A stretch of DNA of 47,180 bases from contig JALEIR010000052.1 in the NCBI GenBank assembly GCA_022769665.1, positions 1 to 47,180 on the forward strand, in the 5' to 3' direction. Every line of letters starts with the position of its first letter. Position 1 is the first letter of the stretch. The notes beneath the pieces were generated by a model. It was not told the origin of the DNA. It saw only the letters and a list, made by a program, of their open reading frames with translations, and did not search any database. This document shows positions 1 to 47,180 of the stretch, piece by piece. A program made the position numbers and the translations under genes. This DNA is from Lachnospiraceae bacterium (GTDB taxonomy: Bacteria; Bacillota; Clostridia; Lachnospirales; Lachnospiraceae).

Positions 1-192
1 GTGGTCTCTGTATACACCGAGAAGCACAGGGAAATCGTAAGGGGCAAGCTCCCCATTCTCAGGGAAGAATTTTCTGCACTCTCCCAGTACGCCTTGTTCC
101 TACCCGTTCTCTCACAGGTGGAGGTCATCTCCTGCGAGAGGCACTTCAAGGAACGTTATGAGGTCTTTCGTGAGATAAGAAAATACATCTAA
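1..192 (+). CDS. Unknown protein, probably the C-terminal end of a gene cut by the window edge
   Basis: An open frame runs from the first base (GTG) to a TAA at 190-192, giving 63 residues. The window starts inside or exactly at the frame, so no ribosome binding site can be seen and the gene is probably truncated at its 5' end. The peptide is charged and helical in character (many E, R and K), ends in EIRKYI and has two cysteines; it shows no motif I recognise. It reads towards the methyltransferase gene and is followed by a hairpin and a terminator, so it probably closes a transcription unit of the same accessory region. It could also be a chance frame. Confidence 0.4.
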   Translation: MVSVYTEKHREIVRGKLPILREEFSALSQYALFLPVLSQVEVISCERHFKERYEVFREIRKYI

Positions 193-642
193 GCATAAAG
201 CAGTTTATCGGAATACTCCCTGCTCCTTTATCTATAATAACTATATATCAGCAAACTTCCCTTGCTGCAGAGCAACAGGGGAAGCATATCCAAATACCCA
301 GGGGAGGAATAGTCATTACTTAACAAGCGGGCCATAAAACGGCTCGCTTTTTTTATGTCCAAAAAAGGGAACGCTCGTGTCGTGACTCAAAAAGCAAGCC
401 TCAGAATTTCCTATAATAGAAATATAAGGTGCGGCGGGGGAGAGACCCTTCCCAATCGTTCCCATTTTGTACCTTGACAACTTCATAGCGTAGTCTTTCC
501 AAAGCGATAAGGTCGGCTAGCAAAATAAACACTATTAACACTTATGGATAAATCACTTGAACTAACACTTATCTTTACGAACATTCTTTGAAGCCTTGTT
601 CAAGGCTAACGATACCCATAACCAATTTAACTTAACAATCTC
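193..642. other. Intergenic stretch of accessory region, no gene seen
   Basis: No convincing coding frame is present between the unknown tail and the methyltransferase leader. It contains a hairpin at 256-284 (CTTCCC-TTGCT paired with AGCAA-CA-GGGAAG, loop GCAG), a terminator at 326-354, an inverted repeat AGCCTTG-TT-CAAGGCT near 590-607 and isolated TATAAT-like hexamers (233-238, 412-417) without a good -35 element. A TTGACA occurs near 473 but has no matching -10 at 16-18 bases. Confidence 0.5.
326..354 (+). terminator. Intrinsic terminator
   Basis: Arms AGCGGGCC (326-333) and GGCTCGCT (341-348) pair over 8 positions with one G-U pair and a 7-base loop, followed directly by six T. It would end plus-strand transcription entering from the left edge, so the methyltransferase downstream needs its own promoter or readthrough. 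Confidence 0.8.
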
Positions 643-733
643 GCTTTCCTAGAAAAAAGGGATTTTCTGGGCTGTGTTAAAGTACGCCTTTTTTACCCTT
701 TTCTAGGAAAGCTCCACTCAAGAAAGGAGCTTT
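643..733 (+). promoter_or_regulatory. Structured leader of the methyltransferase gene with mutually exclusive hairpins
   Basis: Two hairpins compete. A long-range inverted repeat pairs GCTTTCCTAG and its A/G-rich extension (643-661) with CCCTTTTCTAGGAAAGC (696-712), with a two-base A bulge. A local hairpin pairs AAAGCTCC (708-715) with GGAGCTTT (726-733), loop 716-725, and buries the Shine-Dalgarno GGAG (726-729) of the gene starting at 739. Bases 708-712 belong to both, so forming the long-range stem should free the ribosome binding site. The pairings are seen in the sequence; that they switch translation is inference. Confidence 0.55.
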
Positions 734-738
734 TAACT

Positions 739-1983
739 ATGAAAAATATCACAAAGGAAAATGGAATTGTTGTTTTATCACTCTTTGATGGCATGTCTTG
801 TGGAAGACTCGCCCTCGAATCCGCACAAATCAAAGTGGACAAGTATATCGCAAGCGAAATCAAAACCTTCGCAATCGCTCATACGCAAAAGCATTTTCCT
901 AGCACCATTCAAATAGGAGATGTCACCAAGGTCTACTACAACAAGTGGAACAAGACGCTTTACAGCCATTGTGAGCGTGAAATCGTTGATTCCATTGCCA
1001 ATCACCCAACCCAAAGTGAATGGACCCCTTCACAAATCAAAGCTTTTGAGAAGAAGCACCTTGAGGTGTGCGACGACGGCAATATCTACAAATGGCTCTG
1101 GAAAAAAGCAATACCTGTCCACGAGGGGCCAATCGACCTTATTTTATCGGGAAGCCCCTGCCAATCCTTTAGCAGCGCCCACTACTTCTCCTATGGCAAC
1201 AAGGAGTATGGCTTGTCGGGAAAGTCGGGACTCTTCTACGAGTTCCTTCGTATTCTCAAGGAGGCCAACCCTACCTACTACTTCTTCGAGAATGTAAAAA
1301 TGAAGAAGCAAAGCGAAGAGGAGCTTTCCAATTATCTAGGAACCAAAGCCTTGCACATCAATAGCAACCTTCTTACTTACCAAAATAGGGATAGGCTCTA
1401 TTGGACCAATATCAAAGGCATTACGATGCCACAAGATGCCAAGCTTAACTTCCAAGACTTTAAGCTTAAGACCTTGCCTCGTGTGGAGCACATTATTCGC
1501 CACAACAAGTTTCATGAGGACAAGCTTCCCCTTACCCTCACGAAATACGAAATCAACAAGATAGCTAAAGACAACCATTGGGCCTACGAGGAAATGAAGA
1601 AGTTCAAGCCTTCCATGACGAGGAAGGAATTTGTTGATGAGCTACACGCTCAACTTTGGGAAGCCACCCAAAAGGTTATGCCTTTCAGAATCAAGATGTG
1701 GGACGCATGCCTCAACAAAGGTCCCTATGCCTCCAAGAACCTTGACCTTCCTACCTCCACCAAATGTGGAGCGCTCACGCTTAAGAACGATAGAACCCCC
1801 TCCACATCTGGACTAATTGCCTTTGGTGACTTCTATCGTTACCTTACACGAATTGAGATGAGTAAGGCACAGGGAATTCCTTACTCCTATACCAAGGACT
1901 TTAGCTACAACCAAGCAAACAACGCCCTAGGCGATGCATGGTCAACGCCCATCATCGCCCATTGCCTTTCTTTTATGAAATAA
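739..1983 (+). CDS. DNA (cytosine-5) methyltransferase, phage/mobile-element type
   Basis: This 414-residue protein should transfer a methyl group from SAM to C5 of cytosine in duplex DNA. Visible motifs: SAM-binding motif I LSLFDGMSCG (about 13-22), motif IV with the catalytic Cys in GSPCQSF (Pro140-Cys141), motif VI ENV (184-186), motif VIII QNRDR (215-219), and a C-terminal motif X region around LGDAWSTP. Between motifs I and IV there are about 70 more residues than I expect for the phage-type family (roughly 60-130, rich in W, K and E). No restriction endonuclease lies beside it, so it looks like an orphan or anti-restriction enzyme. ATG 739 follows AAAGGAG at 10 bases inside a structured leader. 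Its codons are richer in C-ending triplets than those of the core genes to the right. Target sequence unknown. Confidence 0.9.
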   Translation: MKNITKENGIVVLSLFDGMSCGRLALESAQIKVDKYIASEIKTFAIAHTQKHFPSTIQIGDVTKVYYNKWNKTLYSHCEREIVDSIANHPTQSEWTPSQIKAFEKKHLEVCDDGNIYKWLWKKAIPVHEGPIDLILSGSPCQSFSSAHYFSYGNKEYGLSGKSGLFYEFLRILKEANPTYYFFENVKMKKQSEEELSNYLGTKALHINSNLLTYQNRDRLYWTNIKGITMPQDAKLNFQDFKLKTLPRVEHIIRHNKFHEDKLPLTLTKYEINKIAKDNHWAYEEMKKFKPSMTRKEFVDELHAQLWEATQKVMPFRIKMWDACLNKGPYASKNLDLPTSTKCGALTLKNDRTPSTSGLIAFGDFYRYLTRIEMSKAQGIPYSYTKDFSYNQANNALGDAWSTPIIAHCLSFMK

Positions 1984-1997
1984 CTATATAGGGTCTA

Positions 1998-2035
1998 GAG
2001 TTCTCTCCCTAAAAGAACTCGTTAAGAAAGGAGTT
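1998..2035 (+). promoter_or_regulatory. Alternative hairpins around the ribosome binding site of the 101-residue gene
   Basis: GAGTTCT (1998-2004) pairs perfectly with AGAACTC (2014-2020). The same right arm, AACTC (2016-2020), can instead pair with GAGTT (2031-2035), which overlaps the Shine-Dalgarno GGAG (2030-2033) of the gene at 2039. The layout repeats that of the methyltransferase leader, including the ten bases AAGAAAGGAG (720-729 and 2024-2033). The regulatory role is inferred. Confidence 0.4.
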
Positions 2036-2038
2036 TAT

Positions 2039-2344
2039 ATGAAAAAAATTATAAATAACAAATTGTACAACACTGATACTGCTACACTTATCGGAGAATA
2101 TGAAAATGGGTATTCATGTAGTGACTTCTGCCATATGGCGGAATATTTATATAAAAAGAGAACGAATGAATATTTCCTTTATGGCACAGGAGGTCCCTTG
2201 TCAAAATATGGTGAGCGTATAGGAAATGAGATGTGTGGCGGAAGTGTGATAATACCACTCTCTGATAAAGTGGCAAGGGCGTGGGCAATGAAACATATGG
2301 ATGCAGACGAATTTATAAATGCATTTGGTGATGTAGAGGAATAA
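2039..2344 (+). CDS. Small accessory protein of a family common on Firmicutes mobile elements
   Basis: This 101-residue soluble protein begins MKKIINNKLYNTDTA, followed by the pattern seen in a family of small proteins that I recall from conjugative elements and phages of Clostridia: a YDTDTA-like opening, an LYKKRTNEYFLYG stretch, GGPLSKYG, then an acidic C-terminus (ADEFINAFGDVEE). No enzymatic motif or membrane segment is visible and its function is not known. It lies 55 bases after the methyltransferase on the same strand and has a good AAGAAAGGAG binding site. It is the last gene before the terminators that separate this cargo from rlmD. Confidence 0.75.
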   Translation: MKKIINNKLYNTDTATLIGEYENGYSCSDFCHMAEYLYKKRTNEYFLYGTGGPLSKYGERIGNEMCGGSVIIPLSDKVARAWAMKHMDADEFINAFGDVEE

Positions 2345-2375
2345 AAAGGAGAAGCCACAAATGTGACTTCTCCTT
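2343..2375 (-). terminator. Terminator of rlmD
   Basis: AAGGAGAAG (2346-2354) pairs with CTTCTCCTT (2367-2375), extended by CACA/TGTG across one mismatch. Read on the minus strand, the stem is followed by TTTTT, so it ends rlmD transcription. It overlaps the stop region of the plus-strand 101-residue gene. Confidence 0.75.
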
Positions 2376-2391
2376 AGTTCAAACTTTTACC

Positions 2392-2423
2392 GCTAAATAG
2401 CAGTGATGCTATCTAGCTTTTTT
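2392..2423 (+). terminator. Terminator of the accessory pair
   Basis: GCTAAATAGCA (2392-2402) pairs with TGCTATCTAGC (2407-2417), one mismatch and a GTGA loop, followed by six T. With the minus-strand terminator at 2343-2375 it insulates the accessory genes from rlmD. Confidence 0.8.
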
Positions 2424-2440
2424 GTTATGTCACCAGAAAA

Positions 2441-4219
2441 CTATATCAATCCAAAATGCTTTAAGGCATCTAAGATTGCCTCTTCCTTTTCTGGAGGACA
2501 CATAGGCTGTCTTGAATCTTCTGTTTTAGGTAGATTGTAATTCTCGCCCAGCTCTAGACCGCACTTTCTCTTTATTTGTGCAATATACAGATTACTTACT
2601 TTTAATCCATACTTTTCAAGTACATATTCCGAAATCTCTTTATAGGTAGCTTTTCTGTATGTTCTAATGCCTAATGCTGGAACATCAATATCAAAAGAAA
2701 CTGTTTCTGTGTTTTTCCTACCTAAAAGGACAACCGTCTCCACATGCACCGTCATTCCAAACTGATCAACGCCCCGAATCCTCGTAACTTCATATCCTCC
2801 GTCGCAGAGAATTCTTAAATCTCTTGCCAGGGTTGCGGAATCGCAGCTGACATACACAATGCGCTTCGGTTGCATTTTGAGCATGGTATCGAGGCAAGCC
2901 TCGTCGCAGCCCTTACGGGGCGGGTCGACTACAATGACATCGGGGTGGCGCATATTGGAATTCATCTCTTCATAAAACTTCGGCAGTACCTCCTCCGCCT
3001 TACCCACAAAAAACTCAGCGTTTGTAATCCCGTTTCGTTCAGCATTTTCTCTTGCATCCTCAATGGCCTGCGGGATAATCTCAACACCGCATACCTTTTT
3101 TGCGCTGTCTGCAAGAAACAGGGAGATTGTGCCGATACCGCAGTACAAATCCCAGACGGTCTCCTGTCCCGTTAATCCGGCATATTCCAACGCAAGACTG
3201 TAGAGCTTCTCCGTCTGTACGGGATTGACCTGGTAAAAGGACAGAGGAGAAATGTGAAAGGTCAGTTCCTTTCCGGTAAAAGGATATCCGGGTTTTGTCA
3301 TGTCCCGGACATGAATGGTATCGGAGATGGTGTCGCGTCCCCAAAGGGTATAAACCTCCTTACCCATGATGACATTGGTTTTTTCCCGATTGATGCTGAC
3401 AGATATACAGGTCATTCCCGGAATTACAGTCAATTTTTTCAAAAGCCTTTCCTGCTTGGGTAAAAAGTCTGCCCGCGTCGGATTTAAATCCCCCAATTCT
3501 GCCGATTGCACGCTGCTCTTGCTCTGTTGCCGGACAGTAGAGGCAGGAGGCTCTCTGTTAATCACCAGGCATACCATAATTTCTCCGCTGGTAAAGCCCT
3601 TCCGGATCAATACATGCCGTACCAGACCTTTCCCGGTCTCTTCGTCATATGCACTGACCTTATTTTCACGCATATATTCCAGAATCCGTTCCAGAATCTC
3701 CTTATTTTCTGCTGCGCCAAGGGCACAGTCCGTGTTTGCAATAATGGAATGCGTCCGTCCGGCATAAAACCCGGTGACAATATTGCCGTCTTTATCGGTA
3801 CCGACAGGGTACTGCGCCTTGTTCCGATAGTGCCATGGCTCGTCCATTCCGACAATGGGCTCCATCCGCGCATCTACATACTCCGGTTCAAAGCCGCCGA
3901 TGCGAATCAGATTATTTCGAATCTTCTCCTGCTTGAACTGCAACTGTTTCTCATAGGAAAGTGCCTGAAGCTGGCAGCCGCCGCACTGTCTGTAGTATTT
4001 ACATTTCGGCTCTGCACGGTAAGGAGAGGGCGTCAAAAGCTTCTCCAGTCTGGCATAGGCATAGTTCTTTTTTGGTTTTACGATTCTTGCTTCAACAGTA
4101 TCGCCTACTACGGCATCCTTGACAAACAAAGTGAAGCCATCGGATTTACCAATGCCTTCCCCTTCGCTTCCCATATCTTCGATTGTCACTGTCACAATGT
4201 CGTTTTTCTTAAAATCCAT
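2441..4219 (-). CDS. rlmD: 23S rRNA (uracil-C5)-methyltransferase, RlmD/RumA family, with C-terminal extension
   Basis: The protein should methylate C5 of a uridine in 23S rRNA using SAM. Domains in order: TRAM RNA-binding domain (about 3-60); Fe-S cysteines C73, C79, C82 and C165; SAM-binding DLYCGIGTI (about 357-365); DPPRKGCDE (432-440); and the catalytic Cys458 in YVSCD. At 592 residues it is longer than usual (about 450). Two parts account for this: a Ser/Gln-rich insertion at about 222-252, and a 90-residue C-terminal module (about 503-592: KATYKEISEYV, CGLELGENY, MCPPEKEEAI) that I recall also as a free-standing small protein in Clostridia. The gene ends 17 bases from the terminator of mobile-looking genes. 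Family assignment is firm; the target base and the role of the extra module are not. Confidence 0.93.
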   Translation of the reverse strand: MDFKKNDIVTVTIEDMGSEGEGIGKSDGFTLFVKDAVVGDTVEARIVKPKKNYAYARLEKLLTPSPYRAEPKCKYYRQCGGCQLQALSYEKQLQFKQEKIRNNLIRIGGFEPEYVDARMEPIVGMDEPWHYRNKAQYPVGTDKDGNIVTGFYAGRTHSIIANTDCALGAAENKEILERILEYMRENKVSAYDEETGKGLVRHVLIRKGFTSGEIMVCLVINREPPASTVRQQSKSSVQSAELGDLNPTRADFLPKQERLLKKLTVIPGMTCISVSINREKTNVIMGKEVYTLWGRDTISDTIHVRDMTKPGYPFTGKELTFHISPLSFYQVNPVQTEKLYSLALEYAGLTGQETVWDLYCGIGTISLFLADSAKKVCGVEIIPQAIEDARENAERNGITNAEFFVGKAEEVLPKFYEEMNSNMRHPDVIVVDPPRKGCDEACLDTMLKMQPKRIVYVSCDSATLARDLRILCDGGYEVTRIRGVDQFGMTVHVETVVLLGRKNTETVSFDIDVPALGIRTYRKATYKEISEYVLEKYGLKVSNLYIAQIKRKCGLELGENYNLPKTEDSRQPMCPPEKEEAILDALKHFGLI

Positions 4220-4255
4220 TTTTCGTACTCTTCCATCTGCTTTTATTGCTTAACT

Positions 4256-4287
4256 GCAAAAAGTTACAGCCGCCCGAAAGGACGGCT
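4256..4287 (-). terminator. Terminator after the flavodiiron protein gene
   Basis: On the minus strand AGCCGTCC and GGGCGGCT (4280-4287 and 4268-4275) form an 8-pair stem with a TTTC loop, then GTAACTTTTTG. The T-run is slightly delayed. It lies between the flavodiiron gene and rlmD, so rlmD probably has its own promoter or receives readthrough. Confidence 0.6.
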
Positions 4288-4296
4288 TTCACCACA

Positions 4297-5445
4297 TTAC
4301 GCTAATTCTTCCGCCAATGCTTCTATCTTGACTTTGTCTGCTTGTTTCATGGCAGATAAAATGCTGACTGTATTTTCTGTAAAGGTGATTTCCTTACAGC
4401 CCTCCAGCAGACCCCGCATCACCTTAGCCGCTGTCGGCGCCCAAGATCCGTTCTCGATAAACGCAACGGTTCTCTTTTGATAAGCCCTCTCTGTCAGTCT
4501 GGATATAAAATCATTCATGAAAGGATTGATTCCGTTGTTATACGTATTGCATGCCAGCACCAGTTTCCCGTAACGGAAGGCATCTTCAACAGCTTCTGTC
4601 ATGTCTGTCCTTGCCAAATCATGAATGGCTGTTTTAACACCTTTCTTTTCCAAAATCTCTGCCAGGTACAAAGCCGCTTCCCCGGTATGTCCGTAAACAG
4701 AGGCGTAAGCAATGGTCACACCCTCGCTTTCCACACCGTAGGATGACCAGGTATTGTACAAATCCAGATAGTATCCGAGATTCTCGGTTAAAACCGGTCC
4801 GTGTAACGGACAGATAATCTGTATATCCAATGCTGCTGCCTTCTTCAGTACATTCTGTACCTGCATGCCGTACTTGCCTACAATTCCAAAGTAGTAACGT
4901 CTTGCTTCACATGCCCATTCTTCTTCCACATCCAATGCCCCGAACTTACCGAAACCGTCCGCAGAAAAGAGAACTTTATCCTTTTTGTCGTAGGTCATCA
5001 TGACTTCAGGCCAATGCACCATGGGCGCAAAAATGAACTGTAAAGTGTGAGTACCCAGCTCCAGCTCACCCCCGTTTGCGGCAGTGATTTGTCTGTCTCC
5101 CAGACTTAAGTCAAAAAACTGTGTCAGCATCTTAAATGCCGGAGGAGTAGCCACAATCTTTGCCTGAGGATATTTTTCCAAAAATAGGGGAATATTTGCC
5201 GAATGGTCCGGCTCCATATGCTGAACAATCAGATAATCAGGAGTCCTCCCCTGCAACGCTTCTTCCACATGGGCAATCCATTGTTTTCCGAAGTGTACAT
5301 CCACAGTATCCATCACAGCAACTTTTTCATCCAGAATAACATAAGAATTATACGCCATACCGTTAGGTACAGTATACTGCCCTTCAAACAAATCTACCTC
5401 GTGGTCGTTGACACCAACGTACAAAATATCATCTGTCACTCTCAT
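4297..5445 (-). CDS. fprA: Flavodiiron protein (A-type flavoprotein)
   Basis: A cytoplasmic enzyme reducing O2 to water or NO to N2O, used by anaerobes for oxidative or nitrosative defence. The N-terminal metallo-beta-lactamase-like domain carries the di-iron ligands in the order known for the family: His76-x-Glu78-x-Asp80-His81, His144, Asp163 and His215. The C-terminal flavodoxin domain (about 244-380) begins at TIAYASVYGHTGEAA, the FMN phosphate loop. The length of 382 residues matches the simple class without rubredoxin, so an external rubredoxin or flavin reductase is needed and none is encoded nearby. It lies 64 bases after yhaM on the same strand and is followed by a terminator. Confidence 0.93.
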   Translation of the reverse strand: MRVTDDILYVGVNDHEVDLFEGQYTVPNGMAYNSYVILDEKVAVMDTVDVHFGKQWIAHVEEALQGRTPDYLIVQHMEPDHSANIPLFLEKYPQAKIVATPPAFKMLTQFFDLSLGDRQITAANGGELELGTHTLQFIFAPMVHWPEVMMTYDKKDKVLFSADGFGKFGALDVEEEWACEARRYYFGIVGKYGMQVQNVLKKAAALDIQIICPLHGPVLTENLGYYLDLYNTWSSYGVESEGVTIAYASVYGHTGEAALYLAEILEKKGVKTAIHDLARTDMTEAVEDAFRYGKLVLACNTYNNGINPFMNDFISRLTERAYQKRTVAFIENGSWAPTAAKVMRGLLEGCKEITFTENTVSILSAMKQADKVKIEALAEELA

Positions 5446-5481
5446 TTCCCCAACTTCCTTTCTGTACTACTCATTTTTTAC

Positions 5482-5499
5482 GACAGCTTTGAAGCTGTC
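5482..5499 (-). other. Perfect hairpin between yhaM and fprA
   Basis: GACAGCT-TTGA-AGCTGTC is a perfect 7-pair stem 11 bases after the yhaM stop. Read on the minus strand it is followed by GTAAAAAATG, not a T-run, so it is not a standard terminator. It may instead shield the 3' end of the yhaM mRNA. Confidence 0.4.
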
Positions 5500-5509
5500 A
5501 AACTTTCTC

Positions 5510-6454
5510 TTACAGTTTAGTGGCACGCAAATTGGATTCAAACAATCTGTTATAACCCAGCCATCCTGCATTTTCCGTATTGTTTTCCAGTATTTCTTTA
5601 AAGGTCTCCAGTTTTGCATCCGTATCATCCGCATAGTTGAGAGCAAGTGCCTCAATTAATGCGGGAATCTTCGGAGAACCATACTCATACTTGCCATGGT
5701 GGGCAAGAATACAATGTTGTACCTCTGCAAGAAGACCGTGTGGAAATCCGTCTATTTTGGCTGCTCTCTCCGCAACCATCTGGGCACCCATGACAATATG
5801 TCCCAAAAGCTGACCGTCATCTGTGTAATCGTTCTCCGGAAAAGGGGAAATCTCCTTTGTCTTTCCGATATCGTGGCACATAGCTGCAGTCAGCAATAAG
5901 TCTCTTTTCAAAACCGGATATGCGCTGCAATAGTAATCACACAGCTTTGTCACACTCAACGTATGTTCCAAAAGTCCGCCGATAAAGCCATGATGCACTG
6001 TTTTTGCAGCAGATGAATTCCGAAATACTTCCGAAAAAGCTTCATCCTCCACAAAGAAAGCTTCCAACAGCTTCTTCAGGTAAGGATTTTCAATACTATG
6101 AATCAATCCTTTCAGTTCACTGTACATCGTTCCAATATCCTTGGAACTTACAGGCAGATAATCCGCAGGATTGTACTCTCCTTCCCGGCAAACACGAATC
6201 CTCTTTACGCTGATTTGAAGTGCTCCCTGAAAATTATTGACATCTCCGTACACTTCAATGTAATCCGGTGCATCATAATCTCCGATTCCCGGATTATTGG
6301 GCTCCCATACCTTTGCATCAATGGTTCCCGTCTTATCCTGTAGTATCACACTTTCATAGGGCTTTCCGTTTTTTGTCACCGCAGACTGCTTGTGCTTGCA
6401 GAGATAGATATCAAAAACTCTGTCTCCTTCTTTTAAATCCTTGATATATTTCAT
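5510..6454 (-). CDS. yhaM: 3'-5' exoribonuclease YhaM family
   Basis: A single-strand exonuclease that trims RNA (and DNA in vitro) from the 3' end. An N-terminal OB fold (about 10-95, with KNGKPYESVILQDKTG) precedes an HD phosphohydrolase domain (about 155-300). The metal-site motifs visible are HHGFIGGLLEHT, MCHDIGKTKEI and CILAHHGKYE. The length of 314 residues equals that known for Bacillus YhaM. Its ATG overlaps the stop of the upstream HtrA-like gene (TAATG, 6456-6452), so the two are translationally coupled. Confidence 0.92.
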   Translation of the reverse strand: MKYIKDLKEGDRVFDIYLCKHKQSAVTKNGKPYESVILQDKTGTIDAKVWEPNNPGIGDYDAPDYIEVYGDVNNFQGALQISVKRIRVCREGEYNPADYLPVSSKDIGTMYSELKGLIHSIENPYLKKLLEAFFVEDEAFSEVFRNSSAAKTVHHGFIGGLLEHTLSVTKLCDYYCSAYPVLKRDLLLTAAMCHDIGKTKEISPFPENDYTDDGQLLGHIVMGAQMVAERAAKIDGFPHGLLAEVQHCILAHHGKYEYGSPKIPALIEALALNYADDTDAKLETFKEILENNTENAGWLGYNRLFESNLRATKL

Positions 6455-7782
6455 TATTTTGCCTCTCCCGCTTCCATTGTGAATTTCATTTCCTTATACT
6501 CATCCTGGGATTTCCGTTTTACCGTCATTTCAATTGTCTTTCCCGGCTCCAGCTGCATCACAATATTGGTATATTCATTAAATGTACTGATATTCCTGCC
6601 GTCAATATTGATAATGACATCGCCCTGTTGAATTCCTGCCAGCATAGCGGGGGAATCCATATCCATCTTCTTTACAAAGCCTCCCAACGGCACTCCCAGT
6701 TCTCCGCTGGCTTCCGGTGTCACATTCAGCCCGCTGATTCCCAGATAAGCAATCTCACTTCCGTTTGACAACTTTTCAATAATTTTTTTCATCTCTGTAA
6801 TTCCGTATGCATAAATAATATTTTTCATATCGGAACCGGACTTATTTCCGGTGATGATACCTACCACCTGACCATCCAAATTAAAAAGTACTCCGCTGGC
6901 ATTCTGACTTCCGATAATATCTGTCTGAATAATTTTATAATTTCTGTCCGGTACGGAGTATGTAGAACTTGCCGAAGTAATCATGCCATATCCGATGGAA
7001 TTGCTTGTGCCCATGGGACTTCCCATTGCAATAACAGGCATGCCCAAAAGCTTTGTATTAGATGAACCAAGAACGGGATAAGCAAGCTTTTCTTTCTTCA
7101 TTCCGACAGGTAAGTCTTCAAGAGACACTGCCAGCACCGCAAGATTGGTATAGCTGTCTGTCTGCTTTATCTGTGCATCTACCTGATCTCCGGTATAAAA
7201 AGTCAGTGTCAGACTTTCCGCCGAGCTGAGATAAGATGCATCCGTCAAAATCAAAAGTTCTTTTCCGTTATCGGTGATAATGATTCCGGAGGTTTGACTC
7301 TTACTTTCCTGCACATTATTAAACCAGTCTATATTGGATGTCACAACCGTTACCGTAACCATATAGTGATTCAATTCCGTCACATAGTTGGATAATGCCG
7401 CATAAATTTCCTTGTAATTCTGTCTGTCTAATACAACACCGGAAAGAATTTCATCAATTTGCTCTTTTTCCAGTACCACGCCTTCCTGCTCTTCTTCGGG
7501 GACAGGGCTTTCCGTGGGAAGATTTTCCGCCAACATATCCTCCGGTGACATCTCCTCCAAATCCTCCGGAAGTACCACAATCTGCGGCTCTTCCTCGGGA
7601 TACAGCCAGTTGCTGATAACCGGTTCCAGCACAAGGAAAGTAAAGCAGGCAATCAGTCCGAAAATCACAGCCATAGCCGCTGTTAGGATGGTTCTTCTGA
7701 GAAGCTTCTTTCGATTAATCGGACGCTCCTTGATTCTTTCTATCATAAAATCATTTTGATTATTTTGTTCTTTCTCAGGCAT
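6454..7782 (-). CDS. Membrane-anchored HtrA/DegP-like protein with degenerate protease domain and PDZ domain
   Basis: Layout: a cytoplasmic basic N-terminus, one membrane segment (about 31-52), an acidic Pro/Glu linker (61-105), a trypsin-like domain (about 135-335) and a PDZ domain (about 346-437). HtrA proteases need His, Asp and Ser. At the corresponding places this protein has ILTDASYL (179-186) instead of TNNHV, YTNLAVL (Asn213) instead of TDLAVL, and GSQNASGV (291-298) instead of GNSGGP. All three catalytic residues appear to be gone while the fold signature (SGIII, GYGMITS, NLDGQVVGI) remains. It is therefore probably a non-proteolytic binding or scaffold protein outside the membrane. 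It is coupled to yhaM by a TAATG overlap. Confidence 0.85.
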   Translation of the reverse strand: MPEKEQNNQNDFMIERIKERPINRKKLLRRTILTAAMAVIFGLIACFTFLVLEPVISNWLYPEEEPQIVVLPEDLEEMSPEDMLAENLPTESPVPEEEQEGVVLEKEQIDEILSGVVLDRQNYKEIYAALSNYVTELNHYMVTVTVVTSNIDWFNNVQESKSQTSGIIITDNGKELLILTDASYLSSAESLTLTFYTGDQVDAQIKQTDSYTNLAVLAVSLEDLPVGMKKEKLAYPVLGSSNTKLLGMPVIAMGSPMGTSNSIGYGMITSASSTYSVPDRNYKIIQTDIIGSQNASGVLFNLDGQVVGIITGNKSGSDMKNIIYAYGITEMKKIIEKLSNGSEIAYLGISGLNVTPEASGELGVPLGGFVKKMDMDSPAMLAGIQQGDVIINIDGRNISTFNEYTNIVMQLEPGKTIEMTVKRKSQDEYKEMKFTMEAGEAK

Positions 7783-7837
7783 GGATACTCCTTTCTCGAC
7801 TCTCTCAGTATACAGAATCAGGGCTGAAAAGTAAAGG

Positions 7838-9010
7838 TCAGTCGGATTTGCAAAGCATAATACCCATCAACAATAAAAACGGGAAACAGATTGCCGCAAG
7901 AATACCCTTTTTCAAGTCATCACCGAAGGCTCCGGAAATCATACCCACCACTGTAGGGCCACCCGAACACCCCACATCTCCTGCCAGTGCCATTAAAGCA
8001 AACAGTGCCGTGCCGCCTTTTGGTATGGTCGCCGCAGCTTTACTGAAGGTCCCCGGCCACATAATTCCTACAGAAAGTCCGCACACTCCGCAGCCTATCA
8101 GTCCGAATACAGGATTCGGAATCAGGGAAATACAAAGGTAAGAAGCCATACAAAGAATACTGCTGCCTGTCATAAACCGGTCCAGATTAATCCTGTCACC
8201 GTATTTTCCGTAAAATGCTCTTGCTGTTCCCATAAGAACAGCAAATGTCATAGGTCCTGCCAGATCACCCACTGTCTTACTGACTCCGAGACCTTTTTCC
8301 GCAAAGGTAGATGCCCATTGACTTACTGCCTGTTCACTGGCTCCCGCACAGAGCATCATCAGCATAAACACCCAAAAAACCTTCTGTTTTGCCAGTTCCT
8401 TCACGGACATTCCCTTTTCACCTTCTTCCATCAGGGAGGCGATAGGAACCTTTGAAAAGAGTATTCCGTTACATATAGGCACCAGTGCCCAGATGACAGA
8501 CAGTATTTTCCAGTTTCCAATGCCAAATATCCGGAAAAACAACGTAGAAATCAGCACTACACCAACATGTCCCCAGCAATAAAAAGAGTGTAACAGGCTC
8601 ATCGCCTGCTCCTTGTTATCCGTAGGACAAGCCTCCACCACAGGGCTCACCAGCACCTCCAGAAGCCCGCCGCCCACAGCATAAATCATGACCGCAACCA
8701 GGATTCCCACAAACGGATTTGGCAGAATATCCGGGAGAACTGCCAAAGCTATCAATCCGGCAGCAGAAAAAACATGGGCTATCATCATGGAAGCTCTGTA
8801 TCCGATTTTGTCAACAAACGTAACTGATGCTAAGTCAATCAGAAGCTGAAGACCGAAATTAACTGTTACAAGCATGGTAATTTGGGAAAGCGGAATCCCA
8901 TATGTGCTCTGAAAAGTCAAAAACAAAAGAGGTACAAAATTATTGATTATCGCCTGTACAATGTACCCGATAAAACAAGCAGTAATCGTTTTTTGAAAAC
9001 TGTTTTTCAT
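7838..9010 (-). CDS. Major facilitator superfamily transporter
   Basis: A 390-residue integral membrane protein with about 12 hydrophobic segments, no signal peptide and a central charged loop (SLMEEGEKGMSVKELAKQK, about 192-210) between the two six-helix halves. The motif-A-like stretch after TM2 is DKIGYRASM. The overall pattern, with a GGGLLEVLVSPVVEA helix 5, resembles MFS permeases of the sugar/FucP-like type, but the substrate cannot be read from the sequence. Start ATG 9010 follows AAGAAGGC. It lies 52 bases after the DUF3783 gene and probably shares its transcript. Confidence 0.85.
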   Translation of the reverse strand: MKNSFQKTITACFIGYIVQAIINNFVPLLFLTFQSTYGIPLSQITMLVTVNFGLQLLIDLASVTFVDKIGYRASMMIAHVFSAAGLIALAVLPDILPNPFVGILVAVMIYAVGGGLLEVLVSPVVEACPTDNKEQAMSLLHSFYCWGHVGVVLISTLFFRIFGIGNWKILSVIWALVPICNGILFSKVPIASLMEEGEKGMSVKELAKQKVFWVFMLMMLCAGASEQAVSQWASTFAEKGLGVSKTVGDLAGPMTFAVLMGTARAFYGKYGDRINLDRFMTGSSILCMASYLCISLIPNPVFGLIGCGVCGLSVGIMWPGTFSKAAATIPKGGTALFALMALAGDVGCSGGPTVVGMISGAFGDDLKKGILAAICFPFLLLMGIMLCKSD

Positions 9011-9062
9011 ATATCTTTAAGCCTTCTTTCATAATTGCATATCACTTGCTGATAACATTTTT

Positions 9063-9446
9063 TCATTGCATCTGTGCATGTTCTTCTCGCAGCTGCTCAT
9101 ACAGCTGATAAACGGTCCACCCGGCATTTGTCTCCGTCACAACAGCTTTCAGATTGATTTTGGGTACTCCCTCTTTTTTCAGTTTATCCAGCAGTTCTTC
9201 CAGACGTTCCTCCGAAAAACCGGAAATCACCAACATTTCCTCATTCATCACAGGAGCATACTTCCGAAAACCATCCGATACCTCCCGCTTTTCCACACCG
9301 TCCATGCCCACCAGATAACCGATTCTCTGAATACATCTTTCCGGAGTCAGATTTTTTACCTTTATACCCATTTGTGCCATCACACCCCGAAGCAAGGATG
9401 TGTGAGGCGTATTTTCGGGCGCATAATATAATATCATTTCTTTCAT
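9063..9446 (-). CDS. DUF3783 domain protein
   Basis: A 127-residue soluble protein of unknown function, recognised as DUF3783 by the pattern in its second half (EEMLVISGFSEERLEELLDKLK, then INLKAVVTETNAGWTVYQLYEQL). The first half (ILYYAPEN near the start, then KVKNLTPERCIQRIGYLVG) looks like a small alpha/beta fold. No metal or nucleotide motif is visible. It heads the minus-strand cluster towards the MFS transporter and stands divergent from mutS2, with a TATAAT near 9480-9486 on the minus strand as a possible -10 but no clear -35. Confidence 0.75.
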   Translation of the reverse strand: MKEMILYYAPENTPHTSLLRGVMAQMGIKVKNLTPERCIQRIGYLVGMDGVEKREVSDGFRKYAPVMNEEMLVISGFSEERLEELLDKLKKEGVPKINLKAVVTETNAGWTVYQLYEQLREEHAQMQ

Positions 9447-9603
9447 AACACAATTATTCCCTCTATTTTTTAATTAAAATATTATATCATCTTTCCCAAG
9501 ACTATGCTATACTTTTGGCAGAAGCGTGATTATGTAGTAACAATTCAGTTCAAATCTCAAAGTTTGTAAATCAGGCAACGTTAATTTTTAGATAGGAGTA
9601 CCC

Positions 9604-11979
9604 ATGAATCAAAAAGTATTATCAAAACTGGAATATAACAAAATCATAGACATGCTGACGGAGAAGGCAGATTCTCAGCCGGGCAAAAAGCTTTGCCGTG
9701 AGCTGCTCCCTTCCACCAATCCGGAGGAAATTCGTAAAAACCAGACACAGACATCGGATGCTCTGAGCCGGTTGTTTAAGGTGGGCAGCACCTCCTTCGG
9801 AAGCAACAGCGACCTCGGCTTTTCTATCAAATCTCTGGAAATCGGCAGTACCCTTTCCATTGCAGAGTTGATAAAAATTGCTGCCATGCTGGACAACGTA
9901 TCCCGTATCAAGACCTACGGGAAAAAGGACAGAGATGATATACCGGACGACAGCCTTTCGGAATATTTTGAACAATTGACTCCTCTGACACAGGTAGCAA
10001 ACGAAATCAACCGCTGTATTCTCTCCGAGGAAGAAATTGCAGATGATGCCAGTCCCAGACTAAAAAGCATACGCCGCTCTATGATTCAGACAAACGAAAA
10101 AATTCATTCTCAGCTGAATTCCATGTTGGCAGGAGCCTACCGCACTTATTTACAGGATGCGGTAATTACCATGCGCGACAATCGCTATTGTATCCCCATT
10201 AAGGCAGAATACAAAGGACAGGTCAACGGTATGATTCATGACCAGTCCGCCACAGGTTCCACATACTTTATTGAACCTGCTGCCGTAGTTGAGCTGAATA
10301 ATAAAATCAGAGAACTGGAACTGGAAGAAAAAGAGGAAATTCAAATTATCCTGGCGGGTCTAAGCGCCATTGCGGGAGAACATACCGAGGAACTGGCAAC
10401 AAATCAGAAAATTATGACAGAGCTGGACTTTATTTTTGCCAAAGCTGAGCTCGCCATGGACATGAACGGAATTGCTCCTGTTTTTAACGAGGAACACTAT
10501 ATCAATATCCGTAAGGGCAGACATCCTCTTCTGGACAAAAAGAAGGTTGTACCCATAGATATCAATCTGGGTAAGGATTTTGACCTGTTAATTATCACCG
10601 GTCCCAACACCGGAGGTAAAACCGTTTCTTTAAAAACCGTTGGTTTATTTACCCTTATGGGTCAGGCCGGTCTGCACATTCCCGCCCTGGACCGCTCGGA
10701 ACTTTCCGTTTTTACCGAGGTTTATGCAGATATCGGCGATGAGCAGAGTATTGAGCAAAGCTTATCCACATTCTCTTCCCATATGAAGAGTATTGTCCAC
10801 ATTTTAAAACATGCGGATGCGGATTCTTTGTGTCTGTTTGATGAATTGGGCGCGGGAACCGATCCTACGGAAGGTGCCGCTCTGGCTATTGCCATTTTAA
10901 ATTATCTTCACGACAGAGGTATCCGGACCATGGCTACCACACACTATAGCGAGTTAAAAATTTATGCTCTTTCTACTTCCTTTGTAGAAAATGCCTGTTG
11001 TGAATTCAATGTGGAAACCCTGCAGCCCACCTATAGACTTCTTATCGGTATTCCGGGAAAGAGCAATGCTTTCGCCATTTCCTCCAAATTGGGGCTCTCC
11101 GATGAAATTATCAATGCCGCAAAAGAACAAATCGGGAAAGAAGACAAGAGCTTTGAAGATGTTATCGCAGACTTGGAGCAAAGCCGCATCACCATTGAAA
11201 AGGAACAGCGGGAAATTGCAGAATACAAGGAACGTATTCGTACTCTTCAGGAACAACTGCAACATAAAAACGAAAAAATAGATCAGGCTAAGGATCGTAT
11301 CCTGAGAGAAGCGAACGAAAAGGCAAAGGAAATTCTACAGGAGGCCAAGGATGTCGCCGATGAAACCATCCGCGATTTCAACAAGGTTAGTGCCGGTGCC
11401 GATATTCGGGAATTGGAGAAAAAACGCCAGAAAGTTCGGGACAAGATTAATGAAAAGAATGCAAAACTTTCTATTGGCGCAAGCAAAGAACCGACAATCA
11501 AGACTCTTGACCCGAAAAAGCTGAAAAAGGGAGATACCGTCAAAATTGTTTCCATGGGCCTTAAGGGTACCGTCAGCACCCTGCCGGATGCAAAGGGCGC
11601 TTTATTTGTACAATGCGGTATTATGCGAACACAAACAAATGTAAAAGACCTTGTGCTGATTGACGAGGTTACCATCAATACTCCAACCCTACAGCGTACG
11701 GGCGCAGGAAAAATCAAGATGTCAAAATCCTTATCCGTCTCCACAGAAATCAATCTGCTGGGTAAGACTGTAGATGAGGCTTTGTCCGAGTTGGACAAAT
11801 ATCTTGACGATGCCTATCTGGCACACCTGCCCAGTGTCAGGGTAGTACACGGCAAGGGAACCGGTGCTCTTCGCAATGCGGTTCACAATCATTTAAAGCG
11901 ACTGAAATATGTAAAAGAATTCCGTCTTGGTGAGTACGGAGAAGGTGACGCAGGTGTCACAATTGTAACTTTTAAGTAG
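9604..11979 (+). CDS. mutS2: MutS2 family ATPase/endonuclease
   Basis: A 791-residue MutS-like protein without the mismatch-recognition domain. It has a core and clamp region (1-320), an ABC-type ATPase with Walker A GPNTGGKT (333-340) and Walker B LCLFDELGAGTDP, a long charged coiled coil (about 515-620), a KOW-like segment and a C-terminal Smr nuclease domain (about 715-791) with VVHGKGTGALR. In Bacillus, MutS2 has been shown to act on collided ribosomes, and it limits recombination in other bacteria; which applies here is unknown. ATG 9604 follows GATAGGAGT. A two-component pair follows within 60 bases. Confidence 0.95.
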   Translation: MNQKVLSKLEYNKIIDMLTEKADSQPGKKLCRELLPSTNPEEIRKNQTQTSDALSRLFKVGSTSFGSNSDLGFSIKSLEIGSTLSIAELIKIAAMLDNVSRIKTYGKKDRDDIPDDSLSEYFEQLTPLTQVANEINRCILSEEEIADDASPRLKSIRRSMIQTNEKIHSQLNSMLAGAYRTYLQDAVITMRDNRYCIPIKAEYKGQVNGMIHDQSATGSTYFIEPAAVVELNNKIRELELEEKEEIQIILAGLSAIAGEHTEELATNQKIMTELDFIFAKAELAMDMNGIAPVFNEEHYINIRKGRHPLLDKKKVVPIDINLGKDFDLLIITGPNTGGKTVSLKTVGLFTLMGQAGLHIPALDRSELSVFTEVYADIGDEQSIEQSLSTFSSHMKSIVHILKHADADSLCLFDELGAGTDPTEGAALAIAILNYLHDRGIRTMATTHYSELKIYALSTSFVENACCEFNVETLQPTYRLLIGIPGKSNAFAISSKLGLSDEIINAAKEQIGKEDKSFEDVIADLEQSRITIEKEQREIAEYKERIRTLQEQLQHKNEKIDQAKDRILREANEKAKEILQEAKDVADETIRDFNKVSAGADIRELEKKRQKVRDKINEKNAKLSIGASKEPTIKTLDPKKLKKGDTVKIVSMGLKGTVSTLPDAKGALFVQCGIMRTQTNVKDLVLIDEVTINTPTLQRTGAGKIKMSKSLSVSTEINLLGKTVDEALSELDKYLDDAYLAHLPSVRVVHGKGTGALRNAVHNHLKRLKYVKEFRLGEYGEGDAGVTIVTFK

Positions 11980-12031
11980 AATATATCATGAGAACAGATA
12001 GTGCGGTTATTGCGCAGAAATGGGGAATGGA

Positions 12032-12733
12032 ATGGTAAGCAAACAGAAAATTTTAATTGTGGATGATGATAACAATATTGCAGAATTAATCTCTCTGTAC
12101 ATGACTAAAGAATGTTTTGATACTTTGATTATAAATGATGGGGAATCCGTCATGCCTGCTATTGAGAGTTTTTCGCCGAATTTAATTTTGTTGGACATCA
12201 TGCTCCCGGGAATGGACGGCTATCAGGTATGCCGTGAAGTTAGAGCAAAGTATTCCGTTCCTATCATCATGCTTTCCGCCAAAGGAGAAGTCTTTGACAA
12301 GGTTTTGGGATTGGAACTCGGTGCAGACGATTACATTGAAAAGCCGTTTGATTCCAAGGAACTGGTAGCCCGCTCCAAAGCAGTTCTCCGCCGCTACAAA
12401 ACTGTAAATACTGCTCCCGAAAATCCCAATGACAAGTGTGTGGAATACACCGATTTGTCCATCAATCTCACGAACTATTCCGTAGTATACATGGGTGAAA
12501 ATGTTGATATGCCTCCAAAAGAGCTGGAGCTTTTATATTTTCTGGCATCCTCTCCCAACCATGTATTCACCAGAGAACAACTGTTGGATCAGATTTGGGG
12601 ATATGAGTATATCGGCGACACCCGCACCGTGGATGTCCATATCAAGCGTCTGAGGGAAAAAATCAAAGACCATGCAAACTGGAAAATATCCACTATCTGG
12701 GGCATCGGTTATAAGTTTGAGGTAAGAAATTAA
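12032..12733 (+). CDS. OmpR/PhoB-family response regulator
   Basis: A 233-residue regulator. The receiver domain (1-120) has the acidic pocket DDD near residue 11, phosphoacceptor Asp55 in LLDIMLPG, and the switch Lys in YIEKPF. The C-terminal winged helix (about 140-233) contains KELELLYFL and the recognition helix RTVDVHIKRLREKI. ATG 12032 is preferred over the in-frame ATG 12020 because GGGGAATGG lies directly in front of it and the protein then starts MVSKQKILIVDDD as expected. Its stop overlaps the kinase start (TAATG), so both are made together. Confidence 0.92.
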   Translation: MVSKQKILIVDDDNNIAELISLYMTKECFDTLIINDGESVMPAIESFSPNLILLDIMLPGMDGYQVCREVRAKYSVPIIMLSAKGEVFDKVLGLELGADDYIEKPFDSKELVARSKAVLRRYKTVNTAPENPNDKCVEYTDLSINLTNYSVVYMGENVDMPPKELELLYFLASSPNHVFTREQLLDQIWGYEYIGDTRTVDVHIKRLREKIKDHANWKISTIWGIGYKFEVRN

Positions 12734-14160
12734 TGAAAAAGACCCTCTATTTGAAGTTTATACTGGCTTATTTCATATTTGGTGTTTTCAGCTTCATCAT
12801 TGTTTCCGTCTTTGTTCCCAATATGACAAAGGAACATTTGATTCGAGAAAAGGCAGAAACCCTTTATTCCGAAGCTACCCTGATATCCAATACCTACGCT
12901 ACCGGACTGTATACCAGTGAAACGGATTTGGAAACAGTAAAAACACAGCTTGATTTTCTGGCTGTATATCTGGATTCCACCATCCGTATCATCAATCCAT
13001 CCGGCAGGCTTGTCCTGGATACCAATACTCCTCTCAACGTAAAAGATGTAGTAATGATTGAAAATTTTGACCCAACTGCCACTGCAGGCTCTTACTACAT
13101 GGTAAATGACTTTTTCGGCAGCTTTGATTCAGAAATGCTCAGCGTATTTGCTCCTATTACTTCCAGCTATATGGTAAAGGGATATGTGGTAATACACTGT
13201 GACATGAATGATATACAGGATTCCTGCAACAGCATGTTGAATATTTCCTATATTACTTTGGTAATCCTGTTGCTGCTCTCATTAATTATTCTCATTTTCT
13301 TTACGGAGATGGTATACATACCGTTACGAAAAATTACTTATGCAACCGAACAGTATGCCGCCGGAAACATGCATTATGAATTTCAGGTGGAAAGTGATGA
13401 TGAAATCGGTTATCTTGCTGTCTGTCTCAACTATATGGCAAGCCAGATTGCAAGTGCCGAGGATGACCAGAAAAAATTTGTTGCAAACGTATCTCATGAT
13501 TTCCGCTCTCCTCTAACCTCTATCCGCGGTTATCTGGAGGCAATGATTGACGGTACCATCCCTCCGGAAATGCACGAAAAGTATCTCGGAATTGTATTGA
13601 ATGAAACAGAACGCCTGACAAATCTGACTAACAGTCTCTTGACACTAAACAATTTAAATACCAAGGGAATGATGTTAAACCGCACGGATTTCAATATCAA
13701 CCGGGTAATCCGAAACACTGCTGCCTCCTTTGAAGGTACCTGCCGGAAAAAAACCATTGCCATTGAACTGGTACTTACCGGAGATGAAATGTATGTGAAT
13801 GCCGATAAAGACAGAATTCAGCAAGTGCTTTATAATCTGATTGACAATGCCATCAAGTTCAGTCATCATGACTCGGTCATCAAGGTAGAAACCTCTTTGA
13901 AAAAGAATAAGCTTTTTGTCTCGGTAAAAGATACGGGAATCGGTATTCCCAAAGAAGATTTGAAACTGATTTGGGACAGATTCTATAAATCGGATTTATC
14001 CAGAGGCAAAGATAAAAAGGGTACCGGACTGGGCCTTTCCATCGTGAAAGAAATTATCAATTGCCACAATGAACATATCAACGTGATCAGTACAGAGGGT
14101 GTGGGAAGTGAATTTATTTTTTCCCTTGCTTTGTCAGCAAAAAACGACGAGGAAGATTAG
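12733..14160 (+). CDS. Sensor histidine kinase, two membrane segments
   Basis: A 475-residue kinase partnering the preceding regulator. TM1 is about 8-28 and TM2 about 172-192, enclosing an extracytoplasmic sensor of about 140 residues with no domain I can name. A HAMP linker (193-245) leads to the HisKA domain with His255 in NVSHDFRSP and the ATPase domain with the N box (NLIDNAIKFS), G1 (DTGIGIP) and G2 (GTGLGLSI). The signal is unknown. The last codons form part of a terminator and overlap the convergent S-component gene by three bases. Confidence 0.92.
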   Translation: MKKTLYLKFILAYFIFGVFSFIIVSVFVPNMTKEHLIREKAETLYSEATLISNTYATGLYTSETDLETVKTQLDFLAVYLDSTIRIINPSGRLVLDTNTPLNVKDVVMIENFDPTATAGSYYMVNDFFGSFDSEMLSVFAPITSSYMVKGYVVIHCDMNDIQDSCNSMLNISYITLVILLLLSLIILIFFTEMVYIPLRKITYATEQYAAGNMHYEFQVESDDEIGYLAVCLNYMASQIASAEDDQKKFVANVSHDFRSPLTSIRGYLEAMIDGTIPPEMHEKYLGIVLNETERLTNLTNSLLTLNNLNTKGMMLNRTDFNINRVIRNTAASFEGTCRKKTIAIELVLTGDEMYVNADKDRIQQVLYNLIDNAIKFSHHDSVIKVETSLKKNKLFVSVKDTGIGIPKEDLKLIWDRFYKSDLSRGKDKKGTGLGLSIVKEIINCHNEHINVISTEGVGSEFIFSLALSAKNDEED

Positions 14161-14174
14161 CTCCCCGTCGTTTT
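14141..14174. terminator. Bidirectional terminator built from the overlapping 3' ends of two convergent genes
   Basis: AAAACGACGAGG (14141-14152) pairs with CCCCGTCGTTTT (14163-14174) with one mismatch. The plus side runs into TTTTCAATTTT, the minus side into TTTTTTG. Both arms lie in or next to coding sequence of the kinase (stop 14158-14160) and the S-component gene (stop 14159-14157). Confidence 0.7.
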
Positions 14175-14699
14175 CAATTTTCTCATAACTTTTCTGATAG
14201 GAACATACAAAACCAGCATTACCACAAAATTTCCGATGCAATGCAGAATGTCATGTGGGATACCGGCAACCCACCAGGTAAAACCGGCGTAAAGTCCGCC
14301 TCGGATTCCTTTATCCGTAATACCAATCACAAAATACGGTATTGCGCATAAAAAACCAAAGCATAATCCAAATGCGGCAGACAGTATACTCCAAAACCAG
14401 ACAGATTCCTGTTTTCTGTTCAGGTATGCTAGAAATGCCAGAAGCGGCCAAACATACAGATACATAATCCACCAAAGACCCATACCGTATATACAACCTT
14501 CTATCAGTACAAAAACAGGCACAACAAACAGAATTCTCCATCCGAAAAATAAAGTAAACATGATAGTCCAAAAAGATACCAACTCAATACCCGGCACAAA
14601 ACTGAGCATTTCTTTACAGACCACAATCACTGCTACCATGACACCTATAAGCGCAATATCCTGTATGGTAATCTTGTGTTTCTTTTCTGATTTCGCCAT
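14157..14699 (-). CDS. ECF-transporter-type substrate-binding (S) component, candidate corrinoid uptake
   Basis: A 180-residue integral membrane protein with about six helices and a basic N-terminus (MAKSEKKHKITIQDIALIG), the usual shape of an S component that works with a shared energizing module EcfA-A'-T. It is rich in Trp and aromatic residues (YGMGLWWIMYLYVW). No EcfA or EcfT gene is nearby, so it would use a shared module (group II). It lies 47 bases after a DUF4430 gene; the pair sits behind a cobalamin riboswitch and terminator, which makes cobalamin or a corrinoid precursor the best guess for its substrate. The S-component call rests on size and topology; the substrate is inferred from regulation. 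Confidence 0.75.
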   Translation of the reverse strand: MAKSEKKHKITIQDIALIGVMVAVIVVCKEMLSFVPGIELVSFWTIMFTLFFGWRILFVVPVFVLIEGCIYGMGLWWIMYLYVWPLLAFLAYLNRKQESVWFWSILSAAFGLCFGFLCAIPYFVIGITDKGIRGGLYAGFTWWVAGIPHDILHCIGNFVVMLVLYVPIRKVMRKLKTTGS

Positions 14700-14746
14700 A
14701 ATATTTCATTCCGCCTCTTCGGTAAATCTACAATATCAAATCTGAC

Positions 14747-15160
14747 CTATTGACCTGCAGTATATACAATGGAAAAGGCGTCTCCGTCTTCTACCGGTTG
14801 CGTATCAATACCGTACATGCAATATTCTCCGTTCACATAAAATGCCCAGTACGCACCGTCAACATTGTAATCGGCTGTCTCACCGTTTACGGTATCCACC
14901 ATCAGACCATATTCGCTTTCTGTACCGGAAAAAGTTAACCCTTCCGCCTCCTCCATGGCCTGGCGAAGATATTCCGCATCTGTCTTCAGTTCGTATTTTT
15001 CGGATTCGGAAGACTTGTTCACAACTTCGATGGTGATGGACTTACTTCCTTCCACAGGTTTCTCACGGAAAACGACAAATACTACCGCAAGAATGGCAAT
15101 TACAACAACTAAAGCTGCAATGCCCGCAATGAGTTTTTTGTTTGTTTTTTTGGTTTCCAT
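14747..15160 (-). CDS. Membrane-anchored DUF4430 (transcobalamin C-terminal-like) protein
   Basis: A 137-residue protein with a basic N-terminus, one membrane helix (about 10-31, no lipobox cysteine) and an extracytoplasmic DUF4430 domain with the typical YWAFYVNGEY stretch followed by a VEDGDAFSIVY ending. DUF4430 is described as related to the C-terminal domain of transcobalamin and intrinsic factor, which contacts B12 in animals. ATG 15160 is chosen over an in-frame start 36 bases upstream because GGAGGAAATGAA precedes it. With the riboswitch upstream and the S component downstream, the simplest model is a surface protein that hands a corrinoid to the S component. That model is inference. 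Confidence 0.82.
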   Translation of the reverse strand: METKKTNKKLIAGIAALVVVIAILAVVFVVFREKPVEGSKSITIEVVNKSSESEKYELKTDAEYLRQAMEEAEGLTFSGTESEYGLMVDTVNGETADYNVDGAYWAFYVNGEYCMYGIDTQPVEDGDAFSIVYTAGQ

Positions 15161-15254
15161 TTCATTTCCTCCATTTTCGCTGCCTTTTACAGACATGTAT
15201 TTTGGTGAAAAGAATTCCTGTTCGTTAGGAAACGTACACTGTCAAGTGCACCTA

Positions 15255-15286
15255 CAAAAAAACTCCTGCCACTTTCGGCAGGAGTT
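15255..15286 (-). terminator. Riboswitch-associated terminator
   Basis: AACTCCTGCC (15261-15270) and GGCAGGAGTT (15277-15286) form a perfect 10-pair stem, followed on the minus strand by a run of T (15255-15260 region). It lies about 95 bases after the cobalamin aptamer and about 95 bases before the DUF4430 start, the place expected for the expression platform. A matching antiterminator is not obvious by eye. Confidence 0.8.
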
Positions 15287-15381
15287 GACGACACAAAATA
15301 GAACGCATACTTTGCAATAAAATTGCAGCATACCCGCATTATTTCGTACTAACCAAGCCCTCGTGGTCACACAGTACTCAC

Positions 15382-15599
15382 TACAGGCAGGTCTTCTGAC
15401 TTGAGTATCTACACTCTGTTTCGCCTTCCCGGATTTTTCCAATTACATTCTTTCGGAAAATCTCCAGTGACATTACTGTTTCATTACAAAACAGGAAACA
15501 CAGCTCCTCTCTTACAGCGACGAGATCGTGCAGGTCTTTCACCTGCTTCCCTTTTCACCGGACCAAACAAAATCCTTTTCGTTCATCCGACACCTGTAA
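15382..15599 (-). ncRNA. Cobalamin riboswitch
   Basis: Read on the minus strand it carries the conserved series of the class: TTACAGGTG opening P1, GGGAAGCAGGTGAAAGACC, CTGTAAGAGAGGAGC, then CCGGGAAGGCGAAACAG, and the closing AAGTCAGAAGACCTGCC-TGTA. P1 is formed by 15593-15599 with about 15382-15388. Binding of adenosylcobalamin (or another cobalamin) should stop expression of the downstream DUF4430/S-component pair through the terminator at 15255-15286. Confidence 0.95.
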
Positions 15600-15622
15600 T
15601 GCTCTTATTCACTCAAGTCAGT

Positions 15623-15651
15623 ATTGTAGCACAGCATTTTACAAAAAGCAA
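15623..15651 (-). promoter_or_regulatory. Promoter of the riboswitch transcript
   Basis: On the minus strand TTGCTT (15651-15646), a 17-base spacer and TACAAT (15628-15623) make a sigma-A-type promoter. Transcription would begin near 15616, some 17 bases before the aptamer. The -35 lies just past the SDR gene stop, so the riboswitch unit is independent of it. Confidence 0.7.
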
Positions 15652-15664
15652 CGAAAATGCGTTT

Positions 15665-16465
15665 TTACCAGGTACGGGAATTCAGCTGCTTAAACTGTGC
15701 AACAGTTGAAACATGAGAATTCAAACCACCGTCCACATTGACAATTTGTCCGGTTACATATGCACTTTCATCGGAGCCAAGATATACACACATATGTCCG
15801 ATATCCTCGGGACAACCGTAACGATCCACCATAATATTGCTCAGGAAAATATCCTTTAATGCCTGGGGAACATGTGCTTCATTTTCAGGTGTTACAATCA
15901 GACCGGGACGCACACAGTTACAACGGATATTCTGTTTTCCGTATTGCAGTGCTGTAGACTGTGTCAGCATATCTACACCTGCTTTCGCACAGGCGTATGC
16001 TGTAGAACCCAAATCTCCTGCACAGGAAGCCATGGAACCAATGTTAATAATGGAACCGCCTCCGTTTTTCTGCATATAAGGCAATACACACTTTGTAGCG
16101 TAAAATGTACCGCGCAAATCACTCTGGAATACATGATCCCACATCTCCAAAGTCAGCTCATCCACACGTCCGTCCTTCAGACCTACATTTGCCGCATTGT
16201 TTACCAGAATATCGATTTTACCGTATTTCTCCGCAGTATCTGCAAAAAGCGCCTCAATACTTTCCGTAGCGGTAATATCCATAAAATGATAGGAAGCCTC
16301 TCCACCTTCATTTACGATTCTGTCAACAACTGCCTGTCCCTTCTCCTGTCTGCGTCCGCAAATCACCACTTTTGCACCTTCTGCAGCATACAATCTGGCA
16401 ATTCCGATACCAATTCCGCTGGTAGAGCCGGTAACAATAGCAACCTTGTCCTGCAATCTGCCCAT
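15665..16465 (-). CDS. Short-chain dehydrogenase/reductase
   Basis: A 266-residue NAD(P)H-dependent oxidoreductase of the classical SDR type. It has the cofactor loop TGSTSGIG (12-19), NNAAN (89-93), and the catalytic triad residues Ser144, Tyr157 and Lys161 (YACAK). An Arg pair after strand 2 (CGRRQEK, 37-42) suggests NADP(H). The closing region ends VNVDGGLNSHVSTVAQFKQL, longer than usual after the GG. The substrate cannot be told; sugar, keto-ester or steroid activity are all possible for this shape. It has a strong AAGGAGGAT binding site and its own promoter. Confidence 0.88.
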   Translation of the reverse strand: MGRLQDKVAIVTGSTSGIGIGIARLYAAEGAKVVICGRRQEKGQAVVDRIVNEGGEASYHFMDITATESIEALFADTAEKYGKIDILVNNAANVGLKDGRVDELTLEMWDHVFQSDLRGTFYATKCVLPYMQKNGGGSIINIGSMASCAGDLGSTAYACAKAGVDMLTQSTALQYGKQNIRCNCVRPGLIVTPENEAHVPQALKDIFLSNIMVDRYGCPEDIGHMCVYLGSDESAYVTGQIVNVDGGLNSHVSTVAQFKQLNSRTW

Positions 16466-16534
16466 CTTTAATATCCTCCTTAAATTTGTATCCTGCCTTT
16501 CTTTAAAAAAGAAAAAACAGAATCTGATAAATTA

Positions 16535-16563
16535 ACTATATATCATTCAAATGAATAAATCAA
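16535..16563 (-). promoter_or_regulatory. Promoter of the SDR gene with a tandem 11-base repeat at the -35
   Basis: On the minus strand TTGATT (16563-16558), 17 bases, then TATAGT (16540-16535). The plus-strand word ATGAATAAATC occurs twice (16551-16561 and 16563-16573) across the -35, and ATTCAAATGAAT is a near-palindrome in the spacer. These could bind a regulator. Confidence 0.55.
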
Positions 16564-16599
16564 TGAATAAATCGAGTAACAACCACTTCAAATTTCAGA

Positions 16600-17340
16600 T
16601 TAATCCAATACTGTATACAAAATTTGATTACCTCTTTTTCCCGTTCTTGTTACAGTTCCCACATAATACAGGATGTTCAACACCGTCTGTGCCAAAGAGA
16701 CAGAAATATGTGCCGCTTTTGCAAATTCCTTTGAGGTAAATTCCCCTTCCAGTTCGTATGGAACAAACTGCATATAATCCCGGATACAGTTTATATCAAT
16801 CTCCTCTACCAATTCTGTGGGAATTCTGTCATAGCGGCTGGAACCTTTTTTTCTGTCTCTGCTCCATCCATTGAGCAATCTATATTCTTCTATATCCAGA
16901 AATACAAATTTCAGACGAAGATTCGGTTCCTTTAAAAACATTTTGATTTTATATAGCTCCGGAAAAGCCATATACGGATTGCCTTTAACAGGGGATTTCC
17001 TTTTTTTACTCAATTCTCCGCTTTCCTCGTCTATCCAAACAAGCCACTTTTCCCGGGGTATAGGATAAACAATCGTTACCGGATAAAGAGGCAGAAAGGC
17101 TTTCAATTTATCCCGCATTCTGTTAAACTGCCTGGTTTGAATCTCGATGATTTCACCATCTGAATAAATATCAGCTACAAAATTTTCAATCGGCATCTCC
17201 TGTTTATCTTCGTCCGGTTGATAATAATTCTTCAAAATAGCGTGAATTGTTTTCTCAGACAAGGTACCAATTCCTATCCTCTGTCTGTCCACACCTATAA
17301 TTTTCTTTTTTGCCGCTTCAAAAGCTTCCGTATCCGGCAT
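16600..17340 (-). CDS. Unknown protein, possible PD-(D/E)XK nuclease-like domain plus winged helix
   Basis: 246 residues counted from ATG 17340, which follows TTGGAGAG at 6 bases; the longer frame begins with TTG at 17352. The N-terminal half shows Glu29 (TLSEKTIH), Asp57 (NFVADIYSDG) and Glu66-x-Gln68 (IIEIQTRQF), the spacing of a PD-(D/E)XK fold with an ExQ ending. Then comes a basic segment (SKKRKSPVKG) and a C-terminal winged-helix-like part (about 200-246: TSKEFAKAAHISVSLAQTVL). I recall similar unnamed proteins in Lachnospiraceae but no function. It stands alone, divergent from the rpiR gene. The fold assignment is inference. Confidence 0.6.
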   Translation of the reverse strand: MPDTEAFEAAKKKIIGVDRQRIGIGTLSEKTIHAILKNYYQPDEDKQEMPIENFVADIYSDGEIIEIQTRQFNRMRDKLKAFLPLYPVTIVYPIPREKWLVWIDEESGELSKKRKSPVKGNPYMAFPELYKIKMFLKEPNLRLKFVFLDIEEYRLLNGWSRDRKKGSSRYDRIPTELVEEIDINCIRDYMQFVPYELEGEFTSKEFAKAAHISVSLAQTVLNILYYVGTVTRTGKRGNQILYTVLD

Positions 17341-17396
17341 AATTCTCTCCAATCCATAAACTTATTTGTCTTCAGTATAGCACAAACCTCCCTATG

Positions 17397-17426
17397 TTGA
17401 CATTCATTCTGTCAGAATGTTACTAT
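17397..17426 (+). promoter_or_regulatory. rpiR promoter with a palindromic operator in the spacer
   Basis: TTGACA (17397-17402), an 18-base spacer and TACTAT (17421-17426). The spacer holds CATTCTG-T-CAGAATG (17405-17419), a perfect 7-1-7 palindrome, so a bound dimer would block RNA polymerase; autoregulation by the RpiR protein is the obvious guess. A weaker divergent -10 (TATACT on the minus strand, 17379-17374) may serve the nuclease-like gene. Confidence 0.65.
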
Positions 17427-17525
17427 ATTTATATAAAAATTGGGTTCTAACATGACAGCAGTAATGCGTGGGTGCTTACACATAAAGCATTATCTGCCTG
17501 CAGAACAAAAAAAAGAGGTTATTTC

Positions 17526-18377
17526 ATGGAAGAAACAAATTTAATTTTAATGATACAATCCTCATATAATCAATTTACCAAAGCAGAAAAAAAAATTGCA
17601 GAATATTGTCTTAATCACAGAGACGAAATACCTTATCTTTCCATCAGTGACCTGGCAGATGCCTGTGAGGTGGGAGATGCAAGCGTATATCGATTTTGCC
17701 GTAGTTTGAAACTTGACGGTTATCAGGAATTTAAAATGAAATTTTCCCTGAGTCAGAATTCTGCAGGTACTGTAGGCTCTGCAATTCGTAGTGATTCTGA
17801 TTTCTCCGCCAATTCCCTGGCTCAAAGAGTACTGGCTTCTCACATCAACGCAATGGAAGAAACCTTTCAATTGCTGGATGCCCCAGAATTTGAAAGGGTT
17901 CTCAATATGCTGGAGCAGGCTCAACATGTCTTTTTTTTCGGAGTTGGCGACAGTCTGTTGGCAGCAGAAGAGGCAAGAAATAAATTCTTACGCATTACAC
18001 CAAAGGTAAATTGTGTCACAGATCCTCATATGCAGGCAGTAACAGCATCGCTTGCTGAAGAAAAAGATTTGTTTGTTTTTATTTCCTATTCCGGCGCAAC
18101 AAAAGACAATGTACAAACAGCAAAAATCGCCAAAGCAAGGGGTGCACATGTTGTCTGCATTTCCCATTTTCAAAAATCTCCTTTGACAGCTTACTGTGAT
18201 ATTGTTCTTTTATGTGGCTCAAAAGAAGGACCTTTGGACAGAGGTTCCATGTCCGCAAAGGCAGGCCAGCTTTATCTCATAGACTTACTTTATCAAAGTT
18301 TCTACGAAAGAAATTTGAATGTTTCTGTTCGCAATAATGAACTTACTGCTGCATCCGTAGTGGAAAAATCATTTTAA
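17526..18377 (+). CDS. MurR/RpiR-family transcription regulator, probable GlcNAc regulator
   Basis: 283 residues from ATG 17526 (AAGAGGT before it; the frame is open further upstream). An N-terminal HTH_6 domain (about 1-77: LTKAEKKIAEYCL-like helix, YLSISDLADACEVGDASVYRFCRSL) is followed by a SIS sugar-phosphate domain (about 105-240) with FVFISYSGATKDN. Such regulators sense phosphosugars; the neighbours nagB and nagA point to GlcNAc-6-P or GlcN-6-P. The SIS domain here lacks other catalytic features. Likely sites are the palindromes in its own promoter and upstream of nagB. Confidence 0.9.
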   Translation: MEETNLILMIQSSYNQFTKAEKKIAEYCLNHRDEIPYLSISDLADACEVGDASVYRFCRSLKLDGYQEFKMKFSLSQNSAGTVGSAIRSDSDFSANSLAQRVLASHINAMEETFQLLDAPEFERVLNMLEQAQHVFFFGVGDSLLAAEEARNKFLRITPKVNCVTDPHMQAVTASLAEEKDLFVFISYSGATKDNVQTAKIAKARGAHVVCISHFQKSPLTAYCDIVLLCGSKEGPLDRGSMSAKAGQLYLIDLLYQSFYERNLNVSVRNNELTAASVVEKSF

Positions 18378-18399
18378 AAATAATTTCCAATAAAAATGA

Positions 18400-18424
18400 A
18401 AAAATGAAAATATATTTCATTTTT
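18400..18424 (+). promoter_or_regulatory. Candidate operator upstream of nagB
   Basis: Arms AAAAATGAAA (18400-18409) and TTTCATTTTT (18415-18424) are perfectly inverted around ATATA and end four bases before the nagB -35. RpiR-family operators of the form TGAAA-n-TTTCA are known, so this is the best site for the neighbouring regulator. It could also act as a weak AT-rich terminator of the regulator gene. Confidence 0.5.
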
Positions 18425-18427
18425 CTA

Positions 18428-18456
18428 TTGTAATCCTTTTTTCTTCGTGTTATTAT
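18428..18456 (+). promoter_or_regulatory. nagBA promoter
   Basis: TTGTAA (18428-18433), a 17-base spacer and TATTAT (18451-18456). The start point would be near 18463, leaving a leader of about 75 bases. In the leader CCAAAT (18480-18485) and ATTTGG (18508-18513) can pair and are followed by C and seven T (18515-18521), a weak terminator-like element directly before the start codon. Confidence 0.6.
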
Positions 18457-18537
18457 GAAGCCAGATGGATTCTGACGAACCAAATTTGTATTGGTATGTC
18501 AAATCTTATTTGGCTTTTTTTCATGGATGGTTATAAA

Positions 18538-19302
18538 ATGAAGATTTACGCAGCAAAGGACTACGCAGACTTAAGCAGAAAGGCAGCAAACATAATTTCA
18601 GCTCAAGTTATTATGAAACCAAATGCTGTTTTAGGTCTGGCTACCGGCTCTACTCCCGTAGGAGCATACAAACAGTTAATTGAATGGTACAATAAGGGCG
18701 ATATTGACTTTTCCCAGACATTCAGCATTAATCTGGATGAATATCAGGGGCTTTCCGGTGAACACGATCAGAGTTATCGCTACTTTATGAACCACAATTT
18801 ATTTCATCATATTAATATAAAAATAGAAAACACCAATGTTCCCAATGGATTGGCTGAAGATGCTGCAACAGAGTGTCTACGATATAATAATATTATTAAA
18901 ACTCTGGGAGGAATTGATCTTCAACTTCTTGGAATCGGCGGAAACGGACATATCGGTTTCAATGAACCAGGTTCTGCATTTGAAAAGGAAACTCATCTGG
19001 TTACTTTGACAGATCAGACAAGACAGAGCAATGCAAGATTTTTTTCCTCTATCGATGAGGTTCCCACTCACGCTTTTACCATGGGTATCAAAAGCATTAT
19101 GTCTGCCAAGAAGGTGCTTCTCCTTGCCACAGGCAATGCGAAGGCACAGGCTCTATATGATTCCTTTTTCGGCCCTGTAACTCCCGGCGTTCCTGCTTCC
19201 ATCCTTCAATTGCACAATGACTGTATTGTGATTGCGGATGAAGCAGCCTTATCTCTGATTCGTGAAAAAACAGGCTGGGAGAGTGTAACCTATGATAATT
19301 AA
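18538..19302 (+). CDS. nagB: Glucosamine-6-phosphate deaminase
   Basis: Converts GlcN-6-P to fructose-6-P and ammonia, the last step of GlcNAc use. 254 residues from ATG 18538, which gives the normal N-terminus MKIYAAKDY; the upstream in-frame ATG 18496 has no binding site and lies in the leader hairpin. Conserved stretches visible: LGLATGSTP (phosphate loop), FSINLDEYQGL with the catalytic Asp, GIGGNGHIGFNEP with the catalytic His, and the substrate segment TMGIKSIMSAKK. The gene ends inside nagA (11-base overlap). Confidence 0.96.
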   Translation: MKIYAAKDYADLSRKAANIISAQVIMKPNAVLGLATGSTPVGAYKQLIEWYNKGDIDFSQTFSINLDEYQGLSGEHDQSYRYFMNHNLFHHINIKIENTNVPNGLAEDAATECLRYNNIIKTLGGIDLQLLGIGGNGHIGFNEPGSAFEKETHLVTLTDQTRQSNARFFSSIDEVPTHAFTMGIKSIMSAKKVLLLATGNAKAQALYDSFFGPVTPGVPASILQLHNDCIVIADEAALSLIREKTGWESVTYDN

Positions 19303-20398
19303 AAACGGTATCGTCTTTCAGGAGGATAAAACCTTTGCCAAACGTGATGTGTATATAGAAGATGGCAGGATTGCCGCAAATCTTTCCCGGGTAAGGGACA
19401 TGACTGAAATTGATGCCTCTGACCTCTATGTTTTACCGGGCTTTGTGGATATACACAGCCACGGTGCCGTAGGATATGATTTTTCCGACGGAAATATGGA
19501 CGGACTGAGGGAAATTCTAAAATATGAATATGCCCACGGTGTTACCTCTTATTGTCCCACCTCCATGACCGTGGAAAAGGAAAAACTTCTGGAAATCTTT
19601 CATGCCATGAAAAACCGGCAGGATGAAAAAGACATGGCCCATGTTGTAGGTATCAATATGGAAGGTCCCTTCCTGGATGCCTCTAAAAAAGGGGCTCACA
19701 GGGAGGAATGTATTCTTGCTCCAGATGTGGATTTCTTTCGGAAATGCAATGAGTTGTGTGGAAATCGCATTCGACTTGTCACTCTTGCTCCCAATATGGA
19801 AGGTGCCATGAAATTTATTGATGAGCTGAAAAATGAGACCGTGATTTCCCTGGGACACAGTGGAGCGGACTATGATACCGCAAAAGCAGCCCTGAATGCA
19901 GGCGCCTGTCATGTCACTCATCTTTACAATGCCATGAACCCTCTCGGACATCGGGCTCCCGGTCTTATCGCTGCAGCTGCGGAAAAAGAAGGGTGCGTGG
20001 CAGAACTGATTTGTGACGGAATTCATGTACATGAAAGCATGGTACGTGCAGCATTTAAGCTGTTCCCCGGAAGAATCGCACTCATCAGCGACTCCATGCG
20101 CGCCACAGGAATGGAAAACGGTACTTACGATTTAGGTGGTCAGCAGGTTACCGTAAACGGAAGACTTGCGACTCTTTCGGACGGAACCATTGCAGGCTCC
20201 GTCACCAATGTATTTGATGGAATGCGTAATGCGGTATCATTCGGTATACCTCTGGAGGAAGCCATAGCTGCTGTTACTATCACTCCTGCAAAGAGCATAG
20301 GTATCTTTGATGAAGTCGGTTCCATTACTCCCGGAAAACGGGCGGATGTCATTTTTGTTGATCAGAAACTAAATCTGATAAGGGTACTTGATATTTGA
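19292..20398 (+). CDS. nagA: N-acetylglucosamine-6-phosphate deacetylase
   Basis: Removes the acetyl group from GlcNAc-6-P to feed NagB. An amidohydrolase of 368 residues with DIHSHGAVGYD at the first metal site, MEGPF (metal Glu), LGHSGADY and VTHLYNAMNPLGHR (metal His pair and substrate loop), DGIHVH, and the catalytic Asp in LISDSM. It starts 11 bases inside nagB (ATGATAATTAA), so the two are translationally coupled. A strong terminator follows. No GlcNAc phosphotransferase gene is in the window. Confidence 0.96.
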   Translation: MIIKNGIVFQEDKTFAKRDVYIEDGRIAANLSRVRDMTEIDASDLYVLPGFVDIHSHGAVGYDFSDGNMDGLREILKYEYAHGVTSYCPTSMTVEKEKLLEIFHAMKNRQDEKDMAHVVGINMEGPFLDASKKGAHREECILAPDVDFFRKCNELCGNRIRLVTLAPNMEGAMKFIDELKNETVISLGHSGADYDTAKAALNAGACHVTHLYNAMNPLGHRAPGLIAAAAEKEGCVAELICDGIHVHESMVRAAFKLFPGRIALISDSMRATGMENGTYDLGGQQVTVNGRLATLSDGTIAGSVTNVFDGMRNAVSFGIPLEEAIAAVTITPAKSIGIFDEVGSITPGKRADVIFVDQKLNLIRVLDI

Positions 20399-20407
20399 TT
20401 ATATGAA

Positions 20408-20440
20408 AAAGGTGTAACTTCAAGTTGAGGTTACACCTTT
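20408..20440. terminator. Bidirectional terminator between nagA and the antiporter
   Basis: AAAGGTGTAAC (20408-20418) and GTTACACCTTT (20430-20440) are perfectly inverted around an 11-base loop. T-runs follow on the plus strand (TTTTATA) and on the minus strand (TTTTTCAT), so it serves both convergent genes. Confidence 0.85.
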
Positions 20441-20460
20441 TATACTCTGCTTGTTCATTT

Positions 20461-21672
20461 CTATTCTGCTTTTACGGTTACGGGCTCTTCTCCTGATTTA
20501 TCTTTTGCATATAACAATTTCAAAATAATCGGAGTTGAAATACTGGAAACAATAATCAGCAAAATCACTGACGTAAAATATACAGGTGTCAAAAGACCAA
20601 CAGACAGACCTTTTTGAGCAACAATCAGTGCAACTTCGCCTCTTGTCATCATGCCGACACCTATTTTCAATGAATCAAGAGCGTGAAATCCGCATATTTT
20701 TGCCATAAGTCCACAGCCGATAATCTTTGCTACCAAAGCTACCAGGACGAATCCCAGGGAAAACAGCAGAATTTTACCGTCTACATTGTCAATATTCGTC
20801 TTTAAACCAATACTTGCAAAAAATACCGGTCCGAAAATCATATAGGAGCTGACTTCCATCTTTTCATCAATATAGCTTGAATCCCGCATGGAACAAAGAA
20901 TAATTCCCGCAACATAAGCACCTGTAATATCTGCGATTCCGAAATACTTTTCCGCTATATAAGCAAATGCAAAGCACAAAGCCAGACTCATAATAGGAAT
21001 TCTTCTTGTGTGAGGATATCTTTCATCAATACCTTTGAATATTTTGTAAAGTACAAAACCGACAACAATGGCTAATACGAAGAAAAGGATTGTATTCAAC
21101 ACGACCTTGCCGGGGTTATTGTCAGGACTCTTGAAACCGACAACAAAAGTCAGCACAATAATGCCAATCACATCATCTATAATGGCAGCACTTAAAATTG
21201 TCGTTCCAACTTTTCCTCTCAGTTTTCCCATCTCTTTCAGAGACTGCACCGTAATGCTGACACTTGTAGCTGTCATAATGACACCGATAAATACTGCTTT
21301 AAAAAACTCTTCGGAACCCCAAGGTGCCGCACCGTAAAATCCCATGTAAAGTAAGGTACCACCTAAAAGAGGAACAAATACTCCAGCACAGGCAATCAAT
21401 AATGCAATAGGTCCTGTTTTCATCAGCTCTTTTAAGTCTGTCTCCAAACCGGCGGAGAACATCAGCAAAACTACACCTACCTCTGCCATACCTGCCAGAA
21501 AATCAGACTGTTGCACAAAACCCAAAACACTGGGTCCAATTAATAAACCGGCAATGATTTCACCCACAACCTGTGGTGCCTTACATTTTCTTGCCAACAC
21601 TCCGAAAAACTTTGCAAAGATAATGATAATTGCCAAATCCTTAAACACGCTATAAACTTCCATAACATTCAA
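20461..21672 (-). CDS. Cation:proton antiporter, Kef/NapA (CPA2) type
   Basis: A 403-residue membrane protein with about 12 hydrophobic helices. Family signs: GEIIAGLLIGPSVLG in an early helix, LMFSAGLETDLKEL, the AAIIDDVIGIIVLTF helix with the paired Asp expected for transport, and a late MMTRGEVALIVAQKG segment. It has no cytoplasmic TrkA-N (RCK) domain, so it is of the NapA or short Kef kind and probably exchanges Na+ or K+ for protons. It stands alone on the minus strand between nagA and gyrA and has a short hydrophilic C-terminus. Confidence 0.88.
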   Translation of the reverse strand: MNVMEVYSVFKDLAIIIIFAKFFGVLARKCKAPQVVGEIIAGLLIGPSVLGFVQQSDFLAGMAEVGVVLLMFSAGLETDLKELMKTGPIALLIACAGVFVPLLGGTLLYMGFYGAAPWGSEEFFKAVFIGVIMTATSVSITVQSLKEMGKLRGKVGTTILSAAIIDDVIGIIVLTFVVGFKSPDNNPGKVVLNTILFFVLAIVVGFVLYKIFKGIDERYPHTRRIPIMSLALCFAFAYIAEKYFGIADITGAYVAGIILCSMRDSSYIDEKMEVSSYMIFGPVFFASIGLKTNIDNVDGKILLFSLGFVLVALVAKIIGCGLMAKICGFHALDSLKIGVGMMTRGEVALIVAQKGLSVGLLTPVYFTSVILLIIVSSISTPIILKLLYAKDKSGEEPVTVKAE

Positions 21673-21732
21673 CCAAACCTTTCCGATATCTATGAACTTT
21701 CAAAATATTCCAAATAATGTCATTAACGGCAA

Positions 21733-21772
21733 ACAAGACGAGATTTATCATATATCATAAATCTCGTCTTGT
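21733..21772 (-). terminator. Terminator of the gyrase operon
   Basis: A 16-pair perfect stem (ACAAGACGAGATTTAT at 21733-21748 against 21757-21772) with an 8-base loop lies 5 bases after the gyrA stop. On the minus strand it is followed by TTGCC, a poor T-run, so part of its role may be mRNA 3'-end protection. Confidence 0.65.
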
Positions 21773-21777
21773 CAAAA

Positions 21778-24363
21778 CTATTCTTCTGATTTGTTATCTT
21801 CTGTTTCGCTATCTTCTGCTTCATTACTTAAAACAAAAGATTCTTCCTCCGGAATTTCTTCCAATGCATCATCTACATTGTCGAATTCCTGTTCTCCGTT
21901 TGAAACCTTTTCTCTTACCTTGGCAATCTGGGCTACCTTGATACCCTTTTCCAGATTTATCATCTTCACACCGGATGTAATTCTACCCAGAGTAGAGATA
22001 TCCTCCATACGAAGCTGGATAATAATGCCTTCTGTGGTAATCATCATGATTTCATTGTCATCGTTAACAGCTTTAACTCCAACAACATCCCCTGTCTTTT
22101 CGGTAATCTTGTAACATTTAACGCCTTTTCCTCCTCGTTTTTGAACAGTAAATTCATTCAGGAAGGTGCGCTTTCCCATACCGTTTTCGGATACAATCAA
22201 CAGGGAATCACCTTGGCTTTGCAGCTGCATGCCGATAATTTCATCGCCATCGTCAAGATTCATACCGATAACACCCATGGAAGCCCTGCCCGTTGCACGG
22301 ACATCCGTTTCCTTGAAGCGGATACACATACCCTGCTTTGTCACCAGGAAGATTTCACTGTCCTTATCTGTGGTCTTTACTTCAATCAATTCATCATCAT
22401 CTCTCAAATTGATTGCAGTCAGCCCGTTCTTACGGACATTTGCAAACTCGTTCAAAGGTGTTTTCTTCACGATTCCTGTTTTGGTCACCATAAAGAGATT
22501 CTTATTTTCATCATACTCTCTAATGGGAATCATGGCAGTAATCTTTTCGCCCGGATTCAACTGCAGAAGGTTGATAACTGCCGTTCCTCTCGCCGTTCTT
22601 CCTGCCTCCGGAATTTCATAAGCCTTTAATCGGTACACACGTCCCATGTTGGTAAAGAAATTCAAATAATGATGCGTAGTAGTCATAAGCAAATCCTCGA
22701 TGAAATCGTCCTCGATGGTCTGCATTCCCTTTATTCCCTTACCACCACGATTTTGGGCTTTGAAGTTATCAACCGTCATACGCTTGATATATCCCATATT
22801 TGTCATGGCGATTACTGTATTTTCATTTGGAATCAAATCCTCCATGGAAATATCAAACTCGTCATAACCTATCTTACTTCTTCTCTCATCACCGTATTTA
22901 TCAGATGTTTCCAGAAGCTCTGTTTTTATCACGCCAAGCAGAAGATTTTCATCGGCCAAAATTGCTTTCAACTCCCCGATACGAATCTGTAAATCCTTAT
23001 GCTCATTCTCCAGCTTTTCTCTTTCCAAACCGGTAAGAGCTCTCAGACGCATATCAACAATAGCCTGTGCCTGAACATCCGACAATTCAAAGCGTTCAAT
23101 CAATCTGTCCTTGGCAACCTGGGTATTTTCACTGCTGCGGATAATGGAAATAACTTCATCAATATAATCCAGAGCCTTGAGTAATCCCTGTAAAATATGA
23201 TCTCTCTCTTCTGCTTTGTTTAAATCATACTTTGTTCTTCTGGTGACTACTTCCTCCTGATGCTTCAGGTAATATTTCATCATATCCAGAAGATTCATAA
23301 TCTTCGGTTCATTGTTCACCAAAGCCAGCATGATAACACCAAAGGTATCCTGCAACTGTGTATGTTTATAAAGCTGATTTAAAATTACATTGGCATTTGC
23401 ATCCTTACGCAATTCAATTACAACTCGGATACCTTCCCGGTTCGACTCATCCCTGATATCTGTGATTCCGTCTATTTTCTTCAGCTTTACAAGCTCGGCA
23501 ATCTTCATAATCAGATTAGCCTTATTTACCATATAAGGAAGTTCTGTTGCAATAATCTGGCTCTTTCCGTTGGGAAGTGTTTCTATATTTGTCACTGCTC
23601 TTACAACAATTTTACCCCGCCCGGTTCTGTAAGCCTCCTCACATCCTCTGGTACCGAGAATTAATCCGCCGGTAGGAAAATCGGGAGCCTTTACAATCTG
23701 AAGAATCTCATCAATAGAGGTTTCCCTGTTTTCCTCTACTCTGTTGTCAATAATTTTTGCAATTGCATTTGATACTTCTCTTAAATTATGTGGAGGAATA
23801 TTGGTAGCCATACCTACCGCAATTCCTGTAGTACCGTTTACCAAAAGATTGGGATAACGGCTGGGAAGTACAACAGGCTCTTTCTCCGTATCATCAAAGT
23901 TAGGTACAAAGTCCACGGTATCCTTGTCAATATCCGCAAGAAGCTTCATGGAAATTTTAGAAAGTCTTGCTTCCGTATAACGCATTGCGGCAGCGCCGTC
24001 ACCATCCATAGAACCAAAGTTACCGTGACCGTCTACAAGAGGATATCTGGTAGACCATTCCTGAGCCATATTTACCAATGCACCATAAATAGAACTGTCG
24101 CCATGGGGATGATATTTACCCATTGTATCACCGACAATACGAGCACTCTTACGGTGCGGCTTGTCGGGGCCGTTGTTCAATTCAATCATGGAATAAAGCA
24201 CACGTCTTTGAACAGGTTTTAATCCGTCTCTAACGTCCGGTAGCGCACGGGATGCAATAACACTCATAGCGTATTCGATATAAAAGGTTTCCATTTTTTC
24301 TTTTAAATCGACTTCGTGAATCTTATCCACTTCCGGCTTGTTGTCAAAAATATCGTCGTTCAT
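21778..24363 (-). CDS. gyrA: DNA gyrase subunit A
   Basis: The breakage-reunion subunit of gyrase. 861 residues: winged-helix and tower domains, catalytic Tyr129 in AMRYTEAR, and a six-bladed C-terminal beta-pinwheel (about 500-820) including the GyrA box ([10 protein letters not shown]). It ends in an acidic tail ([23 protein letters not shown]). In the quinolone region the sequence is [12 protein letters not shown]: Ser90 equals Ser83 of E. coli GyrA, while the place of Asp87 is Gly94. It follows gyrB by 20 bases on the same strand. Confidence 0.98.
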
Positions 24364-24383
24364 TTTCAGTCTCCATTTTTATT

Positions 24384-27586
<3,203 letters not shown>

Positions 27587-27595
27587 TTCACACTC

Positions 27596-27805
27596 TTACA
27601 ATTCTATTCTGATGGTTTGTCCATCAAATTCTACGACATCTCCGGCTACAAGCTTTTTTCCTCTCTGCGTTTCCACTTGTCCGTTTACCTTTACTTCACC
27701 ATCCTGTATGACAAATTTGGCATCTACACCGGATTCCACAAGACCTGCGGCTTTTAAAGCCTGCCCAAGCTTAATAAAATCCTCCCTTAAATGAATGATT
27801 TCCAT
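27596..27805 (-). CDS. yaaA: S4-domain RNA-binding protein YaaA
   Basis: A 69-residue protein almost entirely made of one S4 RNA-binding fold (FIKLGQALKAAGLVESG, then EVKVNGQVETQRGKKL and a final DVVEFDGQTIRIEL). In Bacillus the equivalent gene lies between dnaN and recF and has been linked to ribosome assembly, but its exact job is not settled. It is translated just ahead of recF. The stretch between it and dnaN holds an inverted repeat and a tandem repeat. Confidence 0.92.
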   Translation of the reverse strand: MEIIHLREDFIKLGQALKAAGLVESGVDAKFVIQDGEVKVNGQVETQRGKKLVAGDVVEFDGQTIRIEL

Positions 27806-27837
27806 ATAACAAAAACCTTCTTAAATATTTTTTTTAC

Positions 27838-27885
27838 AGCTGTCATAATGAAACTTAAATTCATCAGCTTACTGTTATGACAGCT
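27838..27885. repeat. Inverted repeat between yaaA and dnaN
   Basis: AGCTGTCATAA (27838-27848) and TTATGACAGCT (27875-27885) are perfect 11-base inverted repeats with a 26-base loop. Neither strand continues with a T-run, so it is not a normal terminator. It could be an operator pair or an RNA structure in the transcript entering yaaA-recF-gyrBA. Confidence 0.55.
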
Positions 27886-27895
27886 TAACATTAAT

Positions 27896-27977
27896 TTACA
27901 GTTGTGAGAATTAAATATCAATTTTTCAACTTACAGTTGTAAGAATTAAATGTTAATTTCTCAACTTACAGTTGTGA
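27896..27977. repeat. 35-bp tandem repeat that includes the 3' end of dnaN
   Basis: ACAGTTGT recurs at 27898, 27933 and 27968, exactly 35 bases apart, and the bases between match closely for two full units (27898-27932, 27933-27967). The third, partial copy is the dnaN stop region (27961 onward; codons for FTTVS and the stop). Each unit holds CAACT-TAC-AGTTG and AATTAA-ATG-TTAATT or a near form. It looks like duplication of the gene end into the spacer. Confidence 0.8.
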
Positions 27978-29070
27978 AATTGACAGGAAGAATCAGGTAA
28001 ATATAGCTCTCTTCCGGATTTTTGATAAAACAGGGAGCTTTCGGATTCACCATATAAAGATCAACATCCTCATCATCAATAACACGAAGAGCATCAATCA
28101 AAAACTTTGGATTAAATCCAATCATTAAATCCTTACCTTGTTTTTCAATGTCAATTTCTTCGTTCATACTTCCAAGTATGGAATTAATCTTTAACTCCAT
28201 ACTACCGTCCGTAATATTAATAATAATTGGCTTCTTATCTCCTTCTTTAACGAGAAGAGTTGCTCTGTCGATACAATTTAAAAATTCCTTTTTATTAATC
28301 TGAACTTTTGTCTCATAATCACTGGAAAGCATTTGATCAATTTTGAAGTATTCACCTTCTATCAATCTGGATACAACTGTCGTATTCTCAAATTCGAACA
28401 CAATATGCTTGGAAGTAAAAGAAATTGTAACAAAGCTGTCTGCTCCGCCGGGCAGAATTTTACTTACTTCATTCAGAGTCTTTCCGGGAACCACAACTTT
28501 TTTAGGTGCATATTCCTCTTTCAGTTCTATCTTTCTGATGGAAATACGATGTCCGTCAAGAGAAACAACCTTTAATTCATTTCCGTTGATTTCAAACAGT
28601 TCTCCTGTCATCAATTTATTGTTGTCATTATCTGAAATAGAAAATATGGTTTGTCTTACAACTTCTTTTAAAGTAAACTGACTGATGACAATACTGTCTT
28701 CCTTTTCTACAACGGGAAGATAAGAGAAATCTTCACCGGATTTTCCGATAATTGTAAATTTTGCTTTTTCACAGGTAATAGTTGTCTTATAAGAGGAATC
28801 TGTCTCTATGGTTATATCACTGTCGGGAAGCTTTCTGACAATTTCAAGGAATATTTTTGCATCAAGAGCAATTACTCCTTTTTCAATAATATCGCCATCA
28901 ATAATAGTTTCTATTCCAAGATCCATATCGTTTGCAGTCAAAGTAATTATTCCCTTTGATGCATCTACCATAATACATTCAAGGATAGACATGGTTGTTT
29001 TATTTGAGACAGCTTTGGATACAATCTGCACTCCGTTCAATAAATTTGATTTTGAACAAACTAATTTCAT
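27961..29070 (-). CDS. dnaN: DNA polymerase III sliding clamp (beta)
   Basis: The ring that holds the replicative polymerase on DNA. 369 residues with three repeated clamp folds (about 1-120, 130-245, 250-369) and the usual last-domain pattern ending YLILPVN. The final four residues after it are TTVS, encoded in the first copy of a tandem repeat. The start MKLVCSKSNLLNG follows GAAGGGAG. A DnaA-box-like TGTGAATAA (29070-29078) touches the start codon. Confidence 0.97.
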   Translation of the reverse strand: MKLVCSKSNLLNGVQIVSKAVSNKTTMSILECIMVDASKGIITLTANDMDLGIETIIDGDIIEKGVIALDAKIFLEIVRKLPDSDITIETDSSYKTTITCEKAKFTIIGKSGEDFSYLPVVEKEDSIVISQFTLKEVVRQTIFSISDNDNNKLMTGELFEINGNELKVVSLDGHRISIRKIELKEEYAPKKVVVPGKTLNEVSKILPGGADSFVTISFTSKHIVFEFENTTVVSRLIEGEYFKIDQMLSSDYETKVQINKKEFLNCIDRATLLVKEGDKKPIIINITDGSMELKINSILGSMNEEIDIEKQGKDLMIGFNPKFLIDALRVIDDEDVDLYMVNPKAPCFIKNPEESYIYLILPVNFTTVS

Positions 29071-29263
29071 GTGAATAACTCCCTTCGTGATAAAATGAAT
29101 GTTTGTGCAGGCACAAAATAATATAAATATATAAAGAAATTCATATTATAATCAGTAATAGATGTTTATATGTGCATAACCATTTCTATTATACTATTTT
29201 TCAGGAAAAAAGAAAATGGTAAAGTGGTTAATATTTCAGAATAACCTGAGAATAACTTTCATG

Positions 29264-29360
29264 TTATCAACATGTATTTTTTAACCGATTTTTCTTTGTG
29301 AAAGTTATCAACACCTGATTTTGCATTTCTCACATCTTAACCACATTGAAATGTGGTTAA
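29264..29360. other. DnaA-box cluster between dnaA and dnaN (second origin part)
   Basis: Two TTATCAACA (29264-29272, 29305-29313) and an inverted pair TTAACCACA (29337-29345)/TGTGGTTAA (29352-29360) are one or two bases from TTATCCACA. The last pair forms a 10-pair hairpin with loop TGAA right after the dnaA stop. The rest of the 29071-29364 spacer is AT-rich, with TATAAT words near 29153 and 29196 on the minus strand that could serve dnaN. In Bacillus the unwinding site lies in this spacer. Confidence 0.65.
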
Positions 29361-29364
29361 CTCT

Positions 29365-30729
29365 TTATGAAGGGTTCAGTTTCTTAATTATAATATCTAT
29401 TTTATTTCGAAGCTCTTCATTATTCTCTATTTCTGATTCAATTTTCTTTACTCCATGAATTACCGTTGTATGATCTTTTTTTCCGAGTATTTTTCCGATG
29501 TTAACCTGAGAAATATCGGTAAGTTCACGACAAAGATACATAACAACCTGTCTTGGCTGAACGAATTCCGAGTTTCTTTTTTTGGAAGTAATATCTTCCG
29601 GTTTTACACCAAAATGTTCAGCCACAACATTAATAATAAGAGTAGGTGTGATTTCCTTTGCTTTGTTTGGATAAATAACATCTTTCAACGCTTCCTCTGC
29701 GGAATCGATGGTTAAATCTACCTTATTTAATTTTGCAAAGGCAATTATTTTATTAAATGCACCTTCCAGTTCACGGATGTTTGATTTAATATTGGTTGCA
29801 ATATATTTGATGATTTCTTCATCTATTTTTTTATCGTAACTTTCTGCATTTTTTCGAAGAATTGCCATTCTGGTTTCATAATCGGGAGGTTGAATATCCG
29901 CTATCAATCCCCATTCAAATCTGGAACGGAAACGTTCATCCAGAGTTTCCATTTCCTTCGGAGGCTTGTCCGATGAAAGAACAATTTGTTTCCTTGCTGC
30001 ATGAAGTACATTAAAAGTATGGAAAAATTCTTCCTGGGTACTTTCTTTTCCGATGATGAATTGAACATCATCAACCATCAATACATCAACAGTTCTGTAT
30101 TTTTCACGGAGTTTTGTCATGGAAGCTGCATTACCGCTTCGAATGGATTCGATTACTTCGTTGGTAAACTCTTCACTGGTTACATACAAAACTTTTTTAT
30201 CCGGATTCTGTTCCAATATAAAGTGTCCGATGGAATGCATCAAATGCGTTTTTCCCAATCCGGGACCGCCGTAAAGATAGAGAGGATTATATGCCTCTCC
30301 GGGAGATTCGGCTACGGCAAGAGATGCGGAATGAGCAAATTTATTGTTACTTCCTACTACAAAAGTATCAAATTTATATTTTGGATTTAAATTAGCATTT
30401 TCATAATTTATATTGTAAACCGGGTTTACCGAAGCAATTTCGTTTTCTTTTATCTCAGGGCGCTTTGCATCCTTTTCCAGGATAAATTTTACATCATAAT
30501 TATGATCAAACATTTCCGTGATGGTAACTTGAAAGAAGCTCTTATATTTTGAAGAAATATAGTTAAGAGCGTGTGCCTGATCGGAGGGTATGATGATGCT
30601 TACAACATCATTTACAACATTGTAAAATTCGAGAGGTGCAACCCAGGTCTGATAAGAAATATCTGAAATATTGTACTCTCTTCTGATTGTTTCTTTCACT
30701 GCCAGCCAATTTTCTTTTATGTCTTCCAT
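29365..30729 (-). CDS. dnaA: Chromosomal replication initiator DnaA
   Basis: Binds DnaA boxes and melts the origin. 454 residues: domain I (about 1-80), a short linker, AAA+ domain with Walker A GGPGLGKTH (about 154-162) and Walker B VLMVDDVQF, and domain IV with the box-binding helix KKDHTTVIHGVKKIE. Start ATG 30729 follows AAGGAAAGGTCC. Its promoter lies next to the upstream box cluster, so autoregulation is likely. Confidence 0.98.
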   Translation of the reverse strand: MEDIKENWLAVKETIRREYNISDISYQTWVAPLEFYNVVNDVVSIIIPSDQAHALNYISSKYKSFFQVTITEMFDHNYDVKFILEKDAKRPEIKENEIASVNPVYNINYENANLNPKYKFDTFVVGSNNKFAHSASLAVAESPGEAYNPLYLYGGPGLGKTHLMHSIGHFILEQNPDKKVLYVTSEEFTNEVIESIRSGNAASMTKLREKYRTVDVLMVDDVQFIIGKESTQEEFFHTFNVLHAARKQIVLSSDKPPKEMETLDERFRSRFEWGLIADIQPPDYETRMAILRKNAESYDKKIDEEIIKYIATNIKSNIRELEGAFNKIIAFAKLNKVDLTIDSAEEALKDVIYPNKAKEITPTLIINVVAEHFGVKPEDITSKKRNSEFVQPRQVVMYLCRELTDISQVNIGKILGKKDHTTVIHGVKKIESEIENNEELRNKIDIIIKKLNPS

Positions 30730-30766
30730 TTTTAGGACCTTTCCTTATAAATAATTACACAGATTC

Positions 30767-30795
30767 ATTGTAATATAGTTTCTTTAATATTTCAA
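30767..30795 (-). promoter_or_regulatory. dnaA promoter
   Basis: On the minus strand TTGAAA (30795-30790), 17 bases and TACAAT (30772-30767). The first two DnaA boxes begin 20 bases upstream of the -35. Confidence 0.7.
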
Positions 30796-30814
30796 ACGCA
30801 AGTTATGAACATAA

Positions 30815-31066
30815 TATGGATAAAGTTATCCACATATTGTTTATAACTATGTTTATAAATTAATGTTTAACAGGTGAATGTGGATACAAATGTGAATAAG
30901 TGGATAATTATATGAATAACGAAAATACTGAATTTACTTGATAAAAATGCCTTTTTCACATGAATTGCACATTTTATAAATATATATTTTTATTTTATCC
31001 ACAAATAATCAACAGGATGTGAATAACTATATGAACATGTTTTTATGTGGATATCTATGTGTATAA
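30815..31066. other. oriC: Replication origin oriC, upstream DnaA-box cluster
   Basis: Perfect TTATCCACA at 30826-30834 and 30995-31003. One-mismatch boxes lie at 30815-30823 (inverted, two bases from the first perfect box), 30879-30887, 30891-30899, 30899-30907, 31018-31026, 31046-31054 and 31058-31066. The stretch is very AT-rich and continues into a run of T and A (31067-31088). Its place between divergent dnaA and rpmH is the normal Firmicutes origin. Confidence 0.93.
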
Positions 31067-31119
31067 CTTTTTTAAAAAAATTTTATTATGCGGAAACCAT
31101 GATTTTTACTGAATTTTTC

Positions 31120-31148
31120 TTGACATTACCGTTTTTTTCTTATACAAT
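31120..31148 (+). promoter_or_regulatory. rpmH promoter
   Basis: A perfect TTGACA (31120-31125), a 17-base spacer and TACAAT (31143-31148): the strongest promoter seen in the window, reading away from the origin into rpmH-rnpA. Confidence 0.85.
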
Positions 31149-31190
31149 CAATATGCTATTTTCCTGAAAACGGGAAGGAGGTGCGTTTCA

Positions 31191-31325
31191 ATGAAGATGA
31201 CATTTCAGCCTAAAAAGCGTTCTCACGCTAAGGTTCACGGATTCAGAGCAAGAATGAGTACTCCCGGCGGAAGAAAAGTTTTGGCAGCAAGACGTGCAAA
31301 AGGAAGAAAGAAATTATCAGCATAG
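31191..31325 (+). CDS. rpmH: 50S ribosomal protein L34
   Basis: 44 residues, very basic, [18 protein letters not shown] to the closing [10 protein letters not shown], a full match to the L34 pattern. It has a strong GGAAGGAGGT binding site at 31174-31183. It heads the plus-strand arm, after the best promoter of the region and before a hairpin terminator that should make it more abundant than rnpA behind it. Confidence 0.98.
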
Positions 31326-31364
31326 GTCACAGAAATGTGCAGGTCACAGAAATGTGACCTTTTT
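31324..31364 (+). terminator. Terminator after rpmH, inside a 17-bp tandem duplication
   Basis: AGGTCACA-GAAA-TGTGACCT (31341-31360) followed by five T is a good terminator. Its first 16 bases, AGGTCACAGAAATGTG, also occur at 31324-31339, exactly 17 bases earlier, overlapping the rpmH stop codon. The extra copy can pair with the right arm of the stem and may weaken it. Confidence 0.8.
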
Positions 31365-31427
31365 CTCTTCTTATAGGTATTTCAAATAACATTAATTTAT
31401 GAAGAGAAAATTTTATGAGGAACTTAA

Positions 31428-31781
31428 ATGAAATTTTCTGAAAGCTTAAAGAAGAATCATCAATTTCAATTCGTTTATAAATATGGAAAATCTTATGCTA
31501 ATAAGTATCTGGTTATGTATATTAAGGAAAATGGCACAGATAAGAACAGAATTGGAATCAGTGTGAGCAAGAAAGTTGGTAACAGTGTTGTGAGGCACCG
31601 GGTTACAAGACTGGTACGGGAAAGTTATCGATTACATGAAGCGGTATTCAATAGTGGTTTGGATATCGTAATCGTGGCAAGGGCGAGTGCAGCTACGGTA
31701 GGTTATGAGGAAATAGAAAATGCCCTGCTTCACCTTGGAAAGCTTCATCATATCATAAAGGTTTTTCTTTATACAGACTAA
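31428..31781 (+). CDS. rnpA: Ribonuclease P protein component
   Basis: The protein subunit that helps the RNase P RNA cleave tRNA leaders. 117 residues with the RNR motif region typical of the family ([20 protein letters not shown], about 43-62). It follows the rpmH terminator, with GAGG at 7 bases from its ATG, and precedes yidD by four bases. Confidence 0.96.
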
Positions 31782-31785
31782 TAAT

Positions 31786-31995
31786 ATGAAAAAATTTTTA
31801 ATTGCCGGTATTAGATTTTATCAAAAATATATTTCTCCAATGAAAAGAACAAAGTGTCCTTATATTCCTAGTTGTTCGCAGTATGGACTGGAAGCTATTC
31901 AGAAATATGGAGCTTTTAAAGGAAGTCTTTTGGCAATTTGGAGAATATTGAGGTGTAATCCTTTTTCAAAGGGAGGATATGATCCTGTACCTTAG
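31786..31995 (+). CDS. yidD: Membrane protein insertion efficiency factor YidD
   Basis: 69 residues with an amphipathic N-terminal helix and the conserved Cys pattern ([16 protein letters not shown], then [14 protein letters not shown]). It assists YidC. The gene starts four bases after rnpA and lies 24 bases before yidC. Confidence 0.96.
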
Positions 31996-32019
31996 AAAAC
32001 GGCAAAATCAGGAGGATAA

Positions 32020-33345
32020 ATGAATTTCATCTTATTGACTCAAAGCAGCGGACCTATCGGAGTTGTAGCCAAGCTGTTAGGTTACATTATGAATGGTATC
32101 TTTTTTGTGATTGACAAAATAGGCCTTCCGAATGTAGGTCTGGCTATTATTTTATTTACCATTGTGGTAAATCTTTTGATGATGCCTCTTACCATCAAAC
32201 AGCAGAAGTTTTCTAAACTTTCTGCAAAAATGAATCCTGAGATTCAGGCAATTCAGGCAAAGTATAAGAATAAAAAAGATCAGGATTCCATGATGGCTCA
32301 GAATCAGGAAATCCAGGCAGTCTATGCAAAATATGGTGTATCTCCAAGCGGAAGCTGTGTACAGCTTTTGATTCAGATGCCTATTTTGTTTGCTTTGTAC
32401 CGGGTAATTTATTCAATGCCTGCTTATGTTACAAAAATAGGTAATACCTTCAGAGTATTGGCTGACAAAATTATTTCTGTAGATAACGGTAATTTTTTAC
32501 AAAATTCCGGAATTGATTCCATTGCAAGTACAGTATCTGCTTATGGAAAGTCTATGACAAACGGAAATTTGTCAAACGGTATTATTGACGTATTGAATAA
32601 GCTTTCTTCTTCTGACTTAGCAACTGTTGCAGAACATTATGATTTAGCAAATTTAACCTACGAAGGACATCTTATTCTGAGTAATGAGACTACCAGAGGT
32701 TTAATTGATAATTACAATAATTTTCTTGGATTAAACATGGGCGATTCTCCCATGACATTAATTAAGACTGCATGGGCTGCAGGAGCTATCGGAATTGTAA
32801 TCGGAGCAATTTTAATTCCTCTTCTTTCTGCTGTTACACAGTGGATTAATGTAAAGTTAATGCCTCAGCAGAATACTGATGGTAATGAACAGGCCAACAG
32901 TATGGCTCAATCCATGAAAACAATGAATATGTTGATGCCTATTATGTCTGCATGGTTCTGTTTTACATTGCCTGCCGGTATGGGTTTGTACTGGATAGCC
33001 GGAAGTGTTGTAAGAAGTATACAACAGATTGCCATAAATAAGCATATTGACAAAATGGATTTTGATGAAGTAATCAAAAAGAACTCCGCAAAAAGTTCAA
33101 AAAAATTGGAAAAGATGAAAGAAGCACAGGAAAGAATGAATGCATATGCGAATATGAATACACGCAGTATGCAAAATAAAGCAAATATTAAATCTTCCAT
33201 GACTGATGCGGAAAAAGAAGAAGCAATGAAAAAAGCAACCGATTATAATATTACTTCAAACGCAAAGCCGGGAAGCATGATGGCAAAGGCAAATAAAGTT
33301 AGAGAATACAATGAGAGAAATAACAGTAATAACAAGAATAATTAG
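32020..33345 (+). CDS. yidC: Membrane insertase YidC/Oxa1
   Basis: Inserts proteins in the membrane, alone or with Sec. 441 residues with about five helices: one near 12-32, the paired TM1 (about 40-60), TM2 (about 110-130), and the last three (about 245-345). The charged amphipathic region KQQKFSKLSAKMNPEI and the conserved QMPILFALYRVIY are visible. The outer loop between TM2 and the later helices is long (about 140-240). The C-terminal 80 residues are Lys/Met/Asn-rich and cytoplasmic. There is no lipobox at the N-terminus, unlike Bacillus SpoIIIJ. Confidence 0.95.
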   Translation: MNFILLTQSSGPIGVVAKLLGYIMNGIFFVIDKIGLPNVGLAIILFTIVVNLLMMPLTIKQQKFSKLSAKMNPEIQAIQAKYKNKKDQDSMMAQNQEIQAVYAKYGVSPSGSCVQLLIQMPILFALYRVIYSMPAYVTKIGNTFRVLADKIISVDNGNFLQNSGIDSIASTVSAYGKSMTNGNLSNGIIDVLNKLSSSDLATVAEHYDLANLTYEGHLILSNETTRGLIDNYNNFLGLNMGDSPMTLIKTAWAAGAIGIVIGAILIPLLSAVTQWINVKLMPQQNTDGNEQANSMAQSMKTMNMLMPIMSAWFCFTLPAGMGLYWIAGSVVRSIQQIAINKHIDKMDFDEVIKKNSAKSSKKLEKMKEAQERMNAYANMNTRSMQNKANIKSSMTDAEKEEAMKKATDYNITSNAKPGSMMAKANKVREYNERNNSNNKNN

Positions 33346-33359
33346 GGAGGGGAATTAAC

Positions 33360-33992
33360 ATGGAATATATAGAAGTATCTGCTAAGACAGTAAGTGAAGC
33401 AATTACGGAAGCCTGCCAAAAGCTTGGTGTTACAAGTGACAGACTTGATTATCAGGTTGTAGAGGAAGGTTCCAGCGGATTTTTGGGAATCGGCTCCAAA
33501 CCTGCGATTATTAAAGCAGCTGTGAAGGTTGAAAAAGTTTCTGTTGAAGACAGTGCAAAGAATTTTCTGAATGATGTTTTTGCAGCCATGGATATGACTG
33601 TTGTTGTAGATGTGAAATATAATGAAGAAGAAAAAGAAATGGATATTGACTTAAGCGGTGATGAAATGGGAGTTCTGATCGGTAAGAGAGGACAGACTCT
33701 TGATTCCCTTCAGTATCTTGTTTCTCTTGTTGTAAACAAAGAATCAGAGGATTACATAAGAGTTAAGGTTGATACTGAAAATTATCGTGAAAGAAGAAAA
33801 GAAACTCTTGAAAATCTTGCAAAAAATATTGCTTATAAGGTCAAGAGAACCAGAAGAACAGTTGCTCTGGAACCTATGAATCCATATGAGAGACGTATTA
33901 TTCATTCAGCTCTTCAGAATGATAAATATGTTACAACACATAGTGAAGGTGAGGAGCCTTTCAGAAAAGTTGTTGTTTCTTTAAAGAAATAA
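33360..33992 (+). CDS. khpB: RNA-binding protein KhpB (Jag)
   Basis: 210 residues: Jag N-terminal domain (about 1-50, SAKTVSEAITEAC and GSSGFLGIGSKPA), a KH domain (about 80-150, MGVLIGKRGQTLDSL) and an R3H domain (about 150-210, LEPMNPYERRIIH). In related bacteria it binds RNA with KhpA and affects cell length and envelope. It follows yidC by 14 bases and closes the operon before a terminator. Confidence 0.95.
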   Translation: MEYIEVSAKTVSEAITEACQKLGVTSDRLDYQVVEEGSSGFLGIGSKPAIIKAAVKVEKVSVEDSAKNFLNDVFAAMDMTVVVDVKYNEEEKEMDIDLSGDEMGVLIGKRGQTLDSLQYLVSLVVNKESEDYIRVKVDTENYRERRKETLENLAKNIAYKVKRTRRTVALEPMNPYERRIIHSALQNDKYVTTHSEGEEPFRKVVVSLKK

Positions 33993-34012
33993 TTTACTGA
34001 ATCATTTTTAAC

Positions 34013-34043
34013 GAAAACCGGATATATTATATATCCGGTTTTC
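34013..34043 (+). terminator. Terminator after khpB
   Basis: GAAAACCGGATATAT and its exact inverse (34013-34027, 34029-34043) form a stem of about 14 pairs ending in TTTTC. It separates rpmH-khpB from mnmE. Confidence 0.75.
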
Positions 34044-34089
34044 TTAGAAAGAATTGTATGTTTTTAGTATAAATGAAATGAGGATAAAT

Positions 34090-35520
34090 ATGTCGGAGAG
34101 GGAAACAATAGCTGCAATTGCAACCGGTTTAACAGATTCCGGAATCGGAATAATCAGAATAAGTGGTAATCATGCAATTGATATAGGAAATCGTTTATTT
34201 CGATCCCCTTCTGGAAAATCAATTTTAAATCATGTAAAATCTCATACCATACATTATGGGTATGTGATTGAAAATAAGACAGAAATTGAATCCGATTGGA
34301 AGGATTTTATAATAGATGAAGTTATGGCAGTAGTCATGAAAGGTCCCAAAAGCTTTACAGGGGAAGATATTGTAGAAATACAGTGCCATGGCGGTGTTTT
34401 TGTGATGCAAAAAATTCTTACAACAGTATTATCTGCAGGAGCAAGACTTGCGGAACCGGGAGAATTTACAAAAAGAGCTTTTTTAAACGGACGTATTGAT
34501 TTAACAAGAGCGGAAGCAGTGATGGATGTTATTCAATCTCAGAGTGAGTATGCATTAGCAGCTTCAGTGGGACAATTAAAGGGAAATCTATATGAAAGAG
34601 TTAAGATGCTGAGAAGTGATTTGATATATGAAATTGCATTTATTGATTCTGCTTTGGATGATCCGGAACATATCAGTCTGGAAGGATATGACGAAAGATT
34701 AAAAAATAAATTAGATGATTTAATAAAAGAGATTGAAAAATTGCTTTCTACGGCAGATAATGGAAAATTGATGAAAGAAGGTATCAAAACAGTTATTGTC
34801 GGAAAACCGAATGCAGGAAAATCTTCTTTGATGAATCTTTTATTAGGTGAAGAGAGAGCAATTGTTACGGATATTGCCGGAACTACAAGAGATGTATTGT
34901 GTGAATCTGTAAAACTTCACGATATCAATCTTCAAATTGTTGATACTGCAGGAATCAGGAGTACGGAAGATGTTGTAGAAAAAATCGGAGTAGAGAAGGC
35001 AAGAAATTATGCGAAAGATGCAGATGTAATCCTATATGTAGTAGATACTTCTGTTCCATTGGATGAGAGTGACAGGGAAATTATACCGATTTTGAAAGAT
35101 AAAAAGTTTATTGTAATTTTAAATAAAAGTGACCTGAATAGTATTGTAACGGAACAGGATATAACAGCAATTATTAATGAAGAGATACCTGAACAAAAGA
35201 AAATAAATATGATAAAGACTTCTGTAAGAGAAAATGACGGTATTGACAAATTGGAAAATAAATTGAAAGATATGTTTTTTGCAGGAGAAATTAAAATAAA
35301 TCATGAAATTATGATTACAAATATCAGACACAAGGAAGCTCTTTGTCAGGCAAAAGAAGCTTTATTACTTGTAAAAGAGAGCATAGAGCGGAAGATGCCG
35401 GAGGATTTTTATTCTATAGATTTAATGAGTGCTTATGCATCACTTGGCAGAATCATCGGAGAAGAAGTAGATGATGATTTGGTAGAAGAAATATTCAGTA
35501 AATTTTGTATGGGAAAATAA
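34090..35520 (+). CDS. mnmE: tRNA modification GTPase MnmE
   Basis: With MnmG it makes the 5-carboxymethylaminomethyl modification of wobble uridine. 476 residues from ATG 34090 (GAGG at 6 bases), giving the usual start MSERETIAAIATGLTDSG; a longer frame begins at 34054 without a site. G1 is GKPNAGKS (about 238-245), G3 DTAGIR, G4 NKSD, and the C-terminus is the required FCMGK with its Cys. Confidence 0.97.
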   Translation: MSERETIAAIATGLTDSGIGIIRISGNHAIDIGNRLFRSPSGKSILNHVKSHTIHYGYVIENKTEIESDWKDFIIDEVMAVVMKGPKSFTGEDIVEIQCHGGVFVMQKILTTVLSAGARLAEPGEFTKRAFLNGRIDLTRAEAVMDVIQSQSEYALAASVGQLKGNLYERVKMLRSDLIYEIAFIDSALDDPEHISLEGYDERLKNKLDDLIKEIEKLLSTADNGKLMKEGIKTVIVGKPNAGKSSLMNLLLGEERAIVTDIAGTTRDVLCESVKLHDINLQIVDTAGIRSTEDVVEKIGVEKARNYAKDADVILYVVDTSVPLDESDREIIPILKDKKFIVILNKSDLNSIVTEQDITAIINEEIPEQKKINMIKTSVRENDGIDKLENKLKDMFFAGEIKINHEIMITNIRHKEALCQAKEALLLVKESIERKMPEDFYSIDLMSAYASLGRIIGEEVDDDLVEEIFSKFCMGK

Positions 35521-35550
35521 TATTTTGTATTTTTCCGGAGAGGTCGAAAG

Positions 35551-37452
35551 ATGGAAATACGTGAAAAGGTAGATGTTTGTGTAGTTGGAGCAGGCCATGC
35601 GGGATGTGAAGCAGCTCTTGCCTGCGCAAGACTTGGATTGGAAACAGTGATTTTTACTGTCAGTGTGGACAGCATCGCACTTATGCCCTGTAATCCCAAT
35701 GTGGGAGGTTCTTCCAAGGGACATCTTGTAAGAGAACTGGATGCTCTGGGCGGAGAGATGGGAAAAAATATTGATAAAACGTTTATTCAATCTAAGATGT
35801 TGAATGTTTCCAAAGGTCCTGCCGTACATTCTCTTCGCGCTCAGGCAGATAAGGCAGAATATTCCCGTGCCATGAGAAAAGTTTTGGAAAATCAGGATCA
35901 TTTAACAATTAAACAGGCGGAAGTTTGTGAAATTTTATGGGAGAATATAAAAAAGGAAGGTTTAGCTGAAAAGAAAGTAACAGGTGTGAAAACTTTTACA
36001 GGAGCAATTTATGAATGTAAAGCAGTGATTCTTTGTACAGGAACATATTTAAAAGCGAGATGTCTGTGCGGAGAATCAATCACTTATACCGGACCAAACG
36101 GTTTGCAGGCAGCTACTCATTTATCAGATTCATTAAAAAATATGGGAATCGAGCTGAGAAGATTTAAAACCGGAACTCCGGCGAGAATGGATAAGCGAAG
36201 CATAGATTTTACAAAAATGGAAGAACAATTCGGCGATGAAAAAATTATTCCTTTTTCTTTTTCAACAGATCCGGAATCAATACAAAAGGAGCAGGCTTCC
36301 TGTTGGCTTACTTATACAAACGAAAAGACACATGAAATTATCAGAAATAATTTAGATCGTTCACCTATTTATGCAGGGATTATTGAAGGAACAGGTCCCA
36401 GATATTGCCCATCTATAGAAGATAAGGTTGTAAAATTTGCAGAAAAAGAACGCCATCAGGTTTTTATTGAGCCGGAGGGGCTCCATACAAATGAAATGTA
36501 TGTGGGAGGTATGTCTTCCTCTTTACCTGAAGATGTTCAACTTGCCATGTATCGAACGGTACCCGGTCTGGAAAATTGCAAAATCGTAAGAAATGCTTAT
36601 GCAATTGAGTATGATTGTATCAATGCAAGAGAATTGTATCCTTCTCTAGAGTTTAAGACGGTGAAGGGATTATTTAGTGGAGGACAGTTTAACGGAAGCA
36701 GTGGATATGAAGAAGCGGCCTGTCAGGGTTTGATTGCAGGAATTAATGCAGCGATGAAAATTCTTGGAAAAGACCCTTTCATTTTAGACCGTTCTGAAAG
36801 TTATATTGGTGTTTTAATTGATGACCTGGTAACAAAGGATAACAGAGAACCCTACAGAATGATGACTTCCCGAGCAGAGTATCGTTTATTGCTTCGCCAG
36901 GATAACGCTGATTTGAGACTACGGGAGAAAGGTTATAAAGTTGGACTGATTTCCGAAGAACAATATACAAATCTTTTGGAGAAGAAAAGATTAATAAATG
37001 AAGAAATAGAACGTCTGAAAAACACATCAGTTGGTGCTAATAAGGAAATTCAGGAGTTTTTGGAATCAAAGGGAAGTTCTTCATTAAAAACAGCCGCAAC
37101 TCTCGCAGAACTGATATGCAGACCTGAACTTTCTTATGAAATGATTAAAGAAATTGATAAAGAAAGAAAACCATTACCGGATGCAGTGAAGGAACAGGTT
37201 GAAATTGAGATAAAGTATGAGGGTTATATTGTAAGACAAAAAAATCAGGTGGAACAATATAAAAAATTGGAAAAGAAAATAATACCTGAAGATTTTGATT
37301 ATGATAAGATTCCTTCTCTTAGGATTGAGGCAAGACAAAAATTGAAAATGTTCAAACCGGTTTCAATCGGACAAGCATCAAGAATATCAGGAGTGTCACC
37401 GGCTGATATATCTGTATTGATTGTTTATTTAGAGCATTTTAAGAAACAGTAA
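35551..37452 (+). CDS. mnmG: tRNA uridine modification enzyme MnmG
   Basis: The FAD-dependent partner of MnmE. 633 residues with the dinucleotide loop [14 protein letters not shown] (about 11-24), [14 protein letters not shown], the FKTGTPAR segment and a helical C-terminal domain that binds tRNA and MnmE. It begins 30 bases after mnmE with GGAGAGGT in front, and is followed 21 bases later by rsmG. Confidence 0.97.
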
Positions 37453-37473
37453 GTTTGTGTAAAGAGGTAGAAA

Positions 37474-38196
37474 GTGAACAGTTACGATACAAAGACATTT
37501 TTAAGTGATTTGGAAAAATTAGGAATTACTTTATCTAATGAACAGTTGGAACAGTTTTTAATTTATTATGAAATGCTTGTAGAATGGAATGAAAAAATGA
37601 ATCTGACTGCCATTACTGACTTTCAGGATGTGATGAAAAAGCATTTTGTCGATAGTGTGTCTTTAATAAAAGCATATGACGTAACAAAAAGTGTTTCAAT
37701 CATTGATGTTGGAACCGGTGCAGGATTTCCGGGACTTGCTTTAAAAATTGCTTTTCCGCAGCTTCGGGTTACACTACTTGATTCTTTAAATAAGAGAATT
37801 CTGTTTTTAGATGCTGTAATTGATAAATTGAATTTGTCGGATGTTGAAACAATTCATGGACGTGCGGAAGATTTTGCAAAACCGGGTAAACTTCGGGAAA
37901 AATTTGATTTGTGTGTATCCAGAGCAGTAGCTAATCTTTCAACTTTATCTGAATATTGTCTTCCTTTTGTAAAAAAAGGAGGAATGTTTATTTCCTATAA
38001 ATCAGAAAAGATATCAGAAGAGTTTGAAATGGCGGAAAATGCAATTTCATTTCTTGGAGGTAGGGTTAAAAACCAGGTAGAGTTTACATTGCCTGATTCG
38101 GATATTTACAGAAATCTTTTTGTCATAGAAAAGATAAAAGAAACTCCAAAAAAATTTCCGAGAAAAGCAGGACTTCCTTCAAAGGAACCTTTATAA
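37474..38196 (+). CDS. rsmG: 16S rRNA (guanine-N7)-methyltransferase RsmG
   Basis: Methylates N7 of G527 in 16S rRNA. 240 residues with SAM motif IDVGTGAGFPGLALKI (about 76-91), LLDSLNKR and SRAVANLSTL. It starts with GTG at 37474, with AAGAGGT in front. No clear terminator follows before the next two-component pair. Confidence 0.96.
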   Translation: MNSYDTKTFLSDLEKLGITLSNEQLEQFLIYYEMLVEWNEKMNLTAITDFQDVMKKHFVDSVSLIKAYDVTKSVSIIDVGTGAGFPGLALKIAFPQLRVTLLDSLNKRILFLDAVIDKLNLSDVETIHGRAEDFAKPGKLREKFDLCVSRAVANLSTLSEYCLPFVKKGGMFISYKSEKISEEFEMAENAISFLGGRVKNQVEFTLPDSDIYRNLFVIEKIKETPKKFPRKAGLPSKEPL

Positions 38197-38285
38197 AATT
38201 AATTTTACTTATTTCCATTTTTAGTATATTATTATGGTAGGTAAACTGTAATTATATATAGAACATATGTTCTTGAGAGGGTATT

Positions 38286-39245
38286 ATGAATCTTGACGAT
38301 TATAATGTATTGAGTGAAATTGTAAAAGAGCTGAAATTAGAATTAACAGAGCTGGAAAATAAAATTCAATATAATCTTCGTTGCATAAAAGAAGCAGATA
38401 TATATGTAAATACAATTAAAGATTCAGATTCGGAAGAATATAAGATTTTTTCTCCAAGAAACGGTGTAAGCACTCATAAAAACGAGATAGAAGAGACATA
38501 TCGTGAAAAAAGTGAATATCTGGAGAAAAATGAAAATCTGAATTTGAAAAAGGAAGTACTGAGTAAACGTATTGAACAGTTAGAAAATATTCTGAAATGC
38601 AGAGAACGTGATTTTGCTGTTTTGAATGTTCAGGAAGAAGACAGACAAAGAATTGCAAGGGATTTGCATGATACATCACTACAAAATCTTGCTCATTTGG
38701 TTCATAAAATTGAACTGAGCAGTTTATATATTGATAAAGATGTTGTTAAAGCAAAATTAGAATTATCGGTGGTCAGTAAAATACTGAAAGAAACAATAGA
38801 TGAAATTCGAAATATAATATTTGATTTACGTCCCATGACTTTTGATGATTTGGGATTTAAGGCAGCATTGGAAAGACTGCTTTCCGATATAAACGAAAAT
38901 AAGCAATATATAATAACCTCTGAAATTGATGATGTTTCATGTGAAAATAATTTAATCCTGGTTTCTATTTATAGAATTGTTCAAGAAGGTTTAAATAATA
39001 TTGTAAAGCATGCAGAAGCAAGTGAAATAAGTTTTATATGTAGAAATGATAATCATATTTGTATTATTGATATAAAAGATAATGGTAAAGGTTTTTGCAT
39101 GAACAATGATATTGAAGAGAAACATTTTGGGCTTTCTTTGATGAAAGAAAGAACCCGGCTTTTAAACGGAAAGATTGATATTTGTTCTATTATTGGAAAA
39201 GGTACAACAATACATTTCGAAATTCCTTTCAATTTGAATTTATAA
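38286..39245 (+). CDS. Cytoplasmic sensor histidine kinase, DegS/NarL-partner type
   Basis: 319 residues with no membrane segment. A long coiled-coil N-terminal half (about 1-115) precedes a HisKA_3 dimerisation domain with His128 in RIARDLHDTSLQNL and a HATPase with DNGKGF and FGLSLMKER. Soluble N-terminal coiled coil and HisKA_3 are the layout of DegS. The signal is unknown. A weak TTACTT-16-TATTAT (38205-38232) could be its promoter. It pairs with the regulator 51 bases downstream. Confidence 0.9.
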   Translation: MNLDDYNVLSEIVKELKLELTELENKIQYNLRCIKEADIYVNTIKDSDSEEYKIFSPRNGVSTHKNEIEETYREKSEYLEKNENLNLKKEVLSKRIEQLENILKCRERDFAVLNVQEEDRQRIARDLHDTSLQNLAHLVHKIELSSLYIDKDVVKAKLELSVVSKILKETIDEIRNIIFDLRPMTFDDLGFKAALERLLSDINENKQYIITSEIDDVSCENNLILVSIYRIVQEGLNNIVKHAEASEISFICRNDNHICIIDIKDNGKGFCMNNDIEEKHFGLSLMKERTRLLNGKIDICSIIGKGTTIHFEIPFNLNL

Positions 39246-39296
39246 TTTTGACAGATGAATAGCATTTGTTGTATATGCATAGGAAGGTAAATTTAT

Positions 39297-39941
39297 ATGA
39301 GTATAAAAGTAATGTTAGCTGATGACCATATTTTAATGAGGGAAGGAATAAGACAATTACTGGAATTCGACGGAAGCATTGATGTCGTTGCTGAAGCAAA
39401 TGATGGAGAAGAGTGTATTGAAAAATTATTGCTTACAAAACCTCAAATTCTGTTACTGGATATTAATATGCCTAAGAAAAATGGAATTGAGGTTTTAGAA
39501 GAAATAAAAAGAAAAAATATTGATGTTAAGGTTTTAATACTGACAGTACATGATGAAATAGAATATTTAATAAAAGCTGTTGATATTGGAGTTGACGGAT
39601 ATATATTAAAAGATTCAGAATCAACAGAATTAAAAAGAGCAATCAGTGTAATTATGAACGGAGAAAGTTACATACAACCTAAATTAATTCCGGCATTGAA
39701 TAACAGATTGGTTGCAAGGGATGTTGATAAAGATAAAATCGATTCCCTTACAAGTAGAGAATTAGAAGTACTTATACAGGTTGCAAATGGAATGTTTAAT
39801 AAGGAAATTGCAACTTCTTTAAATATAAGTGAAAGAACCGTTAAGAACCATATTTCAAATATTTTTAAGAAAATTGATGTTTCAGACAGAACACAAGCTG
39901 CTGTATTTGCTATTAAGAATGATATAATTAAACTCTATTGA
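39297..39941 (+). CDS. LuxR/NarL-family response regulator, DegU-like
   Basis: 214 residues: receiver domain (1-120) with Asp55 in LLLDINMPKKNG and the switch Lys in GYILKDSES, and a C-terminal LuxR helix-turn-helix (about 150-205: LTSRELEVLIQVANG, KEIATSLNISERTVKNH). It is the partner of the kinase before it and the last gene before the parS sites. Its targets are not known. Confidence 0.92.
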   Translation: MSIKVMLADDHILMREGIRQLLEFDGSIDVVAEANDGEECIEKLLLTKPQILLLDINMPKKNGIEVLEEIKRKNIDVKVLILTVHDEIEYLIKAVDIGVDGYILKDSESTELKRAISVIMNGESYIQPKLIPALNNRLVARDVDKDKIDSLTSRELEVLIQVANGMFNKEIATSLNISERTVKNHISNIFKKIDVSDRTQAAVFAIKNDIIKLY

Positions 39942-39981
39942 TTCAACATATTGTGGTTCATAGATATAGTCAGAAGAGGAA

Positions 39982-39997
39982 TGTTTCACGTGAAACA
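39982..39997. other. parS: parS site 1
   Basis: TGTTTCACGTGAAACA, an exact match to the consensus ParB-loading site, flanked by A and T to make an 18-base palindrome. It lies between the DegU-like gene and soj. Confidence 0.97.
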
Positions 39998-40031
39998 TTC
40001 CTTTCTTATTACAATTTAGGACACAAGATAA

Positions 40032-40047
40032 TGTTTCACGTGAAACA
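40032..40047. other. parS: parS site 2
   Basis: A second exact TGTTTCACGTGAAACA, 50 bases from the first, so both sites face the same side of the helix within about half a turn. Half-sites GTGAAACAT follow at 40078-40086 and 40102-40110, perhaps decayed or spreading sites. Confidence 0.96.
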
Positions 40048-40193
40048 AATAAACCCAAGATATTGTTACTACTCTCTGTGAAACATTTTTACATATCATG
40101 CGTGAAACATTTTGAAAAATACAGAGGGAAAAAGCAGTATAACTAGATATTGTGGTTAAACTTAAACATTGAATTTAAGGAGAGATAAATTTT

Positions 40194-40499
40194 ATGTGCA
40201 AAGTAAAATTAACAATAACAATAACAGAAAGTCTTACACACTGCAAAATGGAGCAGAATTGGATTATGAAAATATCCGAACCCAGGATTACTATAAAAAA
40301 CATATGCAGACGGAACATTTGTGTCCTGGCTGGCATTGGATAATGATAAGATAATCGGAACAAGTGGAATGTCATTTGTTGAAAAGCCACCGTATTTTGG
40401 ATGTCCATGTGGTAAGGTAGGGTTATTGTCAAGGGGGTATTGTTATATACGGATTTTGGATTTGTAAAAAATGAAAACTTTATGCAGTACAAGATTTAA
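40194..40499 (+). pseudogene. Decayed GNAT acetyltransferase
   Basis: An AAGGAG site (about 40178-40183) and ATG 40194 remain, but the reading frame is broken at least twice. The frame of 40309-40431 reads DGTFVSWLALDNDK, then GTSGMSFVEKPPYFGCP and GKVGLLS. Then the frame jumps, and 40434-40499 reads GVLLYTDFGFVKNENFMQYKI and stop. These are the middle and the C-terminus of a small GNAT enzyme; the part between them, which should hold the acetyl-CoA loop (RxxGxG/A), is deleted. No intact frame spans the region. Confidence 0.82.
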
Positions 40500-40506
40500 T
40501 TTCATG

Positions 40507-40535
40507 TAGAAATAAGCAGAAAATAGTGCTATAAT
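40507..40535 (+). promoter_or_regulatory. Probable soj-parB promoter
   Basis: TAGAAA (40507-40512), 17 bases, then a perfect TATAAT (40530-40535), 32 bases before the soj start. The -35 is weak. It begins eight bases after the pseudogene stop. Confidence 0.6.
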
Positions 40536-40566
40536 TGAAAAGCGAAACTAACGAAAGGTGAAGAAT

Positions 40567-41328
40567 ATGGGAAAAATAATTGCAATTGCAAATCAGAAGG
40601 GTGGCGTAGGTAAAACTACTACTTCTATTAATCTCTCAGCATGTCTTGCAGAAAAAGGCAAGAAAGTTCTTGTAATTGATACGGATCCGCAGGGAAATAC
40701 CACCAGTGGATTCGGTATTGATAAAAATGATTTAGAAAATACCATATATGAATTGATTTTGGGAGAAAGTTCTATCAGAGACTGTATCATTCAAAATGTA
40801 ATTGAAAATGTTTCTGTTCTGCCTTCAAATGTTAATCTGGCTGCAGCTGAAATTGAGCTGATCGGTGTTGAAAAAAAGGAATACATATTGAAAAATGAAG
40901 TGGACTATGTAAAGGAAGATTATGATTACATAATTATTGATTGTCCTCCTTCTTTAAATATGTTGACCATAAATTCCATGACAACGGCAAACAGTGTTTT
41001 GGTTCCTATTCAGTGTGAGTATTATGCGCTGGAAGGATTGAGCCAGTTGATTCATACAGTAAATTTAGTAAAAGAAAGATTAAACCCGGAATTGGAAATG
41101 GAAGGTGTTGTATTTACCATGTATGATTCCCGTACAAATTTGTCCATGCAGGTGGTAGAAAATGTAAAGGCAAATTTGAAACAAAAGGTTTATAATACAT
41201 TGATACCCAGAAATATCAGGCTTGCAGAGGCACCAAGCTATGGAATGCCTATTAATAAATATGATGCAAAATCTGCCGGTGCTGAGGCATATATGCAATT
41301 GGCGGAAGAAATTATTCAAAATAAGTAA
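40567..41328 (+). CDS. soj: Chromosome partitioning ATPase ParA/Soj
   Basis: 253 residues from ATG 40567 (AAAGGTGA in front; an in-frame GTG at 40558 is part of that site). Deviant Walker A KGGVGKTTT (about 12-20), IDTDPQGN and DCPPSL are visible, and there is no N-terminal DNA-binding extension, as in chromosomal Soj. It acts with ParB at parS to separate origins and can control DnaA. It precedes parB by 18 bases. Confidence 0.96.
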   Translation: MGKIIAIANQKGGVGKTTTSINLSACLAEKGKKVLVIDTDPQGNTTSGFGIDKNDLENTIYELILGESSIRDCIIQNVIENVSVLPSNVNLAAAEIELIGVEKKEYILKNEVDYVKEDYDYIIIDCPPSLNMLTINSMTTANSVLVPIQCEYYALEGLSQLIHTVNLVKERLNPELEMEGVVFTMYDSRTNLSMQVVENVKANLKQKVYNTLIPRNIRLAEAPSYGMPINKYDAKSAGAEAYMQLAEEIIQNK

Positions 41329-41346
41329 GATAAGTGAGGTGGAAGT

Positions 41347-42243
41347 ATGGCAGCCAGAGGATTGGGAAAGGGACTTGACTCTTTAATTCCGAACGCAGTG
41401 GGAGAAGCAAAAGTAAAAAAGAGTACGCAGGAAGTAGAAAAAGAAGAAAAGGGCGGACAGGAAACCATTGTGAAAATTACCATGGTGGAGCCTAACAGAA
41501 AGCAGCCACGTAAAAATTTTGATGAAGATGCGTTGCAGGAATTGTCTGATTCCATTAAGCAGTTTGGATTAATTCAGCCGATTCTTGTACAGGACAGAAA
41601 AGATCATTATGAGATTATTGCCGGTGAGAGAAGATGGCGCGCTGCAAAGATGGCCGGATTAAAGGAAGTTCCGGTGATTATCCGCAATTATACAGAGCGG
41701 GAAATCATGGAAATATCTTTGATTGAAAATATTCAGCGGGAAGATTTAAATCCTATTGAAGAGGCACAAGCTTACAAACGTCTTTTGGAAGAGTTTCATC
41801 TGAAACAGGACGAGGTTGCGGAGAGAGTTTCAAAGAGCCGGGCGGCGGTTACGAACTCCATGCGTCTGTTAAAACTGACTGATGAAGTACAGCAGATGCT
41901 GATTGATGATATGATTAGTACCGGACATGCACGTGCGCTTTTGGCAATTGAAAATCCGGAGGAGCAATATACTGTGGCTCAAAAGATTTTTGATGAAAAA
42001 CTTAGTGTTCGTGATGTTGAAAAACTGGTAAAGAATCTTCACAAGCCTGTAAAGTCTTCCAAAAAGTCTACAGATGATAAGACTATGGAGGCAATTTATC
42101 TTGACATTGAAGAAAAATTAAAACAACGTCTCAGTACAAAGGTTACTGTTACTTCAAAAGGAGAAGGTGCCGGAAAAATTGAAATAGAGTTTTACAATCA
42201 TGAAGATTTAGACAGATTAATGGATTTGATGGGAAATAAGTAG
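41347..42243 (+). CDS. parB: Chromosome partitioning protein ParB/Spo0J
   Basis: 298 residues. The start MAARGLGKGLDSLIPN is the Soj-stimulating peptide; then a CTP-binding domain with GERRWRAAK (about 98-106) and ENIQREDLNPIEEA, a helix-turn-helix (KQDEVAERVSKSRAAVTN) that reads parS, and a C-terminal dimerisation domain. Two perfect parS sites lie about 1.3 kb upstream. Confidence 0.96.
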   Translation: MAARGLGKGLDSLIPNAVGEAKVKKSTQEVEKEEKGGQETIVKITMVEPNRKQPRKNFDEDALQELSDSIKQFGLIQPILVQDRKDHYEIIAGERRWRAAKMAGLKEVPVIIRNYTEREIMEISLIENIQREDLNPIEEAQAYKRLLEEFHLKQDEVAERVSKSRAAVTNSMRLLKLTDEVQQMLIDDMISTGHARALLAIENPEEQYTVAQKIFDEKLSVRDVEKLVKNLHKPVKSSKKSTDDKTMEAIYLDIEEKLKQRLSTKVTVTSKGEGAGKIEIEFYNHEDLDRLMDLMGNK

Positions 42244-42269
42244 ATATTGATAAGTACAAAAGGAGAATT

Positions 42270-42788
42270 ATGAATAGTGTATTTTTAAATAAGATTGGTC
42301 TTGGTTCATTTGATCCCGGATATCTGTTTATTGCGGCAATTGTATTAGCGGTATTGATGTTAATTGTCATCATGCTGTTAATTGTGCAGATAATCAAGGT
42401 AAAAAAACTAAAAGGCAGATTGGATAAGTTCCTTGTAGGGAAGGACGGATTCAGTCTGGAACAGGAAATTATCGGATTATGTGAAGATAATAAGTTTTTA
42501 AAAAACAGTACCGAAAAAAACAAAAAGGATATCCGTAATCTGTATAAGAGGATGGAATCCGCTTATCAAAAGATGGGGCTTGTAAAGTATGATGCCTTTC
42601 ATCAAATGGGAGGACAGTTAAGCTTCAGTCTTGCATTGTTGGATGAAAATAATAATGGATTTATAATTAATTCTGTACATAGTACAGACGGGTGCTATTC
42701 CTATACAAAGGAAATTAAAAATGGTATCTGTTCTATATCTTTGGGAACAGAAGAAGCCGAGGCACTTGCAATGGCAATGGGAGAATAG
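42270..42788 (+). CDS. DUF4446 membrane protein
   Basis: 172 residues: one N-terminal membrane helix (about 18-42), a coiled coil (about 43-100) and a small beta domain (about 105-170, DAFHQMGGQLSFSLALLDENNNGF) that marks DUF4446. Function unknown. It is commonly found after parB in Clostridia and lies 27 bases behind it here, two bases before the HD-GYP gene, so it is part of the same operon. Confidence 0.88.
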   Translation: MNSVFLNKIGLGSFDPGYLFIAAIVLAVLMLIVIMLLIVQIIKVKKLKGRLDKFLVGKDGFSLEQEIIGLCEDNKFLKNSTEKNKKDIRNLYKRMESAYQKMGLVKYDAFHQMGGQLSFSLALLDENNNGFIINSVHSTDGCYSYTKEIKNGICSISLGTEEAEALAMAMGE

Positions 42789-42790
42789 AT

Positions 42791-43846
42791 ATGACACTGT
42801 TAAAAAAGGTTCAGGATTTAAAAGGTGATGAAATTCTTGCCAGAGACATCATGACCTGGGATTACCAGATTATTCTTCCCCAAGGGGCAAAAATTCGCAA
42901 AGATTACATTGATAAATTATGTGATCTTGGAATTTCTGAAGTATATGTGAAGGAAGAAGATTCAAAAACCGGAGAAATTGTGATTCTGAAAAGTGAAACG
43001 GAAGAAGCAATCAGAGAAACGGTGAAAGATATTCTGGAACGTCATACTTATCAGAATAACGATGAGCTTATGGAACTGGGCGAAGCGGCAGACAATATTA
43101 TTTCATCCATCTTGGAAGAAGAACAGGTAGTAGAAAAAATATACGATATAAGGGAAAGAAGTGCAGATATTTACGAACATTCCATCAGTATCTGTTCGCT
43201 TGCTATATTGACATCTTTGAAGCTTGGCGTAGAAATCAGTAAAATCCATGATATTGGTGTCGGATGTCTTTTGCATGATATCGGCCTGAGGTATATGACG
43301 ATTGACTACAATAATCAGGATATAGCAACATTAAATAAGCAGGAATTGATAGAATATAAGAAACATCCCATATACGGATATTCCTCCCTGAAAAGTGAAA
43401 CCTGGATATCTGATTTAAGTAAAGCAATTATATTATATCATCATGAACGACTGGATGGTTCCGGATTTCCTCTTCGTACCAGAGAAATTCCGTATGAATG
43501 CAAGATTATTAATGTGTGTGATACATTTGATGAATTAATCTGCGGTATTGCCTGTAAAAGAATGAAAGTATATGAAGCAATCGAATACATGAAAAGCTTT
43601 AAAGATATTTTGTTTGATGCCAAGATTGTTGATACATTTTTAGGATTCACCGCAGTTTATCCGGCCGGAACGGTTGTTCTGACAAATGAAGGAGAGACCG
43701 CCATTGTTCTGTCGCAAAACAAAGACTTCCAGGACAGGCCAGTTATCCGTATTTTGAAGGATAAAGATGGAAAAGATATAGACGGTGAAGTGATTAAGGA
43801 TTTGATAAAGATTCATAATATTTTTATTGAAAAAGCATTGGACTAA
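42791..43846 (+). CDS. HD-GYP domain protein, probable cyclic-di-GMP phosphodiesterase
   Basis: 351 residues. The N-terminal part (about 1-100) resembles the small domain often seen before HD-GYP (ILARDIMTWDYQIILPQGAKI). The HD-GYP domain (about 115-290) has His162-Asp163 in LLHDIGLRYM, HPIYGYSSLK and HHERLDGSGFP (217-227), where the GYP triplet is GFP. A C-terminal beta part follows (NEGETAIVLSQN, about 300-350). The family hydrolyses cyclic-di-GMP; activity here is inferred. It is linked to parB-DUF4446 and ends 12 bases before serS. Confidence 0.9.
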   Translation: MTLLKKVQDLKGDEILARDIMTWDYQIILPQGAKIRKDYIDKLCDLGISEVYVKEEDSKTGEIVILKSETEEAIRETVKDILERHTYQNNDELMELGEAADNIISSILEEEQVVEKIYDIRERSADIYEHSISICSLAILTSLKLGVEISKIHDIGVGCLLHDIGLRYMTIDYNNQDIATLNKQELIEYKKHPIYGYSSLKSETWISDLSKAIILYHHERLDGSGFPLRTREIPYECKIINVCDTFDELICGIACKRMKVYEAIEYMKSFKDILFDAKIVDTFLGFTAVYPAGTVVLTNEGETAIVLSQNKDFQDRPVIRILKDKDGKDIDGEVIKDLIKIHNIFIEKALD

Positions 43847-43858
43847 GAGGAGGACATT

Positions 43859-45148
43859 ATGATTGACATTAAGTTTTTGAGAGAAAATCCTGAGGTAGTA
43901 AAGGAAAATATCAGAAAAAAATTCCAAGATGAAAAACTACCCATGGTAGATGAAGTAATTGCACTGGATGCTGAGAACAGAAGGGCAAAGCAGGAAGGCG
44001 ATGACTTGCGCGCCGCAAGAAATAAGATTTCCAAAGAAATCGGTGCATTGATGGCCCAGGGAAAAAAGGAAGAAGCTGAGGCGAAAAAAGCAGAGGTTGC
44101 CGCAGGAGCAAAGAGACTGGCTGAGCTTGAGACCCTGGAAGCCGAGCTTCAGGAAAAAATTACAAAAATTATGATGGTGATTCCCAACATAATTGATTCT
44201 TCTGTTCCTATCGGAAAAGATGACAGTGAAAATGTGGAGATTCAAAAATATGGAGAGCCTGTTGTTCCCGATTTTGAAGTTCCTTATCATGCTGATATTC
44301 TGGAGAGTATCAACGGGTTGGACAAGGAGGCTGCAGGCCGTACCAGCGGAAACGGCTTTTATTACCTGATAGGCGATGCCGCAAGAATTCATTCCGCAAT
44401 GATCAGCTATGCAAGAGACTTTATGATTGATAAGGGCTTTACCTATTGTATTCCTCCTTTTATGATTCGCAGCAGCGTGGTAAACGGTGTAATGAGCTTT
44501 GCTGAAATGGAAGCTATGATGTATAAAATTGAGGGAGAAGATCTTTATCTGATTGGTACGTCCGAGCATTCCATGATTGGTAAATTTAAGGGTGAACTTG
44601 TTCCGGAGAATCAGCTCCCTATCACAATGACTTCTTATTCTCCCTGTTTTAGAAAGGAAGTAGGTTCTCACGGAATCGAGGAGAGAGGTGTTTATCGTGT
44701 ACATCAGTTTGAAAAACAGGAGATGGTAGTGCTTTGTAAACCGGAAGAATCGATGGATTGGTACAATAAGATGTGGTCTTACACAGTTGAATTTTTCCGC
44801 AGTCTGGATGTACCTGTCCGTACATTGGAATGCTGCAGTGGTGATCTTGCTGATTTGAAGGTAAAATCCTGTGATGTGGAGGCATGGAGTCCCAGACAGA
44901 AGAAATATTTTGAAGTAGGTTCCTGCTCAACGCTTGGAGATGCACAGGCGAGACGTCTCGGAATCCGTACCAAAGGAGAAAACGGGACTTATTATGTGCA
45001 TACCTTAAATAATACAGTACTTGCAACGCCCAGAGGATTGATTGCATTTCTTGAGAATAATGTAAATGCGGACGGAACAATTAATATTCCAAAAGCATTA
45101 CAGCCTTACATGGGTGGAAAAGAGAAGATTTATCCTACAAAAAAATAA
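43859..45148 (+). CDS. serS: Seryl-tRNA synthetase
   Basis: A class II synthetase of 429 residues: N-terminal coiled-coil arm (about 25-105, rich in E, K and A) that holds the tRNA-Ser long arm, and a catalytic domain with GTSEHSMIG, YSPCFRKEVGSHG (motif 2 region), RVHQFEKQEM and the motif 3 stretch LNNTVLATPRGLIAFLENN. No T-box leader precedes it, and it is 12 bases from the HD-GYP gene, so it is transcribed with the parAB operon. Confidence 0.97.
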   Translation: MIDIKFLRENPEVVKENIRKKFQDEKLPMVDEVIALDAENRRAKQEGDDLRAARNKISKEIGALMAQGKKEEAEAKKAEVAAGAKRLAELETLEAELQEKITKIMMVIPNIIDSSVPIGKDDSENVEIQKYGEPVVPDFEVPYHADILESINGLDKEAAGRTSGNGFYYLIGDAARIHSAMISYARDFMIDKGFTYCIPPFMIRSSVVNGVMSFAEMEAMMYKIEGEDLYLIGTSEHSMIGKFKGELVPENQLPITMTSYSPCFRKEVGSHGIEERGVYRVHQFEKQEMVVLCKPEESMDWYNKMWSYTVEFFRSLDVPVRTLECCSGDLADLKVKSCDVEAWSPRQKKYFEVGSCSTLGDAQARRLGIRTKGENGTYYVHTLNNTVLATPRGLIAFLENNVNADGTINIPKALQPYMGGKEKIYPTKK

Positions 45149-45161
45149 AGGAAAAAAGGCA

Positions 45162-45875
45162 ATGAAAAAAAACAAGACCGAATATTTTGTTTTTGGTATT
45201 TTTGCATTGGTTGGCACTATTTTTGTAATTGCCGGGATTTTTTGGATGATTTCAGGAATCCGATTCAGAGAAAATGCGGCAGAAGTTATGGCGGTTATTT
45301 CTGAAATCGATACCTATAGGGATTCCGACGGAGATACAAATCATAAAGTATATGTGAATTATTCTTACGACGGTAACACATATAATGATATCCCGTTGGG
45401 TGAATACAGCAGCGGAATGTATGAAGGAAAAGAGATTGAACTGCTGGTTGACCCGGTAAATCCAAGCAGAATATCTACCCAGCTTGGCAGTATAATCGGA
45501 TCATCCGTGTTTATCGGTATGGGAGGTATTTTTGCACTGGTTGGAATTTGTCCTTTTATCGTAATGGGCCGAAAGAGTTCAAAGAGAAAGAAACTGATTG
45601 ACGCGGGTCATTCCATCTATGCCACAGTGGACAGTATTGATATCAATACTTCCTATTCCGTAAACGGACGTCATCCTTTTGTGATTTATTGTTCCTACAA
45701 AGATGAGTATAAGGATGTGATTTATCGTTTTAAAAGTGATAATCTTTGGACGGACCCGTCACAAGTTATTGAGCCTGGTTCAGAAATCAGAATCTATGTG
45801 GATGGAACAGACTTCAGTAAATATCATGTGGATACGGAAAGTTTGTTGGCCGGAAAAATTATTGACTATACATAA
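45162..45875 (+). CDS. DUF3592 membrane protein
   Basis: 237 residues from ATG 45162 (AAGGAAAAAAGGC in front; the longer frame overlaps serS and is not used). A helix at about 10-32, an outer DUF3592-like beta domain (about 38-105: YVNYSYDGNTYNDIPLG, then GKEIELLVDPVNPSR), a second helix (about 112-137) and a second beta domain in the cytoplasm (HPFVIYCSYKDEYKDVIYRF). The two beta domains look related. Function unknown. 13 bases after serS. Confidence 0.8.
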   Translation: MKKNKTEYFVFGIFALVGTIFVIAGIFWMISGIRFRENAAEVMAVISEIDTYRDSDGDTNHKVYVNYSYDGNTYNDIPLGEYSSGMYEGKEIELLVDPVNPSRISTQLGSIIGSSVFIGMGGIFALVGICPFIVMGRKSSKRKKLIDAGHSIYATVDSIDINTSYSVNGRHPFVIYCSYKDEYKDVIYRFKSDNLWTDPSQVIEPGSEIRIYVDGTDFSKYHVDTESLLAGKIIDYT

Positions 45876-45910
45876 CCGAAAAGATAGTTGTAAGAAAGAA
45901 GGTGAAATTT

Positions 45911-46804
45911 TTGCATAAATATATGAGAGCGGTAGGATTCAGTACCCTGAAAAGCCGAAAAAAACTGCAGGAGCTTTTGACGGAAGTAGTAATGAATTCC
46001 GAGAGACGCGCTATTACCATGAATAAAGACAATATGCTGCTGGGAGAATTCTGCAAAAATTTTGCCGATAACCTGGGGATAGCAGTCTGTGGAGAATTTG
46101 ACGATGAAGAGAAATTTACTTACGAATACTACTATCCTTATTTGGAGGGAAACGGTATTACTTCATATGAGGATGTATCAGTAGAACGTCATGCCGATAA
46201 GGATTCTTACGCCGGAGTTTGTGACGATATCAAGGTTGGAATTTCTTTGATTTTTTATTTACAAAACAGAATTCCCTATATTAAGGCACAGGCTACGGAT
46301 AAGCTCCCCATAAGGGGAACTACATTGACCTTATCTGCATTATCGGTCAAGGGTTCCGTTATGCTTCCCATACAAAAAGATGAAGAGCAGCTTCAGCGTG
46401 TGAAGCAGGATTCCATTACCAGAAATAAGCTGATGGCAGCTGCAAGAAAAGGTGATGAGGAGGCAATTGAAACTCTTACTCTGGAAGACATGGATATGTA
46501 TACTACAATCTCAAAACGGATACAGAAGGATGATGTCTTCAGTCTTGTAGATACTTATTTTATGCCCTACGGTGTAGAATGCGACCAGTATTCCATTCTG
46601 GGAGAAATTGTCGGAATGCGTATGGTTACAAATAAACTAACCGGGGAAAAAATTTATATTCTGACAATCTGTTGTAATGAATTGACATTTGACGTTTCAA
46701 TCAATATAATAGATTTGTTCGGCGAACCTCAGGTAGGCAGAAGATTCAAGGGAATTATCTGGCTGCAGGGACATATCAATTTCCCGGAGGAAGCAGTACT
46801 ATAA
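45911..46804 (+). CDS. DUF3881 family protein
   Basis: 297 residues from TTG 45911, preceded by GAAGGTG at 7 bases and giving the family-like start MHKYMRAVGFSTL; a GTG at 45902 is the alternative. No membrane segment or catalytic motif. The C-terminal part (about 215-297: DTYFMPYGVECDQYSILGEI, GRRFKGIIWLQGHI) is the most family-like. DUF3881 proteins occur mainly in Clostridia, function unknown. It ends the operon-like run before the tRNA gene. Confidence 0.82.
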   Translation: MHKYMRAVGFSTLKSRKKLQELLTEVVMNSERRAITMNKDNMLLGEFCKNFADNLGIAVCGEFDDEEKFTYEYYYPYLEGNGITSYEDVSVERHADKDSYAGVCDDIKVGISLIFYLQNRIPYIKAQATDKLPIRGTTLTLSALSVKGSVMLPIQKDEEQLQRVKQDSITRNKLMAAARKGDEEAIETLTLEDMDMYTTISKRIQKDDVFSLVDTYFMPYGVECDQYSILGEIVGMRMVTNKLTGEKIYILTICCNELTFDVSINIIDLFGEPQVGRRFKGIIWLQGHINFPEEAVL

Positions 46805-46864
46805 TGATTCATAGATATGGTTGCCGATACCAAAGTGGCCAAAAAGCCCGAAAATACGGCATTC

Positions 46865-46936
46865 GTTCTCATAGTTAAATGGATATAACAAGCGCCTCCT
46901 AAGCGCTAGTTCTGGGTTCGATTCCCGGTGGGAACA
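46865..46936 (+). tRNA. tRNA-Arg (anticodon CCU)
   Basis: Acceptor arms GTTCTCA (46865-46871) and TGGGAAC (46929-46935), anticodon stem AGCGC/GCGCT with loop CTCCTAA, so anticodon CCU reading AGG, and a T arm with TTCGATT. Discriminator A46936. CCA is not directly encoded; GCCA follows by one base, then six T. Confidence 0.93.
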
Positions 46937-46946
46937 GCCATTTTTT

Positions 46947-46985
46947 GCAGTAATGATTGACCAAAATCATTGCTGCAAATTTGTT
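46947..46985 (+). terminator. Hairpin terminator after the tRNA
   Basis: GCAGTAATGATT (46947-46958) pairs with AATCATTGCTGC (46965-46976), one G-U pair, then AAATTTGTTTTT. Six T also follow the tRNA itself (46941-46946). Confidence 0.6.
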
Positions 46986-47000
46986 TTTACGGATGATTTT

Positions 47001-47096
47001 GGGTGGCAGATTGCCACCCGATTTTGCTGTAAAGTGAGAAATCTGCCACCGAAAACAAGAGTTTGCCACCTGTCGCTATTTTTGAAACTGGCACCC
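47001..47096. repeat. GGTGGCA/TGCCACC repeats, possible IS21-like terminal region
   Basis: GGGTGGCA-GAT-TGCCACCC (47001-47019) is a perfect hairpin. TGCCACC recurs at 47044-47050 and 47064-47070, and TGGCACCC at 47089-47096. Several copies of a short motif spaced by 20-32 bases near an element end are typical of IS21-family termini. Neither the true end nor a transposase can be confirmed because the window stops. Confidence 0.45.
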
Positions 47097-47160
47097 AGGG
47101 GAATCAACTACAGTGTAGAAAGAGATTTGGGTTGTAAATCAGAGATAAGATGGGAAGAAA

Positions 47161-47180
47161 ATGATAACAATATATTCTTG
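47161..47180 (+). CDS. Possible start of a gene cut by the window edge
   Basis: ATG 47161 is preceded by GATGGGAAGAAA, an acceptable binding site, and the frame (MITIYS) is open to the edge. Six codons are too few to identify it. Given the repeats in front, a transposase is the first thing to test. The 65 bases between the repeats and this ATG hold nothing else I recognise. Confidence 0.2.

Follow-up and report, generated by a model that had tools for sequence, protein, structure and literature searches.

Among the closest known systems to the gene pair described here is ECF-CbrT of L. delbrueckii, which takes up both cobalamin and cobinamide when placed in liposomes and allows E. coli to grow in a B12-dependent manner (PMC5997447). 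As far as the available text of that paper describes them, the assay constructs held CbrT and the ECF module only, so that a DUF4430 partner would not be needed for transport as such; the same text names a second gene, cbrS, beside cbrT (PMC5997447). Pfam identifies cbrS as a DUF4430 gene, an identity that rests on Pfam because comparison of our A2 profile with one CbrS gave a probability of only 10.6; in L. delbrueckii DSM 20074, cbrT is kept next to a broken partner. According to the available portions of the respective papers, Burroughs et al. (2007) predicted B12 scavenging by this DUF4430 clade next to CbiO/CbiQ (PMC1796856), and in Bacteroides the surface protein BtuG catches B12 and delivers it to a transporter in the membrane, although BtuG is a β-propeller with an outer-membrane partner (BtuB) and is unrelated in fold and cell envelope to the protein considered below (PMC6143338). 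With CbrT proven, cbrS named and scavenging predicted, the suggestion of the first-pass annotation that such a system may be undescribed fails as written; the DUF4430/S-component pair itself was absent from titles and abstract openings in our literature search, which covered journals other than subscription ones. BtuM and BtuFCD are bacterial B12 importers, the role proposed for the pair, whereas CblT, listed among such importers in the first-pass annotation, is an α-ribazole transporter. The animal carriers transcobalamin, intrinsic factor and haptocorrin have two domains, an α/α toroid cooperating with the β domain in B12 binding; they are secreted and enter cells by receptor endocytosis.

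The window analysed here is a 47,180-nucleotide stretch from a Lachnospiraceae bacterium, in an assembly of 2.69 Mb (98% complete, 93 contigs). All parts of the unit lie on its minus strand within 14157–15651:

15646..15651, minus strand: weak −35-like element, TTGCTT (sequence)
15623..15631, minus strand: extended −10, TGC-TACAAT (hexamer TACAAT at 15628–15623; sequence)
15369..15612, minus strand: cobalamin riboswitch aptamer, RF00174 (90.8 bits, E 2.6e-21)
15386..15402, minus strand: B12 box, AAGTCAGAAGACCTGCC (0 mismatches to the 16-base consensus)
15261..15286, minus strand: terminator-like hairpin and T run in the interval between aptamer and first gene (11 pairs, then TTTTT; folded)
14747..15160, minus strand: DUF4430 (transcobalamin β-domain-like) protein, 137 aa (PF14478, start site, model and fold match)
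14157..14699, minus strand: CbrT-like ECF S component, 180 aa (profile match to CbrT 6fnp_A, model and fold match)

The aptamer, terminator and gene pair reported at first pass are thus all present, and the unit consists of these two genes only, as had been claimed: the upstream neighbor (an SDR gene by our reading) ends at 15665, and a histidine-kinase-like gene, convergent with the S gene, has its stop at 14160, where the two stops overlap. The "full promoter" of that annotation survives in part, its −10 hexamer carrying an extended TG whereas the −35 element, 17 nt away, is poor, and the combination is absent from the output of a consensus promoter scan. The aptamer scores far above the RF00174 gathering score of 31.5, covers model positions 1–189 of 189 and stands alone, the assembly having no second RF00174 match. 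Terminator-like sites numbered 6 in our scan against 3.4 expected, and the hairpin is informative because of its placement between aptamer and gene; the leader (15255–15625) folds better than 100 of 100 shuffles (z −6.2). With an RF00174 score above the gathering cut-off and a terminator-like element following the aptamer, the leader qualifies by sequence as a cobalamin riboswitch, and we infer that at low cell cobalamin it would let transcription read past the terminator.

Comparison with ECF-CbrT and cbrS reveals a homologous S component (aligned over nearly its full length), a shared ECF motor and, in related clusters, a gene for a DUF4430 protein immediately ahead of the S gene. The loci differ in that nrdJ and pduO accompany three of six CbrT loci whereas the window unit is confined to its pair, in that RF00174 reaches gathering at none of those six, and in that a membrane helix holds the window DUF4430 protein.

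The S component has no Pfam or NCBIfam match of its own, and NCBIfam searches named no specific substrate. Its family profile (A1), however, matches CbrT 6fnp_A (6FNP being ECF-CbrT) at 51.2 bits (E 1.2e-12) over nearly the full length, with an hhalign probability of 96.7 against the CbrT of L119. The predicted model matches S-component folds (fold matches of both proteins are re-examined Foldseek hits), CbrT (6fnp) itself being absent from the fold-match list. Identity to five aligned Lactobacillus-type S components is 22–23%; P36, G72, G111, G115, D150, H153, N157 and P167 are invariant across 26 aligned S components that include these five. Residues G19 and A23, which may represent the small-xxx-small (AxxxA) EcfT docking motif of helix 1, do not vary among the 39 rows of A1 and fall opposite both alanines of the ALLTA of CbrT in the profile alignment. 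By full-length homology, fold, shared residues and the presence of a motor in the genome, the protein belongs to the CbrT family of ECF S components, in line with the S component first proposed, and is predicted to transport corrinoid.

The genome encodes that motor (EcfT, 171 bits, with an ABC ATPase gene directly before the EcfT gene). The pair cannot act alone, since the S component would need an ECF motor, and in this respect the two-part uptake system originally envisaged has to be amended; its core, corrinoid uptake by an S component together with a surface protein resembling transcobalamin, has good support from the sequences, the fold models, the riboswitch, the neighboring genes and the genes that are missing. 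As to other routes, no FecCD-type permease was detected in this one genome (98% complete, 93 contigs; 13 of 14 controls positive), and BtuFCD was rejected as importer for lack of it; the CobS route for the late steps of corrinoid synthesis was likewise rejected, there being no CobS match in the genome.

We consider it highly likely that the cargo is a corrinoid. A cargo other than cobalamin, be it cobinamide, a corrinoid whose lower ligand is unusual, heme, or any different tetrapyrrole or precursor of cobalamin, seems rather improbable: known CbrT also takes cobinamide (PMC5997447) and a heme ECF system has been reported (PMC7299338), in the available text of each, and no cobalamin riboswitch was counted at 40 of the 82 family loci, whereas the single such riboswitch of the assembly sits at the pair, cobinamide could not be completed by the CobS route because CobS has no match, and hemin is described as no competitor of B12 in ECF-CbrT (PMC5997447, available text).

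The DUF4430 protein matches PF14478 at 38.7 bits (cut-off 23.8). It is probably 137 rather than 149 residues long, judging from the identical public cluster and most homologues among the matches listed (136–141 aa) and from the GGAGG preceding the ATG at 15160. In the model, an N-terminal helix (residues 8–31) forms a membrane anchor and a β-grasp domain spans about 38–137, with a predicted fold that matches the transcobalamin β domain; this domain would be held outside the cell by the single helix. Sequence identity to the β domains of transcobalamin, intrinsic factor and haptocorrin is 16–20%, and unlike those carriers the protein is one membrane helix and one domain, with no fused α/α toroid. 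It shares with the Burroughs clade a β-grasp fold bearing a hairpin insert, and differs from the systems in the accessible part of that paper in being a solo anchored domain without toroid that adjoins an S component rather than a dedicated motor (PMC1796856). The closest solved structure, 3u7z, was annotated by its depositors as a putative metal-binding protein, and one locus (L168) lies inside a cbiMNQO cobalt operon; the proposal that the protein binds a metal ion (calcium or cobalt) imported by the S component draws on both and is nevertheless, in our estimate, very improbable.

Across the family, 79 of 82 S-component loci have an adjacent DUF4430 partner and three have none. A cobalamin riboswitch precedes 42 of the 82, and the remaining 40 include two marginal R1 matches (L061, L111) and a B12-box-like stretch (L105). 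Where the first-pass annotation had allowed that such pairs might lie mostly under other riboswitches or carry other cargo, no other riboswitch family appears upstream of them at the gathering threshold, and control by a different class was rejected; L043 has a Clostridiales-1 RNA upstream. Mantel tests on the pairs gave r 0.78 (79 pairs), 0.41 (clade 1) and 0.91 (clade 2), each with 0 of 2000 permutations, which with no species-tree control is weak evidence. Loci L143–L159 have DUF4430 within about 1.5 kb in 0 of 17 cases (L146, the one whose S protein was scored against CbrT, matches it at 58.4 bits), whereas wider regions carry same-strand DUF4430 frames upstream in 19 of 20 loci, the nearest at 2.4–4.3 kb (in-house profiles, E up to 1e-3; the sole miss, L185, is on a 6.2 kb contig); restriction of DUF4430 to one S-component clade was accordingly rejected. 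Among same-strand neighbors (20 scanned of 88 listed), the only corrinoid link is a CbiO/CbiK-type gene at L049. The other same-genus genome in the sample (G022) has neither gene. Counted against a corrinoid unit were CbrT transport without a partner, the loci lacking a counted riboswitch, the unpartnered S components, the broken partner in DSM 20074, the missing toroid, the metal annotation of 3u7z and G022.

Cobalt ECF transporters use small accessory proteins such as CbiN. By analogy, the cargo might be a corrinoid and yet the DUF4430 protein not bind it, serving as a scaffold or chaperone that stabilizes or orients the S component. This we think unlikely: although the partner adjoins the S gene in 79 of 82 loci, as expected of a subunit, and available text describes CbrT as needing no more than the ECF module to function in liposomes and in E. 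coli, and as unstable in detergent when substrate-free (PMC5997447), the fold is specifically that of the transcobalamin β domain, and DUF4430 proteins accompany toroid-like proteins where members of this bacterial family have larger operons (L160, L161, L163), which points to a ligand role. Residue W105 is also invariant (79 of 79 members), though it could be structural. Toroid-like domains were found solely in these larger operons of relatives.

There is a good likelihood that the window holds a unit of the cbrS–cbrT kind that imports corrinoid and is repressed by cobalamin, and the two genes together are very probably the route of B12 scavenging in this cell. The one-helix anchor would present the transcobalamin-β-like domain extracellularly, where it probably binds corrinoid itself, in a capture step like that of the isolated human transcobalamin β domain; handover to the CbrT-like S component is a step we favor slightly. 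The S component would then dock on the shared ECF motor, whose genes lie elsewhere in the genome, and ATP would drive release of corrinoid inside the cell for a MetH-like enzyme. More tentatively, and somewhat doubtfully, the S component may stand in for the transcobalamin α domain, with corrinoid, once caught outside the cell by the anchored β domain, sandwiched between the two, D150, H153 and N157 facing the ligand, and the DUF4430 protein acting as a corrinoid-dependent subunit of the loaded importer.

The pair is a concrete and widespread candidate in this bacterial family; named homologues include Lachnospiraceae and Acetatifactor, whose habitat is presumably the gut. It raises the question of what a transcobalamin-type surface domain adds to an importer that functions without it in vitro. 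Should the DUF4430 protein capture corrinoid, it would be a counterpart of the BtuG strategy of Bacteroides, as the available text presents it (PMC6143338), using the domain of human carriers. If the more tentative sandwich arrangement is correct, ECF motor, CbrT-like S component and transcobalamin-like surface protein would constitute one importer class across the phylum, ranging from the minimal pair to full toroid operons, and the B12 carriers of animals would have their capture domain in common with the B12 importers of bacteria.

The two-gene unit spans 15651–14157 on the minus strand of the window and is composed of the following elements.

Within the promoter region 15651–15623, minus strand: weak −35 element, read from the sequence
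15631–15623, minus strand: extended −10 element (TGC-TACAAT), read from the sequence
15612–15369, minus strand: cobalamin aptamer, RF00174 (90.8 bits, E 2.6e-21)
15402–15386, minus strand: B12 box inside the aptamer, read from the sequence
15286–15261, minus strand: terminator-like hairpin, from a hairpin scan
15160–14747, minus strand: DUF4430 protein, 137 aa (PF14478, 38.7 bits)
14699–14157, minus strand: membrane protein (S component), 180 aa, with no match in Pfam or NCBIfam

The start codon of the DUF4430 protein was picked from homologues and a preceding GGAGG. The leader folds better than 100 of 100 shuffles (z −6.2), and the unit is bounded by a convergent histidine-kinase-like gene at its end and an SDR-like gene at its start (both names putative).

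We sampled 299 genomes of the window's taxonomic family, finding matches to A1 (a profile of the S-component family) in 88, to RF00174 in 243 and to PF14478 in 152. Counting was restricted to the 82 loci scoring at least 79 bits to A1 (80 fetched, L015 and the window; 11 lower-scoring rows excluded). Of these, 79 have a same-strand DUF4430 frame as their immediate upstream neighbour (partner profile A2, E ≤1e-3; the L070 partner, included here, reaches 17 bits only); at this threshold the frame is missing from that position in L071, L099, and L100. The pairing is a rule, not an accident. Division of the loci by score, rather than by a tree, puts 53 with high scores in clade 1 and 29 with low scores in clade 2; clade-1 partners carry a hydrophobic N-terminus (52/52, nine with a lipobox pattern as well), whereas a lipobox pattern is present in 24/27 partners from clade 2, such that the anchor type differs between clades while the predicted surface location stays. 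G022, a genome of the same genus as the window's, has no S-component or DUF4430 match and one RF00174 match; the pair is thus not fixed even in this genus sample of two genomes.

The first-pass annotation had placed the pair under cobalamin riboswitch control, proposing that adjacency and riboswitch be scored across genomes; the adjacency holds nearly throughout, the riboswitch at about half of the loci. RF00174 precedes the pair at gathering threshold in 38/82 loci. R1, an RNA model built from diverged clade-2 aptamers, adds L074, L087, and L090 (122–144 bits), and L049 proves to be the end of a cbiM-cbiN-cbiQ-cbiO/cbiK operon under RF00174 (wider region L168), giving 42 loci with a cobalamin riboswitch and 40 without a counted one, the latter judged from a scan confined to a 7.5 kb region (L049, at first among the negatives, is the one locus followed into a wider region) and, at the contig ends of L070, L078, L100, and L118, from just 209–436 upstream bases. 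We left out L061 and L111, marginal in R1 (E 0.006 and 0.07), and L105, which has a B12-box-like stretch with two mismatches (opposite-strand control 0/82). The diverged aptamer lies upstream of the DUF4430 frame at clade-2 pairs L073, L080–L082, L085, L086, L088, L089, L091, and L094–L098; it scores 32–57 bits to RF00174, its B12 box is altered to about AAGTCGAAATATCC, and its own core is strongly conserved (alignment A4, model R1), such that it may constitute a distinct aptamer subclass. No other riboswitch family was found at gathering threshold upstream of pairs in the scanned family loci, in keeping with the proposed cargo. At L043, a Clostridiales-1 RNA (RF01699, 3988–4141) sits immediately upstream of the pair, with no cobalamin riboswitch detected. 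In L168 (genome G133, 1304–6170), the riboswitch operon runs from cbiM-cbiN-cbiQ and a cbiO/cbiK fusion into DUF4430 and a CbrT-like gene, so that one unit would provide for cobalt uptake, a cobalt chelatase, and the import of corrinoid.

Across a phylum sample of 398 genomes, the broader S profile A6 matches in 117, from which we looked at the 12 loci ranking directly below the window, the next 17, and three more. DUF4430 is adjacent in 11 of the 12; the next 17 have none within about 1.5 kb. Wider regions around those 17 and the three others show same-strand DUF4430 frames upstream of the S gene in 19/20 (nearest 2.4–4.3 kb) and an ABC-ATPase signature on the S-gene strand in 17/20, both called with custom profiles without Pfam confirmation. 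R1 detects a cobalamin riboswitch in eight of the 20 (E ≤0.01; the model is variant-built and several operons exceed the region), and RF00174 in 4/20 smaller phylum loci scanned.

Six larger operons of the window's family (L160–L164, L166), selected for an S match near DUF4430 matches and hence not a sample, all contain DUF4430, an S match, and an ABC ATPase (by Pfam in L160, L162, and L166, by signature only in L161, L163, and L164); RF00174 precedes four. EcfT is recognized by Pfam in L164 and L166, and the putative EcfT frames of L161 and L163 have no match in a Pfam scan; L160 and L162 likewise hold putative EcfT frames. Toroid-like domains lie over or near Pfam cut-offs in L160, L161, and L163; in L161, toroid-like domain and DUF4430 occupy one protein, which would share the domain make-up of transcobalamin. 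L162 encodes (7260–9965) a 901-aa single chain that joins two ABC ATPase domains to an S component at its C-terminus; open frames of ~740–1060 aa around some A6 matches suggest that such fusion may recur.

The S-component side of the system is already known: passages of PMC5997447 describe cobalamin and cobinamide transport by ECF-CbrT and name a gene cluster nrdJ-cbrS-cbrT-pduO. Searching with the CbrT sequence yielded six loci, three of which (L119, L121, L122) show the succession nrdJ, DUF4430, cbrT, pduO, with Pfam identifying the two outer genes; by gene order together with Pfam, cbrS is a DUF4430 gene. The DUF4430 frame is intact in L119, L121, L122, and L124 (65.6–74.2 bits), and fragment L123 has no Pfam DUF4430 match. 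The L119 record, titled Faecalicatena absiana (JAEDAG010000008.1), holds an L. delbrueckii-like cluster with a 98% identical CbrT, either contamination or very recent transfer. Burroughs et al. 2007 (PMC1796856) predict a B12-scavenging role for transcobalamin-like proteins of bacteria, and remark on CbiO and CbiQ neighbours. In the literature searched, we found neither a test of the DUF4430 partner of any CbrT nor any remark on how rarely the two genes are separated.

With parts, homology, fold models, and context demonstrated for the unit, the best-supported reading is surface capture and ECF import of corrinoid under riboswitch control: the DUF4430 protein, presumably at the cell surface, would bind corrinoid and pass it to the S component, which would dock on the ECF motor for import. 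The chief counter-evidence is that CbrT needs only the ECF module to function, both in vitro and in E. coli, which leaves no strict need for the partner in transport itself. In L120 (L. delbrueckii subsp. delbrueckii DSM 20074), a fused nrdJ-DUF4430 remnant (3655–3993, 42.1 bits) accompanies an open cbrT frame, CbrT persisting here with no intact partner. The partner may help at low supply only, hand on corrinoid from the cell wall, receive it from other binders, or select among cobamides; it may, alternatively, simply stabilize the S component. We consider it possible, though less likely than not, that the two form a composite site in which the S component takes the place of transcobalamin's alpha domain.

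The window's assembly (98.09% complete, 93 contigs) contains one match each to RF00174 and PF14478, and one EcfT (171 bits), preceded by an ABC ATPase gene (112.8 bits to ABC_tran) and followed by a putative truA-like gene. PF02310 (B12-binding) gives two matches above cut-off and two below; one of the former is a radical-SAM protein carrying a B12-binding domain, the other a MetH-like protein that combines homocysteine S-methyltransferase and pterin-binding domains with both of the B12-binding domains. Neither FecCD, the BtuC-type permease family (13/14 controls positive), nor CobS (10/14) has a match in the genome. The cell thus appears to use corrinoids, to be unable to complete them through the CobS route, and to lack the common ABC importer of B12; in a genome-wide search covering FecCD-type permeases and CbrT-like S components, the one candidate importer found is the DUF4430/S-component pair.
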